64,000 nt of DNA from Xenococcaceae cyanobacterium MO_188.B32. Lineage in GTDB: Bacteria; Cyanobacteriota; Cyanobacteriia; Cyanobacteriales; Xenococcaceae. A model generated the notes under the pieces. It saw only the letters and a list, made by a program, of their open reading frames with translations, was not told the origin of the DNA and ran no database searches. Each line of letters starts with the position of its first letter. Position 1 is the first letter of the stretch. Of this stretch, positions 1 to 64,000 are shown in pieces. The translations under genes were made by a program, and so were the position numbers. The stretch lies in the NCBI GenBank assembly GCA_030065635.1, contig JASJDJ010000008.1, forward strand, positions 1 through 64,000, in the 5' to 3' direction.

Positions 1-96
1 CAGAGTTCTAATACGGAAAGGAAGTTAACGGGCAAATCTGATGATACTCCAATAATTCCTAGTGATATCAGTGCGCTTGATATCACGTCTGCATAG
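1..96 (+). CDS. C-terminal end of an unidentified protein (cut by window edge)
   Basis: Frame 1 is open from the first base to a TAG stop at 94-96 and encodes 31 residues ending ...SDISALDITSA. The other two forward frames close almost immediately. No family can be recognised from so short a piece, and it may be chance; the only support is the open frame running off the window edge. Confidence 0.25.
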   Translation, partial: QSSNTERKLTGKSDDTPIIPSDISALDITSA

Positions 97-154
97 CTTT
101 ACCCTAGTTTACGTAGATTTTTTATTGCGCTAAAATCAACTAAACTGATTTGGT

Positions 155-538
155 ATGAACCTCAAAAAAGGTATCAAACTAATTGAAGAAAGAGAAGGGA
201 CTGGGAATTATGTTCAAAGCCAACTATATTACATAGTTGCAATCCGTCTGACTCTGAATCAGGGGGATGTGGTTACAGTTCCCAATAAATGTTTATCCCA
301 TTCAATCGATCGACATTTAAAAGTTCATGATGATGGATTTTTTGAGCATCGGGTAAGGATCGATCGAGCCAATTTAATACCTGGAATTTTTTATGCAGTG
401 CAAGGTATGAAGGTAAAGGGCTACAGAAAAGTAATCATTAGTCCCCATCTTGGTTATAGTGAAAAGGGTATTCCTGGTGTTATCCCTCAAAATGCTAAAT
501 TGACAGTTGAAATAAAAGTTTTACAAGAAGCAGATTGA
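155..538 (+). CDS. FKBP-type peptidyl-prolyl cis-trans isomerase-like protein
   Basis: A 127-residue single-domain protein. The C-terminal half has the FKBP signature: LIPGIFYAVQGMKVKGYRK (about residues 75-93), then ISPHLGYSEKGIPGVIPQNA and a closing strand, LTVEIKVL. These correspond to the FKBP loop that lines the proline-binding pocket. FKBPs catalyse cis-trans isomerisation of X-Pro bonds, or act as chaperones. The N-terminal half is more divergent, so catalytic activity is not assured. No signal peptide is visible, which suggests a cytoplasmic protein. The ATG at 155 is the first in frame; its ribosome-binding site is weak. It stands alone, with about 460 bp of gene-poor DNA downstream. 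Confidence 0.75.
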   Translation: MNLKKGIKLIEEREGTGNYVQSQLYYIVAIRLTLNQGDVVTVPNKCLSHSIDRHLKVHDDGFFEHRVRIDRANLIPGIFYAVQGMKVKGYRKVIISPHLGYSEKGIPGVIPQNAKLTVEIKVLQEAD

Positions 539-999
539 TAATACTCTTCTATCAGTTTTTAACTGGTCACTGGTCACTGATAACTGATACACGATAGAGT
601 CAGCTTGGTTACAACCACAGATAGTTGCTATTACATCTTTAAATTGCCCAAATTATAAATAGAATGTTGTCTGACAATTCTCGAATAAATCGATCTATTA
701 GGAGTTTCAGTTTACAAAATTCGGTTTCTCAAGCAAAAATTGTAACTCAAATTCATCCTCGTCTGAAAAGAGCCGCACCCTTCCGCTTTAACTCCTTTTT
801 TTAGCGAGTTTTTATTATTAATATAAAACTGCGATATTTTTAGACTATTAATATTCGTCATCATAAACATCGTTCGCTAGTTATAATTCTTAAAACATAG
901 ATTTTCAATTCGATCGTTGCCAAATTAAGCTCTAAAAAGCTAATAAATTGCTTTTTCATCTGCTGACAAAACAAGCTAAAAACTAAGCTCTAAAAAAAA
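539..999. other. 461-bp stretch without a confident gene
   Basis: Near its left end (about 558-595) is a run of short related units (ACTGGTC, ACTGATA) of the heptamer-repeat kind seen elsewhere in the window. A 46-codon frame at 664-804 (+) was examined and not accepted. No RNA gene or terminator was recognised. Confidence 0.5.
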
Positions 1000-2604
1000 T
1001 TAATTTCTTATCCCTAACTTTCGTCTAAGACGAGTTGCTAACATATTTACTTCTGGTAATTTCAACTGAATTGCAACTATAGCAAAAAGAGAAAAAGCAA
1101 TTAGAGTAGATAAACTAAGTTGTAATAATAAAAATAATAAATTACTATTGCCTATAAATCTTTCCCATCCCCAACTAACTCCCCAACTACCTAAGCCAGC
1201 CAGAATACTGGCAAAAATTAAACCTAACAAACCGAGTCCCCATTCTACTAAGGGTAAACCATTTAAACGGCGATGCAATATATACAAAAAAATGCTTATA
1301 GAAATTATATTCACGCCAATAGTGGCACAAACTAAACCAGGTACGCCAAAAGGTATAATCAGCAAAAAATCTAAAAGACCATTAAGAAAAATATTAACAA
1401 TACTGATCCGAAAAGGAGTTTCTCCATCCCCTAAAGCATAAAATACTCTAACTAATACATCTCTAGCTAAATAAACAAACATTCCCAAACCATATACTGC
1501 TAACAAGGGGGCAACAAATCGGGTAGTGGTTTCATCAAACTGAGAGCGTTGATAAATTAACCTGACAATGGGTATTGATAGAGAAACAAAAACTGCCGTA
1601 AAAGGCAACATTGTCAACGCAGATAAAAATAATCCTTGACGGATACGTATCTTTAACTCTTGCCAATTTTCTGGTGCAACCAAAAGAGAAAAAACTGGCA
1701 TGAATGGCACTAAAATCATATTAGAAATAATGCCCACAGGTGTAATTACGATAAAGTTGGCATACTGCATCGCTGCTGCTGCACCATCAATATAAGAAGC
1801 AAAAAATAGATCTGTGTAGACATTAATTTGTAACATTCCTGAAGAGAAAGTGGCTGGTATCATTACTTTGAGTACATCCATAACTCCAGGAATACGCCAA
1901 TCAAACCTTAACCTTAGCTTACCTAAACCCAATCTCCATTGAGCAATTAACTGTGCTAACCATTGTAAAATCGCACCAGCCAGAGTACCTCCAGCTAAAA
2001 CTATTCCTCCTATTTGGGCATATTGAGGTGCATTGATACGATCGCCCAAACTCCAGAATAACAAACCAATCCCTACCAAGATAGCCGTACTAGAAAACAG
2101 AGGGCTAATACTGGGTAACCAATACAAATTAGCAGCATTAAGAGTACCAAAACCAATCCCAATTAATCCTGCAAAAATCGCGATCGGTGCCATAATTCTC
2201 AGTTGAACCACAGCGATCGCCTTTACTTCTGCCGATAATCCTGGTGCTAACAGATCGATAAAATTACCAGCGAAAACTATTAAAACAATCGTAACTAATA
2301 GAAGTATACCAGTTACTAAAGTACTTACTGTTTCTACAATTGGGGCAGCTTCCTCTTTTTCTTTTTTAGCTAAAACGCTAACTAAAGCACTATGAAATGG
2401 TCCATTGATTCCTCCCAGTAAAATTAAGAGAAAACTAGGAATGTTATAGGCATATACATAAGCATTAGCCACCGTTCCTACACCAAAAGCAGCAGCGATC
2501 GCCTGGGTACGTAATAAACCAAAAACTTTACTAACTAAAGTAGCAACAGCAACGATACCGGCAATATTAGCTATAGAACGAGATTTTTTTTTCTGGGCAG
2601 ACAC
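1000..2604 (-). CDS. murJ: Lipid II flippase MurJ (MviN family)
   Basis: A 534-residue polytopic membrane protein of the MOP exporter superfamily with about 14 hydrophobic segments, the usual size for MurJ. The N-terminus carries the family pattern of a short basic leader followed by VSKVFGLLRTQAIAAAFGVG and a conserved NIP (residues about 24-57). MurJ moves undecaprenyl-PP-linked peptidoglycan precursor across the cytoplasmic membrane. The ATG at 2604 follows directly on non-coding DNA and fits the family's start. The gene is monocistronic here. Confidence is high for the family and slightly lower for the flippase role, because MviN paralogues exist. Confidence 0.9.
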   Translation of the reverse strand: MSAQKKKSRSIANIAGIVAVATLVSKVFGLLRTQAIAAAFGVGTVANAYVYAYNIPSFLLILLGGINGPFHSALVSVLAKKEKEEAAPIVETVSTLVTGILLLVTIVLIVFAGNFIDLLAPGLSAEVKAIAVVQLRIMAPIAIFAGLIGIGFGTLNAANLYWLPSISPLFSSTAILVGIGLLFWSLGDRINAPQYAQIGGIVLAGGTLAGAILQWLAQLIAQWRLGLGKLRLRFDWRIPGVMDVLKVMIPATFSSGMLQINVYTDLFFASYIDGAAAAMQYANFIVITPVGIISNMILVPFMPVFSLLVAPENWQELKIRIRQGLFLSALTMLPFTAVFVSLSIPIVRLIYQRSQFDETTTRFVAPLLAVYGLGMFVYLARDVLVRVFYALGDGETPFRISIVNIFLNGLLDFLLIIPFGVPGLVCATIGVNIISISIFLYILHRRLNGLPLVEWGLGLLGLIFASILAGLGSWGVSWGWERFIGNSNLLFLLLQLSLSTLIAFSLFAIVAIQLKLPEVNMLATRLRRKLGIRN

Positions 2605-2629
2605 AAAAAATAAAGAAGTTAGAGAACAA

Positions 2630-2810
2630 TTACATATCTTGGTTAACTATATTAGATTCTCGTTCGGAAATTGCCTTAGCTTTAAACCGAATTAATTGCT
2701 CGCGAAGATACTTAAGTGCAGCCTCATTACGTTTGAGTAGGGCATCAAAAGATTAAGCTTGATACCAGCGATCGATCTGTTCGATACCGAGAAATATTTA
2801 ATTGCTAAAC
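2630..2810 (-). pseudogene. Degenerate coding remnant of unknown family
   Basis: Reading the minus strand gives FLGIEQIDRWYQA, a TAA stop (2753-2755), then SFDALLKRNEAALKYLREQL and about 20 more charged residues to a stop at 2630-2632. The amphipathic, Lys/Glu/Leu-rich composition on both sides of the stop looks like former coding sequence. The family was not recognised and no start codon is visible. Confidence 0.35.
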
Positions 2811-2816
2811 GGATAT

Positions 2817-2854
2817 AAAAAAAAAGGGAGGTCTACAAGATAGACTCTCACCTC
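2817..2854 (-). terminator. Rho-independent terminator downstream of corA
   Basis: Read on the minus strand, GAGAGTCTA and TAGACCTC form a stem with one bulged A around a TCTTG loop. The stem is followed by three C and then a run of nine T. It lies about 210 bp past the corA stop and would end that transcript. Confidence 0.65.
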
Positions 2855-3059
2855 ACATTGCTTTCTCTCCTATTTGATAAGCAATTATATCATTTATTAT
2901 GTTACATCCGTCTAGTAAAAAAGAAAAGTAATTATTCTAAAAATTTTAACTATTCCCTTCTTACGAAGTTTGCTCGACGGGACGGGGCGTATAAACTGCC
3001 GAGGAGACCTCAGCTATACCGCCCCTCGGAAACCCCCGCAACGCGCCATTCTTTATGCC

Positions 3060-4184
3060 TCAAAACCAACCCTTGCGCCAGAAAAAATAACACAGGCTAG
3101 CAGAAATCGTAATCATTAATGCCCAACAGAGAGGATAACCCCAATACCAATTTAACTCTGGCATATTCCAAGGCGAGACTTCGGGATTAAAATTCATGCC
3201 GTAAATACCAGCAATAAAAGTTAAGGGAATAAAAATAGTTGAAATTACCGTCAGTAACTTCATTACCTCATTCATTTTGTTACTGACAGCGGAGAGATAG
3301 ACATCTGTCAAACTAGAAGCCAACTCTCGATAGGTTTCAATCACATCAATAATTTGAATAATATGATCGTAACAGTCGCGTAAATAAACTGAGACATCAT
3401 CCCCAATTAAAGAACTACCATCCCGAATTAATCTATTGATAGCTGTTCTTTGAGGCCAAATAGCACGACGTAGTGCCAGTAATTCTCGTTTGATTTGATA
3501 GATTTTAGCTAAAGTTTTTTCGGTGGGATTAATAATTACTTCGTCCTCTAAATTTTCTATCCTTTCGCCATAAGCTTCTAAAATAGGAAAAAAAGCATCA
3601 ATAATAGCATCCCATAAAGTATAAGCTAAGTAATCTGTTCCTTGCGTTCTAATATTACCTTTTTTAAACTTAATGCGTCTGCGAACTGGATGGAAACAAT
3701 CTTCTTCTGGTTCTTCTTGTAGAGTTAATAAATAGTATTGACCGACGATTATGCTGACTTGTTCTAGTCCAAAGCTATCTCCTTTTGGCTTAGGTATAGC
3801 CATCTGAGTAATAATTACTAGTTGATCTGGATAGTCTTCTACTTTAGGTCTTTGAGGTACATTAACTACATCTTCTAAGATAAGAGGATGTAGTCCAAAA
3901 ACTTTACCCAGTCGCTGTAAAATATCTGCGCTACCCAAACCTTGCACATCAACCCAGGAAACTGAGTTGGTGTCTAAATAATTGCCACATTCTTCTGGTG
4001 TTAAATTACTGAGATGATTGGCATAATCGGCATTATAGTCAATTAAAACTATTTCTGAGGGTTTAGCGTCTTCCTCAATATTCAAGGTTCCCGGGATGCT
4101 TCCAGGTTGTTCGTAAGCATAATCAAATAAATCTTCTTCTTCGTCTACAGGAACGGTAAAATTTTTAGAAGGAAAGCTTCTCAT
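3060..4184 (-). CDS. corA: CorA-type magnesium/cobalt transporter
   Basis: A 374-residue protein with the CorA layout: a long acidic cytoplasmic N-terminal domain, a helical stalk, then two transmembrane helices close to the C-terminus. The diagnostic YGMN motif follows the first helix (IFIPLTFIAGIYGMNF, about residue 330) and is followed by the periplasmic loop NPEVSPWNMPELNW. CorA forms a homopentameric channel for Mg2+, and sometimes Co2+ or Ni2+, in the cytoplasmic membrane. The C-terminal RKGWF matches the family's basic tail. The gene stands alone between the FAD oxidoreductase (divergent) and MurJ, with a terminator downstream. Confidence 0.93.
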   Translation of the reverse strand: MRSFPSKNFTVPVDEEEDLFDYAYEQPGSIPGTLNIEEDAKPSEIVLIDYNADYANHLSNLTPEECGNYLDTNSVSWVDVQGLGSADILQRLGKVFGLHPLILEDVVNVPQRPKVEDYPDQLVIITQMAIPKPKGDSFGLEQVSIIVGQYYLLTLQEEPEEDCFHPVRRRIKFKKGNIRTQGTDYLAYTLWDAIIDAFFPILEAYGERIENLEDEVIINPTEKTLAKIYQIKRELLALRRAIWPQRTAINRLIRDGSSLIGDDVSVYLRDCYDHIIQIIDVIETYRELASSLTDVYLSAVSNKMNEVMKLLTVISTIFIPLTFIAGIYGMNFNPEVSPWNMPELNWYWGYPLCWALMITISASLCYFFWRKGWF

Positions 4185-4300
4185 GAATTATTTAGAGTTT
4201 TTTATAGTAAAGATTCACCTATCAGTTTCTCAGCAATCTTAACTGATAGGTATTTTGGTGACGAATTTGATATAAAGGTATTCAGCTACGAAATAATTTT

Positions 4301-6364
4301 ATGTTGAATTCTATACAAATAATGCGCGATCGATCGACTAAAAACTGGCGTAAATCTCTGTTTTCCTTGGCGGTAACTTTATGTTTTTGGGAATCATCTT
4401 CCCCAGGACTTATGGCTGCACCACCCCGTAGACCAGATCGAACGGTAAAATGCGAACTGTTAGTAGTAGGCGGAGGACTAGCAGGAGTAGCAACTAGCTA
4501 TGAAGCCTTACTCCAAGGGAAAACTGTTTGTTTAACTGAAATTACCGACTGGGTAGGAGGACAATTATCTTCTCAGGGAACATCGGCATTAGATGAAAGA
4601 CAAACTCAACGAGAACAACTTTTTTATCCCCAAGGCTACTTAGAACTAAGAGAACGTATTCAAGAATACTATGGCGAACTGAATCCAGGAGACTGCTGGG
4701 TTAGTGAATCTTGTTTTTTACCCAAAGATGCTCACCAAATCATTCAACAACAGCTAGAAGAGGCAGCAACTAAAGGTAAGGGTACATTAAAATGGTTTCC
4801 TTCTACCATAATTAAAGAATTAGAAATCGATAATACTAAGGGGGATACGGGACAACAAATAACCAGTGCTATTGCTATTAAACATCGTCCTATTCAAAAT
4901 ACACCTCCCCTCAATACCGAACCTCTTTCTGAAATTATTGAAGACGCTTTTACTTATCGCCACTCAACTCGTTTTCGCAAAGAAATCATTCGCTTTGTTC
5001 CTCAAAAGGTTAATACTGGCAAACCTGCTGACTGGTATGTTATTGAAGCTACAGAGACAGGAGAAATTGTTGCTTTAGCAGATGTTCCTTACCGTCTTGG
5101 TATCGACCCTATTTCTCACTTAGAACCTTCTTCTTCTAGTGCTACTGCTAATCCTTACTGTACTCAAGGATTTACCTATACTTTTGCTATGGAAGCAACA
5201 GAAGAACCAAAAAAACATATAATGCCTCCTTTTTATCTCGACCATCACCAATATTACAGTTATGAACTAAAGAGACTAGCAGATTTCGATCTAGTCTTTA
5301 CTTATCGCCGAATTTGGAGTCCCACTACTGGGAAAACTAAAGAATTTAGTAATATTCCTTTTACTGTTCCTACTCCTGGGGATATCTCGATGCAAAACTG
5401 GACTTGGGGCAACGATTATCGCCCGGGTACAGCTAAAGATAATTTAGTATATACGCGATCGCAACTCGAAGCTACGGGACAACTAGAACCAGGTGGTTGG
5501 TTGGGAGGACTCAGAACCGAAACTCTCCGTAAAGCAGAAAATCATTCTCTTGGTTATTTTTATTGGCTGGTAGCAGGAACGACCGACTCTCGTTTAGGAG
5601 AAGGTGTTAAACAACCCCATCCCAATCATCGCCTGTTAACAGGATTAGATTCTCCTATGGGAACAGTTCATGGATTATCTAAATATCCTTATATTCGGGA
5701 AGGAAGACGAATTATTGGCAGACCCTATGGGGGTTACAAAGAAGGCTTTAGTATTAGTGAAGTAGATATTTCTCGTCGCGATTACCATGACGAATATTAC
5801 CGCAATACTTTATCTCCAGTTATGTATCGTCAATTGTTAGCGTTTATTGATGGATTGGAAGCAGCTCAGAAAAAAGATGTTACTTTAGATCGAGTAAATA
5901 GTCGATCGCGATCGACTATTTATCCGGATTCTATAGGTATCGGTCATTATGCGATCGATTTTCATCCTTGCATGAGAGAAAGTCCACCCGAAAAACCAGG
6001 GAATAAAGAAAAAAAAGGAGAAAGAAGAGGTGCAGGACAAGCTTACCCTTTTCAAATACCCTTAAGGGCAATGATTCCCCAAAAAATTGATAACTTGATT
6101 GTGGCAGGTAAAAGCATTGCCACTAGTCATATTGCTGCTGCTGCTTACCGCGTTCATTCTTTTGAATGGTCATCGGGGGCTGCTGCTGGTATAACCGCAG
6201 CTTTCGCTTTAGATGAGGAGATTTTACCTCATCAATTGGTAGATGAATATTTTTTCAAGGAAAAAGAATTACCATTACTCAAACAAAAATTAAATGAAAC
6301 TGGCAATCCTACGGCATTTCCCGATACTTCCATCTTTAATCAATCTTGGGATGATTGGCGTTAA
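4301..6364 (+). CDS. Secreted FAD-dependent oxidoreductase (FAD_oxidored family)
   Basis: A 687-residue protein. A basic start and hydrophobic segment (residues about 18-38, ending GLMAAPP) look like a signal peptide. The dinucleotide-binding fold follows: CELLVVGGGLAGVATSYEAL (about 51-70), with GxGxxG and then a TEITDWVGGQLSSQG segment typical of PF12831 proteins. Near the C-terminus NLIVAGKSIATSHIAAAAYR is the second conserved FAD-contacting motif. The substrate is unknown. Export of a flavoprotein suggests a periplasmic role, possibly by the Tat route, although the twin-Arg is not clear. It is followed by a Crp/Fnr-type regulator on the same strand, but 168 bp away. Confidence 0.8.
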   Translation: MLNSIQIMRDRSTKNWRKSLFSLAVTLCFWESSSPGLMAAPPRRPDRTVKCELLVVGGGLAGVATSYEALLQGKTVCLTEITDWVGGQLSSQGTSALDERQTQREQLFYPQGYLELRERIQEYYGELNPGDCWVSESCFLPKDAHQIIQQQLEEAATKGKGTLKWFPSTIIKELEIDNTKGDTGQQITSAIAIKHRPIQNTPPLNTEPLSEIIEDAFTYRHSTRFRKEIIRFVPQKVNTGKPADWYVIEATETGEIVALADVPYRLGIDPISHLEPSSSSATANPYCTQGFTYTFAMEATEEPKKHIMPPFYLDHHQYYSYELKRLADFDLVFTYRRIWSPTTGKTKEFSNIPFTVPTPGDISMQNWTWGNDYRPGTAKDNLVYTRSQLEATGQLEPGGWLGGLRTETLRKAENHSLGYFYWLVAGTTDSRLGEGVKQPHPNHRLLTGLDSPMGTVHGLSKYPYIREGRRIIGRPYGGYKEGFSISEVDISRRDYHDEYYRNTLSPVMYRQLLAFIDGLEAAQKKDVTLDRVNSRSRSTIYPDSIGIGHYAIDFHPCMRESPPEKPGNKEKKGERRGAGQAYPFQIPLRAMIPQKIDNLIVAGKSIATSHIAAAAYRVHSFEWSSGAAAGITAAFALDEEILPHQLVDEYFFKEKELPLLKQKLNETGNPTAFPDTSIFNQSWDDWR

Positions 6365-6532
6365 ATATTCTAGATTTAAAGAGAATATTAGGTGTAGATC
6401 GACCTAAATACGAGAAAAATGTAAATTTTTGTAAATAAAAGCATAATTTTGACAATTTATTCCTGAGTTACACAAAGAGGATTTATCTAAATTTATCGTC
6501 CATGACTTGGGAATATATTGTCTTTGTAGCGC

Positions 6533-7087
6533 ATGCAAAAATTACAACAATTAATAATTAGGGAAGATTTACATTTATTTGCTGCTGGTGATAAACTACC
6601 ATCAGAATTCTGCTGGCTAATCGTTCGCGGTGCAGTTAAGACTTTTAGCCGAAGTGAAGCTAGAAAAATTATGACTTTGGGCTATTGGGGAGCTAAGGAT
6701 TTAGTAGGTCAACCTTTATCTAATCTTAATTCATATCATATGTATTGTTTGACCTGTGTAGAAGCTATTTGTATTCCTTTAGATAGTTTGCCTAAGTTTT
6801 TCGCAGAGGTTATCAATCGCGCACAGCAACAAATGGTATGGATGTGTATTGTCCGAACCAAATTAGTTAGTGAACGTCTATTATTATTATTGCAGTGGCT
6901 AGCAGCAAAGTTCGGTCGTCCCGTTGCCCAGGGGCAATTAATCGATCTACGACTAACTCATAGGGAAATAGCAAATACTATTGGCACTAATAGAGTAACA
7001 GTTACTAGATTAATTAATAAATTTGAGCAACAGGGTATAATTCATCGTCCTAAACAGCAATATATTATATTGTGTAACAAGAGATGA
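6533..7087 (+). CDS. Crp/Fnr-family transcriptional regulator (short)
   Basis: A 184-residue protein. The C-terminal winged helix-turn-helix is clear: LTHREIANTIGTNRVTVTRL (about residues 142-161), then INKFEQQGII, which is close to the recognition helix of NtcA/Crp proteins. The preceding DLRLTHREIA and the long helix IVRTKLVSERLLLLLQWLA match the dimerisation helix. The N-terminal cyclic-nucleotide-like barrel is about 40 residues shorter than in full-length Crp, and the glycine-rich phosphate cassette is not evident. Its effector is therefore unknown, and it may not bind cAMP. The start could lie further upstream, but no better initiation codon is visible. Confidence 0.8.
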   Translation: MQKLQQLIIREDLHLFAAGDKLPSEFCWLIVRGAVKTFSRSEARKIMTLGYWGAKDLVGQPLSNLNSYHMYCLTCVEAICIPLDSLPKFFAEVINRAQQQMVWMCIVRTKLVSERLLLLLQWLAAKFGRPVAQGQLIDLRLTHREIANTIGTNRVTVTRLINKFEQQGIIHRPKQQYIILCNKR

Positions 7088-7170
7088 AGTACGTCTGATG
7101 TGAATTAGCCTTATTCTGATGTTTGGGTTTTTAGCTTTTAGCTATCGGCTATTAGCCCTTTCAGCAAGTC

Positions 7171-7854
7171 CTAATTACGATCGCTAAATAATCCGAGTAA
7201 TGGACCGAGAATTGCTCCAAATACAAAACCGCCAGCGTGTGCCCAATAAGCTACTCCTCCTGTATTTGCAGGTAAGCCAAGAGATAATATACTACTAAGA
7301 GCTTGTTGAATAAACCAAAAACCTAGAAAAAAGAAAGCTGGAATTCTAATTGTAGTAATAAAGATACCTAAAGGAAGTAGAGTTAAAATTTGTGCTTTAG
7401 GATATTTTAAAATATAAGCTCCCATTACTCCTGCGATCGCGCCACTAGCCCCTACAGTGGGTACGAGGGAACCCATATCGAAAAACCAGTGGGTTAACCC
7501 TGCTAAAACACCACAGCCGAGATAAAAAATTAAAAACTTAATGTGTCCGAGAGAATCCTCAATATTATTGCCAAAAGTCCATAAAAATAGCATATTAAAA
7601 CCAATATGCATAAACCCCCCGTGCAAAAACTGAGAGGTAATTAAGGTATAAGTTTCTGGGACTGGTTGATTTGGTGGATTTCCTGCCAAACTAGCAGATA
7701 ATTCCCGAGGAATGACAGCGTAAAGCTGAAAAAAATCATTTAATCTAACTCCCAAAGACATTTGATGTAGAAAAACAAGAATATTAATCGTAATTAAAGC
7801 ATAGACAACTACTGGAGTAATATTAGTTGGATTATCATCATGTAGAGGAACCAT
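7171..7854 (-). CDS. Rhomboid-family intramembrane serine protease (copy 1)
   Basis: A 227-residue, six-helix membrane protein. Rhomboid hallmarks are present: HGGFMHIGFNMLFLW (about residues 77-91, the oxyanion-hole region), the nucleophile motif GASGAIAGVMGAY (about 134-146) and the catalytic His in YWAHAGGFVFGAILG (about 202-216). Rhomboids cut transmembrane helices of client proteins within the bilayer. It is a tandem paralogue of the gene at 8046-8732, with near-identical segments such as TLITSQFLHGG and IKFLIFYLGCGVLAGLTHWF. Both genes run in the same direction and are separated by a spacer made of simple repeats. Confidence 0.9.
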   Translation of the reverse strand: MVPLHDDNPTNITPVVVYALITINILVFLHQMSLGVRLNDFFQLYAVIPRELSASLAGNPPNQPVPETYTLITSQFLHGGFMHIGFNMLFLWTFGNNIEDSLGHIKFLIFYLGCGVLAGLTHWFFDMGSLVPTVGASGAIAGVMGAYILKYPKAQILTLLPLGIFITTIRIPAFFFLGFWFIQQALSSILSLGLPANTGGVAYWAHAGGFVFGAILGPLLGLFSDRN

Positions 7855-7863
7855 AGTTTGTTA

Positions 7864-7926
7864 TTAGTTGTTAGTTGTTAGTTGTTAGTTGTTAGTTGTT
7901 AGTTATTAGTTATTAGTTGTTAGTTA
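7864..7926. repeat. Heptamer tandem repeat (TTAGTTG)n
   Basis: About nine tandem copies of a 7-bp unit, TTAGTTG, with TTAGTTA variants, fill the start of the spacer between the two rhomboid genes. Such short tandemly repeated repetitive heptamers are well known in cyanobacterial genomes. Confidence 0.9.
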
Positions 7927-7965
7927 TCATAAGTAGGTATAGTTAAATCTATCTTTCCTCCTCTG

Positions 7966-8026
7966 CTCCCCTGCACCTGAAGCCCCTCTGCACCTGAAGT
8001 TCCCCTGCACCTGAAGCTCCCCTGCT
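7966..8026. repeat. Short tandem repeat around CCCCTGCACCTGAAG
   Basis: Three imperfect direct copies of a unit of about 17 bp containing CTGCACCTGAAG, plus a partial fourth, lie between the heptamer tract and the end of the upstream rhomboid gene. Confidence 0.75.
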
Positions 8027-8045
8027 ACCTTCTAATATTTTAAGT

Positions 8046-8732
8046 TTAATTATTCTTGCCTGGTGAGTTGCGATCGCGAAATAATCCTAACATTGGAGCG
8101 AGAATTGCTCCAAAGATAAAACCGCCAGCGTGCGCCCAGTAAGCAGCCCCACTAGTAGTTTCTGGCAAGCCAAGAGCAGCAACACCTTTAAAAGCTTGAT
8201 AGAAAAACCAAAAACCCAAGAAGAAAAACGCAGGCATTTTTTCAGTGACAAAAGGAAAGATAATAATCTTAGACTGAGGATATTTAATTAAATAAGCTCC
8301 CATTATTCCTGCGATCGCGCCACTAGCACCAACTGTAGGTATCGTCGAGTCCATAGCAAAAAACCAATGAGTGAGGGCAGCTAAAACACCACAGCCGAGA
8401 TAAAAAACTAAAAACTTAATGTGACCTAAAGATTCTTCAACATTATCACCAAAAATCCACAAAAATAGCATATTACCACTAATATGTATTAGTCCACCGT
8501 GGAGAAATTGTGAGGTAATAAGAGTATAAATCTCTGGTATCACTCGATTAGGGGGATTTCCTGCCAAACTAGCCGTTAATTGTTGCGGAATCAAAGCAAA
8601 TACATCAAACAGAGAACTCGATTTTGCGCCTAAAGATAACTCATGGAAAAACAGAACAATGTTAATCGTTATCAGGGTATAGACAATGACAGGAGTGGTC
8701 TGGGTTGGATTATTATCCTTAAAAGGAACCAT
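8046..8732 (-). CDS. Rhomboid-family intramembrane serine protease (copy 2)
   Basis: A 228-residue paralogue of the gene at 7171-7854. It retains HGGLIHISGNMLFLW, GASGAIAGIMGAY with the nucleophilic Ser, and the His of YWAHAGGFIFGAILA, so it should be proteolytically active. Its C-terminus adds RNSPGKNN. The two copies differ mainly in the loop after TM1 and in the region between the Ser and His helices, where this copy is shorter. The start ATG lies 67 bp from the divergent livH-type ATG at 8800, so the two genes share a short bidirectional promoter region. Confidence 0.9.
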   Translation of the reverse strand: MVPFKDNNPTQTTPVIVYTLITINIVLFFHELSLGAKSSSLFDVFALIPQQLTASLAGNPPNRVIPEIYTLITSQFLHGGLIHISGNMLFLWIFGDNVEESLGHIKFLVFYLGCGVLAALTHWFFAMDSTIPTVGASGAIAGIMGAYLIKYPQSKIIIFPFVTEKMPAFFFLGFWFFYQAFKGVAALGLPETTSGAAYWAHAGGFIFGAILAPMLGLFRDRNSPGKNN

Positions 8733-8799
8733 AGGTTATTTTAAAAAATGCAATATTTATTCCCTGTACAATATATCCGTCAACTTTATTAATAGCAGA

Positions 8800-9654
8800 A
8801 TGGATCCCCAATTAATTTTTAATGGTATTGCTATCGGTAGTGTACTGGCGTTAGCTGCTATTGGACTTACTTTTACCTATGGTATTTTAAAACTTTCTAA
8901 CTTTGCCCATGGAGATTTTATGACTTTGGGGGCTTATCTAACCTGGTTGGCAAATATTAATGGTGTCAATATTTGGTTAGCTATGTTGTTAGGGTCTGCC
9001 GGTACAATAGTTGCCATGTTAATTGCGGAATTTTTGCTGTGGAAACCCATGCGCGACCGCCGTGCGGATTCTACTACTCTTATTATTATCTCGATCGGTT
9101 TGGCTTTGTTTATTCGCAGTGGTATTCTGCTTATCTGGGGTGGTAGTAATCAATCTTACGATTTACCTGTAGTGCAAGCTGCAGATATAGGCGGAATCAG
9201 AGTTCCTTATTATCGTTTAGTAGTAATCGCCCTAGCAATTATTGCTTTAATCGCTCTTCATTTTCTCTTACAAAATAGCAAAATAGGTAAAGCTATGCGC
9301 GCAGTTGCCGATAATATCGATTTAGCAAGGGTATCGGGAATTAATGTCGAAAGGGTTGTTCTCTGGACTTGGGTAATTACAGGAGTTTTAACTGCTTGTG
9401 CTGGTGGAATGTACGGTTTAATCACCGCAGTACGTCCGAATATGGGTTGGTTTTTGATTTTGCCCTTGTTTGCCTCCGTAATTTTGGGCGGTATTGGCAA
9501 TCCTTATGGTGCTGTAGCTGGTGCTTTGACTATCGGTATAGCTCAAGAAATAAGCGTTCCTTTCCTCGGTTCGCAATATAAATTGGGTGTGGCTTTGTTT
9601 ATTATGCTGTTAATTTTGCTTATTCGTCCTCAAGGCTTATTTTCTAGAGGGTAA
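8800..9654 (+). CDS. livH: Branched-chain amino acid ABC transporter permease, LivH type
   Basis: A 284-residue integral membrane protein with about eight hydrophobic segments. LivH-family landmarks are visible: NGIAIGSVLALAAIGLTFTY at the N-terminus, LSNFAHGDFMTLGAY, the cytoplasmic coupling segment IGKAMRAVADNIDLARVSGI (about residues 161-180), and GGIGNPYGAVAGA. The C-terminus is the typical LLIRPQGLFSRG. It would form the membrane channel of a high-affinity leucine/neutral amino acid importer like NatD. The ATG at 8800 is preferred over upstream in-frame codons because family proteins begin MDxQLIFNG. Partner genes (livM, livG, livF, binding protein) are not in this window. Confidence 0.9.
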   Translation: MDPQLIFNGIAIGSVLALAAIGLTFTYGILKLSNFAHGDFMTLGAYLTWLANINGVNIWLAMLLGSAGTIVAMLIAEFLLWKPMRDRRADSTTLIIISIGLALFIRSGILLIWGGSNQSYDLPVVQAADIGGIRVPYYRLVVIALAIIALIALHFLLQNSKIGKAMRAVADNIDLARVSGINVERVVLWTWVITGVLTACAGGMYGLITAVRPNMGWFLILPLFASVILGGIGNPYGAVAGALTIGIAQEISVPFLGSQYKLGVALFIMLLILLIRPQGLFSRG

Positions 9655-9815
9655 TATTTTGTGAACGATCGCTCATCTCTGAATCTAGAACAATTAACAA
9701 TCAAACTAAAGCAGTCATAAACAAGATATTCAGATTGCCAGCCAAATTTTAGGACTACAAAAAGCTAAATTATATGAGATAAACTCAAAGACTTAATTAC
9801 TTGAATAAATTGAGA

Positions 9816-10217
9816 TTATTTTTTCTTAGCTGCGATCGCTAGTTGTACTTGAGGAATCTGACGTAATTGGTCTAAAACATCGACTACCTGACCGTGATCG
9901 ACTAATTTATCGGCACTGATTACAACTACTTTGGTTTGCTCGGTTTTAAGCAAATTTTCTACCTTAATTTTTAATCGATCGAGCTCTGTAGGTCGATCGC
10001 CAACAGTGAGATTCCCTTCACGATCGAGACTTACTGTAATTTGTTTGCTTTTTTGTACTCTAGCAGTTTCGGCTTGAGGAAGATTGACGGGTAAGCCTTC
10101 GGAGCGAGTTAGAAATAAACTAGAGACAATAAAATAGACCAAAATTGCGAAAATAACGTCAATCATGGGCACGATATTTATTTGTGGTGGTCGATCGGGT
10201 TCATTGGGTAATCGCAT
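9816..10217 (-). CDS. exbD: ExbD/TolR-family biopolymer transporter
   Basis: A 133-residue protein with one N-terminal transmembrane helix, NIVPMIDVIFAILVYFIVSS (about residues 14-33). The helix contains the Asp (PMID) that carries protons in ExbD/TolR. A periplasmic domain ending in VDHGQVVDVLDQLRQIPQVQ follows. With ExbB it forms the proton-driven motor that energises TonB. Its start overlaps the 3' end of exbB by 17 bp, so the two are translationally linked in the tonB-exbB-exbD operon. Confidence 0.93.
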   Translation of the reverse strand: MRLPNEPDRPPQINIVPMIDVIFAILVYFIVSSLFLTRSEGLPVNLPQAETARVQKSKQITVSLDREGNLTVGDRPTELDRLKIKVENLLKTEQTKVVVISADKLVDHGQVVDVLDQLRQIPQVQLAIAAKKK

Positions 10218-10857
10218 CAGTCATTTCTCCTTTTTGTTCGTATTTTTCTAAATGTAATAGTTCTAGTTGACCGCCAAATTCTTGAATTAGGGCAATTTGT
10301 TGTAAGTATAATCCTCGAAAAGTGCTGGCAAAAAAGAGCGTAAAAATAGCTATAACTAAACCAGTAGCAGTAGAAGTTAAAGCTTCACTAATTCCTCCAG
10401 TGACTCCCGCAGCTTGGGAAGATTCGATATCGCCAATACGCAGAGAAGCTAAAGAAGCGATCAATCCTAAAACAGTTCCCAATAATCCGAGTAAGGGTGA
10501 GATACTAGTAATCGTTTCAAAAGAATTACTAAACCGCTTGAGTAAAGGTATTTCAGCTTGAGCAGCACTTTCTAAAGCTAAGCGAAACTTTTCTGGGGTC
10601 GGTCGCTTTAGAGATAAAGCAGCCAAAAAAATACGTGCCATAGGCAAATGTTGATGACGTTTGAGAGTCAGATCGGCCATTTCAGGGTCTTCTTGGTAAA
10701 GAGTAAGGACTTTTTTAAGTATTTTTTCCTGTCCACGGGCAAGTCGAAACCAAAAAAGCGATCGCTCTAAAATCATGGCTAAAGAAAAAATTGACAGTCC
10801 CAGAAGGGGAAACATAACCACCCCTCCATTATTAAATAATTGATATACAGTATTCAT
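10201..10857 (-). CDS. exbB: ExbB/TolQ-family proton channel (MotA/TolQ/ExbB)
   Basis: A 218-residue protein with three hydrophobic segments: a first helix at about residues 12-30 and two later helices. These include TSISPLLGLLGTVLGLIASL (about 122-141) and the long EALTSTATGLVIAIFTLFFA. This is the conserved MotA_ExbB region. ExbB pentamers enclose the ExbD dimer and couple proton flow to TonB movement. It starts 1 bp after the tonB stop codon, so it belongs to one transcript. Confidence 0.93.
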   Translation of the reverse strand: MNTVYQLFNNGGVVMFPLLGLSIFSLAMILERSLFWFRLARGQEKILKKVLTLYQEDPEMADLTLKRHQHLPMARIFLAALSLKRPTPEKFRLALESAAQAEIPLLKRFSNSFETITSISPLLGLLGTVLGLIASLASLRIGDIESSQAAGVTGGISEALTSTATGLVIAIFTLFFASTFRGLYLQQIALIQEFGGQLELLHLEKYEQKGEMTDAITQ

Positions 10858-10858
10858 A

Positions 10859-12256
10859 CTAAAATCTTTGCCAGTGCTCTAGCTGCGGTGACATTACTCC
10901 TTGGTTGACATATATATTAAAGTTAAATTCTACATCTAGTTGCTCGTTGGGAAAATTTGCTGGGAAAGCAGCAAAAGGAGCAGATTTTTGGACTGCTTCT
11001 AGAGACTCGCGATCGATCTTTTCCGAACCAGAACTCTGTCTTACTCGTAGCCCAGTAATTTGACCATTGCGTTGAATTGAAAAAACAAGTACAGTATGAC
11101 GGTTATGATAGGGTGCTGAGGGCTTCCAATTCCGTCTTACTCTTCGCCTAATTTCCTCAAAATAAGGACCCATATCGAGGTCTTGCCTGGCATCTGCTCC
11201 ACTAGAATTGAGAGCTTGTTGACTGGCATTAGCTTGAGGATTAAAAAAAGAACTTCCAGAATCCTCCGACAGACTCTTGCGATAAGTTCCCCCTAATAGA
11301 CTAGCAGAGCCAGAGCCAACAGGGGTTTTTTGTTCTAAAGATGGAGTTGGCGTAGTTTCTGGGATAGAGGAAGGCTCGATCGACTGAGAAGGAGGCTCTA
11401 TTGGTTTGGGCTTGGGCGGTAAATTGGTTGCTACGGGAGGTAAATCTGGTTTGGGACTAGTTGTCTCTATTTCTCTTGAAGGTGTTTCTTCTGGTAGAGG
11501 AATAGAAGTAGAGTCTGACTCAGAAAGGAGTGGTAATTTTTCTACTGGTTGGGGTTTTACCTCTTCTGGAAGTGCAGTAGGAGTCGAAGGTACGGGTTTG
11601 GGTACTTTGGCTAATGAAGGAGAAGGCGTAACTAGTGGTAATTTTTCTACTGGTTTGGGTTTTACTTCTTCTGGAGGTGAAGTAGGAGTTGAAGGTACGG
11701 GTTTGGGTACTTTGGCTAAGGAGGGAGAAGGCGTAACTGGTGGTAATTTTTCTACTGGTTTGGGTTTTACTTCTTCTGGAGATGGATTAGGAGTTGAAGG
11801 TACGGGTTTGGGTACTTTGGCTAGGGAGGGTTGAGGTGTAACCGATCGAGGTTTGGGTTTTACTATTGGTGGCGGTGGAGTTGGAACTAATGGTGCTTCT
11901 GGTATATCTGGTCGATCGATTTGACTTGGTTTAGAGATGGCAAGAGCTTCTTCATTACCAATTTTGTCAGTAGCAGAAGGTAATTCTGGCTTGACTTTTC
12001 CCTTGGCAATAGAATTATTAACTGCCCGACGCTCGGTGTCTGGGGGTGGTTCTTCTAGAGATTCTTCTGGCGGTACAACAATAAATTCGATAGGAGTAGA
12101 TTCCGTTTCCTGACGGGCAGCAGGTAGCGATCGATTGGATAAGACTAACATTAGTAGTCCTATTCCATGAATCAAAACAGATGTCAATACAAATAGCAAG
12201 AAGGGATCGAGACTAATTTGGATGCTAAGCTTTTCCTTTCGTTCCACAATTGTCAT
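10859..12256 (-). CDS. tonB: TonB-family energy transducer with proline-rich repeats
   Basis: A 465-residue protein. An N-terminal signal-anchor helix (PFLLFVLTSVLIHGIGLLML, residues about 18-37) includes the conserved His of TonB. A long Pro/Lys/Glu-rich spacer (about 70-340) follows, then a C-terminal TonB domain with YFEEIRRRVRRNWKP and the RVRQSSGSEKIDRESLEAV motif. The spacer contains three near-identical 35-residue repeats (LAKVPKPVPSTPxxxPEE, then VKPKPVEKLP), mirrored as 105-bp DNA repeats. TonB spans the periplasm to drive uptake of iron chelates or vitamin B12 through outer-membrane receptors. No receptor gene lies in the window. It is the first gene of tonB-exbB-exbD. Confidence 0.92.
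   Translation of the reverse strand: MTIVERKEKLSIQISLDPFLLFVLTSVLIHGIGLLMLVLSNRSLPAARQETESTPIEFIVVPPEESLEEPPPDTERRAVNNSIAKGKVKPELPSATDKIGNEEALAISKPSQIDRPDIPEAPLVPTPPPPIVKPKPRSVTPQPSLAKVPKPVPSTPNPSPEEVKPKPVEKLPPVTPSPSLAKVPKPVPSTPTSPPEEVKPKPVEKLPLVTPSPSLAKVPKPVPSTPTALPEEVKPQPVEKLPLLSESDSTSIPLPEETPSREIETTSPKPDLPPVATNLPPKPKPIEPPSQSIEPSSIPETTPTPSLEQKTPVGSGSASLLGGTYRKSLSEDSGSSFFNPQANASQQALNSSGADARQDLDMGPYFEEIRRRVRRNWKPSAPYHNRHTVLVFSIQRNGQITGLRVRQSSGSEKIDRESLEAVQKSAPFAAFPANFPNEQLDVEFNFNIYVNQGVMSPQLEHWQRF
11527..11830. repeat. 105-bp in-frame tandem repeats within tonB
   Basis: Three consecutive copies of a unit of about 105 bp (35 codons) encode the PKPVPSTP...EEVKPKPVEKLP segment. Copies are nearly identical at the DNA level, which indicates recent duplication or slippage. 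Unit number sets the reach of the periplasmic rod. Confidence 0.85.
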
Positions 12257-12462
12257 TGCTCAAACTGGCTAAAAAACTCTCAAGCGATCGGGTATTGTTA
12301 TTTGAGTGTAACTCTTCTGATTCAGTATCAGGAAAATGATAACTGGGAGGTAATTTGCTTACAATATTGACAGGAAGTCAGTCAGGATAATCTTTTTTAC
12401 CGTTATGGCGGTAACTGGAAAGCTCTTAGGTAACAAAATTATATCGTCAGGAGATTAAGAAA

Positions 12463-12855
12463 ATGAATCTTCAAAAAGTTTTGCCTCCTTTTTGGTTGTT
12501 GCTATCGGTTATATCAATGATAGGATTGCATTTATTTCTGCCCGTTCGACAGCTATTTTTCCCGCCCTTTAAGTATTTAGGTCTATTAGCGCTCGCGATC
12601 GGCATAGCAACTGTTTTATTGTGTGCCTATTTATTTCGTCAAAAAGATACGACTATTAAACCCTTTCAGGAATCTAGTTATTTAGTTAGAGAAGGAATAT
12701 TTAACTATAGTAGAAATCCCATCTATTTGGGAATGATAATTTTTTTAATTGGCTTGTGGATTTTCTTGGGAAGTCTTACTCCTGTATTCATTATTCCTGT
12801 TTTTACTTGGTTAATTCAAGAAGTATTTATTAAAGTTTTAGGCTTAATGAACTGA
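12463..12855 (+). CDS. Isoprenylcysteine-methyltransferase-like membrane protein, 3'-truncated
   Basis: A 130-residue membrane protein with four hydrophobic segments. The motif VREGIFNYSRNPIYLGMIIF (residues about 76-95) is the hallmark of the ICMT/PEMT family, where the Asn-Pro-hydrophobic-Tyr stretch contributes to S-adenosylmethionine binding. Family members normally continue after the last helix with an amphipathic tail of about 20 residues (an FGxxYxxYxxxVRRWL-type motif). Here the frame ends at IQEVFIKVLGLMN, inside the 3' end of the convergent aldo/keto reductase gene, with a 26-bp overlap. The catalytic tail is missing, so this is probably a truncated, inactive gene. A ribosome-binding site (CAGGAG) precedes the ATG. 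Confidence 0.7.
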   Translation: MNLQKVLPPFWLLLSVISMIGLHLFLPVRQLFFPPFKYLGLLALAIGIATVLLCAYLFRQKDTTIKPFQESSYLVREGIFNYSRNPIYLGMIIFLIGLWIFLGSLTPVFIIPVFTWLIQEVFIKVLGLMN

Positions 12856-13780
12856 GTTGTCCGACATCTTCTGGACTTAATTGCCAGCCCATAGCTCCTG
12901 CATTTTCTTCAGCTTGTCGGGCGTTTTTCGCACCAGGAATAGGAATGACGTTTCCTTGAGCTATCAGCCAATTAAGAGCTACCTGAACGGTTGTTTTTTG
13001 GTATTTTTCACCTAATTGTTGTAATCGATTAATTAAGGGTTCGATTTTCTTTAAACCATTGGCTGAAAATTTGGGGTCGAGTTTTCTTGCTCCTGTAACT
13101 CGCTCTCTTGTATCGGCAGTATATTTTCCTGTTAATAATCCCTGAGCTAAAGGGCTATATGCCAGAATAGTAACTCCTAACTCTTTAGCTGATTCTAAAA
13201 TACCGTTTTGTTCGATCGCTCTGGTTAGTAGAGAATAACGAACTTGATTGACAGCTAGGGGAACATCATATTGTGCCAGAAGATTATGCGCTTGCTGCAT
13301 CTGGGTTGTGGAGTAGTTACTTACTCCAACGGTAAGGATACGACCTCGTTTGACCTCTTCAGCTAGGGCTTCCATCAGAGTCGGCTGACCCATAAAAAAG
13401 TCAAAGGGTGTATGAACTTGATAGAGAGCAATTTGTTCTAAATCAAGTCGCTTAAGACTAGCAGTTAAAGCATCTGCTACTGCTTGCTTATTAAATCTCC
13501 AAGGTAAAGGGAAATACTTGGTAGCTATTTGTACTGGCTGAGTAGTTTGCTTTAAAAATCTTCCCAAAAGTCTTTCTGATTCTCCCAGACCATAAACTTC
13601 AGCAGTATCGAAAAAAGTCGCACCACCAGCTATAGCTGCTTCAAATGCTTTCTGTACTTCTTTTTCTCCGTAGTCAGAGCCATAACCCCAGAACAAGCTA
13701 TCGCCCCAAGCCCAAGTACCAATACCTAAAGTGGGAAGAGAAATATTTCTGACCGAGAGTTTAGTTTTACTTGCTTCCAT
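12830..13780 (-). CDS. Aldo/keto reductase
   Basis: A 316-residue TIM-barrel oxidoreductase. The catalytic tetrad region is present: FFDTAEVYGLGESERLLGRF (Asp and Tyr, about residues 57-76), QIATKYFPL (Lys) and YQVHTPFD (His). The NADPH-binding end has SPLAQGLLTGKY and IPIPGAKNARQAEENAGAMG (about 275-294). It would reduce an unknown aldehyde or ketone with NADPH in the cytoplasm; plant and cyanobacterial relatives are often annotated as pyridoxal-reductase-like or general stress AKRs. The start ATG is followed by the typical short N-terminus before LPTLGIGTWAWGD. The gene converges on the truncated methyltransferase-like gene. Confidence 0.9.
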   Translation of the reverse strand: MEASKTKLSVRNISLPTLGIGTWAWGDSLFWGYGSDYGEKEVQKAFEAAIAGGATFFDTAEVYGLGESERLLGRFLKQTTQPVQIATKYFPLPWRFNKQAVADALTASLKRLDLEQIALYQVHTPFDFFMGQPTLMEALAEEVKRGRILTVGVSNYSTTQMQQAHNLLAQYDVPLAVNQVRYSLLTRAIEQNGILESAKELGVTILAYSPLAQGLLTGKYTADTRERVTGARKLDPKFSANGLKKIEPLINRLQQLGEKYQKTTVQVALNWLIAQGNVIPIPGAKNARQAEENAGAMGWQLSPEDVGQLSSLSLKL

Positions 13781-13842
13781 GAGTGCACCAAGTAGAGGAA
13801 TTGACAGCTTTACATTACTTTACAACAATTCTCAAAATAGAT

Positions 13843-13950
13843 GTATAGCAATACGCACTTAGATTAGGACACTTATTACTTATTACTCATTACTTATTAC
13901 TTACGAGCAATCCGATCGACTTGTCCTAACAAATTAACGTACTGCGATAT
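13843..13950. mobile_element. MITE-like inverted-repeat element (family A, copy 1)
   Basis: The left arm starts GTATAGCAATACGCAC and ends TTAGGAC. The right arm starts GTCCTAAC and ends TACTGCGATAT, an imperfect inverted copy. The core is a heptamer tract (TTATTAC units, about 13873-13903). A second copy with the same arms lies at 41678-41779. No protein is encoded. Exact ends and target duplication were not resolved. Confidence 0.6.
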
Positions 13951-14011
13951 TTAAGGAATGCACTCGATGAAATCTTTACTGACCGAGCTTTTTGGTACCT
14001 CGAGCGCTGTT

Positions 14012-14446
14012 CTAATTAGCACTGCTATTTTTGATACTTTCCTCCACTATTAAACCAACTTCCTGTCCGTAGGAAAGTTCGAGAGTGTGACCATCTGGAT
14101 CTCGCAGCAAAGCCCAATAACCGACTGGATACCCTGAGTCTTTTGGTTCTTGAATCAATATACCCGAACTACGCGCTCTGTCACAGAGATTATCCATATA
14201 TTCGCGACTGGGGCAACCAACACCCAGATGTGCCGATGGAGAGAGAACCGATCGAACTGAGTTAGTTTCTAAAAGAACAATAACAAAAGGACGAGTTCCA
14301 TCACAAAGCAAAACTACAGAAATACCTTCTTCCTTATCAATACGCCGATGAACGACCTTCATCCCTGCATAAGTAGCATAGAATTCGATACTGCGCTCTA
14401 CGTTGGAAACAGGGAGTGCAATGTGGGTTAGTCCAATATCAATCAT
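14012..14446 (-). CDS. VOC-superfamily (glyoxalase/bleomycin-resistance-like) protein
   Basis: A 144-residue protein with the paired beta-alpha-beta-beta-beta modules of the vicinal oxygen chelate fold. DIGLTHIALPVSNVERSIEF (residues about 3-22) carries the first metal-ligand His. GYWALLRDPDGHTLELSYGQ (about 112-131) carries the last Glu ligand in a DPDGHTLEL motif. The family includes glyoxalase I, dioxygenases and resistance proteins, and the substrate cannot be told from sequence. It is a single gene. Confidence 0.8.
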   Translation of the reverse strand: MIDIGLTHIALPVSNVERSIEFYATYAGMKVVHRRIDKEEGISVVLLCDGTRPFVIVLLETNSVRSVLSPSAHLGVGCPSREYMDNLCDRARSSGILIQEPKDSGYPVGYWALLRDPDGHTLELSYGQEVGLIVEESIKNSSAN

Positions 14447-14724
14447 TTTCTTAATTCTGAAGATTTAATTATTTTGCAAATAATTTTGCTTGCATAAACT
14501 CCCAACTGAAGAAATATTTCTTGTTTAATGATTCAACTTTATTGGCGAGGTTAGGTTAAAGGATAAGAAGAAACAATTAGCCATCAGCCATTAGCCATTA
14601 TTCTCGATCGATAAAGGAGCTTATTTGAGAAGCATTACAAACTGAAGCTAACTCTATTGTCCTAATTCTAATAAATTCTGTACCCTAGAATTTAGTATCT
14701 ATATATTTGGTAACTAAAATTATA

Positions 14725-15681
14725 ATGACCGAAACCTCCCAAACAATTCAATTACCCAGTATTGATAGCGCGATCGCCTTAGGTGGTACCAATGAAGATA
14801 ATCTCGATCTTTTATCTCGCCATACTGGAGTAAAAATTATTCTGAGGGGACAAGATTTATTAATTTTAGGAACAGAAAAATCCGTAGAGCGTACAATTCG
14901 GGTAGTGCAATCCCTTGAGCCATTGTGGTCAGAAGCCAAAACAATTTCTAGACCAGATATTATGACAGCCTTTCATGCTGTAGATACAGGGCGTACTGAC
15001 GAATATCAAGAAATACAAAATAATGTCCTTGCCCGTACTCGTAAAGGAGATTTAATTAGAGCTAAAACCTTTAAACAAAAACAATACGTTAAATCGATTC
15101 AAACTCACGATATCACTTTTGGTATTGGTCCTGCGGGAACGGGAAAAACTTTTTTAGCAGCAGTACTTGCCGTTCAAGCCTTACTCAAAGATCGATGCGA
15201 TCGAATGATCCTAACTCGTCCAGCAGTAGAAGCAGGAGAAAAACTAGGCTTTCTTCCAGGTGATTTACAACAAAAAGTTAATCCTTTCTTGCGTCCCCTC
15301 TACGACGCTTTATATGAATTCATCGACCCAGAAAAAATTCCCGATTTGATGGAAAGAGGCAAGATAGAAGTTGCCCCTCTAGCCTATATGCGTGGACGTA
15401 CTTTATCTAATGCTTTTGTCATTGTGGATGAAGCACAAAACACTAGTCCAGCACAACTGAAAATGGTCTTAACTCGCTTGGGTTTTGGTTCAAAAATGGT
15501 AGTAACAGGAGATATTACCCAAACAGATTTACCCGATCGTCAACAATCTGGTTTAGTTGTCTCTAGTAAAATTCTTAAATCGGTTGAAGGAATTGCTTTT
15601 TGTTATCTTTCTCAAGCTGACGTAGTTCGTCATCCTTTGGTACAAAAAATTGTAGCTGCTTATGAAAAATATGAAAATTAG
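14725..15681 (+). CDS. phoH: PhoH-family ATPase
   Basis: A 318-residue protein (ATG start at 14725; the upstream in-frame TTG is less likely). The N-terminal KH-like region (about 20-70, with ILRGQDLLILGTEKSVERTI) precedes the PhoH domain with Walker A GPAGTGKTFLA (about 135-145), TRPAVEAGEKLGFLPGDL, Walker B FVIVDEAQNTSPAQ and sensor VVTGDITQTDLP. PhoH proteins are RNA-associated NTPases linked to phosphate starvation or RNA processing. The C-terminus DVVRHPLVQKIVAAYE is typical. The stop overlaps by a few bases the 3' end of the disrupted HD-domain gene, which is convergent. Confidence 0.93.
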   Translation: MTETSQTIQLPSIDSAIALGGTNEDNLDLLSRHTGVKIILRGQDLLILGTEKSVERTIRVVQSLEPLWSEAKTISRPDIMTAFHAVDTGRTDEYQEIQNNVLARTRKGDLIRAKTFKQKQYVKSIQTHDITFGIGPAGTGKTFLAAVLAVQALLKDRCDRMILTRPAVEAGEKLGFLPGDLQQKVNPFLRPLYDALYEFIDPEKIPDLMERGKIEVAPLAYMRGRTLSNAFVIVDEAQNTSPAQLKMVLTRLGFGSKMVVTGDITQTDLPDRQQSGLVVSSKILKSVEGIAFCYLSQADVVRHPLVQKIVAAYEKYEN

Positions 15682-15836
15682 ATTTGTGCTAACTGTTTAA
15701 CTACTCGATCGCATTCTTCAACTAAAAAACTACTACCAGCTTGTCTGTTGATTTCAATTAAAGAACTAAAATACCATAGAGTTCCTTCTTTTCCACCCTT
15801 GAAGCGACTCCAAATATTTGTATCTCCTCGATGATA

Positions 15837-15974
15837 AGTAGGTGGGCAAAATTACTTGTAAAAAAATGGATAATCTTTCACATTAATCGGAAAGTCCGAA
15901 AAGTAATTGTAGAGGGGGGCGCAGCCTCTTTGAGGCTGCGCCAAAGATTGTCCATTTTTTTTGGTCGGGGTACT
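15837..15974. mobile_element. 138-bp non-autonomous element with TA target duplication
   Basis: The ends are AGTA...TACT and sit between TA dinucleotides (15835-15836 and 15975-15976). Longer imperfect inverted arms lie inside: AAAAAATGGATAATCTTT (15861-15878) against AAAGATTGTCCATTTTTT (15943-15960). A central hairpin, GGCGCAGCCTC/GAGGCTGCGCC, spans about 15918-15942. TA duplication is typical of IS630/Tc1-mariner-mobilised MITEs. Precise removal restores the HD gene frame. Confidence 0.85.
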
Positions 15975-16006
15975 TAGTCAGCTAAAATCGAGCGTGCATT
16001 GTGTAA

Positions 16007-16133
16007 TATCAAATCCGTTTGAATAACCATACTTCCTGGCGAGGAAAGCAGAGGGAGCAGGGGAAGTAGGGGAGAGGGGGGAGAATGATTTTGGTTGGAT
16101 AGCTTAAGTGTGTGCAATTATTCGGATTTGATA
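16007..16133. mobile_element. 127-bp non-autonomous element with TATCAAATCCG ends
   Basis: Perfect 11-bp inverted ends, TATCAAATCCG and CGGATTTGATA, are flanked by TAA at 16004-16006 and 16134-16136. The flank is either a 3-bp duplication or a TA duplication, depending on where the end is placed. The interior is purine-rich on the + strand (about 16038-16084) and encodes no protein. Excision joins codons for ADKL and HNAR of the HD gene in frame. Confidence 0.85.
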
Positions 16134-16545
16134 TAACTTATCTGCCATAGATACCCGTCGCACTTTTGGAGAAGCATCTCGCATTCTTTCAATATATTGC
16201 TGTTTTCTTTCTTGCCAAGGTGGTTTAGGAATTACTTCGGCATCGGTGCAATCATTAACAATACTTACAACTTCTTGACCGAATTTTTGCTGAATTTCTT
16301 GACGGACTTTGTCTCCTCCGCGATCTTCTATGGCATCATGTAATAAAGCTGCGATCGCTTCATCTTCATCTCCTCCGTCTTCTAATACTAAGGCAGCAAC
16401 ACTTAGAAGATGAGAAATATAGGGAACACGGCTACCTTTTCTAATTTGGTTGCTATGAAGTTGGGTGGCGTAAACTAAAGCCCGTTCAAATCGCTCTGTA
16501 AGTTTTGTTGTTTGTGATAATATTAGGCTCATTATTGAAAAAACT

Positions 16546-17472
16546 ATGTCTAAAAAACTGGTATTAATGGATCATGATGGGGCGATCGATGACTTCTTAG
16601 CTATGATGCTCTTAATGACTATGGCAGAAGTCGAACCCATTGGTGTAGTTGTTACTCCTGCTGACTGCTATATTAATGCTGCTGTCAGTGTCACCCGCAA
16701 AATCCTCGATTTAATGGGGCGAAGTAATATTCCTGTTGCTCAAAGTACTGTCCGTGGTGTAAATCCCTTTCCCCCCTCTTTTCGTCGCGACTGTGTAATT
16801 ATCGATAACTTCCCTATTTTAAATGAACGAGAAGCGATCGCCACTCCTTTAGTTTCGCAGTCAGGACAAGAATTTATAGTGCAAGCTTTGCAAACAGCAT
16901 CAGAAGCAGTAACACTGATGGTAACGGGGCCTTTAACTACTGTAGCTAAGGCGATCGCTCTCGAGCAAAATATAATTACCAAAATTAAAGAAATTGTTTG
17001 GATGGGAGGGGCATTAAATGTTGCTGGTAACGTCGAAAAAGAATTTGCTCTCGAACATGATGGCACGGCAGAATGGAATGTATTTTGGGACCCTTTTGCT
17101 GCTAAACAAATTTGGGATACTTCAATTCCAATTATTCTCTGTCCTTTAGATGTAACTAATACCGTTCCCGTTACACCAGAATTTATGCGTCAGCTAGCCA
17201 AACAACGTCGTTATCCTCTCTCAGACTTAGCGGGTATGTGTTATGCTCTAGCTATTCCCCAAACCTATTATTGTTGGGACATTCTTGCTACAGCTTATCT
17301 TGGTTGTCCCCAAAATTATCACTTAACAGAACAAGAAACAGACGCGATCGCTACAGGAATTAGTCAAGGACGAACTATTATCAAACCTGGAGGTAAAATT
17401 GTCAAAGTGATGACCAAAGTCGAGCGAAATAGTTTCTATAATTATTGCCTACAACAATTAGCAAAAAGTTAG
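16546..17472 (+). CDS. Nucleoside hydrolase (inosine/uridine-preferring family)
   Basis: A 308-residue protein. The Ca2+-binding N-terminal motif appears as MDHDGAIDDFLAMMLLM (residues about 8-24); the usual DxDxxxDD is varied to DHDGAIDD. Later blocks, LMVTGPLTTVAKAIALEQ and IVWMGGALNVAGNVEK, and the EHDGTAEWNVFWDPFAAKQI segment match the NH-fold active site, including the Asn/Glu/Trp region. These enzymes cleave the N-glycosidic bond of ribonucleosides to salvage bases. The gene is divergent from the disrupted HD gene, with only 13 bp between the starts, so both share one short promoter region. Confidence 0.88.
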   Translation: MSKKLVLMDHDGAIDDFLAMMLLMTMAEVEPIGVVVTPADCYINAAVSVTRKILDLMGRSNIPVAQSTVRGVNPFPPSFRRDCVIIDNFPILNEREAIATPLVSQSGQEFIVQALQTASEAVTLMVTGPLTTVAKAIALEQNIITKIKEIVWMGGALNVAGNVEKEFALEHDGTAEWNVFWDPFAAKQIWDTSIPIILCPLDVTNTVPVTPEFMRQLAKQRRYPLSDLAGMCYALAIPQTYYCWDILATAYLGCPQNYHLTEQETDAIATGISQGRTIIKPGGKIVKVMTKVERNSFYNYCLQQLAKS

Positions 17473-17785
17473 ACCAAATAATAAAACCAGGACTCACATT
17501 TTTATGATGTAAATCCTGGAGGTGTTCGAGAAGTATCTAACTAAATAATAAGAAAACTAACTCGAAGAATCATCCGTAAATTGTCGTAATTTTTTATTTT
17601 TCCTCAGTCATTTATCCGAAGCTATACAGAGAAAACACTAAACCTCTTACATGAGCCTGACAAACTTCGGTACGCTCGCTCGGCAACGAATACCTCACTG
17701 TAGCCGAGTTCACTTTGCCAACCGCGTTCTTCTTCTCGGGTCACAACTAGTAAATTCTATTTTTAAGACAGTTTTACAGTGACTT
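17473..17785. other. 313-bp stretch with a hairpin, no confident gene
   Basis: A stem of CCAGGA/TCCTGG with an inner ACAT/ATGT lies about 17489-17522, just past the nucleoside hydrolase stop, and may act as a terminator, although no long T-run follows. A minus-strand frame of about 37 codons further on was not accepted as a gene. Confidence 0.5.
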
Positions 17786-17986
17786 TTAATGAGTAACGGG
17801 AATCATTTTATTTAAACCGATAGACAAGTTTAAAATTTTATTTTTGGGATCGCAGCTTAGTTTCTCTACTCCATTCAAATTGGGCATTTCTTGCCAACAA
17901 TTTCGGCAAAACCAATAATCTCTACGATTATTGATATGATGAAGCATGGGGTTAGAACAACAAGGACAAATTGTTAAAATATTCAT
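17786..17986 (-). CDS. Small zinc-ribbon protein of unknown function
   Basis: A 66-residue protein. The first 40 residues contain two Cys pairs, ICPCCSNPML and YWFCRNCWQEMPNL, spaced like a treble-clef or zinc-ribbon site, with His residues between (HHINNRR). The rest is hydrophilic. Such small CxxC-CxxC proteins are common as conserved hypotheticals in cyanobacteria; no function is known to me. The start ATG gives the compact metal site at the very N-terminus. Confidence 0.65.
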   Translation of the reverse strand: MNILTICPCCSNPMLHHINNRRDYWFCRNCWQEMPNLNGVEKLSCDPKNKILNLSIGLNKMIPVTH

Positions 17987-18422
17987 GGTTTTTAACTCAA
18001 TGTAACTAAAGAAATATATTAAAAATATTAAAAATTGCCAGAGATTTAGAAGCCAATAATTGCCAATTGCTGGATATGAGTTTGCTTTTGCTTCATCTCA
18101 TCCACACTTTACTGCTCAAATTTGAAGAAGTTGTGAAGAAGATTCAAATTTTTGCTCCGTCTCGAGCGAGTCTGCGGTTCGCTATTTATGGCAAAATACT
18201 TATTTTTTAGGCAAAAAAAAGCAGACTTTTGTTTTCTGCCCAAAATAAGTCTGCTAAACCAGATAAAGCTCTAATTTAAGGCGAGATAGTTTAGTTTAAA
18301 GATTAGCCAATGAATCAGACGTAGGAATGAGAGGCTAAAACTTGAAAAAAAGCTAAGAGCTTATAGCTGATAGCTTTTTCAAAGGTTATGTCTTCCAACT
18401 CAAGTTTTTCAGCAAACCCTGT
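17987..18422. other. 436-bp stretch with hairpins, no gene recognised
   Basis: Two inverted repeats are visible: AGCAGACTT/AAGTCTGCT (18220-18255), and GAAAAA-AGCT against AGCTTTTTC (about 18343-18380). Either could end minus-strand transcription from the two small genes on its right, or plus-strand readthrough. Nothing coding was found. Confidence 0.45.
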
Positions 18423-18629
18423 CTACTTGATATTAGCTTTAGTATCTTGAACCGCAGCCCAAAATGATAATCCAGTCAAAGGAATGCTAAGAGCCAAGAT
18501 AATACCTGTAGTCATACTGCCTAATTCTGGTTGTCCGGAAGACAACTCAAACACTGAACCAACTCCAGCGATCGCCGTAATACAGCAAAGAGCCAATAAA
18601 GCACCACTTTTTGCAGTTATTGGTGTCAC
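18423..18629 (-). CDS. Small two-helix membrane protein, unknown function
   Basis: A 68-residue protein with two predicted transmembrane helices: ALLALCCITAIAGVGSVFEL (residues about 10-29) and TTGIILALSIPLTGLSFWAA (about 40-59). A GQPELG linker joins them and the polar tail is VQDTKANIK. It resembles small conserved cyanobacterial inner-membrane proteins, but I cannot assign a family. A purine-rich AGGAGAA-type site precedes the start. It lies just downstream of def on the same strand, 42 bp apart, so it may be co-transcribed with it. Confidence 0.6.
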   Translation of the reverse strand: MTPITAKSGALLALCCITAIAGVGSVFELSSGQPELGSMTTGIILALSIPLTGLSFWAAVQDTKANIK

Positions 18630-18671
18630 TTTAAATTATTCTCCTATCTAAATTAATTAAGTTTACTTTAT

Positions 18672-19235
18672 TTATTTAACCGGTCTGACTGTGTTTACCG
18701 CAAAACCTTTCTTTTTTAATTCTTCTGTTAAAGCAATATTGTTTTCTACTCGATCGACAAACATAACCCCACTGAGGTGATCCATTTCGTGTTGAATGGC
18801 ACGAGATAATAAACCAGTAGCTTTTAATTTATGGGGTCTGCCATTTTCATCCTTAAAAGATACCTCGATCGCTTCAGGACGAGTTACTTCTAAATAAACT
18901 CCAGGAATACTCAGACAACCTTCTTCACATTTAGATAGATCGTCACTGTATTTAGTAATTTTTGGGTTAATTAGTACCAGAGGGGATGTGTCAGGATTAT
19001 TTGGTTCACAATCGATCACGATCAATTGCTTATTAACTGCTACCTGAGGTGCTGCTAACCCAATGCCATCTGCACTGTACATAGTTTGCAGCATTTGTTT
19101 GACTAGTTGGCGGATACTATCGTCTACTTTGGCAATTCTTTTTGCAGGTTGCCTCAAAACGCGATCGCCCAAATAATGAATTTCTAAAGGTGGTTCTTCT
19201 AATTTTTTCTTTTCTACTGCAACAACAGAAGCCAT
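18672..19235 (-). CDS. def: Peptide deformylase
   Basis: A 187-residue enzyme with all three deformylase motifs: GIGLAAPQV (57-65), EGCLSIP (105-111, metal-binding Cys) and QHEMDHLSGVMF (148-159, two His ligands and the catalytic Glu). It removes the formyl group from the N-terminal Met of nascent proteins and uses Fe2+ or Zn2+. Length and motif spacing fit type 1B bacterial/plastid enzymes. The first ~17 residues (ASVVAVEKKKLEEPPLE) form a short extension before the fold begins, which is usual in cyanobacteria. Confidence 0.95.
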   Translation of the reverse strand: MASVVAVEKKKLEEPPLEIHYLGDRVLRQPAKRIAKVDDSIRQLVKQMLQTMYSADGIGLAAPQVAVNKQLIVIDCEPNNPDTSPLVLINPKITKYSDDLSKCEEGCLSIPGVYLEVTRPEAIEVSFKDENGRPHKLKATGLLSRAIQHEMDHLSGVMFVDRVENNIALTEELKKKGFAVNTVRPVK

Positions 19236-19343
19236 ATATCTAGTAAATTTATTAACTGTGTCTCTTTATCTTCATGATACAACTTTAGTCTGAGGTTCGT
19301 GGCTGTTCGCTATTCAAATGAATAGAGATCTTTAAAATAAAAA

Positions 19344-19613
19344 ATTCAGTATTCCATTGCTCATAAAGCGTTAGGTCGTACCCCAGGAACAGAACTCGAT
19401 ACTACTCATCCAGCTATACCTAAACGAATCGACCAACTAGAACAGCTAATCGATCGATATCCCCCTCAAACTCTAGCCGATGAAGGGAAGAAAAGAATCG
19501 CAATTAGTCAACCATTAACCTACGATAAGTCCAAAGATGGCAAGTCTTTGAGGATTAATTCTCGTCGTGGTGGTTCGAGTGCTGATGATTTGGAACGTCT
19601 TTTTGGCGAGTAG
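19344..19613 (+). pseudogene. C-terminal fragment, probably of an M48-type metallopeptidase
   Basis: Ninety codons are open without a start codon and end in TAG. The peptide begins IQYSIAHKALGRTPGTELDT, continues THPAIPKRIDQLEQLI and ends SSADDLERLFGE. A THPxxxxRI motif near the C-terminus is common in M48 peptidases, which is the basis for the family suggestion. No HExxH is present because the N-terminal part is missing, so this is a remnant. The flanking DNA shows no clear insertion. Confidence 0.5.
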
Positions 19614-19911
19614 TTTAATTTAGCTGCCATTTCGCGAGCGCTTTTTTCCCGAGTTTCAAGGAGGGGCGAGCGCTTATTTCAAGCGACTCAAGCTATGTTT
19701 AAACTTCGATTGCTGAAGTCTATCGTATTAAGACTCAAGTAAACGAGACTTCTATGACAATTCTAAATCAATTGTAGTGTTCACAACTCAAATAGGATTG
19801 CTCTATATTGTTATAATTCATAAATAAAATTTTAAAAAAAAATAACAACTTAAATCGATAATATTCGTCTTAAAAAAGACAATACTTTAGCTGGATTACC
19901 CCAGAATCATC

Positions 19912-20313
19912 ATGAGAAGTAACAATCAAACTCTCTTACTACTTTTTTTGATTGCTAGCATCTTTAGCACTAACTTGCACTACACGGACAATGCCACCTT
20001 TATTGCCAATTATCCCGAACCAGATTGGATAACCGTATCTGGCATATATACAACTTGGGTTATTATGACTATAATTGGCATTATTGGCTACTGGCTATAT
20101 ACCCAAGAAAAACTTTGGATTAGTTATTTTTGTCTTATTATCTATTCTGTTACGGGTTTATCTAGTCCCGTTCACTATTTTTATGGTGCAATGTCTAACT
20201 TTTCAATTAAGATGCACGCTTTAATTTGGTTAGATTTATTTACAGGAGCATCTGTTTTCGGGTTTGTTATTTGGTCGGGATTATTACTAAGAGAATGGCA
20301 ACCAGAAGAATAA
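19912..20313 (+). CDS. Four-helix membrane protein, unknown function
   Basis: A 133-residue protein with four hydrophobic segments: LLLLFLIASIFSTNLHY (about 8-24), TTWVIMTIIGIIGYWLY (about 47-63), WISYFCLIIYSVTGLSS (about 69-85) and ALIWLDLFTGASVFGFVIWS (about 103-122). Conserved-looking polar residues sit in the helices: H23, H88 and H102. No family was recognised. It is single, with non-coding flanks of about 300 bp on both sides. Confidence 0.65.
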   Translation: MRSNNQTLLLLFLIASIFSTNLHYTDNATFIANYPEPDWITVSGIYTTWVIMTIIGIIGYWLYTQEKLWISYFCLIIYSVTGLSSPVHYFYGAMSNFSIKMHALIWLDLFTGASVFGFVIWSGLLLREWQPEE

Positions 20314-20600
20314 AAAAATTCCCAAAACTCATTTAATCTAAATATTAACAATTCAAGACCATTATTGTTTTATTACTATTAATCAAATCTCCGTGCTATG
20401 AATCGAATTCAGAATTAAATCGGGTAAGGGTTTCTTGACCAAAAAGCATAAAAATAAGTTGGGAAAAGATGACAGGTTTTCCTAAATTGAATTCAGGAGC
20501 TTGTCTGTCACCGTATTCCGTAGTTTAAACCCCTATTTAAATAACTCCGTACGCGAAGCTACCACCAAAAGTCACTACTAACTACTAACTCCGAACTATT

Positions 20601-22199
20601 ATGACATCCGCAGTAGACAAAAAGTTACAAGATGGCAAATATATTCTTCTTAAAGAACTAGGTGAAGGTGGTTTTGGGCGTACCTATCAAGCGGTTAATC
20701 AAATTCTCGAGCGAGTAGTTGTGATTAAAACCTTTAAGTCATTACCATCACAAGAGAATAAGGTAGCGGATATAAGAAAACAATTTTTAAACGAAGCCCA
20801 AAGGTTAGTACGATGTTACCATTCTAATATTGTTCGGTTTTACGAATTTTTTATTGAGGATGGAGTCCCTTACATTGTTATGGACTATATTGAAGGGCAA
20901 ACTCTTGACAAAATAGTATTTCCCAACAATCCCTTACCAGAAGCTACTGCTATTAAATATATTCGGCAGGTGGGAGAGGCTTTGAAGGTTGTTCATAGCA
21001 AAGGCTTGCTTCATCGAGATATCAAACCACAAAATTTAATTCTCAGTCAGGATACCCAACAAGTAATGTTAATCGATTTTGGTATAGCTAGAGAATTTAA
21101 CCAAGGAATAATTCAAACTCATACTAATGTAGTTTCAGATGGCTATGCGCCTATCGAACAGTATTTGCCTAAAGCTAAACGAACTCCTGCCTCAGATATT
21201 TATGGTTTGGCAGCTACTATGTATACATTAGTGACGGCGCAAATACCTATAGCAGCTACGTTAAGAAATCGTCTGGCATTAAATACTCCCAAGGATATTA
21301 GACCAGAGTTAAGCGATCGAATATCGCAAGCCATCATGCAGGGTATGGCATTAGAACAGGAAGAACGCCCCAATAGTGTAGAAGAATGGCTTAGTTTGTT
21401 ACCCCAAACGGATAATAAGATTATGTCAGACTCGGTGAAGACAATATCTTTAATGGAGACAGAAAATAAGCCAGCAAATTTGTCTACGGCTTCTCAGGTT
21501 ACCAAACCAAGTTACAATAATCGCATCTTATTAGGATTAATAACATTTGCAGCAATGGTATGGGGTTTAGATTATGTTTGGTTAAGATTTCAAGCCTCTT
21601 CTCTCAAGGAAAAAACTCAATTGAATAGCGTCGAACAGCTAACTCCTAATGTCTCTCCCGTTACTCCTACTCAAAAATCTGAACCGGTAATGCCAGAAAA
21701 GACTCAAGAGTTTGACCCTACCATCACACCTAGCAATTCTACTTCCGCATCTTCTCCTGAAACAGTATCTCCAGAACCAATTAAGAAGTCTATTCCTTCT
21801 AATGTACCTGCCAGTTCTGTATCTTCCCCTAAAACGGTTTCTCCAAGCCCAACTAAGGGGTCTACAGTATCTTCGGAACCAACTAAGAAGTCTACTCCTA
21901 CTCCGTCACCTATCCCTAAAGCATCTCCTTCTCCTAACATAACTCCACCACAGACTAGAAAAACTAACTCTAATAGAGTACCTAGTATCTTTGTATCTCC
22001 CCCTCAAAAAGCAATACCGAAAACTAATAATTCATCAGATAGGATACCTAGTGTTTTTGTCTCTCCTAATAAATTGAATCGACCGACAAACCAGACGAAA
22101 ACCACCTCTAATCCTCCTCAAACAAACGAAGACCGAAAACTAGAAGATAAACAAAGGAGAAGAAGAAAAAGAAAATTTGATGATGATGATGACGATTAA
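20601..22199 (+). CDS. Membrane-anchored Ser/Thr protein kinase with Pro/Ser-rich tail
   Basis: A 532-residue protein with a Hanks-type kinase domain at residues about 13-270: P-loop LGEGGFGRTYQA, Lys in VVIKTFK, catalytic loop LHRDIKPQNLIL, DFGIARE, and YAPIEQY in the activation segment. One transmembrane helix, ILLGLITFAAMVWGLDYVWL, lies at about 308-327. An extracytoplasmic tail of about 200 residues follows, rich in Pro, Ser and Thr, and ends in a basic block and six Asp (KRKFDDDDDD). The tail carries two PSIFVSP-type or PSVFVSP-type repeats. It is the paralogue of the next gene, from which it is separated by 110 bp. Confidence 0.9.
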   Translation: MTSAVDKKLQDGKYILLKELGEGGFGRTYQAVNQILERVVVIKTFKSLPSQENKVADIRKQFLNEAQRLVRCYHSNIVRFYEFFIEDGVPYIVMDYIEGQTLDKIVFPNNPLPEATAIKYIRQVGEALKVVHSKGLLHRDIKPQNLILSQDTQQVMLIDFGIAREFNQGIIQTHTNVVSDGYAPIEQYLPKAKRTPASDIYGLAATMYTLVTAQIPIAATLRNRLALNTPKDIRPELSDRISQAIMQGMALEQEERPNSVEEWLSLLPQTDNKIMSDSVKTISLMETENKPANLSTASQVTKPSYNNRILLGLITFAAMVWGLDYVWLRFQASSLKEKTQLNSVEQLTPNVSPVTPTQKSEPVMPEKTQEFDPTITPSNSTSASSPETVSPEPIKKSIPSNVPASSVSSPKTVSPSPTKGSTVSSEPTKKSTPTPSPIPKASPSPNITPPQTRKTNSNRVPSIFVSPPQKAIPKTNNSSDRIPSVFVSPNKLNRPTNQTKTTSNPPQTNEDRKLEDKQRRRRKRKFDDDDDD

Positions 22200-22309
22200 A
22201 ATTACTTGTCTACATAACTATCGCCCTATTAGCACTTAAGTTAAAATGTTTGGATAGCTTGTCTAATTTTCTATTTCCCTAAAAAATTAATATAATCTCA
22301 TTTTTGATT

Positions 22310-23401
22310 ATGGCATTACTAGTTGGTAGAGGTAAATATCTTCTTCAAGAGGAAATAGGACAAGGTATTTATGGCATTACCTACAAAGCCATCAACCAAA
22401 CTAACAATGAAGTAGTTGTTATTAAAACATTTAAACCAGAATTAAGCCAAGAAACTGAAACATCTAAGCTTAGAAAAAAGTTTTTAAATGAAGCTCAAAG
22501 ACTATTGGAATGTTCTCATCCCAATATAATTCCTTACCGAGAATTTTTTAGCGAAGATGGAGTTCCCTACATTGTTATGGACTATGTGGCAGGAAAAACT
22601 CTAGATAAGGTCGTATTACCAGACAACCCCTTACCAGAAGCTACTGCTATTAAATATATTCGACAAATAGGAGAAGCTTTGAAGGTGGTTCATAGCAAAG
22701 GCTTACTTCATCGAGATATTAAACCACAAAATTTAATTCTTAGTGAGGATAACCAACAAGTAATACTCATTGATTTTGGTATAGCCAAAGAGTTTAACCA
22801 GAAAATCAGCCAGAGTAATACAACAGTAGTTCAGGACAATTATGCGCCGATAGAACGGTATTTTTCTAAAGCCAAACCAACTCCTGCTACAGATGTTTAT
22901 GGTCTAGCAGCTACTTTGTATACATTAGTTACAGCACAAGTACCTATAGCAGCTATTGTACGGGAGAATTTTTCTTTGCCTTCTCCCCAAAATATGCAAC
23001 CAAAATTAAGTAATCAAATATCTGAAGTAATTATGTTGGGTATGGCTTTAGAACCAGAAGCAAGACCCGACAGTGTTGAGGAATGGTTAGCTTTATTACC
23101 TCAAAGTAATAAGAATTCTAACTTGTTTACAGCATTTCGCTCAAAATCACGACATCAGAAATCTTCTGTAACTTATAACTCTTCTTTGTTAGACAAAAGT
23201 AAACCTGTTAATTCAGACCAAAGTGAATCTGTTGAGGTTGTCGAAACTACTTCTGTTAAACAATCTGGAAATAATAACCAATTATTCAAATGGCTGACTA
23301 TAGGATTACTGATACTCTTAGGTATAGATTACGTTTGGTTAAAATTTCAAGTCCGCTTTCAGGATTCACCAACACGACCAAACACTACCCAACAGCGGTA
23401 A
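22310..23401 (+). CDS. Membrane-anchored Ser/Thr protein kinase (short-tailed paralogue)
   Basis: A 363-residue protein (ATG at 22310). The kinase domain closely matches its upstream neighbour: YLLQEEIGQGIYGITYKA with a GxGxxG-type loop, VVIKTFKPE, LLHRDIKPQNLIL, LIDFGIAKE and YAPIERY. The long shared stretch from DGVPYIVMDY through HSKGLLHRD shows recent duplication. A transmembrane helix, LFKWLTIGLLILLGIDYVWL (about 326-345), sits close to the C-terminus. Only about 20 residues follow, so unlike its neighbour it lacks an external domain. The signal and substrates are unknown. Confidence 0.9.
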   Translation: MALLVGRGKYLLQEEIGQGIYGITYKAINQTNNEVVVIKTFKPELSQETETSKLRKKFLNEAQRLLECSHPNIIPYREFFSEDGVPYIVMDYVAGKTLDKVVLPDNPLPEATAIKYIRQIGEALKVVHSKGLLHRDIKPQNLILSEDNQQVILIDFGIAKEFNQKISQSNTTVVQDNYAPIERYFSKAKPTPATDVYGLAATLYTLVTAQVPIAAIVRENFSLPSPQNMQPKLSNQISEVIMLGMALEPEARPDSVEEWLALLPQSNKNSNLFTAFRSKSRHQKSSVTYNSSLLDKSKPVNSDQSESVEVVETTSVKQSGNNNQLFKWLTIGLLILLGIDYVWLKFQVRFQDSPTRPNTTQQR

Positions 23402-23505
23402 TTTTTTTTAGGGTTTGAAGTTCTTAGTCCAATATTCAAATAACAATATTAAGGGACTTGCATGCAAATAAGTTACCAAAAAGTCTAATAATCGCCTTCT
23501 TTAAT

Positions 23506-24411
23506 TTAATACCTTAAAAAACAGGCGACGGGAAAGAGTAAATACTCTAAAAAAAATAATTTCCAAATAAACTGATAAAAATTAGCGATCGCTCTTTTTT
23601 GTTCTAGATCGACTTTTTGACTACGCCACCAAAGTAACCCTAGCAAGATTAAATGATAACTGATAAAAAAGTCCGAATTGAAAGAATTTAGCCAAAAAAT
23701 CCCCGCATAAACCATTCCCATGTAGCAAAAGGTAATTACCCCACGGGAAATATTAAATACGGCAGATTTCCCTAATATAAGCGTAAAAGTATTAATATTG
23801 TAGATTTTATCTCCTTCGAGATCGGGGACATCCTTAAAAATGGCGATCGCCACGGTAAAGAGTAAAATAAATAAGGTTAATGTCCAAACATAAGGATTTA
23901 AAGATTCTTGACCTATTAGTTTTTGACTAAAGTGTGAGAATAATCCCAGATTGACTACAATACCTCTGACCGTGAAGATACAAAAAGCAGCTAAGAAAGG
24001 AAATTGCTTTAAACGGATTGGTGGCAAAGAATAAGCTGTACCAATAGCTAAACTAACCGCTACGGTAGCCAGTAACCACATTCCCGATAATCCTGCTACT
24101 GTTATGGCGAGTATTCCTGCAACACCTACAATCCACCTTCCTTGTTGGAGGGAAAACTCTCCAGCAGCTAGAGGAAGATGGGGTTTATTAATCTTGTCGA
24201 TCGCTACATCCCATAATTGATTTAAACCAACAATATAAACATTGCCACTCAGACAAGCAATCCAAACGGCTAACATTTGTTCTAGATTGAGCCAAGTAAT
24301 TGTACTATTCGTAGTTGCTATGGCGAGCGCATAGAGAGCAACAACACTTAGACTGGTACCAATAATTGTGTGAGGGCGAGAAAATTTCCAAAGACTATAA
24401 GTCCAATTCAT
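23506..24411 (-). CDS. hpt: Homogentisate phytyltransferase (UbiA family)
   Basis: A 301-residue integral membrane prenyltransferase with about nine hydrophobic segments. The first Asp-rich motif is NQLWDVAIDKINKPHLPLAA (about residues 71-90) and the second is KDVPDLEGD (about 196-204). Both bind prenyl diphosphate through Mg2+. The NKPxLPLAxG segment is characteristic of tocopherol/plastoquinone-type enzymes. It joins phytyl diphosphate to homogentisate in tocopherol synthesis in the thylakoid or inner membrane. The ATG at 24411 (MNWTYSLWKFSRPHTIIGTS) is chosen because family proteins begin close to the WKFSRPHT motif; the upstream in-frame extension looks non-coding. Confidence 0.9.
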   Translation of the reverse strand: MNWTYSLWKFSRPHTIIGTSLSVVALYALAIATTNSTITWLNLEQMLAVWIACLSGNVYIVGLNQLWDVAIDKINKPHLPLAAGEFSLQQGRWIVGVAGILAITVAGLSGMWLLATVAVSLAIGTAYSLPPIRLKQFPFLAAFCIFTVRGIVVNLGLFSHFSQKLIGQESLNPYVWTLTLFILLFTVAIAIFKDVPDLEGDKIYNINTFTLILGKSAVFNISRGVITFCYMGMVYAGIFWLNSFNSDFFISYHLILLGLLWWRSQKVDLEQKRAIANFYQFIWKLFFLEYLLFPVACFLRY

Positions 24412-24479
24412 CAATATTGAATTAGGTTTTCGATATCCATAGAATATAGCGTATTTTCGACTATTAATATAGCTTTTGG

Positions 24480-24683
24480 TTAAAATTGGCGACCAAGTTC
24501 GCTCCATAAAGAAGCTTGATGGGGAATAACACTCTCTTCAGTTAAATTATTAACTTGACTTTGAGGCTGGTTGAAATAGACACGGGTGGCTGTGTAGCCT
24601 ACAACGAACATGGAAAAAGCTGCTAGAGAAATTCCTAAAGCTTTTTCTAAGCCAGATGTTTGAGTAGATGTATTTAAATGCAT
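24480..24683 (-). CDS. Small single-helix membrane protein, unknown
   Basis: A 67-residue protein with one hydrophobic helix, ALGISLAAFSMFVVGYTATR (about 15-34), and a polar C-terminal half (NQPQSQVNNLTEESVIPHQA). The size and layout resemble the small thylakoid subunits found in cyanobacteria, but no known subunit is recognisable. It lies 68 bp upstream of the phytyltransferase start on the same strand and may be co-transcribed. Confidence 0.55.
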   Translation of the reverse strand: MHLNTSTQTSGLEKALGISLAAFSMFVVGYTATRVYFNQPQSQVNNLTEESVIPHQASLWSELGRQF

Positions 24684-24763
24684 AATTAAAGTGAAGCCTC
24701 GTAAATTACTTCACTTCAATCATCCCAGAAAATACTGTATCGATAGATACTCTTTATAAAAAT

Positions 24764-24952
24764 TTACTCATAGAAAGACTGCTCACTAGTGAGAGGCTGT
24801 AAAATTTGCTCGGCCAGTGAAAATGGAAGCTCTTGATAATGGGAGTTAATTCCGTGACCAATTCCTGCAATTAAACCTAAGACGGCTGGCAAAACTAAAG
24901 AGGCAAAATTGTTCATATTGTAGGCAGTAAATTTCACACTCAAGCGTCTCAT
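24764..24952 (-). CDS. Small single-helix protein, unknown
   Basis: 62 codons, or 50 if translation starts at the internal ATG at 24916 (MNNFASLVLPAVLGLIAGIG). One hydrophobic segment is followed by a short polar tail, HYQELPFSLAEQILQPLTSE. No family was recognised. Its position next to another small membrane protein on the same strand is the main reason to accept it. Confidence 0.45.
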   Translation of the reverse strand: MRRLSVKFTAYNMNNFASLVLPAVLGLIAGIGHGINSHYQELPFSLAEQILQPLTSEQSFYE

Positions 24953-25072
24953 TAATTGAAGTTAATTTTTGTAGCAAAACTAACTTTTGATAAAGCTAAT
25001 CTGATACTCAATGCGAAAAGTGTTAATGAATAATTCAACAATTGCAATACCGTGAGCTGCCTACTAAAAAAT

Positions 25073-25106
25073 AGGTATCGGGGAAATTATGTTAACCCCA
25101 ATACCT
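25073..25106. terminator. Bidirectional rho-independent terminator
   Basis: AGGTATCGGGG and CCCCAATACCT pair with one mismatch around a 12-nt loop. T-rich tracts follow in both directions (TTTTGCTTT on +, ATTTTTTAG on -). It lies 38 bp past the stop of the minus-strand fragment at 25144. Confidence 0.65.
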
Positions 25107-25143
25107 TTTGCTTTAGTTATTTAATACTAGAAAAATTAACTAT

Positions 25144-25398
25144 CTAGTTAGTTAAGCCTTCTAAAAAGTTTTTAGCTTGTTCTTTTACTGTATTTTTATC
25201 ACTAGCATCTTCAGGAGAGATCATTTTACTTTTATCAGCACTTCCCTGTACTGCATTTAATCCATTTTCAGCCTCTTTATTAAGTTCTTCCATAGAACGA
25301 GGATTAGCCTTAGCGACACTATCAGTTTTGTCTTGAATTCTGTTTAAACTAACTTCTCCATCGTTAGGATTACTACTAGCAGCTTGAGCGGGAAATGC
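25144..25398 (-). pseudogene. 5'-truncated gene for a small secreted protein
   Basis: 85 codons read AFPAQAASSNPNDGEVSLNR and continue as a hydrophilic, Lys/Asn/Glu-rich sequence (KANPRSMEELNKEAENGLNA) to GLTN and a stop, with a terminator beyond. AFPAQA looks like the end of a signal peptide, but the coding sequence before it is gone. The adjoining DNA belongs to a different gene on the opposite strand. It vaguely resembles low-temperature-induced cyanobacterial proteins; the family call is uncertain. Confidence 0.55.
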
Positions 25399-25565
25399 AC
25401 TGGAGTTGGGACATTACAGGACATATTAAAGTACCTACTTATGTTCCTGTAAAAGACGAAAACGGTGAAGAAAAAGTATTGCATCATGTCAAAGATGCTG
25501 AAGAGATATCAGATGTAATTCGCCAAGCTAGAACCAACGAAGATGGCGATCGCCAATGGTCTTAA
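25398..25565 (+). pseudogene. C-terminal fragment of an unidentified protein
   Basis: Fifty-five codons with no start read HWSWDITGHIKVPTYVPVKD, then a charged tail ending DGDRQWS and TAA. Composition and codon use look genuinely coding. The fragment begins exactly where the minus-strand fragment at 25144-25398 ends, which marks a rearrangement junction. The family was not recognised. Confidence 0.5.
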
Positions 25566-25569
25566 TTGA

Positions 25570-25992
25570 AGCGAACTAGGTATAGAAGATATCACTATTT
25601 TTCCCGGTCGTATCGAACATCAAGACTTGGCTTACTATTACTCTGCAGCCGATGTTTGCGTTGTCCCCAGTCACTACGAACCTTTTGGTTTAGTAGCAAT
25701 TGAAGCTATGGCTTCTGGTACTCCCGCGATCGCTTCTGAAGTTGGTGGGTTAAAATATACTGTTGTCGATCGAGAAACAGGATTACTGGTACCACCTAAA
25801 GATCGACATGCTTTTGCCGAAGCGATCGATTTAATCTTGTCTGACAAATCCTGGTGCAGACAGCTAGGAGAAAACGCTCGAGAAAGAGTCAAATCTAAGT
25901 TTAGTTGGGATGGTGTAGCTAATCAGTTAGATCGACAATATTTATCTGAGTTGAGTAAGCTACATCAAGAGTTTCTCAATCCCGCAGTTTAA
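25570..25992 (+). pseudogene. C-terminal fragment of a GT4-family glycosyltransferase
   Basis: 140 codons without a proper start. They encode IFPGRIEHQDLAYYYSAADV, VVPSHYEPFGLVAIEAMASG, then TPAIASEVGGLKYTVV and an AEAIDLILSD...W helix: the complete nucleotide-sugar-binding half (E-x7-E motif) of a family 4 glycosyltransferase. The N-terminal Rossmann half is missing; the frame opens right after a TGA at 25567-25569. An internal ATG at 25627 could start a shorter peptide, but it would not be an enzyme. Confidence 0.8.
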
Positions 25993-26462
25993 CTATACCA
26001 ATTATCGCTCATTAATTGGAAATTTAGTAGGCTGGAAAAAGGGGGGAAATAGCAAAAACCGCCTTTTTCCTATTGGCTATGTTCGATACTTACTCTATAT
26101 TTCTAATCTGACTATATCTCTAGCTATACTAAGTTTCCTCTCAATCTATGGCATAAGTTAGATGACTGCCAAAAAAAATTTTACTAACTTAAAGGTAAGA
26201 GATGAAAAAAAAACGAGGAACAACATAATTATGGCTTTAGTAAAAATTGCCGATCTGTATCCTAATTATAAAGACGACATTTTTAACTTGCTAGAGTAAT
26301 ACAGCGATTAGTCGAAAAAGCTGTTCCATGAACCCCTAAAACTCGAGATTAATAAATTTATTTATATTTAATGTTTAATCTTTCTATTTAATATATAGTA
26401 GAATACTAGCTTTTGTCTTGGTAGTATTTTCCTACTTTTAGGTACGGGTTTCAGTCTCCAAT
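25993..26462. other. 470-bp stretch with one possible peptide start
   Basis: A 22-codon frame, ATG 26231 to TAA 26299, encodes MALVKIADLYPNYKDDIFNL then LE. A GAGGAA ribosome-binding site lies about 10 nt upstream. It resembles the leader part of cyanobacterial short precursor peptides (MAxIKIxDLxP...) but stops early. The rest is AT-rich and empty. Confidence 0.35.
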
Positions 26463-27539
26463 TTAAACCTGGGATTGTGATTCGCGATCGATAGGTATGA
26501 TAACGATAAAAGTAGAACCCTTGTTTACTTCTGAAATTAGCTTGATTTTTCCTTCTAGCATAGTTACTAATTGATAAACGATCGCCAATCCCAAACCAAT
26601 TCCTTCTGGTACTTTTTCGCGAGACTTTTGACTGCGAAAATATGGTTCAAAAATACGTTCTCGATCGGACTTAGATATACCGATACCTGTATCGGCAACC
26701 TTAATTTTTAAGAAATTTTGCTCTGTTTTATGACAAGTTAACTCGATCTGACCCGATGGAGTATAGCGAATGGCATTAGTTAGTAAATTAGTAAGTATTT
26801 GTTGTAATCGTAAAGAATCAGATTGAATTACTAATTGTTCGGGGATACAGCTAGTAATTAGCTTCAATTTCTTGGCTTCGATCGATGGTTTTAGACCCAA
26901 AGTAATATTTTCTAATAAATTGCAAATATTAACCTTCTGCATTCGCAACTTAAAATTCTTTTTATAGTAAGAAGAAATTTCCCAAGTATCATCGATCGAT
27001 CTTAAAACTTTGCGTCCTTGTTGAAGTACTTGCTGAATATGCTTTAAGTCAGAAAGCGAACTATCTTGTCGAGAATTTCTTTGCTGTTGTCGAAGAAATA
27101 AGTCTGAGTAGCCAATGATCGAGGTAAGCGGATTTTTAATTTCGTGGGCTAAATAAGAAATACTGCCTTGATACTCTTCAATTAAGCGAGTTAGTTCTTG
27201 ATTAGTGAGAAATATTTGTTGATGTAAATTTTCTATCCGATCTTGTCTGGCTTCGGCATAGCTTTGAAAACTATTTTCCATAACTCGATTGATAACTAAA
27301 TCGATTAAAGCAATTTCTTCGACAATTTTTTCGGAAGATTGCACCAATAACTGTGGTTTCAATTGGGCGAGTACAATTTGCTTTAATAAAAAAAATTCTC
27401 TGACTATTTCTTCTGGGTTAAAATCTTGTCTAAAACGAGTATAACCGTGTTTGCTACCTTGATTGTCTGCACGAGTAGCAAGCCAACTCAAATTATTTTC
27501 GACGATCGCCTCGCCATTCTCAACTGGATTTTCATTCAT
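26463..27539 (-). CDS. Sensor histidine kinase
   Basis: A 358-residue soluble protein without transmembrane helices. Residues about 1-120 form a helical sensor region, with REFFLLKQIVLAQLKPQLLV resembling RsbRD-type N-terminal domains. The kinase core follows: H-box ISYLAHEIKNPLTSIIGYSD with the phospho-accepting His at about 132, N-box LLTNAIRYTPSG, G1 VADTGIGISKSD, F-box EPYFRSQ and G2 GIGLGLAIVYQL. No response regulator is adjacent, so it is an orphan kinase. Fifteen or more A lie between the start codon and the upstream DNA (about 27548-27563). Confidence 0.9.
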   Translation of the reverse strand: MNENPVENGEAIVENNLSWLATRADNQGSKHGYTRFRQDFNPEEIVREFFLLKQIVLAQLKPQLLVQSSEKIVEEIALIDLVINRVMENSFQSYAEARQDRIENLHQQIFLTNQELTRLIEEYQGSISYLAHEIKNPLTSIIGYSDLFLRQQQRNSRQDSSLSDLKHIQQVLQQGRKVLRSIDDTWEISSYYKKNFKLRMQKVNICNLLENITLGLKPSIEAKKLKLITSCIPEQLVIQSDSLRLQQILTNLLTNAIRYTPSGQIELTCHKTEQNFLKIKVADTGIGISKSDRERIFEPYFRSQKSREKVPEGIGLGLAIVYQLVTMLEGKIKLISEVNKGSTFIVIIPIDRESQSQV

Positions 27540-27741
27540 ATCTCTATTAAAAAAAAAAAAAAAATTGTGTTACTGTATGTAACACAATACATTTTCTAGG
27601 TTGAATAGCGCAGAGAAATATAACGGGAAACCACGCCAGTTCTGACAACACCTTAACTCACCACTCGCAGATAATATTTCTAAATATTTTTAACTAAAAG
27701 ATAGATGTCTTCATCAAATTTACATCATGACAGAGTATTTT

Positions 27742-28620
27742 TCACCCTACTAAAGCCGAAAGTTTTAAAGCTCTTTTTTTTAGCAATCTCATCGCTTTAT
27801 TTTGAATTTGTCTAACTCTTTCTCGACTGATGCCACAGCGGTCGCCAATTTGTTGGTAAGTCATTGCTTCAACACCTCCAATACCATAACGCAAACTAAT
27901 TACGTCTCTTTGTCTGGGAGATAAAGTATGTAACAGGTTTTCAATTTTAGAACTTAATTCTTGTTCGGTGACATACTCTGTAGGAGAAGCCGAATCATCA
28001 GCTAATATATGCTCTAATTCGGTGTTGTTTTCGTCGATGGTAACATTTAAACTTTTTGGTTTAGTTATGCGTGCAGCTTGAGTTAAAGACCTTAATTTGG
28101 TTAGATCGAGGTCGAGTTCTCGGGCAATTTCTAGCTCAGTTGGTCTTCTACCGAATTTTTGAGATAGTTGGCGAACCGCCTTTCTAATTTGGTTTAGTTC
28201 TTGAGTAATATGAATAGGAAGGCGAATAGTACGACTATTATTGGCGATCGCTCTGGTTATAGCTTGCCTAATCCACCAATAACTATAAGTAGAAAATTTA
28301 TATCCTTTACTGGGGTCGAACTTCTCTGTTGCTCTCATCAAACCAAGACTACCTTCTTGAATCAAATCGAGAAAAGACATACCCCGATTCTGATATTTTT
28401 TAGCGATCGAAACTACTAAACGCAAGTTTGCCTGAGTCATTTTTTGTCTGGCGCGCTCCCCTTGACGAACAATTTTTTGTTCTTCTGGGGTTAAATTTTC
28501 TCGCTCTAGTAAAGGCAGCATCGCCTGAACTTTATTGGCGAGTTTTACTTCTTCTTCTGCACTTAATAAGGGAGTACGACCAATTTCTTTGAGATAGGTA
28601 GATATAGTGTTATTTGACAT
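27742..28620 (-). CDS. Group 2 RNA polymerase sigma factor (RpoD/SigA family)
   Basis: A 292-residue sigma-70 protein lacking region 1.1. Region 1.2 is [19 protein letters not shown]. Region 2 has [20 protein letters not shown] and [19 protein letters not shown]. Region 3 contains [14 protein letters not shown]. Region 4 has [14 protein letters not shown] and the helix-turn-helix [20 protein letters not shown]. Non-essential group 2 sigma factors adjust cyanobacterial transcription to light, nutrient and stress conditions. Which Sig letter it represents cannot be told safely. A DUF1830-like remnant lies just upstream on the same strand. Confidence 0.93.
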
Positions 28621-28641
28621 TTTTAATTTTGTTTTACTTAC

Positions 28642-28878
28642 TTACTTATTGGGAACAGAAGCTTTTTCTATTTGCAACTGAGTACAAGGAATCATATCTC
28701 GGACAATGCCGATGGAACTCTGGTGAGAGATTTCTAATTCGCAATCTTCATTGGCTTCAAACAAGAAATTTTCTTCAGGAAAAACTACCCGTTCGCCATG
28801 GCGATTTTCAAGACCTCTAACTTTAGCAATGATAATTTTGTTCGTGCTATTTGTATAGCAATATAATTGTTTAGAATC
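28642..28878 (-). pseudogene. DUF1830-like small protein without a usable start codon
   Basis: 78 codons between a TAG and a TAA encode DSKQLYCYTNSTNKIIIAKV, then ENRHGERVVFPEENFLFEA and IVRDMIPCTQLQI. This matches the cyanobacterial DUF1830 pattern (CYxNxTxxIxxAxI...ERVVFPGxxLxFEA...IPC). No ATG, GTG or TTG occurs in frame ahead of the domain. The 5' boundary coincides with a TATAGCAATA sequence shared with MITE family A, so the start may have been lost to a repeat insertion. A non-standard start cannot be excluded. Confidence 0.55.
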
Positions 28879-29080
28879 CTAAATTGGGCTCAATTATAAC
28901 AATAATCTCTAAGCGTCCCATCCACATCAAACAGATCGGGGTGAGTTTGCCCAATTTATTGGATTTATGTTAGTTTGACTTTATTTGAGGGAATTATAGA
29001 TAGTGTCTATCTAAATTCATGTATTTAAACTACTATTTATAAAGTTATTATTGAGCTAAAAAATAGAGGTGGCTGCCAGT

Positions 29081-29446
29081 ATGGGGACAGTTTTAATTGT
29101 TGATGATTCAGCTACAGAGAGGTCTATCATCACTAGTTGTTTACAACAAGTGGGTATCAATGTATCGATTGCTATAAGTGGAGAAGAGGCTCTAGAAAAA
29201 ATAGCCCAATCTCAACCTGATGTAATTGTCTTAGATGTTGTTTTACCAGGGCGGAGTGGTTTTGAAATTTGCCGTCAACTAAAAGGAGAAGAAAATACCA
29301 ACAAGATACCGATTATTCTCTGCTCGACTAAAGGAACAGAAATGGATAAATTTTGGGGTATGAAACAAGGAGCAGATGCTTATATTCCTAAACCAATCGA
29401 TCAAAAGCAATTAGTTAGTAAAGTTCAGGAACTAATTGCTAATTAA
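29081..29446 (+). CDS. CheY-like response regulator (PixH/PilH type)
   Basis: A 121-residue single receiver domain: acidic pair in MGTVLIVDDSATERS, phospho-acceptor Asp52 in VIVLDVVLPGRSGF, conserved Thr/Ser and Lys in LCSTKGT and YIPKPID. The ATG at 29081 is favoured over the GTG at 29069 because the AGAGGTGG ribosome-binding site lies at the right distance from it and the fold starts at once. It is the first gene of a chemosensory operon whose order (CheY, CheW, MCP, MCP, CheA) equals pixH-I-J1-J2-L of Synechocystis. These systems steer type IV pilus motility toward light. Confidence 0.9.
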   Translation: MGTVLIVDDSATERSIITSCLQQVGINVSIAISGEEALEKIAQSQPDVIVLDVVLPGRSGFEICRQLKGEENTNKIPIILCSTKGTEMDKFWGMKQGADAYIPKPIDQKQLVSKVQELIAN

Positions 29447-29475
29447 ATCGTATACTGCAAAAATATTGAGGTATT

Positions 29476-30030
29476 GTGTCAGATTCTAACTTTAGCCAAA
29501 ATCTCTCGTCATCTAGGGAGCTTCTTCAGCTCAAAAAGGAAGAAGAGCAGTTTTTAAGATTTCGCCTCGAACCTGACACTAAAGTAATGTTGCCCATTGA
29601 GCAAATCACTGAAGTGCTTAAAATTGCTGTTGGTAACATAGTACCAATTCCAGAAATGCCTGCTTGGGTTATGGGGGTTTATAATTGGCGGGGTGAAATT
29701 CTATGGATGTTAGATTTAGGACATTTAATTGGGCTAAATTCTTGGTACGAAACGGGAATCAATGCTACTAACTATAATGCTTTGGTTTTATCTCAAGATA
29801 ATTCTAAAAATACCAAGGCAAAGTCAATGCCAAAAACTAGCCTTGGTTTAATTATTACTCAAGTAGAGGATATTGAATGGTGTAATCCAGCTTTAATTCA
29901 GTCTCCCCCTGCTTCTGCTATTAGTGATGAACTAGCTCCTTTCTTACAAGGATATTGGCTCAAGTCAGATGGAGAAACTATTTGGACTCTTAACGGTTTG
30001 GCTATTTTTGCTGCTATGTCTCAAAGTTAA
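29476..30030 (+). CDS. CheW-domain coupling protein (PixI/PilI type)
   Basis: A 184-residue CheW-like protein starting at GTG 29476 behind a TGAGGT site. The CheW fold is recognisable from FLRFRLEPDTKVMLPIEQIT (about 28-47), EVLKIAVGNIVPIPEMPAWV and MGVYNWRGEILWMLDLGHLI (about 68-87), the central NWRGEIL motif. It would link the receptors at 30178 and 33144 to the CheA kinase at 36056. It lies 29 bp downstream of the CheY-like gene. Confidence 0.9.
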   Translation: MSDSNFSQNLSSSRELLQLKKEEEQFLRFRLEPDTKVMLPIEQITEVLKIAVGNIVPIPEMPAWVMGVYNWRGEILWMLDLGHLIGLNSWYETGINATNYNALVLSQDNSKNTKAKSMPKTSLGLIITQVEDIEWCNPALIQSPPASAISDELAPFLQGYWLKSDGETIWTLNGLAIFAAMSQS

Positions 30031-30177
30031 ATCAGCTTTTTAAAAAATTTAAGTCAGAAGTTTAGAACACAAGAGTTGCAAGAGAGAATAATTCAGCAAC
30101 TGTATTAAAAAAATTTTTATTTTTATTACTTAACTATTAACTAGAAAAACTATTTAAATTTTGTCGAGGTTATTTTT

Positions 30178-33072
30178 ATGACTCCAATTCCTCCACAGTC
30201 TGGCGATCGAGAAAACGATCGTAATCCACCAACTCGAGCTGTTGTAACCAATAGTGATGAAGAAATAACCGATGAACTAAGCAAAACCAATAACAAGATA
30301 GTAAATTCCCCTAGACCGGTTTTCTTACAAAAACTCTACAATCTTCCCATTGGTAGAAAAACTGGCATTCTTCCTTGGGTAAGTTTAGTTGCCATTACTG
30401 TGGTAATTGCTGCGGGGGAAATTGTCTTCAGTCAGAGTTTAAAAAAAGAACTCGTACAAGAGGTTAAGTCTCAGTTAGCAGTAGCAGATCTTCAATACAA
30501 CCTCAAAATTGACCAAATGAAATTTACTTTTCGGGGACAGTCAGAAAATGATGTCATTGTCAAAGCAACAGAAGCATACGCTCGAGGAAAAGAGTTATCT
30601 AATGTAGTTAAAACTCAGCTCAAAAATATTCTGCAAAATGAAATTGAAGCTAACAATATTGAATATGCCACTCTAGTAGGTGAAGATAAAAAGATTATAG
30701 TTAATGCCAATGCCGATCGCGCTGGAGAATCTTTCGATCCTAATAATCTAGTTAGTCAAGTTTTACAAAATTCCCAACCAATTAAAACCAGTGAAATAGT
30801 AAGTTGGCAAGAGTTAACTAAGGAATCTCCCCCACTATCAAAAGACTTGAAGACATCAGATGTTCTCATTCGTTATACTGCCACACCAGTAAGAGAGAGA
30901 AAGAGTAATCGAGTTATTGGAGTGCTGCTCTCTGGGGATATTGTCAATGGCAAACTAGCGATCGTGCGGAATAGTGTCGATGCTTTTGAAGAAGACGGAT
31001 ATAGTGCTGTCTATCTTTACAATTCTGACAGTCAAGAATACAGTCTGGCTACCTCAATTCGACGAGACAAAAACCAGCCAGTAGAACAGAAATACCAAGC
31101 CAATATTACTTTGCCAGATAAGTCGCTGTTAGCCCAAGCAGTAAAAAATCCCAATATTATAGTTAACGCACAACAAAAAATCGATCGTAAATCCTATGTT
31201 GTCGCAGCTAAGGCGATAACCGATCGAGCAGGAAAGCCAGTCGCGGTAGTTGTCTATGGTAAAACTACAGACAAGATTGGGGAAATTCTGTGGCGGGGTT
31301 TATTGGTTGAAATAAGTGTTGCTTCAGTAGTACTAGTGCTTCTGTGGCTGTTAACCAAAATCTTAGGAAAATCGATCGCTCAACCAATTCAACAATTACA
31401 ACAGATTACTCAAGATTTTTCTGAAGGTAATCTTCAAGCCAGGGCATTAGTTTATACCACCGATGAAATAGGGTTACTGGCTAGAACTTTTAACGTAATG
31501 GCAGATTCTCTAGAGAGTAATGAAGAACAATTACGTCTGGACGTTCAACGTTCTCGTTTGCTAAAAAACCTTGCTTTTCGCATGGGTCAAATCCTCGAAC
31601 CTGAAGAATCGATCGACATAGCTGTACAAGATAGTAGAGTTGCCTTACAAAGCGATCGAGTAATTTACTACTCTTTTGATGAAAACTGGAAAGGCACAGT
31701 GGAAGCAGAATCTGTGGAAGAAGGTTATCCTTCCAGTTTAGGAGTAGAAATTTATGACCCCTGTTTTGCAGAAGAGTATCTAGAACAGTATCAGCAAGGA
31801 AGAATTAAGGCAACTAACAATATTTACGAAGCTGAATTAAATGAATGTTACCTCAAACAACTAGAACCTTTTGCCGTTAAAGCTAGCTTAGTTATCCCCG
31901 TAATAACTAGAGAAAAGCTAATCGGTTTACTGATTGCCCATCAGTGTGCTAGTCCACGCAACTGGCAAGAAAGCGATATCGATCTATTAGCCCAAATAGC
32001 AACTCAATTAAGTATGGCTTTAGATAAAGCCAGTCTCCTCGAACAACAGCAAATCGCTCAAGCTAAGGAAAAAGAAGCCAAAGAGAAACTACAACGTAGA
32101 GCCTTAGAGCTTCTGATGGAAGTAGACCCCGTCAACCGAGGAGACTTAACCATCCGTGCTCAAGTTCGCGAAGATGAAATTGGGACGATCGCCGACTCTT
32201 ATAACGCTACAATTGAAAACCTACGCAAGCTAGTTACTCAAGTACAAATAGCTGTCGAACAGGTAGCTATGACCACCAGTGAAAAAGAAAATTCTATTCA
32301 AGAATTATCTCAGGGGGCATTTCAACAAACTATCGAAATTGCCAGTGCCCTAGAACGGATTAAAGGGATGAATGAATCGATTAAGGCTGTATCTACTCAC
32401 GCAGAAGCAGCAGAAGCAGCCGTACAAGAAGCAGCCCAAACTGTTCATGCGGGGGATATAGCCATGAATCGAACCGTAGAAGGATTTATAACTATTCGCG
32501 AAACTGTAGCGGAAACAGCCAAAAAGGTTAAACGTCTGGGAGAATCTTCTCAAAAGATTTCTAAAGTGGTCAATTTAATTAGTAGTTTTGCCGATCAAAC
32601 CAACCTACTGGCATTAAATGCCTCCATTGAGGCAGCCCATGCAGGAGAAGAAGGAAGGGGTTTTGCCGTGGTTGCCGATGAAGTACGCAGCTTGGCAAGA
32701 CAGTCGGCAGAAGCTACCGCAGATATCGAAGCTTTGGTGGCAGAAATTCAAGCAGAAACTAATGAAGTAGTGGCAGCAATGGAATCTGGTACAGAACAAG
32801 TAGTTATGGGGACAAAACTAGTCGATGAAACTCGTTCTTACCTCAATCAGATTTCTACGGTTAGCGACACTATTAACCAGCTAGTTAATGCGATCGCTCA
32901 AGCTACCATCGAGCAATCTAAAGACTCAGAAACCGTTAGCAATACTATGACTCAAGTAGCAGAAATTTCCAATCTAACATCTTCTGAAGTTAGTGAAGTA
33001 TCTAACTCTTTCCAAGAGTTACTCTCTGTAGCACAAAAATTACAAGAGAGTGTCAGTAAATTTAAAATCTGA
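30178..33072 (+). CDS. Methyl-accepting chemotaxis protein with cyanobacteriochrome-like GAF (PixJ type)
   Basis: 964 residues. A cytoplasmic lead of about 60 residues is followed by TM1 (about 64-86), a sensor segment, TM2 (about 375-395), HAMP ([20 protein letters not shown]), a GAF domain (about 465-620), a second HAMP-like segment ([20 protein letters not shown]) and an MCP signalling hairpin with [20 protein letters not shown]. The GAF contains DPCF with Cys529 and a second Cys557 in [15 protein letters not shown]. The 28-residue spacing equals that of the two chromophore-linked Cys of DXCF cyanobacteriochromes such as TePixJ. The residue after Cys557 is Tyr where His is usual. A blue/green light-sensing role in phototaxis is inferred. 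Confidence 0.88.
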
Positions 33073-33117
33073 ATTCATTATTTTTTTGTGGAAAAAATGG
33101 TACCTTCCGTACCTACG

Positions 33118-33182
33118 AACTCCGAACTCACGTCGTTGAACAAATGATAACTCCGAACTCCGAACTCCGAACTCCGAACTCC
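33118..33182. repeat. Heptamer repeat (GAACTCC)n spanning the start of a gene
   Basis: One unit (GAACTCCGAACTC) lies at about 33118. Five tandem units of ACTCCGA lie at about 33148-33182, immediately after the ATG at 33144, so they are translated as TPNSELRTPNS at the N-terminus of the second MCP. Confidence 0.85.
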
Positions 33183-36002
33183 CATTATGCTGTCGAGCGA
33201 GTGCAACCAACAGCAAAATCTAAGCAAGTTGGTCTACAAACTAAACTGCTATCGGTTGTTTTGCCGACAATTATTGGAACTTTAGTCTTATCGAGTTTGC
33301 CTGGCTATTACCTAATTCATAAAACTGCCAAAGAAGAAGTCGAACAGCAATTAGAAAATAAAGCTATTTTAGCTAAAGACACGATCGAGCAATTATTAGA
33401 CCAAGCCATCAAAATTCCGCAAGTAGTTGCCAGTAATCCTCGAATTGTTAGTTCAATTCGCACCAGTCGCCAAAAGGTGCAAAATTCTGGTCTAGATAAG
33501 TTATCTATTCCCGAATTAGAGCAAAAGTTTGCTGCTACTAAGTTACTTGCACTCGATCGAGAACTTAACGATTATCTGAGAAAAGTAGTTCTAGTCACGG
33601 AACTAAGAGAGATATTCTATACAGATAGTTATGGCTTAAATATTGCTTACAGTAACCCTACGTCAGATTTTGTCCAGAGAGATGAAGACTGGTGGCAAAA
33701 AGGAAAAAGTCAAACCCAATGGCTGAGTCCACCTAAGTTTGATGCGTCGGCCGATAATGTTGGTTTGGAATTAGTTCAAGCAATTAAAGACCCTAACTCA
33801 GGAGAGTTTTTAGGAGTTATCAAGGCATTGCTACCTGAAAACTATTTTGATGCTGTAGCGAATAATTTATTAAACACGGGGATTAAAAACACCCAGATAG
33901 TGCAAATTATATCTCCCGAACTCGAGAATGCGATTAAAACTATTACCCCCGAAGGATTGAGTCCAGATCGAGAAATTATTGGTGGCATCGAGCTAGCTCG
34001 TATTGCCTCTTTAGTCCTACAAGAACAAAAAAAAGAACTTGCCGAACAGTTAAGACAAGAGTTTTCTGTCAAAAAATTAAAAATTAAAAATGCTGATTCT
34101 ACTCGGCAAATTATTGTTTCCTTTGTCTATAAAAAGAGACTCTATAAACTACTTGCTATTAAAGAGAGAAATTGGGTGGCAGTAGCTTCGATAAATTACC
34201 AAGAGTTACAGAACTCTGGTAATGAATTAACTCCAATTATTATTCTGAATTTGATTTTAGTTAGTTGTGTAGTAGCAGTTATCATCTCTTTATTATCTCG
34301 TCAAATTTCCCAGCCGTTAGTCAACTTAGCTGCTACAGCAGAACAGGCAGCAGCAGGTAATTTGGATGTACGAGCTAAATCTTTAGGAACTTTTGAAGTA
34401 CAAACTTTAGCTAATAGTTTAAATAATCTTATCGTTCGAGTTAGAGAACTATTAAATCAAGAACGTATCGAAGCAGAAAAGGCAAAAAATCTACAAAGAA
34501 TTATCCAAAAAATTAACGAAGGAGGAGAAAAACAAGGGATATTAGCGACAGTAGTTAAAGAAGTTAGACAGACATTGCCAGCAGACCGAGTCATTTATTA
34601 TCAATTCGATCGAAATTGGCAGGGAACTGTTACTGCTGAATCAGTGCTTTCTGCTTATCCATCGGCTTTAGGAGCAGAAATTAACGATCCATGTTTTGCT
34701 CGAGTATATATCCAAAAATACGAACGAGGTCGAATTGCGGCGATCGATAATTTAGCTCAAGCAAACCTAACCGACTGTTATCGTCAACAACTAGAATCTT
34801 GTGCCGTCAAAGCGAATTTAGTCTTACCAGTAATAATTCAAAACAAACTCGATGGTTTACTAATTGTTCATCAATGTTCTGCTCCTCGTCATTGGGAAAC
34901 TAGTGAAATTGATTGGTTAACTCAAATCGCCAATCAAATCAGTTTCGCTCTCGATCGATTGAGCTTTTTAGAACAGTTAAAAGTAACGGAAGAAAGAGAA
35001 AAAAAAGCTAGAGAATATCTACAACAACGAGCCTTACAATTATTGATGGAAGTAGACCCCGTAAGTCGTGGAGATTTAACCATCCGCGCTCGGGTTCAAG
35101 AAGACGAAATTGGCACAATCGCTGATTCTTATAACGCTACGATCGAAAATCTGCACAAAATTGTTAACCAGGTAAAAGCAGTATCTCAGGAAGTACAAGC
35201 AAATACTAGTGAAAATGAACGAGTTATTAGCAATTTAGCCCGAGAAGCAGTCAAACAGGCAGAAGAAATTTCTTTAAGTATGGTTCAAATTCAAAAAATG
35301 AGTGAATCAATTAAAGCTATCTCTGCTAATGCGGGTCTAGCAGAATCGATCGTACAGAATGCTAACCAAAATATTGCTGTCGGTGATGAAGCAATGAACC
35401 GAACAGTAGCAGAAATTAATGCCATTCAAACAAGTGTAAATGAAGCTGCTCAAAAAGTTAAACAATTAGGAGAATCATCTCAAGCTATTTCTCAAGCCGT
35501 AAATTTAATCGGTCGTTTTGCTGCTCAAACTCATTTACTCGCTCTCAAAGCATCTATTGAAGCAGCCAGAGCAGGAGAACAGGGAAAAGGCTTCGCTGTC
35601 ATCGCCGACGAAGTACGTTCTTTAGCTGCGAGATCGGCAGAAGCAACCGCAGAAATTGACAATTTGGTTACCCGAATTCAATTAGAAACTAATGAGGTAG
35701 TGGAAGCCATGAATACAGGAACTAAACAAGTAGAAGTGGGTACCCAACTAGTTCGACAAACTCGACAAAGTTTAACCGAAGTAACTGCTGCCAGTCATGA
35801 AATCAGTCAACTAGTAAAAGAAATTGCCCAAGCTGCGGTCGCTCAAGCAGAAACTTCAGGACTGGTAAGTGAAACCATAGCAAATGTAGCAATCATAGCC
35901 GAAGCCAATTCTCGCTCGGCAACAAAAGTATCGACTTCGATCGAGGAGCTATATCAAACTGCTGAGAAATTACAAGTAGGCATCGGACAATTTAAAACCT
36001 AG
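33144..36002 (+). CDS. Second methyl-accepting chemotaxis protein with cyanobacteriochrome-like GAF
   Basis: 952 residues with the same plan as its neighbour: TM1 (LLSVVLPTIIGTLVLSSLPG, about 35-54), a periplasmic sensor with WWQKGKSQTQWLS typical of dCache domains, TM2 (LTPIIILNLILVSCVVAVII, about 362-381), HAMP, GAF, HAMP-like, and an MCP hairpin with HLLALKASIEAARAGEQGKG. The GAF has DPCF (Cys517) and DCYRQQLES (Cys545), again 28 apart. The first ~13 residues are encoded by heptamer repeats, so the true start might lie downstream (a GTG at about 33198). In the hairpin tip, Asn is replaced by His and Lys (QTHLLALKAS), a departure from the highly conserved [10 protein letters not shown]. Confidence 0.88.
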   Translation: MITPNSELRTPNSHYAVERVQPTAKSKQVGLQTKLLSVVLPTIIGTLVLSSLPGYYLIHKTAKEEVEQQLENKAILAKDTIEQLLDQAIKIPQVVASNPRIVSSIRTSRQKVQNSGLDKLSIPELEQKFAATKLLALDRELNDYLRKVVLVTELREIFYTDSYGLNIAYSNPTSDFVQRDEDWWQKGKSQTQWLSPPKFDASADNVGLELVQAIKDPNSGEFLGVIKALLPENYFDAVANNLLNTGIKNTQIVQIISPELENAIKTITPEGLSPDREIIGGIELARIASLVLQEQKKELAEQLRQEFSVKKLKIKNADSTRQIIVSFVYKKRLYKLLAIKERNWVAVASINYQELQNSGNELTPIIILNLILVSCVVAVIISLLSRQISQPLVNLAATAEQAAAGNLDVRAKSLGTFEVQTLANSLNNLIVRVRELLNQERIEAEKAKNLQRIIQKINEGGEKQGILATVVKEVRQTLPADRVIYYQFDRNWQGTVTAESVLSAYPSALGAEINDPCFARVYIQKYERGRIAAIDNLAQANLTDCYRQQLESCAVKANLVLPVIIQNKLDGLLIVHQCSAPRHWETSEIDWLTQIANQISFALDRLSFLEQLKVTEEREKKAREYLQQRALQLLMEVDPVSRGDLTIRARVQEDEIGTIADSYNATIENLHKIVNQVKAVSQEVQANTSENERVISNLAREAVKQAEEISLSMVQIQKMSESIKAISANAGLAESIVQNANQNIAVGDEAMNRTVAEINAIQTSVNEAAQKVKQLGESSQAISQAVNLIGRFAAQTHLLALKASIEAARAGEQGKGFAVIADEVRSLAARSAEATAEIDNLVTRIQLETNEVVEAMNTGTKQVEVGTQLVRQTRQSLTEVTAASHEISQLVKEIAQAAVAQAETSGLVSETIANVAIIAEANSRSATKVSTSIEELYQTAEKLQVGIGQFKT

Positions 36003-36055
36003 CGGTTAGTTTGGAGTTATTCACCCCTTACTTATTACTTAATTCCCAACCAACC

Positions 36056-39000
36056 ATGTCTCTTAACCCTGATATTCGCGATCGAGCCTATCAGTTTTTT
36101 ATTGAAGAAGCTCGAGAACTTCTCCAAACCCTGGAAACTGGTTTACTGAATCTTAGTGAAGATCGCAGTACCGATCGAGTTCATGAGTTAATGAGGGCTG
36201 CTCATTCTCTTAAAGGAGGAGCAGCAAGTGTCGATCTAGATGCCATTAAAACTCTAGCTCATCGCTTAGAAGATTTCTTTCAAGCCCTTTATAGCGACAA
36301 GGTTGAATTTGACTCAGAATTAGAAAGCTTGTTACTGGAAGCTTATGACTGTCTTCGTTCTCCTCTTAACGAACAAATAGAGACTGGAGCTTTTGATACT
36401 CAATCTGCTTTAGTTAATGCCGAACCTATATTTACTCAAATAGAAGAATTATTAGGAGATGCTCTTAAAGAAGCCGATAACTACGTCCCTATTTCTGCCG
36501 ATTTAGGTATTGATATTGTTGCTTCTATCTTTGAAGTAGATGTCGCTCAATCCCTCGAGCGTTTGACTACAATACTGGCTGACTCTAATAGAGAAGAAGT
36601 CATTAGAGAAATAAAAGCTCAAGCAAAAGTATTTACTGAATTTGCTGAGTTATTTAATTTGCCTGGTTTTGGCGAAATTGCTCGAGCTGCCATAATTGCG
36701 CTCGACAACCATCCAGAGAAAGCTGTAGAAATAGGTAATCTCATGTTGGCAGATTGTCAAGTAGCTAGAGACTCGGTTTTAGAAGGCGAGCGACTGCGTG
36801 GAGGAGAACCTTCTGAGGCTTTATTAGCTCTCTCTAAGTCTGAAGAATCAGTGGGTTCTGAAGAAACAGAATCTCAGGAGATTGTCTCTTTAGAAAGTGT
36901 CTTTGGAGACGAGCTAGAAATTTCTTCAGAAGAAGAGCAGACACCTGTTAGCGATGAGCCAACACCAGAAATCATTTCTCTAGATAGTGTTTTTGGGGAT
37001 GATTTAAACACCATAACAGGAGAAGAGCAGACACCTGTTAGCGATGAGCTAACACCAGACATTATTTCTCTAGATAGTGTTTTTGGGGATGATTTAAACA
37101 CTATAACAGAGCAGACACCTGTTAGCGATGAGCCAACACCAGAAATCATTTCTCTAGATAGTGTTTTTGGGGATGAGCTAAAAATTCCAGTTAAACTTTC
37201 AGTTTCTCATAATCATTCTGAGTCAAAAGAATCTCTAGAAATCGATGGGCAAGGACTACCTCAACCCAATAATTTAGATGAAGCGATCCAATCTATCGAG
37301 CAAATCTTCGATAAGTTACCTCCTCTACAAAGCAGTCTCTTACCTCCATCTCCATCAAAACCAAAAGAAGAAGTAACTATAACCCCAAAAGATAAAGTTA
37401 AATTAGATCGGCATGAAGACAACAAAATAACTAATTTAACCGTAAGAATTGACTTAAATCATCTAGAGAGAATGAATAATATCATTGGCGAATTAGTCAT
37501 TAACCGTAACAGCCTATCTCTGCAAAATGAACAACTTCAGCAGAATGTCAAAGAACTAGTCCGCAAGTTTGCCCGTTTTCACAAAATAACAGTCCAATTA
37601 AGAGAGTTTGCCGATCGTCTGTCGATCGAGTCAGAAAAACCTCAAAGTAATCATTTCTCTTCTACCAAAAACCATTTTTCGGCAATCAATACCAGTCAAA
37701 CCGAGTTTGATTCTTTAGAAATGGATCGCTACAGTCAGTTGCACATTTTACTACAAAAAATATTAGAGGAAATGATGCAACTAGAAGAAGGAATGGAAGA
37801 TATTTCTTTGTTTGCCAGACAATCTGACTTAACTATTAAGCAACAACGTCAGATGCTCGGACAAATGCGGGATGAGCTAATGTGGGCAAGGATGTTACCT
37901 TTAGACCAAATTCTGCAACGTTTTCCGCGCATATTGCGTAATTTATCTAACAAGTATCAAAAACCTGTTACTTTAAAGACGATCGGGACAGGAGTACTGG
38001 TTGACAGAGCAGTATTAGAAAAGCTGTACGATCCTCTGATGCATTTACTACGTAATGCTTTCGATCATGGAATTGAACCACCTGAATTTCGCCGTCAACA
38101 AGGTAAATCAGCCAAAGGAAATATTACCATTAGTGCTTATTATCAAGGCAATCAAACTGTTATCGAAGTGCAGGATGATGGTCGAGGACTTAATTTAACT
38201 AAAATTGCCAGTAAAGCAATTAAACAAGGTTTGTTGTCAGTCGAACAAGCCCAAATAGCGACTAAAGAAGAATTATTAGACTTAATTTTTGAGGCAGGAT
38301 TTTCTACCGCAGATAAAGTTAGTGAATTATCTGGGCGTGGTGTAGGCATGAATGTAGTTCGTTCTCAATTACAATTGCTCAAAGGCACGATTAAAGTTGA
38401 TTCATCTCCTGGAGAGGGAACTACTTTTACTCTTAAATTACCTCTTACTCTAACTATTGCCAAACTACTAGTCTGTTCTTTGGGTTCAACGGCTTTTGCT
38501 TTACCGTCAGATAGTATCGAAGAAATCATTATTCCTAAATCAGACCAAATACAATTATCTGGTCCACAGAGGTTTTTATTCTGGAATCAGCAATTAATAC
38601 CTATTTATGCAGTTAAAGATTTGCTTAAGTATAACTGCACTATTTATTCAGCAGGTTTGCAGAGTAAAACTTTTGATACGGTTGCCTCCCCTGTAGATTG
38701 GGCATCACCTTTGCTATTGTTACGGATAGGACAACAATTATTTGCCCTAGAAATTGACAAACTGATTACCGAACAAGAATTAGTTATTAAACCTTTTGGT
38801 AAGGCAATTACTCCTCCTAGCTACACTTATGGCTGCACTATTTTAGGAGATGGAACTTTACTTCCCGCGATCGATGGAGTTGTACTAATTAATAAAGTCC
38901 TGGGATTAAATACAATTCAGGAGCAAAATAATTTAAATTCTATCGATCGATTAGAACTAGCCGATGACCTTGAGTTAGATACACAAGACAAGAATATTGA

Positions 39001-39817
39001 AATAGTTCTCGCCAAAACCCTCAACCAGCCCACAATACTAGTAGTTGATGACTCTACTGCCCTTAGAAGAACTATGGCTTTAAGTCTAGAAAAACAAGGC
39101 TATCGTGTATTGCAAGCAGGTGATGGGCGACAAGCTTTAGATCGACTCAAGAATCATTCTGGTATCGATTTAATTATCTGTGATATAGAAATGCCCAATA
39201 TGAATGGCTTTGAATTTCTCAGTGTTCGCCGTCGTGATTCTTTGTTACTTCAAATTCCTGTCATTATGCTTACCTCTCGGAGTGGAGGAAAACACCGTAG
39301 TTTAGCCAAACAGTTGGGAGCCAATGCCTACTTTACTAAACCCTACATCGAACAAGAGTTTCTGGGCGAACTCAAAACAATACTCTCACAAAAACATAGT
39401 GACTCTGAAGATCGATCTAAATCTACACCCAAAACAATAACTAATTTAAACATATTAATTATTGATGATTCCTCTGCTTTACGCAGGACTATGACTCTGA
39501 GTTTAGAAAAAAAAGGCTACCGAGTATTACAAGCCAGACATGGAAAAGAGGGATTAGAACAATTAAAACAAAATCCGCAAGTAAATCTTATTATTTGTGA
39601 TATAGAAATGCCGATTATGAATGGCTTTGAATTTCTTGATGTTCATCGCCAAGATGCCAAAATAGCTCATATCCCTGTAGCGATGCTTTCTTCTCGTAGC
39701 AGTGAAAAACACCGCAATTTAGCCAAACAGTTGGGAGCAATTGCCTTTTTTACCAAACCCTACATAGAAGAAGAGTTTTTACAAGAAATTAAAAATTTAA
39801 TTAAAACTCATCATTAA
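36056..39817 (+). CDS. Hybrid CheA-type histidine kinase with two receiver domains (PixL/PilL type)
   Basis: 1253 residues from ATG 36056; the TTG at 36011 is rejected for lack of similarity. An N-terminal Hpt domain with the phosphorylatable His50 (LMRAAHSLKGGAASVD) is followed by an acidic linker with tandem repeats (about 275-380), a dimerisation segment and an HATPase with LLRNAFDHGIEPPEF, VQDDGRGLNL and SGRGVGMNVVRSQL. A CheW-like domain comes next, then two tandem receivers, each with ILxxDDS and ICDIEMPxMNGFEFL. Most PixL/PilL proteins have one receiver; here it is duplicated. CheA would phosphorylate the CheY-like regulator. It is the fifth gene of the operon, 53 bp after the second MCP. 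Confidence 0.93.
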   Translation: MSLNPDIRDRAYQFFIEEARELLQTLETGLLNLSEDRSTDRVHELMRAAHSLKGGAASVDLDAIKTLAHRLEDFFQALYSDKVEFDSELESLLLEAYDCLRSPLNEQIETGAFDTQSALVNAEPIFTQIEELLGDALKEADNYVPISADLGIDIVASIFEVDVAQSLERLTTILADSNREEVIREIKAQAKVFTEFAELFNLPGFGEIARAAIIALDNHPEKAVEIGNLMLADCQVARDSVLEGERLRGGEPSEALLALSKSEESVGSEETESQEIVSLESVFGDELEISSEEEQTPVSDEPTPEIISLDSVFGDDLNTITGEEQTPVSDELTPDIISLDSVFGDDLNTITEQTPVSDEPTPEIISLDSVFGDELKIPVKLSVSHNHSESKESLEIDGQGLPQPNNLDEAIQSIEQIFDKLPPLQSSLLPPSPSKPKEEVTITPKDKVKLDRHEDNKITNLTVRIDLNHLERMNNIIGELVINRNSLSLQNEQLQQNVKELVRKFARFHKITVQLREFADRLSIESEKPQSNHFSSTKNHFSAINTSQTEFDSLEMDRYSQLHILLQKILEEMMQLEEGMEDISLFARQSDLTIKQQRQMLGQMRDELMWARMLPLDQILQRFPRILRNLSNKYQKPVTLKTIGTGVLVDRAVLEKLYDPLMHLLRNAFDHGIEPPEFRRQQGKSAKGNITISAYYQGNQTVIEVQDDGRGLNLTKIASKAIKQGLLSVEQAQIATKEELLDLIFEAGFSTADKVSELSGRGVGMNVVRSQLQLLKGTIKVDSSPGEGTTFTLKLPLTLTIAKLLVCSLGSTAFALPSDSIEEIIIPKSDQIQLSGPQRFLFWNQQLIPIYAVKDLLKYNCTIYSAGLQSKTFDTVASPVDWASPLLLLRIGQQLFALEIDKLITEQELVIKPFGKAITPPSYTYGCTILGDGTLLPAIDGVVLINKVLGLNTIQEQNNLNSIDRLELADDLELDTQDKNIEIVLAKTLNQPTILVVDDSTALRRTMALSLEKQGYRVLQAGDGRQALDRLKNHSGIDLIICDIEMPNMNGFEFLSVRRRDSLLLQIPVIMLTSRSGGKHRSLAKQLGANAYFTKPYIEQEFLGELKTILSQKHSDSEDRSKSTPKTITNLNILIIDDSSALRRTMTLSLEKKGYRVLQARHGKEGLEQLKQNPQVNLIICDIEMPIMNGFEFLDVHRQDAKIAHIPVAMLSSRSSEKHRNLAKQLGAIAFFTKPYIEEEFLQEIKNLIKTHH
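36880..37190. repeat. In-frame tandem repeats of 84-90 bp in the CheA linker
   Basis: Four copies of the peptide IISLDSVFGD(D/E)L, separated by EEQTPVSDEPTPE segments, are encoded by near-identical DNA units of about 84-90 bp. The first copy (IVSLESVFGDELEI) is the most divergent. Near-identity at synonymous sites indicates recent expansion. Confidence 0.88.
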
Positions 39818-39853
39818 ATTTAGTTATTTTCCCCTATATAAATCGAGATTGCT

Positions 39854-40345
39854 ATGTTTACTAATCATCAACTTCAAAATAAGCCCGAAGATCTCATTAC
39901 TTCTACTCCTGACTCTCTACTTAAATTACTAGTGTTTGAAGTTGATAAGCTTACTTTAGCATTGCCCATCGAACAGACAAAAAAAGTTGTTAAATATACT
40001 TCTGTCCATGGGAGTGGACTCAATCATATCAATCTTGCCCATTTAGACGATCGCGAAGTAACTATAGTCGATTTAGAACAAAAGCTATTTAAACATAGCC
40101 AAGCAGAGCGAAATAATTTTGATGGCTATTTCATTATTACAAAAGATGTTATGGGTGAGTCTATAGGTATTTTAGTATCAAAAATGCCTATTCTCATTGA
40201 TGTACCTTTATCTCAAATTAGGCTTTTACCTAATTCTTATCGTCATTCTGACACTTTAGAAATCGCCAGTCATGTTACCTTAATTACTCAAAAAAATAAA
40301 CCCGCTGTAACAATTTTTATTGTAGATTTAGATCGATTGATTTAA
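39854..40345 (+). CDS. Second CheW-like protein closing the chemosensory operon
   Basis: A 163-residue protein with weak CheW character: LLVFEVDKLTLALPIEQTKK (about 25-44), a shortened central region (LAHLDDREVTIVDLEQKLFK) and GESIGILVSKMPILIDVPLS (about 105-124). The usual NxRG motif is replaced by LDDREV, so binding to CheA or receptors may differ from standard CheW. It begins 36 bp after the CheA stop and belongs to the same transcript by spacing. Confidence 0.8.
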   Translation: MFTNHQLQNKPEDLITSTPDSLLKLLVFEVDKLTLALPIEQTKKVVKYTSVHGSGLNHINLAHLDDREVTIVDLEQKLFKHSQAERNNFDGYFIITKDVMGESIGILVSKMPILIDVPLSQIRLLPNSYRHSDTLEIASHVTLITQKNKPAVTIFIVDLDRLI

Positions 40346-40561
40346 TTGTTAATTTTATTACATTTTAATTTGCTTAGTATTTAAAAAAAATACGTACATA
40401 GTAAGCAATTATTGACTTTTGACCATTAGAGTATGTTTTCGTTAAGAGCGGATAAATATCACAATTTTTTTATATCGTTTTTTTTACTTTTTTGTCCCTA
40501 ATTAGTTACTTTTCTGCTTTATTTTGGAAATTGTAGAATTAAAAAACGGAGTAAATCAATA
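40346..40561. other. Spacer with no gene recognised
   Basis: AT-rich spacer after the operon; no hairpin with a T-tract is obvious. A GGAG ribosome-binding site near its right end serves the small gene that follows. Confidence 0.4.
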
Positions 40562-40711
40562 ATGAAAAAATATAGCTCAGTCGATCGCCTCTACAAACTA
40601 CACGAACTATTTGCTGTTGATTTTAAAAAATCAGAACAAGATGCTCAAATAGTACAAAAAGAATCTAATGTAATGAGATTAACAGAGATAGAACACAATT
40701 TAACTGCTTAA
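40562..40711 (+). CDS. Small 49-residue protein, unknown
   Basis: The ATG follows ACGGAGTAAATCAATA, with GGAG about 11 nt upstream. The product is MKKYSSVDRLYKLHELFAVD, then a Lys/Glu-rich amphipathic helix, FKKSEQDAQIVQKESNVMRL, and a short tail. It is hydrophilic with no Cys and no family. It could be an independent small gene or the last gene of the chemosensory operon. Confidence 0.45.
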   Translation: MKKYSSVDRLYKLHELFAVDFKKSEQDAQIVQKESNVMRLTEIEHNLTA

Positions 40712-40829
40712 TTTAAATTAAAGCATACATCCTTCATGAGTATTAATTGTTTATTGAGCCAATCAATAAAGTTTTGGCTCAATAAATGAAATTATACTTA
40801 GGCAACCTGGAATTAGTAACCTTAAATTG

Positions 40830-40945
40830 TAATAGACTTCTTGCATAAGTCTCCAAAATCTCGGTTGAGTGGAGGTAAAAAGTAAAAGGTAAAAGGTAAA
40901 AAGGATTAATTTTGATTTCTTATTTATTTTTGTAAGAGGTCTAAT
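40830..40945. mobile_element. MITE-like inverted-repeat element (family B)
   Basis: The left arm, TAATAGACTTCTTGCATAA, and the inverted right arm, TATTAGACCTCTTACAAAA (read outward in), match at 15 of 19 positions. The interior has heptamer-like AAAAGGT units (about 40872-40900) and a TAAAAAGGATTAATTTTGAT segment that recurs at 62675-62694. It is non-coding. The rest of 40712-41112 shows nothing else. Confidence 0.6.
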
Positions 40946-41112
40946 ATTGCTCTAATTTTATGCTCCAATACAAGTCTTGAAATAATTGTTTAAAAAACTA
41001 CAACAACTTAAATATAAGTAATATCTAAAACATAGAAACTTGCTGATTAAATAATCGATCGCTTTGCCAACTCAAGCGGTCTTTTTTTTGTTTGGCTAAT
41101 AAAAATATCAAT

Positions 41113-41607
41113 TCAAGTAATGTTATTTCTTAGCCCACATAATCCCGCATATCCAATCCCGATCGCATCAACACTATCATCAATTGGTAAAGATTCTAGA
41201 GCGAATAAAACTTGAATCATATTTGCTACTTCTTTTTTATCAGCTTTTCCATAACCAAGATGGCATTTCCAACTAGATTGATGTAAATAAATTGGCAAAA
41301 TTCCTGTTTCTCGATAACAAACTAAATTGATTACCCCAAAAGACTGAAGGACTCCTCCTGCTGCTTTGATACTTCTACTAAAAAAGGGCATTTCGATCGC
41401 TATTTGACTGGGTTGCAATTCGGTAATTAACTCCACCATGTCTTGCTCAATTTCTAATAGTCTTTCTGGCGTAGTTAATTTTTTATTCGTTTCGATCGTG
41501 CCATATTCGAGTAATCTTGCATCTCCGACCGCCACTTCCTCTAAAAATGCCCAACCCAATATAGCTAAACCGGGGTCTATTCCCAACCAAGTTGGTTTTG
41601 TTGCCAT
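41113..41607 (-). CDS. ruvC: Crossover junction endodeoxyribonuclease RuvC
   Basis: A 164-residue protein of the RuvC resolvase fold. The acidic catalytic residues are placed as expected: Asp11 in WLGIDPGLAILGWA, Glu72 in QIAIEMPFF, and Asp144/Asp147 in LPIDDSVDAIGIGY. The middle block GYGKADKKEVANMIQVLF is the family's GxGxAxKxQVxxMV region. RuvC dimers cut Holliday junctions after RuvAB branch migration. Family length is 160-175, so the protein is full length. The gene stands alone, with an element of MITE family A about 70 bp upstream of its start. Confidence 0.93.
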   Translation of the reverse strand: MATKPTWLGIDPGLAILGWAFLEEVAVGDARLLEYGTIETNKKLTTPERLLEIEQDMVELITELQPSQIAIEMPFFSRSIKAAGGVLQSFGVINLVCYRETGILPIYLHQSSWKCHLGYGKADKKEVANMIQVLFALESLPIDDSVDAIGIGYAGLCGLRNNIT

Positions 41608-41677
41608 AAATGTGACTACTTATAAATAATTAAGTCGATCTACTTATTAGTATAGGCAATCTTTATTCTCTAAGCTT

Positions 41678-41779
41678 GTATAGCAATACCAACGAAGGTT
41701 AGGAGGAGATCTTAAGGCAAAATAGCAAATAGCAAGTAGTGAATTGATTAATTCATGTCCTAATTTCAATACATACTGC
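41678..41779. mobile_element. MITE-like inverted-repeat element (family A, copy 2)
   Basis: The left arm, GTATAGCAATACCAAC...GTTAGGA, and right arm, GTCCTAA...TACTGC, match the arms of the copy at 13843-13950. The core holds ATAGCAA heptamers (about 41721-41737). The surrounding stretch 41608-41914 has no gene. Confidence 0.5.
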
Positions 41780-41914
41780 TCTAATTATTAAACAAAAATC
41801 CTGACAAAAATAAATATTCTTCTAGATATAGTTTTAGAAGAATATTTATTAAAAACTCAAATTCATTTGTATATCAATACAACTGATAGTTATTTTATTT
41901 TCTATTTTCAAAAC

Positions 41915-42187
41915 TTAAATAAAGTAGTAATTAAGATTTAGTCTGGCTTTGCGAATTTTATCCAATAGCATCTCAACTGTTGCCAATTTTCCATCTACTG
42001 TATTTTCTGAAGTAGATTTGCTATCAGCTTTTTCATGATTTTTAAGTTTGCCTAAAGTAGTTTTAACTGTATATAGTTCTTTTTCAATTTTAATTAGTAA
42101 AATAATTAACCGAGCAACTTTTACAGTTTTTTCCTCCGCAACGACTTCCTGCTGAATAAAATTTAAATAGTTACTGATATTGTCCAT
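41915..42187 (-). CDS. Small helical protein, unknown function
   Basis: A 90-residue, all-helical, Lys/Glu/Leu-rich protein (VARLIILLIKIEKELYTVKT; VEMLLDKIRKARLNLNYYF), without transmembrane or Cys features. Heptad-like spacing suggests a coiled coil. The ATG at 42187 gives a plausible start, MDNISNYLNFIQQEVVAEEK. No family was recognised and no neighbour suggests a role. Confidence 0.5.
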   Translation of the reverse strand: MDNISNYLNFIQQEVVAEEKTVKVARLIILLIKIEKELYTVKTTLGKLKNHEKADSKSTSENTVDGKLATVEMLLDKIRKARLNLNYYFI

Positions 42188-42398
42188 GAAATTAGTAAAT
42201 TAATTTAGTAGTTGTTTAATAGTTATTTGCTGTTTGCTTTACATAAATACAGTATATAAGTGAAAATGCCCTAATTACATGAAGTTTATGTAATTCTTCA
42301 GAGATACCCTGTAAATAATACGTTAATTAAATTTAATATTTCAGCAAGGTTACGGAGTTTCGTTGAATGCACACCTATTGGTACTCGCTACTCGTTAC

Positions 42399-43088
42399 TT
42401 ACACGTATCCATTCTCTGTCAAAAAAGCGAGACTTATATCTTCTACTCGATTGGCAGAGGGTAAACGATGGGCAATTAATCGATCGACGTATTTTCCTAA
42501 AATATCGCTTTCTATGTTGACCAAATCTCCTGGCTGAAGATAACACAAATTGGTTTCTCTATAGGTATGGGGAATAACGGCAACTTTAAACCAACTGCCA
42601 TCAACCGCACAATCGGCAACAGTTAGACTAATTCCATTGATGGCAATGCTACCTTTCTCAACTAGATAACGAGCTATATTATTTTGCCATCGATCGACCA
42701 TAGCAGGAGGTGCAGTAAAGTTCATTTCCCAAGCTTTATCTGTAGCCATAGATTGTGACAAACAACCAACACCATCTACATGACCTGTGACAAAATGACC
42801 GCCAATTTTGCTTCCTACTCTCAAAGATGTTTCTAGATTAACGTATTCTGCTGTCATGGTTCGTTGTCCGAGAGTACTGCGTTGCAGAGTTTCGGGAGAA
42901 ACCGTTGCCAAAAAACCATTAGAGACAATCTCTTCTACAGTTAAGCAGACTCCATCTACAGCTACGCTATCGCCAAGCGCCAAATCTGCTACAATTCCTT
43001 GAGAACTGTTACGAATGATTGTAATTTTAAAACAATCTTGACCTTGCTTATGAATTGTACCGATCCCTTGTACTAAACCTGTAAACAT
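42399..43088 (-). CDS. ribE: Riboflavin synthase alpha subunit
   Basis: A 229-residue protein made of two lumazine-binding beta-barrels. Barrel 1 starts MFTGLVQGIGTIHK and includes GDSVAVDGVCLTV. Barrel 2 contains IGGHFVTGHVDGVG at its start and EKGSIAINGISLTVADCAVD. The sequence between them, VSPETLQRSTLG, carries residues of the active site. The trimer converts two 6,7-dimethyl-8-ribityllumazine into riboflavin and a pyrimidine. Length and domain order are normal. No other rib gene is adjacent, as is usual for cyanobacteria. Confidence 0.95.
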   Translation of the reverse strand: MFTGLVQGIGTIHKQGQDCFKITIIRNSSQGIVADLALGDSVAVDGVCLTVEEIVSNGFLATVSPETLQRSTLGQRTMTAEYVNLETSLRVGSKIGGHFVTGHVDGVGCLSQSMATDKAWEMNFTAPPAMVDRWQNNIARYLVEKGSIAINGISLTVADCAVDGSWFKVAVIPHTYRETNLCYLQPGDLVNIESDILGKYVDRLIAHRLPSANRVEDISLAFLTENGYV

Positions 43089-43414
43089 AATTCGATTGAG
43101 AAAACATAATTAAAGTTTAATAATTGAGCCCTAAAGCCTGCTATCAAAGTATAAATGCTCTCTACAGACTACTGTGCCGAATGTTTGCCCTTTCTCTCTG
43201 ACTTTAATTTTTTCTGGAGACAGTAAGGCAATAAATATAAATTAGGGCATACTGAAATTAAACAGCATCTCTAGTATTAATGAGATTGAGTATTTTTACT
43301 AGTTATGATGTTCGAGATGAAATATACATCCTAGTCTGGGAATAAATATTTATCTTGATTTATTGATTTTGTGTGGTCATAATTCTTGCTGATGTTATTT
43401 GAGAGACTCAACCA
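43089..43414. other. 326-bp divergent spacer
   Basis: Lies between the divergently transcribed riboflavin synthase and DUF151 genes and must hold both promoters. No FMN riboswitch, hairpin or repeat could be recognised by eye. Confidence 0.5.
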
Positions 43415-43912
43415 ATGATAGAAATGAAAGTTGCTGGCATTGCTTTAGATGCTGTCCACCGTACTCCGATCGTCTTGCTGAAAGATGCTTCTGAACGTAG
43501 AGCATTGCCAATTTTTATCGGACAGGATCAAGCTAGAGCCATTATTAATGCTTTGGAAAAACAACCAGCACCTCGTCCTTTGACCCACGATTTGATTGCT
43601 AATATTTTTGAATCTTGGGACATTAATTTGGAAAAAATTATTATTCATGCACTACGAGATCAAACTTTTTATGCTGTTCTCTGTTTGAACCAAGCGGGTG
43701 TCAAAAAAGAAATTGATTGTCGTCCTAGCGATGCGATCTCCATCGCCTTGCGCACAGAAAGTCCTATTTGGGTAATGGAAGAAGTAGTAGCTGATGCTTC
43801 TATTCCTGTAGATCGAGATGCTGATGAAGAAGAACGTCAAGCTTTTCGAGAATTTATTTCTAATTTGAGACCAGAAGATTTAATTAAGCGAGGAGGTACT
43901 AATGGTGATTAG
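43415..43912 (+). CDS. Bifunctional nuclease family protein (DUF151/BFN)
   Basis: A 165-residue protein. The DUF151 domain is clear: MIEMKVAGIALDAVHRTPIV at the start, LPIFIGQDQARAIINALEKQ (about 31-50), RPLTHDLIANIFESWDINLE and DCRPSDAISIALRTESPIWV (about 98-117). Plant homologues were reported as bifunctional DNase/RNases induced by stress; the cyanobacterial role is not established. The C-terminal extension EERQAFREFISNLRPEDLIK fits the usual cyanobacterial form. An aldo/keto reductase follows 45 bp downstream on the same strand. Confidence 0.9.
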   Translation: MIEMKVAGIALDAVHRTPIVLLKDASERRALPIFIGQDQARAIINALEKQPAPRPLTHDLIANIFESWDINLEKIIIHALRDQTFYAVLCLNQAGVKKEIDCRPSDAISIALRTESPIWVMEEVVADASIPVDRDADEEERQAFREFISNLRPEDLIKRGGTNGD

Positions 43913-43957
43913 TTGTTAGGTGTTATTACCCAATCACTAATCACCAATCACCAATTC

Positions 43958-45091
43958 ATGAAATATCGGCGATTTGGAAAAACTAACTTGCAGTTATCTG
44001 TTTTTTCCTTGGGAACGATGCGTTGTCTGGAATCTTCTCAAGTAGCAGAAAAAACGATCGCCCAAGCTATTGAATTAGGTATTAATCATCTAGAAACTGC
44101 TAACGGTTATGGTCAAAGTGAAGAGTATCTCGGTCAAACTCTTAAAACCAATCTAGCTAAACAAAAAGAAGAAATTTACGTTACTACAAAGTTGCCACCG
44201 ACACCAGATGCCAAACAAATGGGTCAGTGGATCGATGAATCTTTATCTAGATTGCAAGTAGACCATATAGATTGTTTAGCAATTCACGGCATTAATACCT
44301 GGCAACATTTAGACTGGGTAACAAGCGATCGCAGTTGTTTGCGGGCAATCCAAACAGCAATGAGAGCAGGAAAGATATGCCATTTGGGTTTTTCCACTCA
44401 TGGTTCTCTCGAGCTAATTTTAGCGACGATCGAAACTAATTTATTTTCATTCATTAATCTTCATTATTATTATTTTTGGCAGCGCAATGAACCAGCGATC
44501 GCTCTAGCCCAAGCTAAAGATATGGGTGTATTTATTATTTCTCCTGCGGATAAAGGAGGAAGGCTCTATACTCCGCCAGCCACTTTACGACAGCTATGCC
44601 AGCCTTTTTCTCCCCTAGAATTAAACTATCGTTTTTTGCTGAGCGATCGTCGTATTACAACTCTAAGTGTAGGGGCTGCTAATCCTGAGGAATTGACTAC
44701 ACCATTACAAGTAGCAGACCGAGATTATCCCCTCACGCCTGAAGAACGAGAAACATTACAGCATTTAAGTTCTCATCGACAAAAAACTTTAACCAGCGAT
44801 CTTTGTAGTCAGTGCTATCGATGTCTTCCCTGCCCTGAAGCAATTAATATCCCCGAAATCTTACGACTGCGTAACCTTGCTGTAGCTTATGACATGACAG
44901 AATACGGTCAGTATCGCTATCGGATGTTGGAAAATGCAGGTCATTGGTTTCCTGGCAAAAAAGGCGATCGTTGTACTAGTTGCGGAGACTGTCTTCCTCG
45001 TTGTCCAGAAAAATTGGATATACCTAAATTGTTACGAGATAGTCATCAACGACTTAATGGTGCAACCCGTCGTCGTCTCTGGCAAGATTAG
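43958..45091 (+). CDS. Aldo/keto reductase with C-terminal 4Fe-4S motifs
   Basis: 377 residues from the ATG at 43958. Residues about 1-270 form the aldo/keto reductase barrel (MKYRRFGKTNLQLSVFSLGT; HLETANGYGQSEEYLG with Tyr; VTTKLPP with Lys; CLAIHGINT with His). The C-terminal ~100 residues carry two Cys clusters: CSQCYRCLPCPEAINIPEIL and CTSCGDCLPRCPEKLDIPKL, resembling dicluster ferredoxins. This architecture suggests electron input or output through Fe-S centres rather than only NADPH. The substrate is unknown. It may be co-transcribed with the DUF151 gene. Confidence 0.88.
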   Translation: MKYRRFGKTNLQLSVFSLGTMRCLESSQVAEKTIAQAIELGINHLETANGYGQSEEYLGQTLKTNLAKQKEEIYVTTKLPPTPDAKQMGQWIDESLSRLQVDHIDCLAIHGINTWQHLDWVTSDRSCLRAIQTAMRAGKICHLGFSTHGSLELILATIETNLFSFINLHYYYFWQRNEPAIALAQAKDMGVFIISPADKGGRLYTPPATLRQLCQPFSPLELNYRFLLSDRRITTLSVGAANPEELTTPLQVADRDYPLTPEERETLQHLSSHRQKTLTSDLCSQCYRCLPCPEAINIPEILRLRNLAVAYDMTEYGQYRYRMLENAGHWFPGKKGDRCTSCGDCLPRCPEKLDIPKLLRDSHQRLNGATRRRLWQD

Positions 45092-45281
45092 TTGTTTTTA
45101 TTTTTTCTCCAAAAAATTGACCGTACATATTCAATAAAAGTGTTAGTATAATTATCGGTAATAAAGATAGAAGATAAAGTTCATATTCAGTATAAAAAGG
45201 TTTTTGTCCTCTGGTATTGATGAGCTTCGCTCCGAAATCTTGTATCTCTACGCAGTTCTGATTTAGGAGGAAATTTACTTT

Positions 45282-45566
45282 ATGTAGATTTACGTAGGAA
45301 ATCTCTCTTATGAGATTAACCGAGAACACCTTACTAAAGTCTTTACTGGGTATGGTACTGTTCGGCGAGTTCATCTTCCCACCTGTCGCAATCTAGGTCT
45401 TTTACGAGGCTTTGCTTTTGTGGCAACGGAAACAGAATATGAAGAAGATAAAGCTATTAAAGCTTTAAATAAAGCGGAATTGATGGAGCGAGGATTGAAT
45501 ATTAACAAAGCTAAACCTCGCGAAAATAGAAATTCGAGAGGAGGTCGTAAAAATAATCGCTTCTGA
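45282..45566 (+). pseudogene. RRM-type RNA-binding protein gene with stop at codon 2
   Basis: A strong AGGAGG site (45265-45270) precedes ATG at 45282-45284, but the next codon is TAG. The frame then stays open for 92 codons encoding a complete RRM: RNP2 IYVGNLSY, RNP1 RGFAFVAT, then EEDKAIKALNKAELMERGLN and a basic RENRNSRGGRKNNRF tail. This is the cyanobacterial Rbp family, whose members usually begin MSIYVGNL. A Ser codon (TCG) changed to TAG would explain the stop. A substitution at the normally conserved TDRETG loop (TCRNLG) also points to decay. Initiation at the ATT of IYVGNL cannot be fully excluded. Confidence 0.75.
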
Positions 45567-45663
45567 GCTTTGAGGTTAAATAAATAACGCTTCTAGGAAT
45601 CAAACTAATCAATTATACTAGAGCTTTCCTAGAGGCGTTTTGTTGTCTGAATGAGGAAACCTA

Positions 45664-45840
45664 ATGTCTAAACGTCGTAATGCTAAAAAAGAAAAAGCGG
45701 AACGTAATAAATTAAATGCGAGAAAATTCCGTAAACCATCTTCTCGTTACTCTGGAAGGGGTAAAAGATACTATAGCAATAATAGTAAGTCAAAAACTGA
45801 GGAAAATCAATCTTCCTCATCAGATGCTTCGAGTAATTAG
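45664..45840 (+). CDS. Small basic protein, unknown
   Basis: A 58-residue, very basic protein: MSKRRNAKKEKAERNKLNAR, then KFRKPSSRYSGRGKRYYSNN and a Ser-rich acidic end. The composition suggests RNA or ribosome association. It follows the RRM gene by about 100 bp on the same strand. No close family name can be given. Confidence 0.6.
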   Translation: MSKRRNAKKEKAERNKLNARKFRKPSSRYSGRGKRYYSNNSKSKTEENQSSSSDASSN

Positions 45841-45890
45841 AGCCTTATTTTCAGCAACTGAGTTAATTCTTAGTTTAGATAACTAAGTAA

Positions 45891-46313
45891 TTAACCAGCT
45901 TGCAATTTTTGCCACTCTTGTTGTAAATACTTCCCCCATTTGGCAGCAAGAATAACGTCGGTAAAAGGAATTTTTAGTTTCTTTTCTCGATCTACCAAGC
46001 TAAATTCAAGCGCAGTTTTGCCTTTACTGGGGGGATTGTCCCAGTCAACAGGACGATCGCCTACTAGTAAAGTAATCTTTTCTACTTCTGTCAAGGAAAA
46101 AGTACTAATTTCGATTAACCCCTTGCGTGTGGGTTTTCCCCAAGTTAATTCCTGACCTTTTTTACCTAATACCGAATAAATGTCGTACTTGGCATTATCA
46201 AAATCTTCTGCCCAAACACGATATTTTTCTACTTTTTGATATTCATTCCAACCCATTCTAGCTAACCAAATAAATACGGCTAGTAACGGTAGCCAAAGTA
46301 GTCCTCTTTCCAT
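45891..46313 (-). CDS. Membrane-anchored protein of unknown function
   Basis: A 140-residue protein with an N-terminal signal-anchor helix (GLLWLPLLAVFIWLARMGW, about 4-22). A soluble domain follows that includes VWAEDFDNAKYDIYSVLGKK (about 33-52), GKPTRKGLIEISTFSLTEVE and KIPFTDVILAAKWGKYLQQE. No recognised family; it looks like a conserved cyanobacterial hypothetical. It starts 16 bp after the channel gene's stop on the same strand and is probably co-transcribed with it. Confidence 0.65.
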   Translation of the reverse strand: MERGLLWLPLLAVFIWLARMGWNEYQKVEKYRVWAEDFDNAKYDIYSVLGKKGQELTWGKPTRKGLIEISTFSLTEVEKITLLVGDRPVDWDNPPSKGKTALEFSLVDREKKLKIPFTDVILAAKWGKYLQQEWQKLQAG

Positions 46314-46329
46314 AAATTCTCCTCATTAT

Positions 46330-47142
46330 TTAATTACTGCTAAGACTATTTTCTGGCAAGATTGCCCCACATCTTTTGCAAAACTTAGCGTCAGGATCGT
46401 GACGAGACAAACCACAATTAAAACATTCTTTTTCCACTAGATTAACAGTTTTAAGAACTTGTTTAATTAATTCACTTAATTGCCAAGGAATAAACAAGAC
46501 TCCTGTTAAAATCATTAATAAAGTCATTGCTCTTCCTGCTTCGGATAGGGGAGTAACATCACCATAACCAACTGTGGTCATAGTAACAACGACAAAATAG
46601 AAAGCATCAAAAAAGTTTTTTAAACCCTGAGTATTAATTTGGTGTTCTACTTGATAAATTAAGCCAGCATAGACAAAAATTAAGGAAAAAAGTGTTAAAA
46701 AAATCCGTGCAAAAATAATACCATCCTGAGTTTTAATTCCAAATAACTTAGTTTCTAGTCGCCAGAACCGAATTATCCTTAAGATACGAAACCATCTAAA
46801 AACACGGAAAAATCGAAAATCCATTGCCCCTAATAGTAAAGGCAAAATAGCAATTAAATCTATCATTGAGAAGATACTAAAGAAAAATTTACGCCTATTT
46901 TCAGCCGACCAAAAACGCAAAAAATATTCAATAGTAAAAATAACTAAAATAATTAGATCGAGAATATGGAAACTATTCGCTAATTGAGGAGGGAGGGGAT
47001 AAGTTTGAGCAACAAATATGCCAGAAGAAAGTAAAATTAACCCAAGTACAATTAAATTAATAGCTAAACCTAAGCTAGTTTCTATATCCTCAAGATAAAA
47101 AGCGGTTTTCTCGCGTAAAGAAGGCATATATTGTAAAAGCAC
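46330..47142 (-). CDS. Voltage-gated-type potassium channel with C-terminal zinc ribbon
   Basis: A 270-residue, six-helix channel subunit. An S4-like, Arg-rich helix RFFRVFRWFRILRIIRFWR lies at about residues 108-126. The pore region has the K+ selectivity filter in VVVTMTTVGYGDVTPLSEAG (about 184-203). A short cytoplasmic tail carries a double CxxC zinc ribbon, CFNCGLSRHDPDAKFCKRCG (about 242-261). Tetramers would conduct K+ across the cytoplasmic or thylakoid membrane; the basic S4 suggests voltage sensing. The zinc ribbon may act as a regulatory or assembly module. It lies 16 bp downstream of tyrA on the same strand. Confidence 0.9.
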   Translation of the reverse strand: MLLQYMPSLREKTAFYLEDIETSLGLAINLIVLGLILLSSGIFVAQTYPLPPQLANSFHILDLIILVIFTIEYFLRFWSAENRRKFFFSIFSMIDLIAILPLLLGAMDFRFFRVFRWFRILRIIRFWRLETKLFGIKTQDGIIFARIFLTLFSLIFVYAGLIYQVEHQINTQGLKNFFDAFYFVVVTMTTVGYGDVTPLSEAGRAMTLLMILTGVLFIPWQLSELIKQVLKTVNLVEKECFNCGLSRHDPDAKFCKRCGAILPENSLSSN

Positions 47143-47157
47143 AGAGTTAGTTATTCG

Positions 47158-47997
47158 TTAATTCAGAAACTTGGGTCTGGCTTGCTGATTAGTTTCTAAT
47201 ACTCGTTCTAAATTATCCCAGTTTTCTCGTTCGATTTGTGTAATTATTTCATCTAGACTGTGACGATATTGTGCTAGCGATCGCAAAAGAGCCTGACGAT
47301 TGTATTTTGCCATCATCATTCCTAACTCAGGGTTGCCACCACCAACTCTACTAGTGTCGCGAAATCCAGAACTAGCAAGTTTTTGAGCTAATTCTAAAAC
47401 TTGGGAGTCCCTCTCTTGCAAACAACTAGTAATTAAATTAGTACTGATAATTACAGGTAAATGAGAGATCCAAGCAACAGCACGGTCGTGAACTTCAGGA
47501 GAACAGACATAAGTCATCATACCAAGCGCTCGCGCTATAGCTTCTAATTTTTCTACTGCTACTGGTGGGGTTGTAGCTGTGGGAGTAAAGACATAAGCAG
47601 CACCAGTAAATAAATCGGTTTGGGCTGCATGAATTCCTCGATCGGTATTTCCTGCCATGGGATGCCCACCCAAGAAATTAGACCATAAAGGGGTACAAGC
47701 TTCAACTATAGGTTCTTTCACCGAACCCACATCTGTAACAATAGTGTCAGGAGATAGATAAGGGACAAGTCGAGCTACTATAGATGCGATCGAACCTATG
47801 GGGGTGCAGACAATAACTATTTCTGCTGCTGCCAATAGACTTAAATCCGTACTTGCATAATCTACAATATTCTTTTCTAAAGCAATCTGACAGGTAGTTT
47901 CTTGACGAGAAACTCCTAAAATTTCATGTCCTCGAGTTTTTAAATCTAGTCCCAAAGAACCACCAATTAAACCCAAACCAACAATACCTATTTTCAT
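47158..47997 (-). CDS. tyrA: Prephenate/arogenate dehydrogenase
   Basis: A 279-residue protein. The N-terminal Rossmann fold is MKIGIVGLGLIGGSLGLDLK (GxGxxG, residues 1-20). The substrate-binding helical domain has HPMAGNTDRGIHAAQTDLFT (about 106-125, the conserved His/Gly region) and SSGFRDTSRVGGGNPELGMM (about 218-237). It oxidises arogenate (the usual substrate in cyanobacteria) or prephenate with NADP+ in tyrosine synthesis, and tyrosine feeds homogentisate, tocopherol and plastoquinone. Length is normal. The gene precedes a substrate-binding lipoprotein gene on the same strand, separated by a heptamer-type spacer. Confidence 0.92.
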   Translation of the reverse strand: MKIGIVGLGLIGGSLGLDLKTRGHEILGVSRQETTCQIALEKNIVDYASTDLSLLAAAEIVIVCTPIGSIASIVARLVPYLSPDTIVTDVGSVKEPIVEACTPLWSNFLGGHPMAGNTDRGIHAAQTDLFTGAAYVFTPTATTPPVAVEKLEAIARALGMMTYVCSPEVHDRAVAWISHLPVIISTNLITSCLQERDSQVLELAQKLASSGFRDTSRVGGGNPELGMMMAKYNRQALLRSLAQYRHSLDEIITQIERENWDNLERVLETNQQARPKFLN

Positions 47998-48026
47998 TAA
48001 TAACTGATTACTGATTACTGATTACT
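47998..48026. repeat. Heptamer repeat (TGATTAC)n
   Basis: Three tandem units of ACTGATT occur at the tyrA start and the end of the adjacent lipoprotein gene, filling the spacer. Confidence 0.75.
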
Positions 48027-49763
48027 GCCTTCAGGGCGTTTCCACTCCATAATATTCCAAGTTCTGGTATCCCAAGGAGTCAAGTCTACACCAATTAAGT
48101 TGTTACTAACTCCTACTACATCAGCCCGATGAATTAAAGGTATTGCCGAAGCATTGTTAATTATTAGGTCATTCATCTTAATAAAGATTTGTTTTCTTTT
48201 TTCTCGATCGAGTTCTGTTTTAGCCTGCTGCCAAAGTCGATCGTATTCGGGGTTGCAATGACGAGCAGTATTCCTTCCACTCCAGTTATTGGCTTTTTGA
48301 GAGATTTCCGAACAGGTGTAAGTTTCCATATAAGTTAGAGGATCGGGATTAGTAATAGTTCTGGTAAACATTTGCAAATCTGCATAAAAATGTTCGGTGG
48401 TATCATTGCTAGCAGGATCGCTAGAGAAAAAGATACTAGCATCAATGCTTTTTAGTTCTACTCCAATACCCAAAGACTGCAACGCTTGTTTAATAACTTC
48501 TTGGGTTTTTTGACGCAAAGGATTAACCGAAGTTTGAAACAATACATTCATTTCCACTCCATTTTTATCGCGAATACCATTATTATTGGTATCTTGCCAA
48601 CCAGCTTCATCGAGTAAAGTAGCAGCCTTATTTAGATTAAATTCATAGCTAGTATTAGGAGAAACATATTGGGATGGCGCGACCAAAAAGTTAGCGGTTG
48701 GCTGACCTGTAACCCCGTATAATTGTTCGGAAATGGTATCGCGATCGACAGCTAAAAACAATGCCTGACGAACTTTAATGTCGGTTAAAAAAGGATGGGG
48801 AAATTTTATACTAGAACGTTCTCCATCTTTAGTAGCTTTGTTCGGATCGGTATGATTAATGACTATGCGCTCCATCGAACCACCTAAATTGGAGACTACT
48901 TTTCCTTTACCAGCAGCTTCTAATTGTTTTAAGACGGGGGCTTCTACCTGAAGATTGTAGGCAAAATCTGCATCCCCTGTTTGTAAAACTGCTCTAGCTG
49001 CGGAGGTAGCATCGCCACCACCTTTAAGTTCGATCCGTTTAAAAGCTAGTTCGTCTACGCCAGGAAATTCGGGATTGGGTTCGTAAACCACAATATCCCC
49101 TGGTTTAAATTCTACTACTCGATAAGCCCCCGTTCCCACAGGCATGAGGTTGGCAGGAGCTTCTCTAGCATTGGCACCGTTATACTCTTCAAAGATATGC
49201 TTGGGCAAAATTGCCCCTTCTTGCCCCACGAATACTCCAAACCAAGCAGGATTGACTTCTTTGAAATGAATTTTTATAGTATATTCATCGAGCGCTTCAA
49301 TACGATCGATTAACTCATAAATTCCTGCGGTTATTGCCCCCACATCAGGATTCGTCACAAATTGATAAGTGAAAATAACATCAGCAGCAGTAAACGGCGT
49401 TCCATCAGACCATTTTAATTCTTCTTTTAGTTTCCAAGTAACAGATTTACCATCAGGAGATAATCCCCCATTTTCTCTTGTCGGTATTTCCGCAGCTAAA
49501 AAAGGAATTAGCTCATCTTTATTATTGAAACTTGCTAATGGCTCAAGCGTAATACGAGACGCTTCTAGATCTTTAGAACCATTAGAAAGATGGGGATTAA
49601 GAATAGTCGGGGCTTGCCAATAAAGTAATTTAAGAACCTCGCTATTACCTTTTGTCTGAGCAAATTCACTTTCAGAATTACAAGCAGCAAAAACTAAAAC
49701 AGATAACAAAGGGAAATAAAAGGTAGATAAGAACCGAATTAATAATCGTTTAGGAAGCACCAC
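48015..49763 (-). CDS. Oligopeptide-type ABC transporter substrate-binding lipoprotein (copy 1)
   Basis: A 582-residue SBP_bac_5 family protein. The lipobox lies in LLSVLVFAACNSESE (Cys about 27). Family landmarks: LKEELKWSDGTPFTAADVIF (about 112-131) and AEEDG-type motifs, PVGTGAYRVVEFKPGDIVVY, and VRQALFLAVDRDTISEQLYG (about 330-349). It would bind a peptide or other solute at the outer face of the membrane for an Opp/Dpp-type importer. No permease or ATPase gene is adjacent. A second paralogue lies 420 bp upstream on the same strand, so the two may be expressed separately. Confidence 0.9.
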   Translation of the reverse strand: MVLPKRLLIRFLSTFYFPLLSVLVFAACNSESEFAQTKGNSEVLKLLYWQAPTILNPHLSNGSKDLEASRITLEPLASFNNKDELIPFLAAEIPTRENGGLSPDGKSVTWKLKEELKWSDGTPFTAADVIFTYQFVTNPDVGAITAGIYELIDRIEALDEYTIKIHFKEVNPAWFGVFVGQEGAILPKHIFEEYNGANAREAPANLMPVGTGAYRVVEFKPGDIVVYEPNPEFPGVDELAFKRIELKGGGDATSAARAVLQTGDADFAYNLQVEAPVLKQLEAAGKGKVVSNLGGSMERIVINHTDPNKATKDGERSSIKFPHPFLTDIKVRQALFLAVDRDTISEQLYGVTGQPTANFLVAPSQYVSPNTSYEFNLNKAATLLDEAGWQDTNNNGIRDKNGVEMNVLFQTSVNPLRQKTQEVIKQALQSLGIGVELKSIDASIFFSSDPASNDTTEHFYADLQMFTRTITNPDPLTYMETYTCSEISQKANNWSGRNTARHCNPEYDRLWQQAKTELDREKRKQIFIKMNDLIINNASAIPLIHRADVVGVSNNLIGVDLTPWDTRTWNIMEWKRPEGSNQ

Positions 49764-50182
49764 GCTATCATACTCCTCAAGTAATTTTAATTATTATGGG
49801 TAATATTTCAGCATTTTGATTTAACTATCTATCTAAAGGATGAAATTACTTTATATTTTATCCTTCCCAGGTAGTGGAATATTTATTTCTAAAGATAGGC
49901 TACATTTTATTCAAAGTGAAGCTAGATTGATGGGGCAAATATTTTTAATAATAGATCGTATTGGAGGAGGAGTAGAAGTTTTCCGTCATATATGGATTGC
50001 TCGAATATTATTAGTGGGATAGGTTCAAAGAAGCGTGCATAATACCAATTTGCAGTCTAAAGCGTAACTTTCAACATCGTAGTTTGTCGAACAAAACGCC
50101 GACTAATCTTGGAATCCGCCGATTAGACAATTAACTTTAAAGTATTGACAATTGTTTGGTCAACAATTAACCACCAACAAAA
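49764..50182. other. 419-bp stretch without a confident gene
   Basis: A 60-codon + frame at 49840-50022 was examined and left out. Imperfect inverted copies of GCCGAC/CCGATTAG occur around 50090-50130, after a region rich in AT. No promoter or operator can be assigned with confidence. Confidence 0.4.
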
Positions 50183-51988
50183 CTACTCAGTAATTTTCAA
50201 CTCTTCTAAATTCCAAAAAGCTCCTCCTAAAGCTGAATATTCTATAGTTTGAATATTATTACGCACTGCACCCAATGCTAAAGGATTAACTAAATAAATA
50301 AAAGGTACTTTTTCTTCAACCAAAGTCTGAATTTCTGCATAAATAGCTTTACGTTTTTCTGGATCTAATTCCCTGGCACCTTTGATAAAAAGCTGACCGA
50401 TTTCTTCTTCCCAAGGGTCTACTTTTCTACCTTGAAGTGGAGTTTGACCAGGTTTTGGTTTTTGATTAAACATATGTAAGCTACCATCAGGGTTCCAGAT
50501 ATTCGCTCCACTATTAGGTTCATTACCACCAGTAAAACCAAGTAAAACACATTCCCACTCCAGGGAGTTACTGAGTTTATTAGTTAAAACATTAAAAGCG
50601 ATGGGGCTAAAATTCACTTGAATCCCGATTTTGCCCAAATCTCCAGCTATTTGTGAACCCATACCTTCCCTAATTTTATTACCAGAATTAGTAGTTAGGG
50701 TAAAGCTTACTCGGTTACCTCGATCGTCTAGTAATTGTTGCTTGTTATTGTACTTAAATCCAGCTTGTTTTAATAACTGTCTGGCTTTTTCTGGGTCGTA
50801 ATCATAGCCTTTCAAGCCATCATAATAAAAAGGTGATTGTACCGAAACAAAAGATGTTTGTGGTTCACCCAAGCCTCGATAAATATTATTTACCATTCTT
50901 TGGCGATCGATTCCATAAGCAATGGCTTTTCTGAATTTAAGGTTATTAAACCAACGAGATTTAATCGGATTGACTAAAGGCTTACCATTTCTCGAACCAG
51001 TATTAAGATTGAAAAGAATAAAAGTAGTTCCATAGTTAGGACCACCATTATAAATAGTAAAATTGCCTCGGTCTTCTTCTTTTTTTAAGAGAGAAAAATA
51101 TTCAGGATAGACAAAAACAGAATCTAACCCACCAGAACGAAATTGGAGTAAAAAGGTATCAGTAGATTCAACTATTTCCCAGACTACTCTGTCAATGTAA
51201 GGTAATTGATTTCCTGCTTCTTTTTTCCAGTAAGAAGGATTGCGCTCAAATACTACCCGTTCACTGGTAGTGTAATTTCTAATCTTATAAGGACCACTAG
51301 CGGGAATTTTTCCTGGAGGAGTATCTACCGACCAAGTAGACAGAAAAAGCAAATTTCCATCTTTATCTTTTTTTTCAACCGTTTCTTTTAAAATGTGAGC
51401 AGGTAAAATTCCCGTCCCAGTTGTTCCTAAAAAGGGAGCGAAGGGTTCGGGCAAGGTAAATTCTATTTGCAAGTCATTAAGTTTGCGTACTTTGGGTAAA
51501 GCCCTACTTTGACCAATACGTAAAACATCGCGCATCCCAGTGGGAATAGCTTCGTTAAAGTAAAGTTGATTGTAAGTAAAATCTACATCATCAGCAGTGA
51601 GGGGATGTCCATCCGACCATTTTAAATTTTCTTTAAGAGTAAATACAATCCGCAGCTTATCTGCTGAAATTGACCAAGATTTAGCTAAAGATGGTTTTAT
51701 TTCTCCTGTAAAAGGGTCTTGCTCTGTCAATCCAGCAAAAATCATCCCGCCAACATCGCTGCTAGTTTTATCTTGAGAAATTACAGGATTAAAAGTTTTC
51801 GGTCCTTCAAGAATAGCTAGTACTATTTGAGGAGGCTGACTAGCATCAGATTTTAACATAGCTGGATTGCAGCCAGTAATAACCATAGCTGTAACTATAG
51901 CTAAAGCAAGCGTGCTTTTCAACGGCAACCTTTGTCCTCTCAATTTCAGCCATTTAGGAATGGAATGGGAATAAGTAGATAAACGCAA
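50183..51988 (-). CDS. Oligopeptide-type ABC transporter substrate-binding lipoprotein (copy 2)
   Basis: A 601-residue SBP_bac_5 protein, diverged from its neighbour. The signal peptide TLALAIVTAMVITGC has a lipobox ending in Cys about 40. VFTLKENLKWSDGHPLTADD (about 111-130), the IPASGPYKIRNYTTSERVVF block and LKFRKAIAYGIDRQRMVNNI (about 349-368) follow the family pattern. The two paralogues share domain order but little identity outside these blocks, so they probably bind different ligands. The membrane and ATPase partners must lie elsewhere in the genome. Confidence 0.9.
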   Translation of the reverse strand: MRLSTYSHSIPKWLKLRGQRLPLKSTLALAIVTAMVITGCNPAMLKSDASQPPQIVLAILEGPKTFNPVISQDKTSSDVGGMIFAGLTEQDPFTGEIKPSLAKSWSISADKLRIVFTLKENLKWSDGHPLTADDVDFTYNQLYFNEAIPTGMRDVLRIGQSRALPKVRKLNDLQIEFTLPEPFAPFLGTTGTGILPAHILKETVEKKDKDGNLLFLSTWSVDTPPGKIPASGPYKIRNYTTSERVVFERNPSYWKKEAGNQLPYIDRVVWEIVESTDTFLLQFRSGGLDSVFVYPEYFSLLKKEEDRGNFTIYNGGPNYGTTFILFNLNTGSRNGKPLVNPIKSRWFNNLKFRKAIAYGIDRQRMVNNIYRGLGEPQTSFVSVQSPFYYDGLKGYDYDPEKARQLLKQAGFKYNNKQQLLDDRGNRVSFTLTTNSGNKIREGMGSQIAGDLGKIGIQVNFSPIAFNVLTNKLSNSLEWECVLLGFTGGNEPNSGANIWNPDGSLHMFNQKPKPGQTPLQGRKVDPWEEEIGQLFIKGARELDPEKRKAIYAEIQTLVEEKVPFIYLVNPLALGAVRNNIQTIEYSALGGAFWNLEELKITE

Positions 51989-52049
51989 AATTGACTAATC
52001 CTCGCTCGACAATAAGATCGTAACTAACAACTCCAAACTTCGGCTAACC

Positions 52050-52427
52050 CTACTGACTATCTTGACGACCTAGTTCGTAAACTCCACAACCCATACACGC
52101 CAAAATTCCGATACTAATTGCCCAACTGCTACCTAAACTAGCTTCTACGCCCCAATTACACAAAATTCCTGCAACTAAAAAAGGAATAATACTAAATATA
52201 GAAGCATAAAAAGCATTTTGCGCTTCTCTGGCAGGACGAGTCTCTTCAAATTCCTCCATAGAAGTATAGAGCGACCGCTCGGCAAAATTAAACCATCTTA
52301 CTAACTGTTCGGTAATCCATTCTTTGAGAGACGACAAACTAAGGTAGAGAGCTAATCCCCATAAACACGAACCAGCTATCGTTGCTGTATTTAACTCAAT
52401 CTGAAAAGGTAATATTTCTATCTGCAT
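52050..52427 (-). CDS. Membrane protein of unknown function
   Basis: A 125-residue protein with about three hydrophobic segments: ATIAGSCLWGLALYLSLSSL (about 15-34), FYASIFSIIPFLVAGILCNW (about 73-92) and SSWAISIGILACMGCGVYEL (about 99-118). An acidic/basic loop, MEEFEETRPAREAQN, lies between the first and second. No family recognised. Two Met codons near the start make the exact N-terminus uncertain. It is a single gene, 61 bp from the start of the lipoprotein gene. Confidence 0.6.
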   Translation of the reverse strand: MQIEILPFQIELNTATIAGSCLWGLALYLSLSSLKEWITEQLVRWFNFAERSLYTSMEEFEETRPAREAQNAFYASIFSIIPFLVAGILCNWGVEASLGSSWAISIGILACMGCGVYELGRQDSQ

Positions 52428-52723
52428 AACAAATTTTAATTTTAAATATCTTCACAAAAAAGTGCATGAGTAAGCAAATTATGTTCATATAATTACCTGT
52501 ATTTTTACTTAATTTGTAGCTTGCTGTAAAAATAATTAGATTGTATATTGGGAATGTTTATAGAAGATTTTTCAAGCGTGGGTAACGTTATTTAAGTCGG
52601 TTTATCGACTTTTTTACTATTCTTGGATAGAGAATATCTTCTGTAAAAATTCTGGGCTTGATAGACGTAGCTAATAACAGCCAATTACTAAGTAATTTAT
52701 GACGTTCCTGAACTAAAGAAAAC

Positions 52724-53374
52724 ATGATGATTAATTGTCTCAGAATAAAGCAACATCGTTTAATGTTACTTGCTGTTTTAGTCCTATCTATTTGCGTGGG
52801 AGTAGGTGGATTTAAGCAAAAGCAAATCCAAGCACTCGATGCACCAGATAAATCGACATCTCAAACCCAAAAAATAGCCAGTACTGCTTGGCAATACGGC
52901 TCGTTCCCGGTCGAAAATTTTCAGTCTTACACTTCTCCTTTTGGCTATCGTCTCTCCCCTATTGATGGAAAAAAACAATTCCATAACGGTTTAGATATGG
53001 CTGCTCCTTTGGGCAGCTATGTTCGTAGTTGGTGGACGGGCAAAGTCGTTGAAGTTTCAGACAACACACCTTGTGGTACTGCGGTAATTGTCGAGTCTGG
53101 AAGCTGGCGACACGCCTACTGCCATTTAGATGGTCATGTAGAAGTTGCTGCCAAAGGTCGTTATATGATAGACCGCAGTGGTGGTATTCAAATTTGGCAG
53201 GGTCAAGAAGTACCTGTGGGCATGAGAATTGGTCGTGTTGGTATGACAGGACGCACTACAGGCCCTCATTTACATTGGACTCTCAAATTTAATGGCAGCT
53301 ATGTAGACCCGGCTTTGGTTTTGAAAGAGATGTTCAAACAACAAGCCATGCTCAAGCCAGATCCCCTTGGTTAA
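52724..53374 (+). CDS. M23-family (LytM-type) peptidase, secreted
   Basis: A 216-residue protein. An N-terminal signal segment (HRLMLLAVLVLSICVGVGGF, about 11-30) is followed by the LytM fold: FHNGLDMAAPLGSYV (HxxxD zinc ligands, about 86-100), HAYCHLDG and GRTTGPHLHWTLKFNGSYVD (HxH, about 183-202). It would cut peptidoglycan cross-links in the periplasm or act as an activator domain. All metal ligands are present, so activity is likely. ATG 52724 and the following ATG 52727 are both possible starts. No neighbouring division gene indicates a specific partner. Confidence 0.9.
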   Translation: MMINCLRIKQHRLMLLAVLVLSICVGVGGFKQKQIQALDAPDKSTSQTQKIASTAWQYGSFPVENFQSYTSPFGYRLSPIDGKKQFHNGLDMAAPLGSYVRSWWTGKVVEVSDNTPCGTAVIVESGSWRHAYCHLDGHVEVAAKGRYMIDRSGGIQIWQGQEVPVGMRIGRVGMTGRTTGPHLHWTLKFNGSYVDPALVLKEMFKQQAMLKPDPLG

Positions 53375-53530
53375 TGTGTTTCTCCTTCAAAGAGTATTAA
53401 GCAACAAAAAAATTATTAAAACTTAATATTTTTGGAGGGCAAACTATTAAAAAATACTAAAATTTTCTGTTCCATTTTCAGATAATTAAGTTATTTAGCT
53501 CAAACATTATATTTATTAATATTTCCCGTT

Positions 53531-53674
53531 TTACTGGGGGTATTTTTGGTTGTTTAAAGACCGAATAAACTCCCGCAAAATGTCTGTTTTAGTCCGCTTT
53601 GTCTTTTTAGCGTAGCGGTTTAAGATTTTAAGCTCATGTGCGGGAACTCTTATATTTACTTGCTTCTGACACAT
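53531..53674 (-). CDS. Ribbon-helix-helix (CopG-like) DNA-binding protein
   Basis: A 47-residue protein starting at ATG 53674 behind an AAGGGG site. The sequence MCQKQVNIRVPAHELKILNR has the antiparallel strand pattern (VNIRVP) of the MetJ/Arc/CopG fold. Two helices follow, HELKILNRYAKKTKR and KTDILREFIRSL. Such dimers bind short palindromes. No toxin partner is next to it. It is divergent from the acyl-CoA synthetase gene, with a perfect palindrome between them, so it may regulate that operon and itself. Confidence 0.7.
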   Translation of the reverse strand: MCQKQVNIRVPAHELKILNRYAKKTKRTKTDILREFIRSLNNQKYPQ

Positions 53675-53793
53675 GATCCCCTTTAGTTATTTGCTATTTT
53701 AGATTGACTTACTATCAATATGCTATACTTTTAGTATACCAAAATACATTATTAGTTAAGACACAAAAGTAAATACAAAAAAACCAAATATAT

Positions 53794-53816
53794 ACTGTCA
53801 TAATAATTATGACAGT
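53794..53816. promoter_or_regulatory. Perfect 23-bp palindrome, putative operator
   Basis: ACTGTCATAAT, a central A, then ATTATGACAGT: two 11-bp arms with no mismatch. It sits 120 bp upstream of the ribbon-helix-helix start and 172 bp upstream of the acyl-CoA synthetase start. A degenerate second site, TAGTCATAACTGTC, follows at 53861-53874. The symmetry and position suit a dimeric repressor. Confidence 0.65.
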
Positions 53817-53988
53817 TAAGAATATTTGCTGTAAGTTCAGAAATAGCAAGCATTCTAGTTTAGTCATAACTGTCTTTTATTAAACAGCTATCACCTAGTC
53901 TTAAGAGTCACGAAATAATTTTTATAAAGGCTTAAAAGGCTGAAGATAGCCTTTAGGAGAAGAGAGATTTAATCTCCTTAAATTGCCA

Positions 53989-56148
53989 ATGTTTTATCTT
54001 AATAAAATCGAGCGAGCTAACCCTAGCTCAGATAGCCCAATTTTGGGTCGTACCTTGCCTTCATTATTAGATGAGGCAGTCGATCGCTCCCCTAATCATA
54101 CTGCTTTCAATCAGTGGACAGAACAAGGCTGGAAGTCTATATCTAACCAAGAATTTCTGACGGCTGCTGAAGAGTTGGCGTTAGGATTACTAGAACAAAA
54201 CTTAGATAGGGGCGAACACGTAGCTTTCTTAATGCACAGTGATGTCAATTTTTGCCTGGCAGACATGGGTTGTCTGCTAGCTGGACTGATTGACGTACCG
54301 ATCGATCTAACTCAAACTCTAGAAAATATCGTTTTTATTCTGCGACACTCAGAAGCCAAAGCCTTAATTGTTGCCGATCTCGATTTACTCGCTCAAGTAG
54401 TACCCTACCTATGGGATACTCCAAATTTGCAGACTATTATTGTTGCTGATGTTCCCCATAATTGGGAGCAAAAAAGAACACAACTACTAACCTGCGATCG
54501 AGATTCGGCTATAACCAAACAGGAAGTCGAGTCCACTAAGATGTCAGCAGAAGCCTGTTTATGTATTCCCATGTTGCTCTGTCAGGGACGAGAAGACCGA
54601 ACCTGCCCTGAATTGCCCCAATGTATTCAATTATTATCGCTTGAGGAAATTCGAGCCCAAGGAAAGGAGCTATGGTGTGAGGCTCAACGTCAGCAATTGC
54701 GATCGACCATTGAGCCTCAAAATTTAGCGACCATTATTTATATTGCGGGAGAAACAGGAAAACCCAAAGGGGTCATGTTAACTCATGAAAATATTTCTGC
54801 CGATATTTTAACTACTTTTAAAACTATTCCTGACCTTAAGCCAGGAGTAAAAGAAACCATACTTTCTTTTTTACCTCTAACTCATATTTTTGCACGGGCG
54901 TTAATTTACGGTCATATCAATTACGGACACGATCTGTACTTCACTACTCCCAATCGGGCAGTCAAGGATTTTCAACAAGTTCGGCCGACCATTGTTGCCA
55001 CTGTCCCCAGATTACTGGAAAAGGTCTATCACAAAATTCTCGACCGCGGTGGCAAACTGAAAAGCTGGAAACGGATTATCTTTAATTGGGCGTTAAAGCT
55101 AGCTCAAAGTTACCAACTGGGTAAATCACCGGGACTATTGGACGCTTTCGGGCTAAAACTAGCAGATAAGCTTGTATTTTCTCAATGGAGAAAACCTTTT
55201 GGTGGCAGACTAAAATATTTCATTAGTGGTGGTGCAGCCTTAAAAGCCGAGCTTGCTAATATTTTGAGTGCAGCAGGTATGACCGTACTCCAAGGTTATG
55301 GTTTAACCGAGACTAGTTCGGTGATCTGTTGTAACCGAGATGGCTTAAATCGTGCCGGGACAGTTGGATTACCCATTGCTGGAGTAGAAATAGCGATCGC
55401 TAAAGATGGAGAAATTTTGGTTAAAGCTCCTTACGTGATGCAGGGCTACTATAAAAACCCAGAAGCCACTCAGTCAGTTATCGATGAGGAAGGCTGGCTA
55501 CATACAGGAGACTTGGGAGAATTTACTCCCGAAGGTTTTCTCACTATTACCGGCAGTAAAAAAGACTTATTTAAGCTTTCTACTGGCAAGTACGTTACCC
55601 CCGAACCTTTAGAGAGTCATGTCAAACAATCTCCCCTCGTCAGACAGGCAGTGACAGTGGGATTGCAAAGAAAGTTCTGTGGAATGCTCATTTTTCCCGA
55701 TCTAGATAAACTGTACGAGCGTGCCATGACTATGGGTTGGCATTTAACCACAGCAGATTTACTCAAACAACCCGAAATTGTTGCTCTCTATCAAGATTTA
55801 ATTGATGATGCTAATAAACAGTTACCTAGTTGGTCAAAAGTAAAGCGATTTCAGTTAGTTGATGGCAATCTCACTCCAGAAAATGGGCTACTGGATTCTA
55901 ACCTCAAAGTTAAAAGAGCCAAAGTTAATGAGGTATTTGCTGCGGAAATAGATTCTCTTTATGGAGAGACAGAATTACAACGAGTTGTATCTCCAAGCAT
56001 TGTCACTAAAACTTTCATCAGGTCATTCACCAGGAAAATTACCATCAAAGTCAAGCGGTCATGGCGATCGCTCAAAAACTATCTTACCCTTCCCTCCTTC
56101 GAGGGGTGGAAACTACAAAAAACACCTAATTCTGAAGAATTGGAATAA
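53989..56148 (+). CDS. Long-chain fatty acyl-CoA synthetase (AMP-forming)
   Basis: 719 residues from ATG 53989. The adenylate-forming fold has the P-loop-like motif IYIAGETGKPKGVMLTHENI (about 245-264; the usual TSGTTG is varied to IAGETG). It also has LPLTHIFARA, GYGLTETSSVICC (about 442-454), EEGWLHTGDLGEF (about 503-515) and GSKKDLFKLSTGKYVTPEPL (the hinge and C-terminal domain). It activates fatty acids to acyl-CoA, although relation to cyanobacterial acyl-ACP synthetases is possible. Its position before a FadN-like gene, a thiolase and a FadE-like gene makes the CoA-forming role in beta-oxidation the best reading. Confidence 0.85.
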   Translation: MFYLNKIERANPSSDSPILGRTLPSLLDEAVDRSPNHTAFNQWTEQGWKSISNQEFLTAAEELALGLLEQNLDRGEHVAFLMHSDVNFCLADMGCLLAGLIDVPIDLTQTLENIVFILRHSEAKALIVADLDLLAQVVPYLWDTPNLQTIIVADVPHNWEQKRTQLLTCDRDSAITKQEVESTKMSAEACLCIPMLLCQGREDRTCPELPQCIQLLSLEEIRAQGKELWCEAQRQQLRSTIEPQNLATIIYIAGETGKPKGVMLTHENISADILTTFKTIPDLKPGVKETILSFLPLTHIFARALIYGHINYGHDLYFTTPNRAVKDFQQVRPTIVATVPRLLEKVYHKILDRGGKLKSWKRIIFNWALKLAQSYQLGKSPGLLDAFGLKLADKLVFSQWRKPFGGRLKYFISGGAALKAELANILSAAGMTVLQGYGLTETSSVICCNRDGLNRAGTVGLPIAGVEIAIAKDGEILVKAPYVMQGYYKNPEATQSVIDEEGWLHTGDLGEFTPEGFLTITGSKKDLFKLSTGKYVTPEPLESHVKQSPLVRQAVTVGLQRKFCGMLIFPDLDKLYERAMTMGWHLTTADLLKQPEIVALYQDLIDDANKQLPSWSKVKRFQLVDGNLTPENGLLDSNLKVKRAKVNEVFAAEIDSLYGETELQRVVSPSIVTKTFIRSFTRKITIKVKRSWRSLKNYLTLPSFEGWKLQKTPNSEELE

Positions 56149-56230
56149 AGGAGAAAAGCTCCTAGCTAATAGCTATTAGCTAATCAATTGCTGACAGCCC
56201 TTAAAGATAACAAAATCAGGTTGAAAAATT

Positions 56231-58603
56231 ATGTTTAAACCATTCCGAACTGCTGCCGTTTTAGGTGCAGGAGTCATGGGTTCTCAAATTGCAGCCCACC
56301 TAGCCAATGCCGGCTTAACAGTTCATCTATTGGATATACCTGCTCCAGAAGGAAACAAAAATGCGATTGTAGAAGGAGCTTGGAAAAAAGCTCTCAAACT
56401 CAAACCCCCGATCTTATTTACGGAAAAAACAGCCCGTCGCATTACTCTGGGTAATTTTGACGAACATCTCGATCGCCTGGCTAATGTCGATTGGGTAATT
56501 GAAGCAGTCGTGGAAAATTTAGCCATTAAACAGCAGTTAATGGCACGATTGGAAGGCGTTATCGGTAAAGATACGATTATCTCCACTAACACTAGTGGCT
56601 TACCCGTACGAGAAATTGCTCGCGGATTGCCATCATCGTTTACTCATCGCTTTCTCGGTACTCATTTCTTCAATCCACCCCGCTATCTTAAATTACTAGA
56701 ACTGATTCCCACCGAAGACACTGACCCTCAAGTACTAGTTCGACTGGAGTGGTTCGGTCGCCTGCATCTAGGCAAAGGAGTAGTAGTTGCCAAAGATACT
56801 CCTAACTTTATCGCCAATCGCATTGGTATGTATGCAACCATGCTGGGGATTAAAGGCTTTACTGAAGAAGGATACACTATTGAAGAAATCGATACCCTCA
56901 CTGGTACTCTAGTGGGCAGACCAAAATCGGGAACTTTTCGTACAGCCGATCTAGTAGGACTAGATACCCTAGCTTATGTCACTAAAAATCTCTATCCTGC
57001 TATTCCCCATGATGAAAGCCGTGAAGTTTTTCGGATACCACCATTACTAGAGAAATTGGTAGCAACAGGAACTTTAGGGGCAAAAACAGGTCAGGGATTT
57101 TATAAAAAAGAGCGCGGTCAAATTCTCTCTTTAAACCCCAAAACCTTTGCTTACGAACCAGCCAAGCCTTTAGATTTAGGGGATATTAAATCGATGCAAA
57201 AGCTGGAATTACCAGAAAGGTTACGCGCCCTGTATCGAGATTCTGGTCGAGCGGGAGCATTTTTCCGCAAGATGATCTTATCTATACTCAGTTACAGTTC
57301 TTATCGCATTCCCGAAATTACCGATAGTCCCGTAGAAATCGATCGCGCCATGCGCTGGGGATTTGGTTGGGAACTAGGGCCTTTTGAAATTTGGGATGCC
57401 TTGGGTTTTAAAACTGTAATTACCGATATGCAAACAGCAGATATCCCCTTAGCCGACTGGGTAACTACGATGGTAAAACATCATCAGGTTGGTGGATTTT
57501 ATCAACGAGAACGAGAAAAACACGGGGACAAAGAAGAAATCAAAGTTTATGTTCCCAGTCAAGGATATGTTGTTTTGAGAACTCCTCAAGATGAAATCGA
57601 CCTCGATGTAATTAAAGCCGAACCAGAGCGTATTCTGTGGCAAAACGAAGAAGCAGCTTTACTCGATCTAGGAGATGGAGTAGTTCTGTATGAGTTTCGC
57701 TCTAAAGGCAATACTCTCAGCTTTAAAGTCATGAATGGGCTGACAGAAGTATTAGATATCTTAGAAACCAGCAATTATCGAGGCATGGTTATTGGTAACA
57801 GTAATGTCAATTTCTGTGGTGGTGTTCATCTTGCAGAAGTCGGTAAGCTGGCCCAATCTGGTCAATTAGAGGCGATTGACGCTCTTGTGGTTCAGTTTCA
57901 AACAACTCTCCAAAGAATTCACTACTTCCCCAAACCAATTGTTGCTGCTGTCAGAGGATTAGCTCTCGGTGGTGGTTGTGAATTAGTCATGGCTTGTCCT
58001 CAAGTAGTAGCATCGGCAGAAAGCTATATTGGCTTAGTAGAACTGAGCGTGGGCTTAATTCCTGGGGCTGGTGGCATTATGCGCATGGCAGCCTGGGCAG
58101 CAGAACGAGCAGCCAACGAAATCGCACCTCAGATTCAACCATTCTTACAAAAAGTCTTTGAAACTATTGGGATGGCGAAAGTTGCTAATAGTGCTCACGA
58201 AGCCCAAGAAATTGGTTTTATTCAACCTACAGCCAAAATTGTCATGAATAGCGATCGACGTTTATATGTGGCGAAACAAGAGGTTCTACGTCTCGCTCTC
58301 GAAGGTTACGCACTCATACCCGAACGTAATTCTATTATGGTGTTAGGTCGTCCAGCCAGAGCAGCATTAGAAAATGGAGCTTATGTTTTCCAACAAGGCG
58401 GATACATTTCTGAATACGACCGCTTCCTTGCCAATCGTTTGGCTTATGTTTTAACTGGTGGGGAATTGTCTGCACCTTCTTTAGTTAGCGAAGACTATCT
58501 ACTACAACTAGAACGAGAATCCTTTGTTCCCTTACTCAAAGAACAGAAAACCCAAGAGAGGATCGCTCATTTGCTTAAGACTAAAAAACCCTTGCGTAAT
58601 TAA
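56231..58603 (+). CDS. fadN: 3-hydroxyacyl-CoA dehydrogenase/enoyl-CoA hydratase fusion (FadN type)
   Basis: A 790-residue protein with the dehydrogenase first: FRTAAVLGAGVMGSQIAAHL (GxGxxG, about 4-23), STNTSGLPVREIA, THFFNPPRYLKLLELIP, the NAD domain, and the C-terminal HAD domain with DTPNFIANRIGMY. A crotonase domain follows (about 490-700) with GGGCELVMACPQVV and YIGLVELSVGLIPGAGG holding the two catalytic Glu. This domain order and the length are those of Bacillus FadN, not of E. coli FadB/FadJ. It hydrates trans-2-enoyl-CoA and oxidises the resulting 3-hydroxyacyl-CoA. It is the second gene of the four-gene cluster. Confidence 0.92.
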   Translation: MFKPFRTAAVLGAGVMGSQIAAHLANAGLTVHLLDIPAPEGNKNAIVEGAWKKALKLKPPILFTEKTARRITLGNFDEHLDRLANVDWVIEAVVENLAIKQQLMARLEGVIGKDTIISTNTSGLPVREIARGLPSSFTHRFLGTHFFNPPRYLKLLELIPTEDTDPQVLVRLEWFGRLHLGKGVVVAKDTPNFIANRIGMYATMLGIKGFTEEGYTIEEIDTLTGTLVGRPKSGTFRTADLVGLDTLAYVTKNLYPAIPHDESREVFRIPPLLEKLVATGTLGAKTGQGFYKKERGQILSLNPKTFAYEPAKPLDLGDIKSMQKLELPERLRALYRDSGRAGAFFRKMILSILSYSSYRIPEITDSPVEIDRAMRWGFGWELGPFEIWDALGFKTVITDMQTADIPLADWVTTMVKHHQVGGFYQREREKHGDKEEIKVYVPSQGYVVLRTPQDEIDLDVIKAEPERILWQNEEAALLDLGDGVVLYEFRSKGNTLSFKVMNGLTEVLDILETSNYRGMVIGNSNVNFCGGVHLAEVGKLAQSGQLEAIDALVVQFQTTLQRIHYFPKPIVAAVRGLALGGGCELVMACPQVVASAESYIGLVELSVGLIPGAGGIMRMAAWAAERAANEIAPQIQPFLQKVFETIGMAKVANSAHEAQEIGFIQPTAKIVMNSDRRLYVAKQEVLRLALEGYALIPERNSIMVLGRPARAALENGAYVFQQGGYISEYDRFLANRLAYVLTGGELSAPSLVSEDYLLQLERESFVPLLKEQKTQERIAHLLKTKKPLRN

Positions 58604-58607
58604 TAGC

Positions 58608-58631
58608 AGGGGCGTTTCGCGAAACGCCCCT
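58608..58631. repeat. Perfect 24-bp palindrome between fadN and fadA
   Basis: AGGGGCGTTTCG followed by CGAAACGCCCCT, 12-bp arms with no loop, starting 5 bp after the fadN stop. GC-rich hairpins of this kind are scattered in cyanobacterial genomes. No T-run follows, so it is not a standard terminator. It may modulate read-through or mRNA stability. Confidence 0.8.
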
Positions 58632-58679
58632 ACAGCGAACGTCCCTAATTTTATAAGATTTTTGATTAATTATTTAACC

Positions 58680-59870
58680 ATGAATAAAATGAACGAAGCA
58701 TATATAGTCAGCAGTGTGAGAACTGCTATCGGTAAAGCACCACGGGGAACTTTGCGTAATGTCCGCCCCGATGACCTCGGTGCCACTGCAATTAAAGGCG
58801 CGATCGAGCGAGTGCCGGGACTAGCCCCCGAACAGATCGATGATGTGATTATGGGCTGCGCCTTTCCTGAAGGAGAACAGGGATTCAACTTAGGACGCAT
58901 TGCTGCTCGTCGGGCGGGGTTGCCTTATTCTGTACCTGGCTGCACCGTCAACCGTTTTTGTGCGTCGGGATTGCAAACTATTGCCATGGCATCCCAAGCG
59001 ATTATGACAGGACAAGCAGAGGTTATTGTCGCTGGTGGGGCAGAATCGATGAGTTTGATGCCTATGGGGGGTAATTATCTCTCTCCCAATCCAGATTTGC
59101 TAGAACAATCTCCCAATACCTATATCACTATGGGGATTACGGCAGAGAATGTAGTACATAGGTTCGACATCTCCCGACAAGAACAAGACCAGTTTGCCCT
59201 GCGATCGCATCAACACGCCTTAGACGCGATTAGATCTGGTCGCTTTAAAGCCGAAATTGTTCCTGTTACTTTTAAAGAAACAGTTTACGACCATGGCAAA
59301 ACCCAAACAATCGAGCGGGTATTTGAAGTAGACGAAGGTCCCCGTCCCGATACTAGTTTAGAAGCCTTGGCTAAATTAAAACCAGTTTTTAGACTCAACG
59401 GTACAGTAACTGCTGGTAACTCCTCCCAAATGTCCGATGGGGCAGCAGCAGCAGTGGTGATGAGCAGAAGAATGGTTAACGAACTGAGAGTACAACCCAT
59501 GGGGCGACTACTAGGCTATGCTGTCGCTGGCGTACCCCCAGAAATCATGGGCATCGGCCCCGTAGAAGCTGTCCCTAAAGTACTCAAACAAGTCGGTTTA
59601 ACATTAGACGATATTGGTTTAATCGAACTAAATGAGGCCTTTGCAGGACAATCTCTTGCCGTCATTCACAAACTAGGACTGAACGAGGAGATTCTTAACG
59701 TCAACGGTGGCGCGATCGCTCTAGGACATCCTCTCGGTTGTACGGGTGCAAAACTGACTGCTACCTTACTCCATGAAATGCAACGGCGTAGTATTCGGTA
59801 CGGAATGGTAACCATGTGCATTGGTGGCGGAATGGGTGCTGCGGGAGTGTTTGAAAACTTGATGTTATGA
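58680..59870 (+). CDS. fadA: Acetyl-CoA acyltransferase (thiolase, FadA type)
   Basis: A 396-residue thiolase. The ATG at 58680 gives [20 protein letters not shown], the usual N-terminus, and the second ATG, 9 bp on, is also possible. The nucleophilic Cys lies in [15 protein letters not shown] (about residue 95). [30 protein letters not shown] (His) and [14 protein letters not shown] (second Cys) complete the active site. It cleaves 3-ketoacyl-CoA to acetyl-CoA plus a shortened acyl-CoA. Its place between FadN-like and FadE-like genes argues for the degradative rather than the polyhydroxybutyrate role. Confidence 0.92.
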
Positions 59871-60051
59871 GTTCGGAGTTCGGAGTTATTTAACAATTAA
59901 CTCTCCCTTGCCCCTCCACCGATTAATGACGAACTCCAACCAATAAATCCCTCTCTGCGCTCTCTGCGTCCTCTGCGGTTTATTATTTCCAAAATTTGCT
60001 TCTTACCAATTACTAATCAAGATCATTTGCCACACAAATTTAAAAATCTTT
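59871..60051. repeat. Spacer made of heptamer and GC-rich simple repeats
   Basis: GAGTTCG units (59870-59888), a single GAACTCC (about 59930) and a CTCTGCG-based run (about 59951-59979) occupy most of the 181 bp between fadA and the FadE-like gene. Confidence 0.75.
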
Positions 60052-62613
60052 ATGAACATTTCTTTTCCCACAATCATTATTCCTAGTCTCATCTTGCTGT
60101 TCGTTATTTTAGGTTATATTGGTGTTCCCCTTTGGACATGGTCGCTATACATCGCAGCAATTTTAGGAGTTTGCCAAGCACCAATTTGGCTATGGAGTAT
60201 CTTTGGTATTCTGGCGTTAGTTGTTAATGTTCCTCAATTGCGTCAGCTAATAGTTACAGCCCCAATTGTTAAAGCCATCAAAACTCTCAAACTCTTACCC
60301 AAAATTTCCGCTACCGAAAGGGAAGCGATCGAAGCTGGTAATGTCTGGGTAGATGGCGAATTCTTTTCTGGCAAACCCAATTTCCAACGTCTTCTCAGCG
60401 AACCCTACCCATTAATACCTAAGACTCAATTTCAGCTAGATAAAAAGGACAGTCTGTCAGACACGGGGACACAGAGACGCGGAGACACGGAGAAATATAA
60501 CAACTCCGAACTCCGAACTCCGAATTCCGAACTAGAACAAATTCGTTCTTTTCTCGATAATCAGGTTAAAACAGTTTGCCAAATGGCGACTGACTGGGAA
60601 ATTCACTCGCGTAAAGATTTACCTCCTCAAGTTTGGGACTATCTCAGACAAGAGCGTTTCTTTGGCATGATGATTCCCAAGGAATATGGGGGTTTGGGAT
60701 TTTCTAACTTAGCTTATAGTACGGTGATGACTAAGTTGGCTTCTCGTTCTTTTACTCACACTGCTACTGTGGGTGTAACTAACTCTTTAGGGCCAGCTAA
60801 ATTACTCCTGCGTTACGGCACACAAGCACAGAAAGATTATTATCTACCACGACTGGCAAGAGGAGAAGAAATTCCTTGTTTTGCTTTAACCGAACCAAAT
60901 GCTGGTTCTGATGCAGCTAGTATTGTCTCTAACGGGGTGGTATTTCGGGGTGAAGATGGCCAGTTATATCTACGTTTGAACTGGAAAAAACGTTACATTA
61001 CCCTAGCAACCATCGCGACTTTAATGGGACTGGCTTTCAGACTGCGCGATCCAGATAATTTATTAGGTAAAGGAGAAGATGTTGGTATTACCTGTGCCTT
61101 AATTTCTACTAACACTCCTGGGGTAATTATCGATCGCCGACACGACCCCATGGGCGTACCTTTCTTTAATTCACCCACAGAAGGACATGATGTAGTTATT
61201 TCTGTAGACCAAATTATTGGTGGTGTGGAACAAGCGGGACGAGGTTGGAAAATGCTGATGCAGTCTCTAGCTGCGGGACGAGGAATTAGTTTTCCTGCCA
61301 CTTGTACGGGCATTGCCAAATTAGTAACTAGAGTTACGGGGGCATATAGTAAGGTAAGAAGACAGTTTGGGCTGAATATCGGTCGTTTTGAAGGGATTGA
61401 AGAACCTCTGGCTCGGATTGGTGGATTAACTTACTTGATGGAAGCTGCCAGACTCTATACAGTTGGGGCAGTAGATCGAGGGGAACAACCTGCGGTAATT
61501 TCGGCGATCGCTAAATACAACTTTACCGAACTTTCCCGTCAGATTATTAACGATGGGATGGATATTATGGGCGGTGCAGGAATTTGTCGGGGGCCTAGAA
61601 ACTTACTCGCTAATATTTATACGGCTATACCCATTCCTATTACCGTCGAAGGGGCGAATATTCTCACTCGTACCATGATTATCTTCGGACAGGGAGCAAT
61701 TCGTTCTCATCCTTATGTGTATCAAGAAATAGAAGCTTTAAATAAATCCGATGTTAAAGCATTCGATGGCGTTTTTTGGCATCATCTCGGCTCGATAGTA
61801 AGCAACTTTTTCCGCGCTACTTTATTAAATTTAACTCGCGGTTATCTAGCTAGTTCCTCTGGATCTGAAACTAATGCTAAATATTACCGTAAGTTAGCTT
61901 GGGCATCGGCTACTTTTGCTTGGCTTACCGACTTATCCCTAATCTATTTTGGGGGAACTCTCAAGCGACAAGAAAAACTGACAGGACGATTTGCCGATAT
62001 TCTTTCTTGGATGTATTTAGGGACTGCTACTTTACGTAGATTTGAAGCCGAAGGACAAAAAGCAGAAGACCTTCCTTTAGTGAATTGGTCGATGCAATAT
62101 ACGTTTGCTCAAATTCAGCAAGGATTTGTAGGTATCTTGAGTAATATGCCGATACCACTATTAAAAGTTGTGGCAGTTTGGTGGCGACTCAACCCCATTG
62201 GTACAATGCCATCAGATCGATTGGGTAGTGAAATTGCTAGAATAATGCAAACTCCAGGAACACAAAGGGATAATTTAACGGCTGATATTCATATTCCTAG
62301 CAATACCGAAGAAGCTTTAGGAAGGTTAGAACAAGCATTTAGGTTATCAGTTGAAGCAGAATCTATCCTCAAGAAAATTAAGACTGCCAGTAGTGCAGGT
62401 AAGTTACCTAAAGAAAGACCAGAAAAATTAATTCGTAATGCTTTAGAAGCCAAAATTATCAGCCTTGATGAAGTTGAGTTAGTGACTCAAGCTGAATCTG
62501 TTCGCAATGATACTATCGAGGTAGATTCATTTACTCTGGAAGAATATCAAACAGGGCAAAAAACAACTTCTACTGAAATTAGGTCAGGGTTTCAGCTTAT
62601 CCCAAACTCTTAG
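60052..62613 (+). CDS. fadE: Acyl-CoA dehydrogenase, FadE type, with inserted repeat peptide
   Basis: An 853-residue protein. Hydrophobic N-terminal segments (IIIPSLILLFVILGYIGVPL and the following) resemble the membrane-proximal start of E. coli FadE. The dehydrogenase core follows, with QERFFGMMIPKEYGGLGFSN, CFALTEPNAGSDAAS (FAD/substrate contact), SLAAGRGISFPA, and PITVEGANILTRTMIIFGQG, the conserved VEGANILTR. It oxidises acyl-CoA to trans-2-enoyl-CoA. Residues about 137-161 are encoded by two simple DNA repeats and look like an invaded linker. It is the last gene of the four-gene beta-oxidation cluster. Confidence 0.9.
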   Translation: MNISFPTIIIPSLILLFVILGYIGVPLWTWSLYIAAILGVCQAPIWLWSIFGILALVVNVPQLRQLIVTAPIVKAIKTLKLLPKISATEREAIEAGNVWVDGEFFSGKPNFQRLLSEPYPLIPKTQFQLDKKDSLSDTGTQRRGDTEKYNNSELRTPNSELEQIRSFLDNQVKTVCQMATDWEIHSRKDLPPQVWDYLRQERFFGMMIPKEYGGLGFSNLAYSTVMTKLASRSFTHTATVGVTNSLGPAKLLLRYGTQAQKDYYLPRLARGEEIPCFALTEPNAGSDAASIVSNGVVFRGEDGQLYLRLNWKKRYITLATIATLMGLAFRLRDPDNLLGKGEDVGITCALISTNTPGVIIDRRHDPMGVPFFNSPTEGHDVVISVDQIIGGVEQAGRGWKMLMQSLAAGRGISFPATCTGIAKLVTRVTGAYSKVRRQFGLNIGRFEGIEEPLARIGGLTYLMEAARLYTVGAVDRGEQPAVISAIAKYNFTELSRQIINDGMDIMGGAGICRGPRNLLANIYTAIPIPITVEGANILTRTMIIFGQGAIRSHPYVYQEIEALNKSDVKAFDGVFWHHLGSIVSNFFRATLLNLTRGYLASSSGSETNAKYYRKLAWASATFAWLTDLSLIYFGGTLKRQEKLTGRFADILSWMYLGTATLRRFEAEGQKAEDLPLVNWSMQYTFAQIQQGFVGILSNMPIPLLKVVAVWWRLNPIGTMPSDRLGSEIARIMQTPGTQRDNLTADIHIPSNTEEALGRLEQAFRLSVEAESILKKIKTASSAGKLPKERPEKLIRNALEAKIISLDEVELVTQAESVRNDTIEVDSFTLEEYQTGQKTTSTEIRSGFQLIPNS
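60461..60535. repeat. Simple repeats translated inside the FadE-like gene
   Basis: GACACGG/GGAGACA-type units (60461-60493) are followed by GAACTCC heptamers (about 60501-60535). Both stay in frame, encoding SDTGTQRRGDTEKY and NNSELRTPNSELE. The second half is almost the same peptide as the N-terminus of the second MCP (TPNSELRTPNS). Confidence 0.88.
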
Positions 62614-62674
62614 AGAACAACATTGTTTCTCTCCAGACATAACGAAATCTATATAAATTCGTTGGACACTTGGG

Positions 62675-62746
62675 TTAAAAAGGATTAATTTTGATGGTGG
62701 GGGACGGCGAACCGCATTCGCTATGTCCCACCACCATTTTGATTTC
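62675..62746. repeat. Hairpin-forming repeat beyond fadE
   Basis: ATGGTGGGGGAC and GTCCCACCACCAT form near-complementary arms around an inner GCGAA/TTCGC hairpin. The element is preceded by TAAAAAGGATTAATTTTGAT, a 20-bp string also present at about 40894-40913 in the family B element. It may act as the operon's terminator region, although no T-run follows. Confidence 0.5.
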
Positions 62747-62772
62747 GCTTTATCTAGCTGTCTATATGCTCT

Positions 62773-63045
62773 CTAAGCTACATCTTCCAATGTTTTTCTA
62801 AGTACATTATTGACTAATTGATTAACACCAACACCCTGTTGTTGGGCTTGTCGAGCTAAAACTTTCATTAAATTTTCTTCAATTTCCACTTCAAAGCGTC
62901 TTTGCTGCAACTCAGCGTCTACTGAAACTGTCTCAAATTCATCTAAATAATCAGTCGTGTCATGACTATCCCAAAAATCTGCTGCTTCTTCGTAGCTGCT
63001 AAATTCTTCGGGTATTGGTTCTACTAGCTTATGCTTGTCGTTCAT
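62773..63045 (-). CDS. CopG/BrnA-type antitoxin
   Basis: A 90-residue protein with an N-terminal acidic half (FSSYEEAADFWDSHDTTDYL) and a C-terminal ribbon-helix-helix, RRFEVEIEENLMKVLARQAQ (about 49-68) then VGVNQLVNNVLRKTL. This order (toxin-binding part before the DNA-binding part) is usual for CopG antitoxins of the BrnA kind. Its start overlaps the 3' end of the toxin gene by 17 bp; toxin-first order is typical of brnTA operons. Confidence 0.82.
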   Translation of the reverse strand: MNDKHKLVEPIPEEFSSYEEAADFWDSHDTTDYLDEFETVSVDAELQQRRFEVEIEENLMKVLARQAQQQGVGVNQLVNNVLRKTLEDVA

Positions 63046-63316
63046 AATATTTACGTTCTGCTCCCGTCATATCTCTTGCTGAAATAGGTAAAGCCGAAAT
63101 GAGATTCTTACACACAAAGAAGATAACTAAATACCTACCTGAATAAGTTTGTCCATAAGCAACATACAAGTCTTCTCCTTTTACTCGCCCTTTTCGAGCT
63201 TTACGGATATGAGGTCGAGAAAACAACACTTCTTCTACCTCATTAATTGTCACATTATGCTTGAGTGCCAGCTTTTCTACAAATTGGGCTTTCCAAATAA
63301 CTTCATATAATTGCAT
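63029..63316 (-). CDS. BrnT-like toxin (DUF497 type)
   Basis: 95 residues from ATG 63316. An N-terminal helix-turn (EKLALKHNVTINEVEEVLFS, about 12-31) is followed by strands (EDLYVAYGQTYSGRYLVIFF, about 47-66) and the C-terminal ISARDMTGAERKYYERQA. Here the ARDMTxxERxxYE pattern is characteristic of the BrnT/RelE-like RNase fold. It would cleave mRNA when free of its antitoxin. Length and pairing are normal. The upstream in-frame TTG at 63325 is less likely as the start. Confidence 0.82.
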   Translation of the reverse strand: MQLYEVIWKAQFVEKLALKHNVTINEVEEVLFSRPHIRKARKGRVKGEDLYVAYGQTYSGRYLVIFFVCKNLISALPISARDMTGAERKYYERQA

Positions 63317-63325
63317 CAAGCACAA

Positions 63326-63473
63326 ATATCTATAACTCCTGCGATCCTAACATAGTAAGGATAAGAGATTAATTGACTGAGATGAATATTGGCGATCGCC
63401 ATTCTTATTTAGAGAAGGAAACAGCCCCTAAAAAAAATCTAGGTAAATCTGGGGTGGAAAGGGGGGACATATC
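63326..63473. other. Short gene-free spacer before the fragment at the right edge
   Basis: Contains a HIP1 octamer (GCGATCGC) at about 63390 and a purine-rich GTGGAAAGGGGGGAC stretch. No promoter was assigned. Confidence 0.3.
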
Positions 63474-63931
63474 TATTTTTAGAAAATACTATTAGCACTA
63501 GTGGTAGTCAAATCTTTGAATCTTTAGATACTCAGAAAATTTGGATTGATATTGTTAATCAGACTAATCTAGCTCATGATAGTGATGAGAGAGGGCCAGC
63601 ATGGGCTGATTTGGGTCTCAACTCTGAAACTAGCTTGTTTAATGAGTCACATTCAAAGTTACCAGAAAGGTTTGAAGAGATTAGTCTTTCTACTGATGGT
63701 ACGAGTAATGCTGTCTCGGTCGAGGTCGAAAAGCGAGAAGACTCGGTGCAAATTTCTACCGAGACAGCTATGGTCGAGCTCTTGTTTAAACCCTATCGTC
63801 TCCGCCTGCATAATCTCTCCAGTGGTAAGACCATCGTTCGAGAACAGCCAGGCGGTCTTTTTTACGAACGGGAGGGAATCACCTATGGGGTCAAAGAGGT
63901 AACTGATGTTACTGAATTAACGGGACTTTGA
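63474..63931 (+). pseudogene. Fragment resembling the N-terminal domain of a GH31 glycosidase
   Basis: About 150 codons are open without a recognisable start; internal ATGs at 63597 and 63611 occur in different frames. The peptide includes VSVEVEKREDSVQISTETAM, then FKPYRLRLHNLSSGKTIVRE and REGITYGVKEVTDVTELTG, a pattern of the beta-sandwich that precedes the GH31 barrel. A stop codon follows directly (63929-63931), so the catalytic barrel is missing. The family call is tentative. A hairpin element begins a few dozen bases further on. Confidence 0.5.
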
Positions 63932-63973
63932 CAATTTTACCTATCAAAAAGGGGTGAAAGCCTTGCCAGACGC

Positions 63974-64000
63974 CGAATTTACCTCGAAGAGGTAAATTCG
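63974..64000. repeat. Hairpin at the window edge
   Basis: CGAATTTACCTC, a GAA loop and GAGGTAAATTCG: perfect 12-bp arms ending at the last base. It may belong to an element that cut off the preceding glycosidase-like gene; the sequence beyond the window is not available. Confidence 0.7.

Follow-up and report, generated by a model that had tools for sequence, protein, structure and literature searches.

Can a cyanobacterium break down fatty acids by beta-oxidation? The question is raised by a locus in a 64,000-nucleotide stretch of the genome of Xenococcaceae cyanobacterium MO_188.B32 (hereafter the window), where four consecutive plus-strand open reading frames at positions 53989-62613 encode an AMP-binding protein, FadN, a thiolase and FadE, matching the Pfam/NCBIfam families AMP-binding, 3HCDH plus ECH, thiolase and FadE-type acyl-CoA dehydrogenase, respectively (Table 1). 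In biofuel research on cyanobacteria, the recycling of free fatty acids is assigned to Aas. The consensus, as worded in the excerpted text of a 2020 review and based on bioinformatics, is that cyanobacteria do not possess a complete beta-oxidation pathway (PMC7181335), and the cluster stands against it, as the sequence-only reading of this locus had anticipated; the excerpt of another paper mentions fatty-acid recycling through beta-oxidation for Synechococcus (PMC3750487). Among the matches listed in a search of open papers, no title or beginning of an abstract described the cluster. For a cyanobacteria-rich plastic biofilm, the excerpted text does not assign fad transcripts to cyanobacteria (PMC11583400), and three further papers (PMC5313495, PMC12587747 and PMC12691664) matched through names of authors alone.

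Table 1. Features of the beta-oxidation-type locus and its immediate upstream region, in window coordinates
Feature	Position	Strand	Basis or remark
RHH_1/CopG ribbon-helix-helix protein, 47 aa	53531..53674	-	divergent from cluster
AMP-binding (ANL-fold) acyl-CoA-synthetase-like protein (ACS)	53989..56148	+	PF00501 + PF23562
FadN, 3HCDH + crotonase	56231..58603	+	PF02737, PF00725, PF00378
3-ketoacyl-CoA thiolase	58680..59870	+	TIGR01930, catalytic Cys/His motifs
FadE, long acyl-CoA dehydrogenase, ACDH_C domain	60052..62613	+	PF09317, PRK09463
Pair of short tandem repeats (units of 8 nt and 7 nt), inserted in frame within fadE	60459..60533	+	TRF

The linkage of four genes in one direction, as originally described, was confirmed, and the four genes are intact and cyanobacterial. 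The ACS gene is called from an ATG at 53989, with an alternative in-frame TTG 6 nt upstream (53983), and the first ATG of the thiolase gene (58680) lies inside a longer, TTG-started frame that begins at 58524. The small divergent protein matches Pfam RHH_1 with 22.8 bits (cut-off 20.5); relatives lie upstream of ACS in L004 (88%), L005 (75%) and the Acaryochloris plasmid L145 (71%), and none at E<=1 in the remaining loci searched. It is a candidate local regulator of the cluster.

The premise that the host is truly cyanobacterial was upheld. The window contains 30 HIP1 palindromes against 0.41 expected, and the assembly (6.39 Mb in 281 contigs) is 97.2% complete and 1.5% contaminated. In a phylogenetic tree, the 21 cyanobacterial FadE proteins form a single clade (support 100/100) in which Pleurocapsales, Nostocales and Leptolyngbya types make up subgroups, and the window copy falls with Xenococcaceae/Pleurocapsales. 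Contamination or misbinning is rejected in view of the HIP1 density, the position of FadE within the cyanobacterial clade and the recurrence of this cluster in 26 of the named loci from cyanobacteria. A recent transfer of the window copy is unsupported, given the same clade and its place among the Pleurocapsales, although the cluster does occur on a plasmid in Acaryochloris.

The distribution of the cluster was assessed by a FadE scan with one genome per species, which returned 53 loci, i.e., 34 from cyanobacteria and 19 from elsewhere (Bdellovibrionota, Alphaproteobacteria, one planctomycete and one unplaced proteobacterium). The linkage that the sequence-only reading proposed to seek across cyanobacterial genomes was indeed recovered: the order ACS-FadN-thiolase-FadE on the same strand is present in 26 of the 34 named cyanobacterial loci, and in the remaining eight a contig end falls in, or just before, the genes present. 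The arrangement was not observed in the 19 non-cyanobacterial loci, several of which are short; in one of them (L037), FadN and thiolase match weakly and on the opposite strand. The class was sampled with 388 genomes: 75 carry FadE (PF09317), 73 carry FadN (E<=1e-60) and 71 carry both, with FadE alone in four (G351, G506, G520 and G551) and FadN alone in two (G458 and G547). FadN and FadE share one contig and strand in 62 of the 71, where the distance from the end of FadN to the ACDH_C domain is 2645-4201 bases, and lie on separate contigs in the other nine; such linkage is far beyond chance. Within a wider sample of the phylum, FadE was detected in 9 of 292 genomes. Cluster-type ACS, called at E<=1e-70, occurs in 63 of 281 genomes, 60 with FadE and three without (G331, G341 and G458, genomes that are 68-82% complete), and in all 60 FadE carriers with genome handles up to G477; the 15 carriers with higher handles do not appear in this result. 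At 1e-60, 89 of the 281 genomes match, the 26 beyond the cut having only 35-40% identical matches, as Aas would give. The cluster is an old, conserved cyanobacterial module, and the earlier attribution of beta-oxidation to 'this strain' is sound in that a linked cluster resides in a true cyanobacterium, but too narrow in that about a fifth of the sampled class genomes carry it. The cluster is also plasmid-borne in Acaryochloris sp. 'Moss Beach', where the ACS annotation consists of two CDS and FadN occupies two frames; this copy is annotated in the public record, where its thiolase has a beta-oxidation term.

Three of the four products carry the hallmarks of the enzymes after which they are named. 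FadE contains PF09317 (317 bits) and three Acyl-CoA_dh domains, and scores 1018 bits with PRK09463 (cut-off 600) and 865 bits with the FadE_coli exception model NF038187 (cut-off 1300), which places it, by profile score, in the same subfamily as E. coli FadE, outside the E. coli exception family, and marks it as a dehydrogenase of the fatty-acid type. Its catalytic glutamate, Glu533, is invariant across the 41 sequences aligned. Every one of the 31 cyanobacterial frames covering the N-terminal part has a hydrophobic segment there (19-mer mean of at least 1.97), as does an E. coli FadE; the structural model (pLDDT 83.5, with low confidence around Glu533) shows helices at residues 6-78, and a membrane anchor is predicted. 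Among the structural matches listed, with chains ranked by Foldseek, 3owa leads (Z 33.5), followed by VLCAD/ACAD9 (Z 29.7-31.6); these matches begin at about residue 97 and barely cover the N-terminal helices. The tandem repeats in fadE map to a low-confidence segment of the model (residues 125-155) and just after it. FadN has Staph_FadB (NF052272) as its best NCBIfam model, with 648 bits and hence below the cut-off of 999, and possesses the HAD His/Glu and crotonase Glu motifs of a bifunctional enzyme, while the thiolase scores 479 bits with TIGR01930 (cut-off 240.55) and retains the Cys and His motifs of that subfamily; we take the motif residues of both proteins to be catalytic.

The ACS protein is a different matter. 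Active-site motifs had been reported for all four proteins, which holds for FadN, thiolase and FadE but not for the AMP-binding protein, which has lost its phosphate loop and the A8 Arg. Of the features expected of an AMP-forming acyl-CoA synthetase (FadD/ACSL), it has the ANL fold (predicted model with pLDDT 74 and Z 37-39 to ANL ligases among the matches listed) and the AMP-binding domains, and lacks both the Thr-Ser/Gly-Gly-Thr/Ser of the P-loop and the A8 Arg: the loop reads YIAGETGKPKG, against YTSGTTGKPKG in the Aas candidate of the same genome, and motif A8 reads ITGSKKD. In an alignment of 33 orthologs, from which L015 was excluded on account of an in-frame stop at codon 377 of its ACS gene, the P-loop Ser is kept in 0/33, the first Thr in 2/33, the fourth-position Thr/Ser in 4/33, the A8 Arg in 0/33 and one candidate C-terminal Lys in 5/33 (gaps in six). 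The Asp of the TGD motif, the Thr of GYG[LM]TE and the A8 Lys are each kept in 33/33, and the Glu of GYG[LM]TE in 29/33. In two orthologs (L007 and L152) the loop is lengthened by an insertion of about 35 residues. A tblastn comparison over all retrieved loci recovered the canonical loop in 0 of 49 cluster-type rows and in 13 of 13 non-cluster rows; the cluster-type rows include some genomes twice and a misaligned row for L012, and some non-cluster rows represent the same protein. All controls have a canonical loop start together with the A8 Arg, i.e., six of six ligases of other bacteria and an archaeon (plasmid-borne, chosen from 24 non-cyanobacterial rows) and five of five own-genome paralogs examined. 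In FadD, mutation of the loop Thr leads to a loss of activity. P-loop variants might keep some activity. A literature search for pseudo-synthetases returned no publication.

The ACS gene is under purifying selection and mostly not decaying, with omega values of 0.124-0.222 across nine species pairs (NG86; the pair tests are few and simple, and the L015 pair used the first piece only). The same pairs gave 0.066-0.136 for FadN and 0.062-0.152 for FadE. ACS changes faster than FadN. The gene is interrupted in L015 (in-frame stop), in G457 (stop) and on the Acaryochloris plasmid (two CDS), and ACS may therefore be dispensable. The claim that the cluster supplies every step from fatty acid to acetyl-CoA could not be sustained, as the synthetase has lost ATP-binding residues, with neither the Ser nor the Arg kept in any ortholog; the entry step is consequently doubtful unless a canonical ligase of this genome that is not linked to the cluster (L135) performs it. 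The genome encodes a canonical 503-aa ligase on contig 7, which scores 501.7 with the long-chain ligase subfamily against an NCBIfam cut-off of 476, and a 645-aa protein on the same contig that keeps TSGTTGKPKG and TGRAKD and is probably Aas. Cluster ACS resembles this Aas candidate in belonging to the AMP-binding family, in carrying AMP-binding_C_3 and in being ~35% identical over the best stretch, but it has lost the two motifs that are intact in the candidate, both proteins being encoded in the window genome. The own-genome canonical ligases, above all the 503-aa one, could make acyl-CoA.

A recurrent neighbor of the cluster is a lipase-like hydrolase. A family of 300-aa hydrolases is located near the cluster in 13 of 35 stretches (the 34 loci plus the window), ten times upstream of ACS and three times downstream of FadE, and the linked hydrolase of the relatives matches solved monoacylglycerol lipases (E ~1e-36). 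A lipase-like gene (E<=1e-40) was detected in 60 of 76 FadE carriers; in 40 its distance from FadN or FadE is less than 4 kb, with the gene upstream in 39 and downstream in one. One of the 39 upstream genes is on the opposite strand. In three genomes of three families the lipase is fused to ACS (frames of 1021, 989 and 1008 aa), an association with an acyl-CoA-synthetase-like protein that sets the cyanobacterial hydrolase apart from the monoacylglycerol lipases it resembles, as does a second hydrolase region that precedes the lipase in three other proteins of 818, 818 and 838 aa, which represent two genera; two such proteins were scanned, and this region matches DUF1400 and, weakly, dienelactone hydrolase. 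The window genome has two lipase copies, both unlinked (contigs 180 and 101). The lipase belongs to the degradation module.

The route by which FadE is reoxidized is the second point at which the pathway departs from expectation. ETF, which the sequence-only reading had proposed to look for as an electron acceptor, was not found: PF01012 has no match in the own genome, in any of the 76 FadE carriers of the class or in any of 31 named cyanobacterial FadE carriers (L012 left out; possible overlap with the 76), and ETF-QO (PF05187) likewise has no match in the 76 carriers or the own genome, in which neither component of an ETF-linked acyl-CoA dehydrogenase system was thus detected. The same search detected ETF in 10 of 14 control genomes. 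Of the FadE carriers in a different class of this phylum (family f30), four of four have ETF and three of three tested have ETF-QO, and non-cyanobacterial FadE carriers have ETF in five of six, the sixth being a 1.4-Mb alphaproteobacterial MAG. One genome of the same class in the phylum sample (G177) is ETF-positive, and it is without FadE. ETF seems rare in the class in any case, so that its absence is no special loss in FadE carriers. Without ETF and ETF-QO, the predicted membrane-anchored FadE must hand its electrons elsewhere, perhaps straight to plastoquinone; ETF could also be replaced by an unrecognised carrier. A search for a conserved neighbor that might serve as acceptor returned, besides the hydrolase, no ORF family (at least 80 aa) in at least five of the 35 stretches. 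The only other Acyl-CoA_dh_1 match of the own genome, on contig 248, was considered as a second beta-oxidation dehydrogenase and rejected, since it adjoins two ligases read as FAAL-like and probably belongs to another pathway.

As to physiology, the suggestion that the strain could use fatty acids as a carbon and energy source is unsupported as stated. A pathway for growth on fatty acids includes the glyoxylate shunt, and isocitrate lyase has no match in the window genome and is above cut-off in only three of 76 FadE carriers, strongly in G334 and at 24-27 bits in the other two. With no isocitrate lyase match in the own genome, the cluster would more probably serve energy supply and turnover than a net gain of carbon; most carriers are unlikely to achieve net growth with fatty acids alone, and a better fit would be that acetyl-CoA released by membrane turnover is respired or used again. 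Acyl-lipid turnover to acetyl-CoA for respiration is the likely function of the cluster.

Comparison with known systems reveals a mixture of traits. As in the E. coli fad system (FadE/FadBA/FadD), FadE is long, with an ACDH_C domain and a hydrophobic N-terminus, and is 44% identical to an E. coli FadE; the electron acceptor is unclear there as well, the excerpts of two papers stating that no ETF partner is known for E. coli FadE and naming direct quinone reduction as possible (PMC9329746, PMC11495604). Unlike in E. coli, the four genes form one cluster, the dehydrogenase domain comes first in FadN, carriers have no ETF found, the ATP loop of the synthetase is lost and isocitrate lyase is missing in 73 of 76 carriers. 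Dehydrogenase before hydratase in FadN/FadB is a trait shared with Bacillus subtilis fadNAE and Staphylococcus aureus fadXDEBA, the latter from a species once thought unable to degrade fatty acids and, going by the excerpt, a close parallel case of an overlooked pathway (PMC12369327). Differences from the Bacillus/Staphylococcus systems are the long, E. coli-type FadE (104 bits with the Bacillus FadE model, cut-off 600), the cluster without ETF found, the degenerate synthetase and the lipase partner. The gene order N-A-E of the cyanobacterial cluster is, we presume, also that of B. subtilis fadNAE.

We favor, with confidence slightly better than even, the view that the cluster is an acyl-lipid degradation module in which a lipase-fed FadE/FadN/thiolase spiral operates with an ETF-free FadE that donates to plastoquinone and an ACS-like protein that does not adenylate in the ordinary way. 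In such a module, the monoacylglycerol-lipase-like hydrolase would release acyl chains from the presumed lipid substrates, and a canonical ligase encoded elsewhere, e.g., the 503-aa contig 7 protein, would form acyl-CoA, which FadE, FadN (as hydratase and dehydrogenase) and thiolase would convert to acetyl-CoA, NADH and reduced FAD. The ACS-like protein would not carry out ordinary ATP-dependent adenylation and would more likely bind or channel acyl groups or CoA beside the lipase. FadE, anchored in the photosynthetic/respiratory membrane, would pass electrons directly to the plastoquinone pool without ETF and ETF-QO, and these electrons would feed dark respiration. A bolder version, which we regard as very unlikely, combines an ATP-free entrance with an ETF-free exit, in that the lipase and the P-loop-less synthetase, in some cases a single protein, would together transfer glycerolipid acyl groups directly to CoA via the acyl-enzyme of the lipase while membrane-bound FadE would itself reduce plastoquinone; if true, photosynthetic membranes would be recycled into respiration with no ATP spent on activation.

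Several other explanations have to be weighed against the acyl-lipid degradation module. The cluster may represent conventional, complete beta-oxidation, with ACS as an active ATP-dependent synthetase whose unusual loop still works. The intact ANL fold of the predicted model, the invariant GYG[LM]TE Thr, TGD Asp and A8 Lys (33/33 each) with the Glu at 29/33, the presence of ACS in all 60 FadE carriers of the ACS sample and purifying selection are what such an enzyme would show, but the P-loop Ser and A8 Arg are gone from all 33 orthologs, the first Thr and the candidate C-terminal Lys survive in two and five, respectively, insertions of ~35 aa interrupt the loop in L007 and L152, and eleven non-cluster relatives retain both loop start and Arg, so that we consider an active synthetase unlikely, if still worth serious attention. 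A decidedly doubtful alternative concerns the exit of electrons, with FadE acting as an acyl-CoA oxidase that delivers electrons to O2, produces H2O2 and needs neither ETF nor quinone. This would agree with the failure to find ETF/ETF-QO and with the excerpt of a study in which E. coli FadE is reported to contribute to H2O2 and its predicted structure is likened to acyl-CoA oxidase (PMC11495604); the conserved hydrophobic N-terminus of FadE suggests membrane coupling instead, and dehydrogenases lead the structural matches listed, in a comparison that was not oxidase-specific.

Least probable among the readings considered is that the cluster serves chain shortening, reversed beta-oxidation or the supply of polyhydroxyalkanoate precursors. 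The hydratase, dehydrogenase and thiolase steps can run in reverse and do occur in such pathways, and the thiolase scores no better with FadA models (379-407 bits, including TIGR02445 at 379 against a cut-off of 591) than with BktB models (366-402). Its best models, however, are PRK07661 (568 bits, cut-off 633) and PRK09052 (561, cut-off 567), both below cut-off and far from PhaA (287); a thiolase for PHB only is accordingly not favored by the 287 against 568 bits, even though the BktB and FadA models score alike. The FadE-type dehydrogenase, at 1018 bits against a cut-off of 600, and the recurrent lipase association, including fusions and double hydrolases, also argue against these uses.

These findings bear on fatty-acid metabolism in cyanobacteria. 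For fatty-acid breakdown, a P-loop-less synthetase that is conserved together with a lipase, and in places fused to it, would be an uncommon partner. Carriers without detectable ETF make the reoxidation of the flavin of E. coli-type FadE directly testable. Finally, the presence of the cluster in about a fifth of the sampled class genomes, spanning heterocyst-forming, Pleurocapsales and Leptolyngbya-type lineages, changes for these lineages the view that cyanobacteria have no complete beta-oxidation pathway.

FadE and ETF occur together in G001, G007, G016 and G029, four sampled genomes of family f30, which belongs to the same phylum and to another class, and ETF-QO was present in all three of these FadE carriers that were tested. 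The three FadEs of this family placed in the tree grouped with E. coli FadE, outside the cyanobacterial clade. An E. coli-type FadE is also encoded by L044, a 1.4 Mb alphaproteobacterial MAG, for which an ETF search of the genome returned no match, and this MAG is a possible second case of an ETF-free FadE.

The cluster itself varies among its carriers. The ACS-like proteins of L007 and L152 carry insertions of approximately 35 residues, located exactly within the degenerate P-loop. The ACS-like gene of Calothrix rhizosoleniae SC01 (L015) contains an in-frame stop at codon 377, unlike the FadN, thiolase and FadE genes of that locus, which are open frames. The Acaryochloris plasmid L145 (NZ_CP071719.1) possesses the entire cluster and the lipase gene; ACS and FadN are each split over two frames, and this copy may therefore be broken or mis-assembled. 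In the window, fadE harbors an in-frame insert of two short tandem repeats, which lies inside or beside a low-confidence segment of the structure model, and the gap preceding the gene contains another short repeat.

Relatives of the ribbon-helix-helix gene that diverges from the cluster were also found 5' of the ACS gene in loci L004 and L005 and in the distant plasmid L145, and none was detected in the remaining loci searched. Elsewhere in the window, the genes for two chemotaxis proteins and an adjoining kinase perhaps constitute a phototaxis/chemotaxis operon. The ligase and dehydrogenase-like genes on contig 248 of the same genome (L133) represent a cluster apart, probably with a biosynthetic role.

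Coordinates of the features discussed
Feature	Location	Strand	Description
Chemotaxis genes	window 30178-39817		two methyl-accepting chemotaxis proteins with GAF, adjoining CheA-like hybrid kinase
Ribbon-helix-helix gene	window 53531-53674	-	47 aa
Gap with short repeat preceding fadE	window 59870-60051		
fadE repeat insert	window 60459-60533		units AGACACGG x4.4, AACTCCG x4.6
ACS-like gene with stop	L015 1900-4032		
Ligase/dehydrogenase-like genes	L133 2674-8694		two AMP ligases, FAAL-like in appearance, then 604-aa acyl-CoA-dehydrogenase-like protein at contig end
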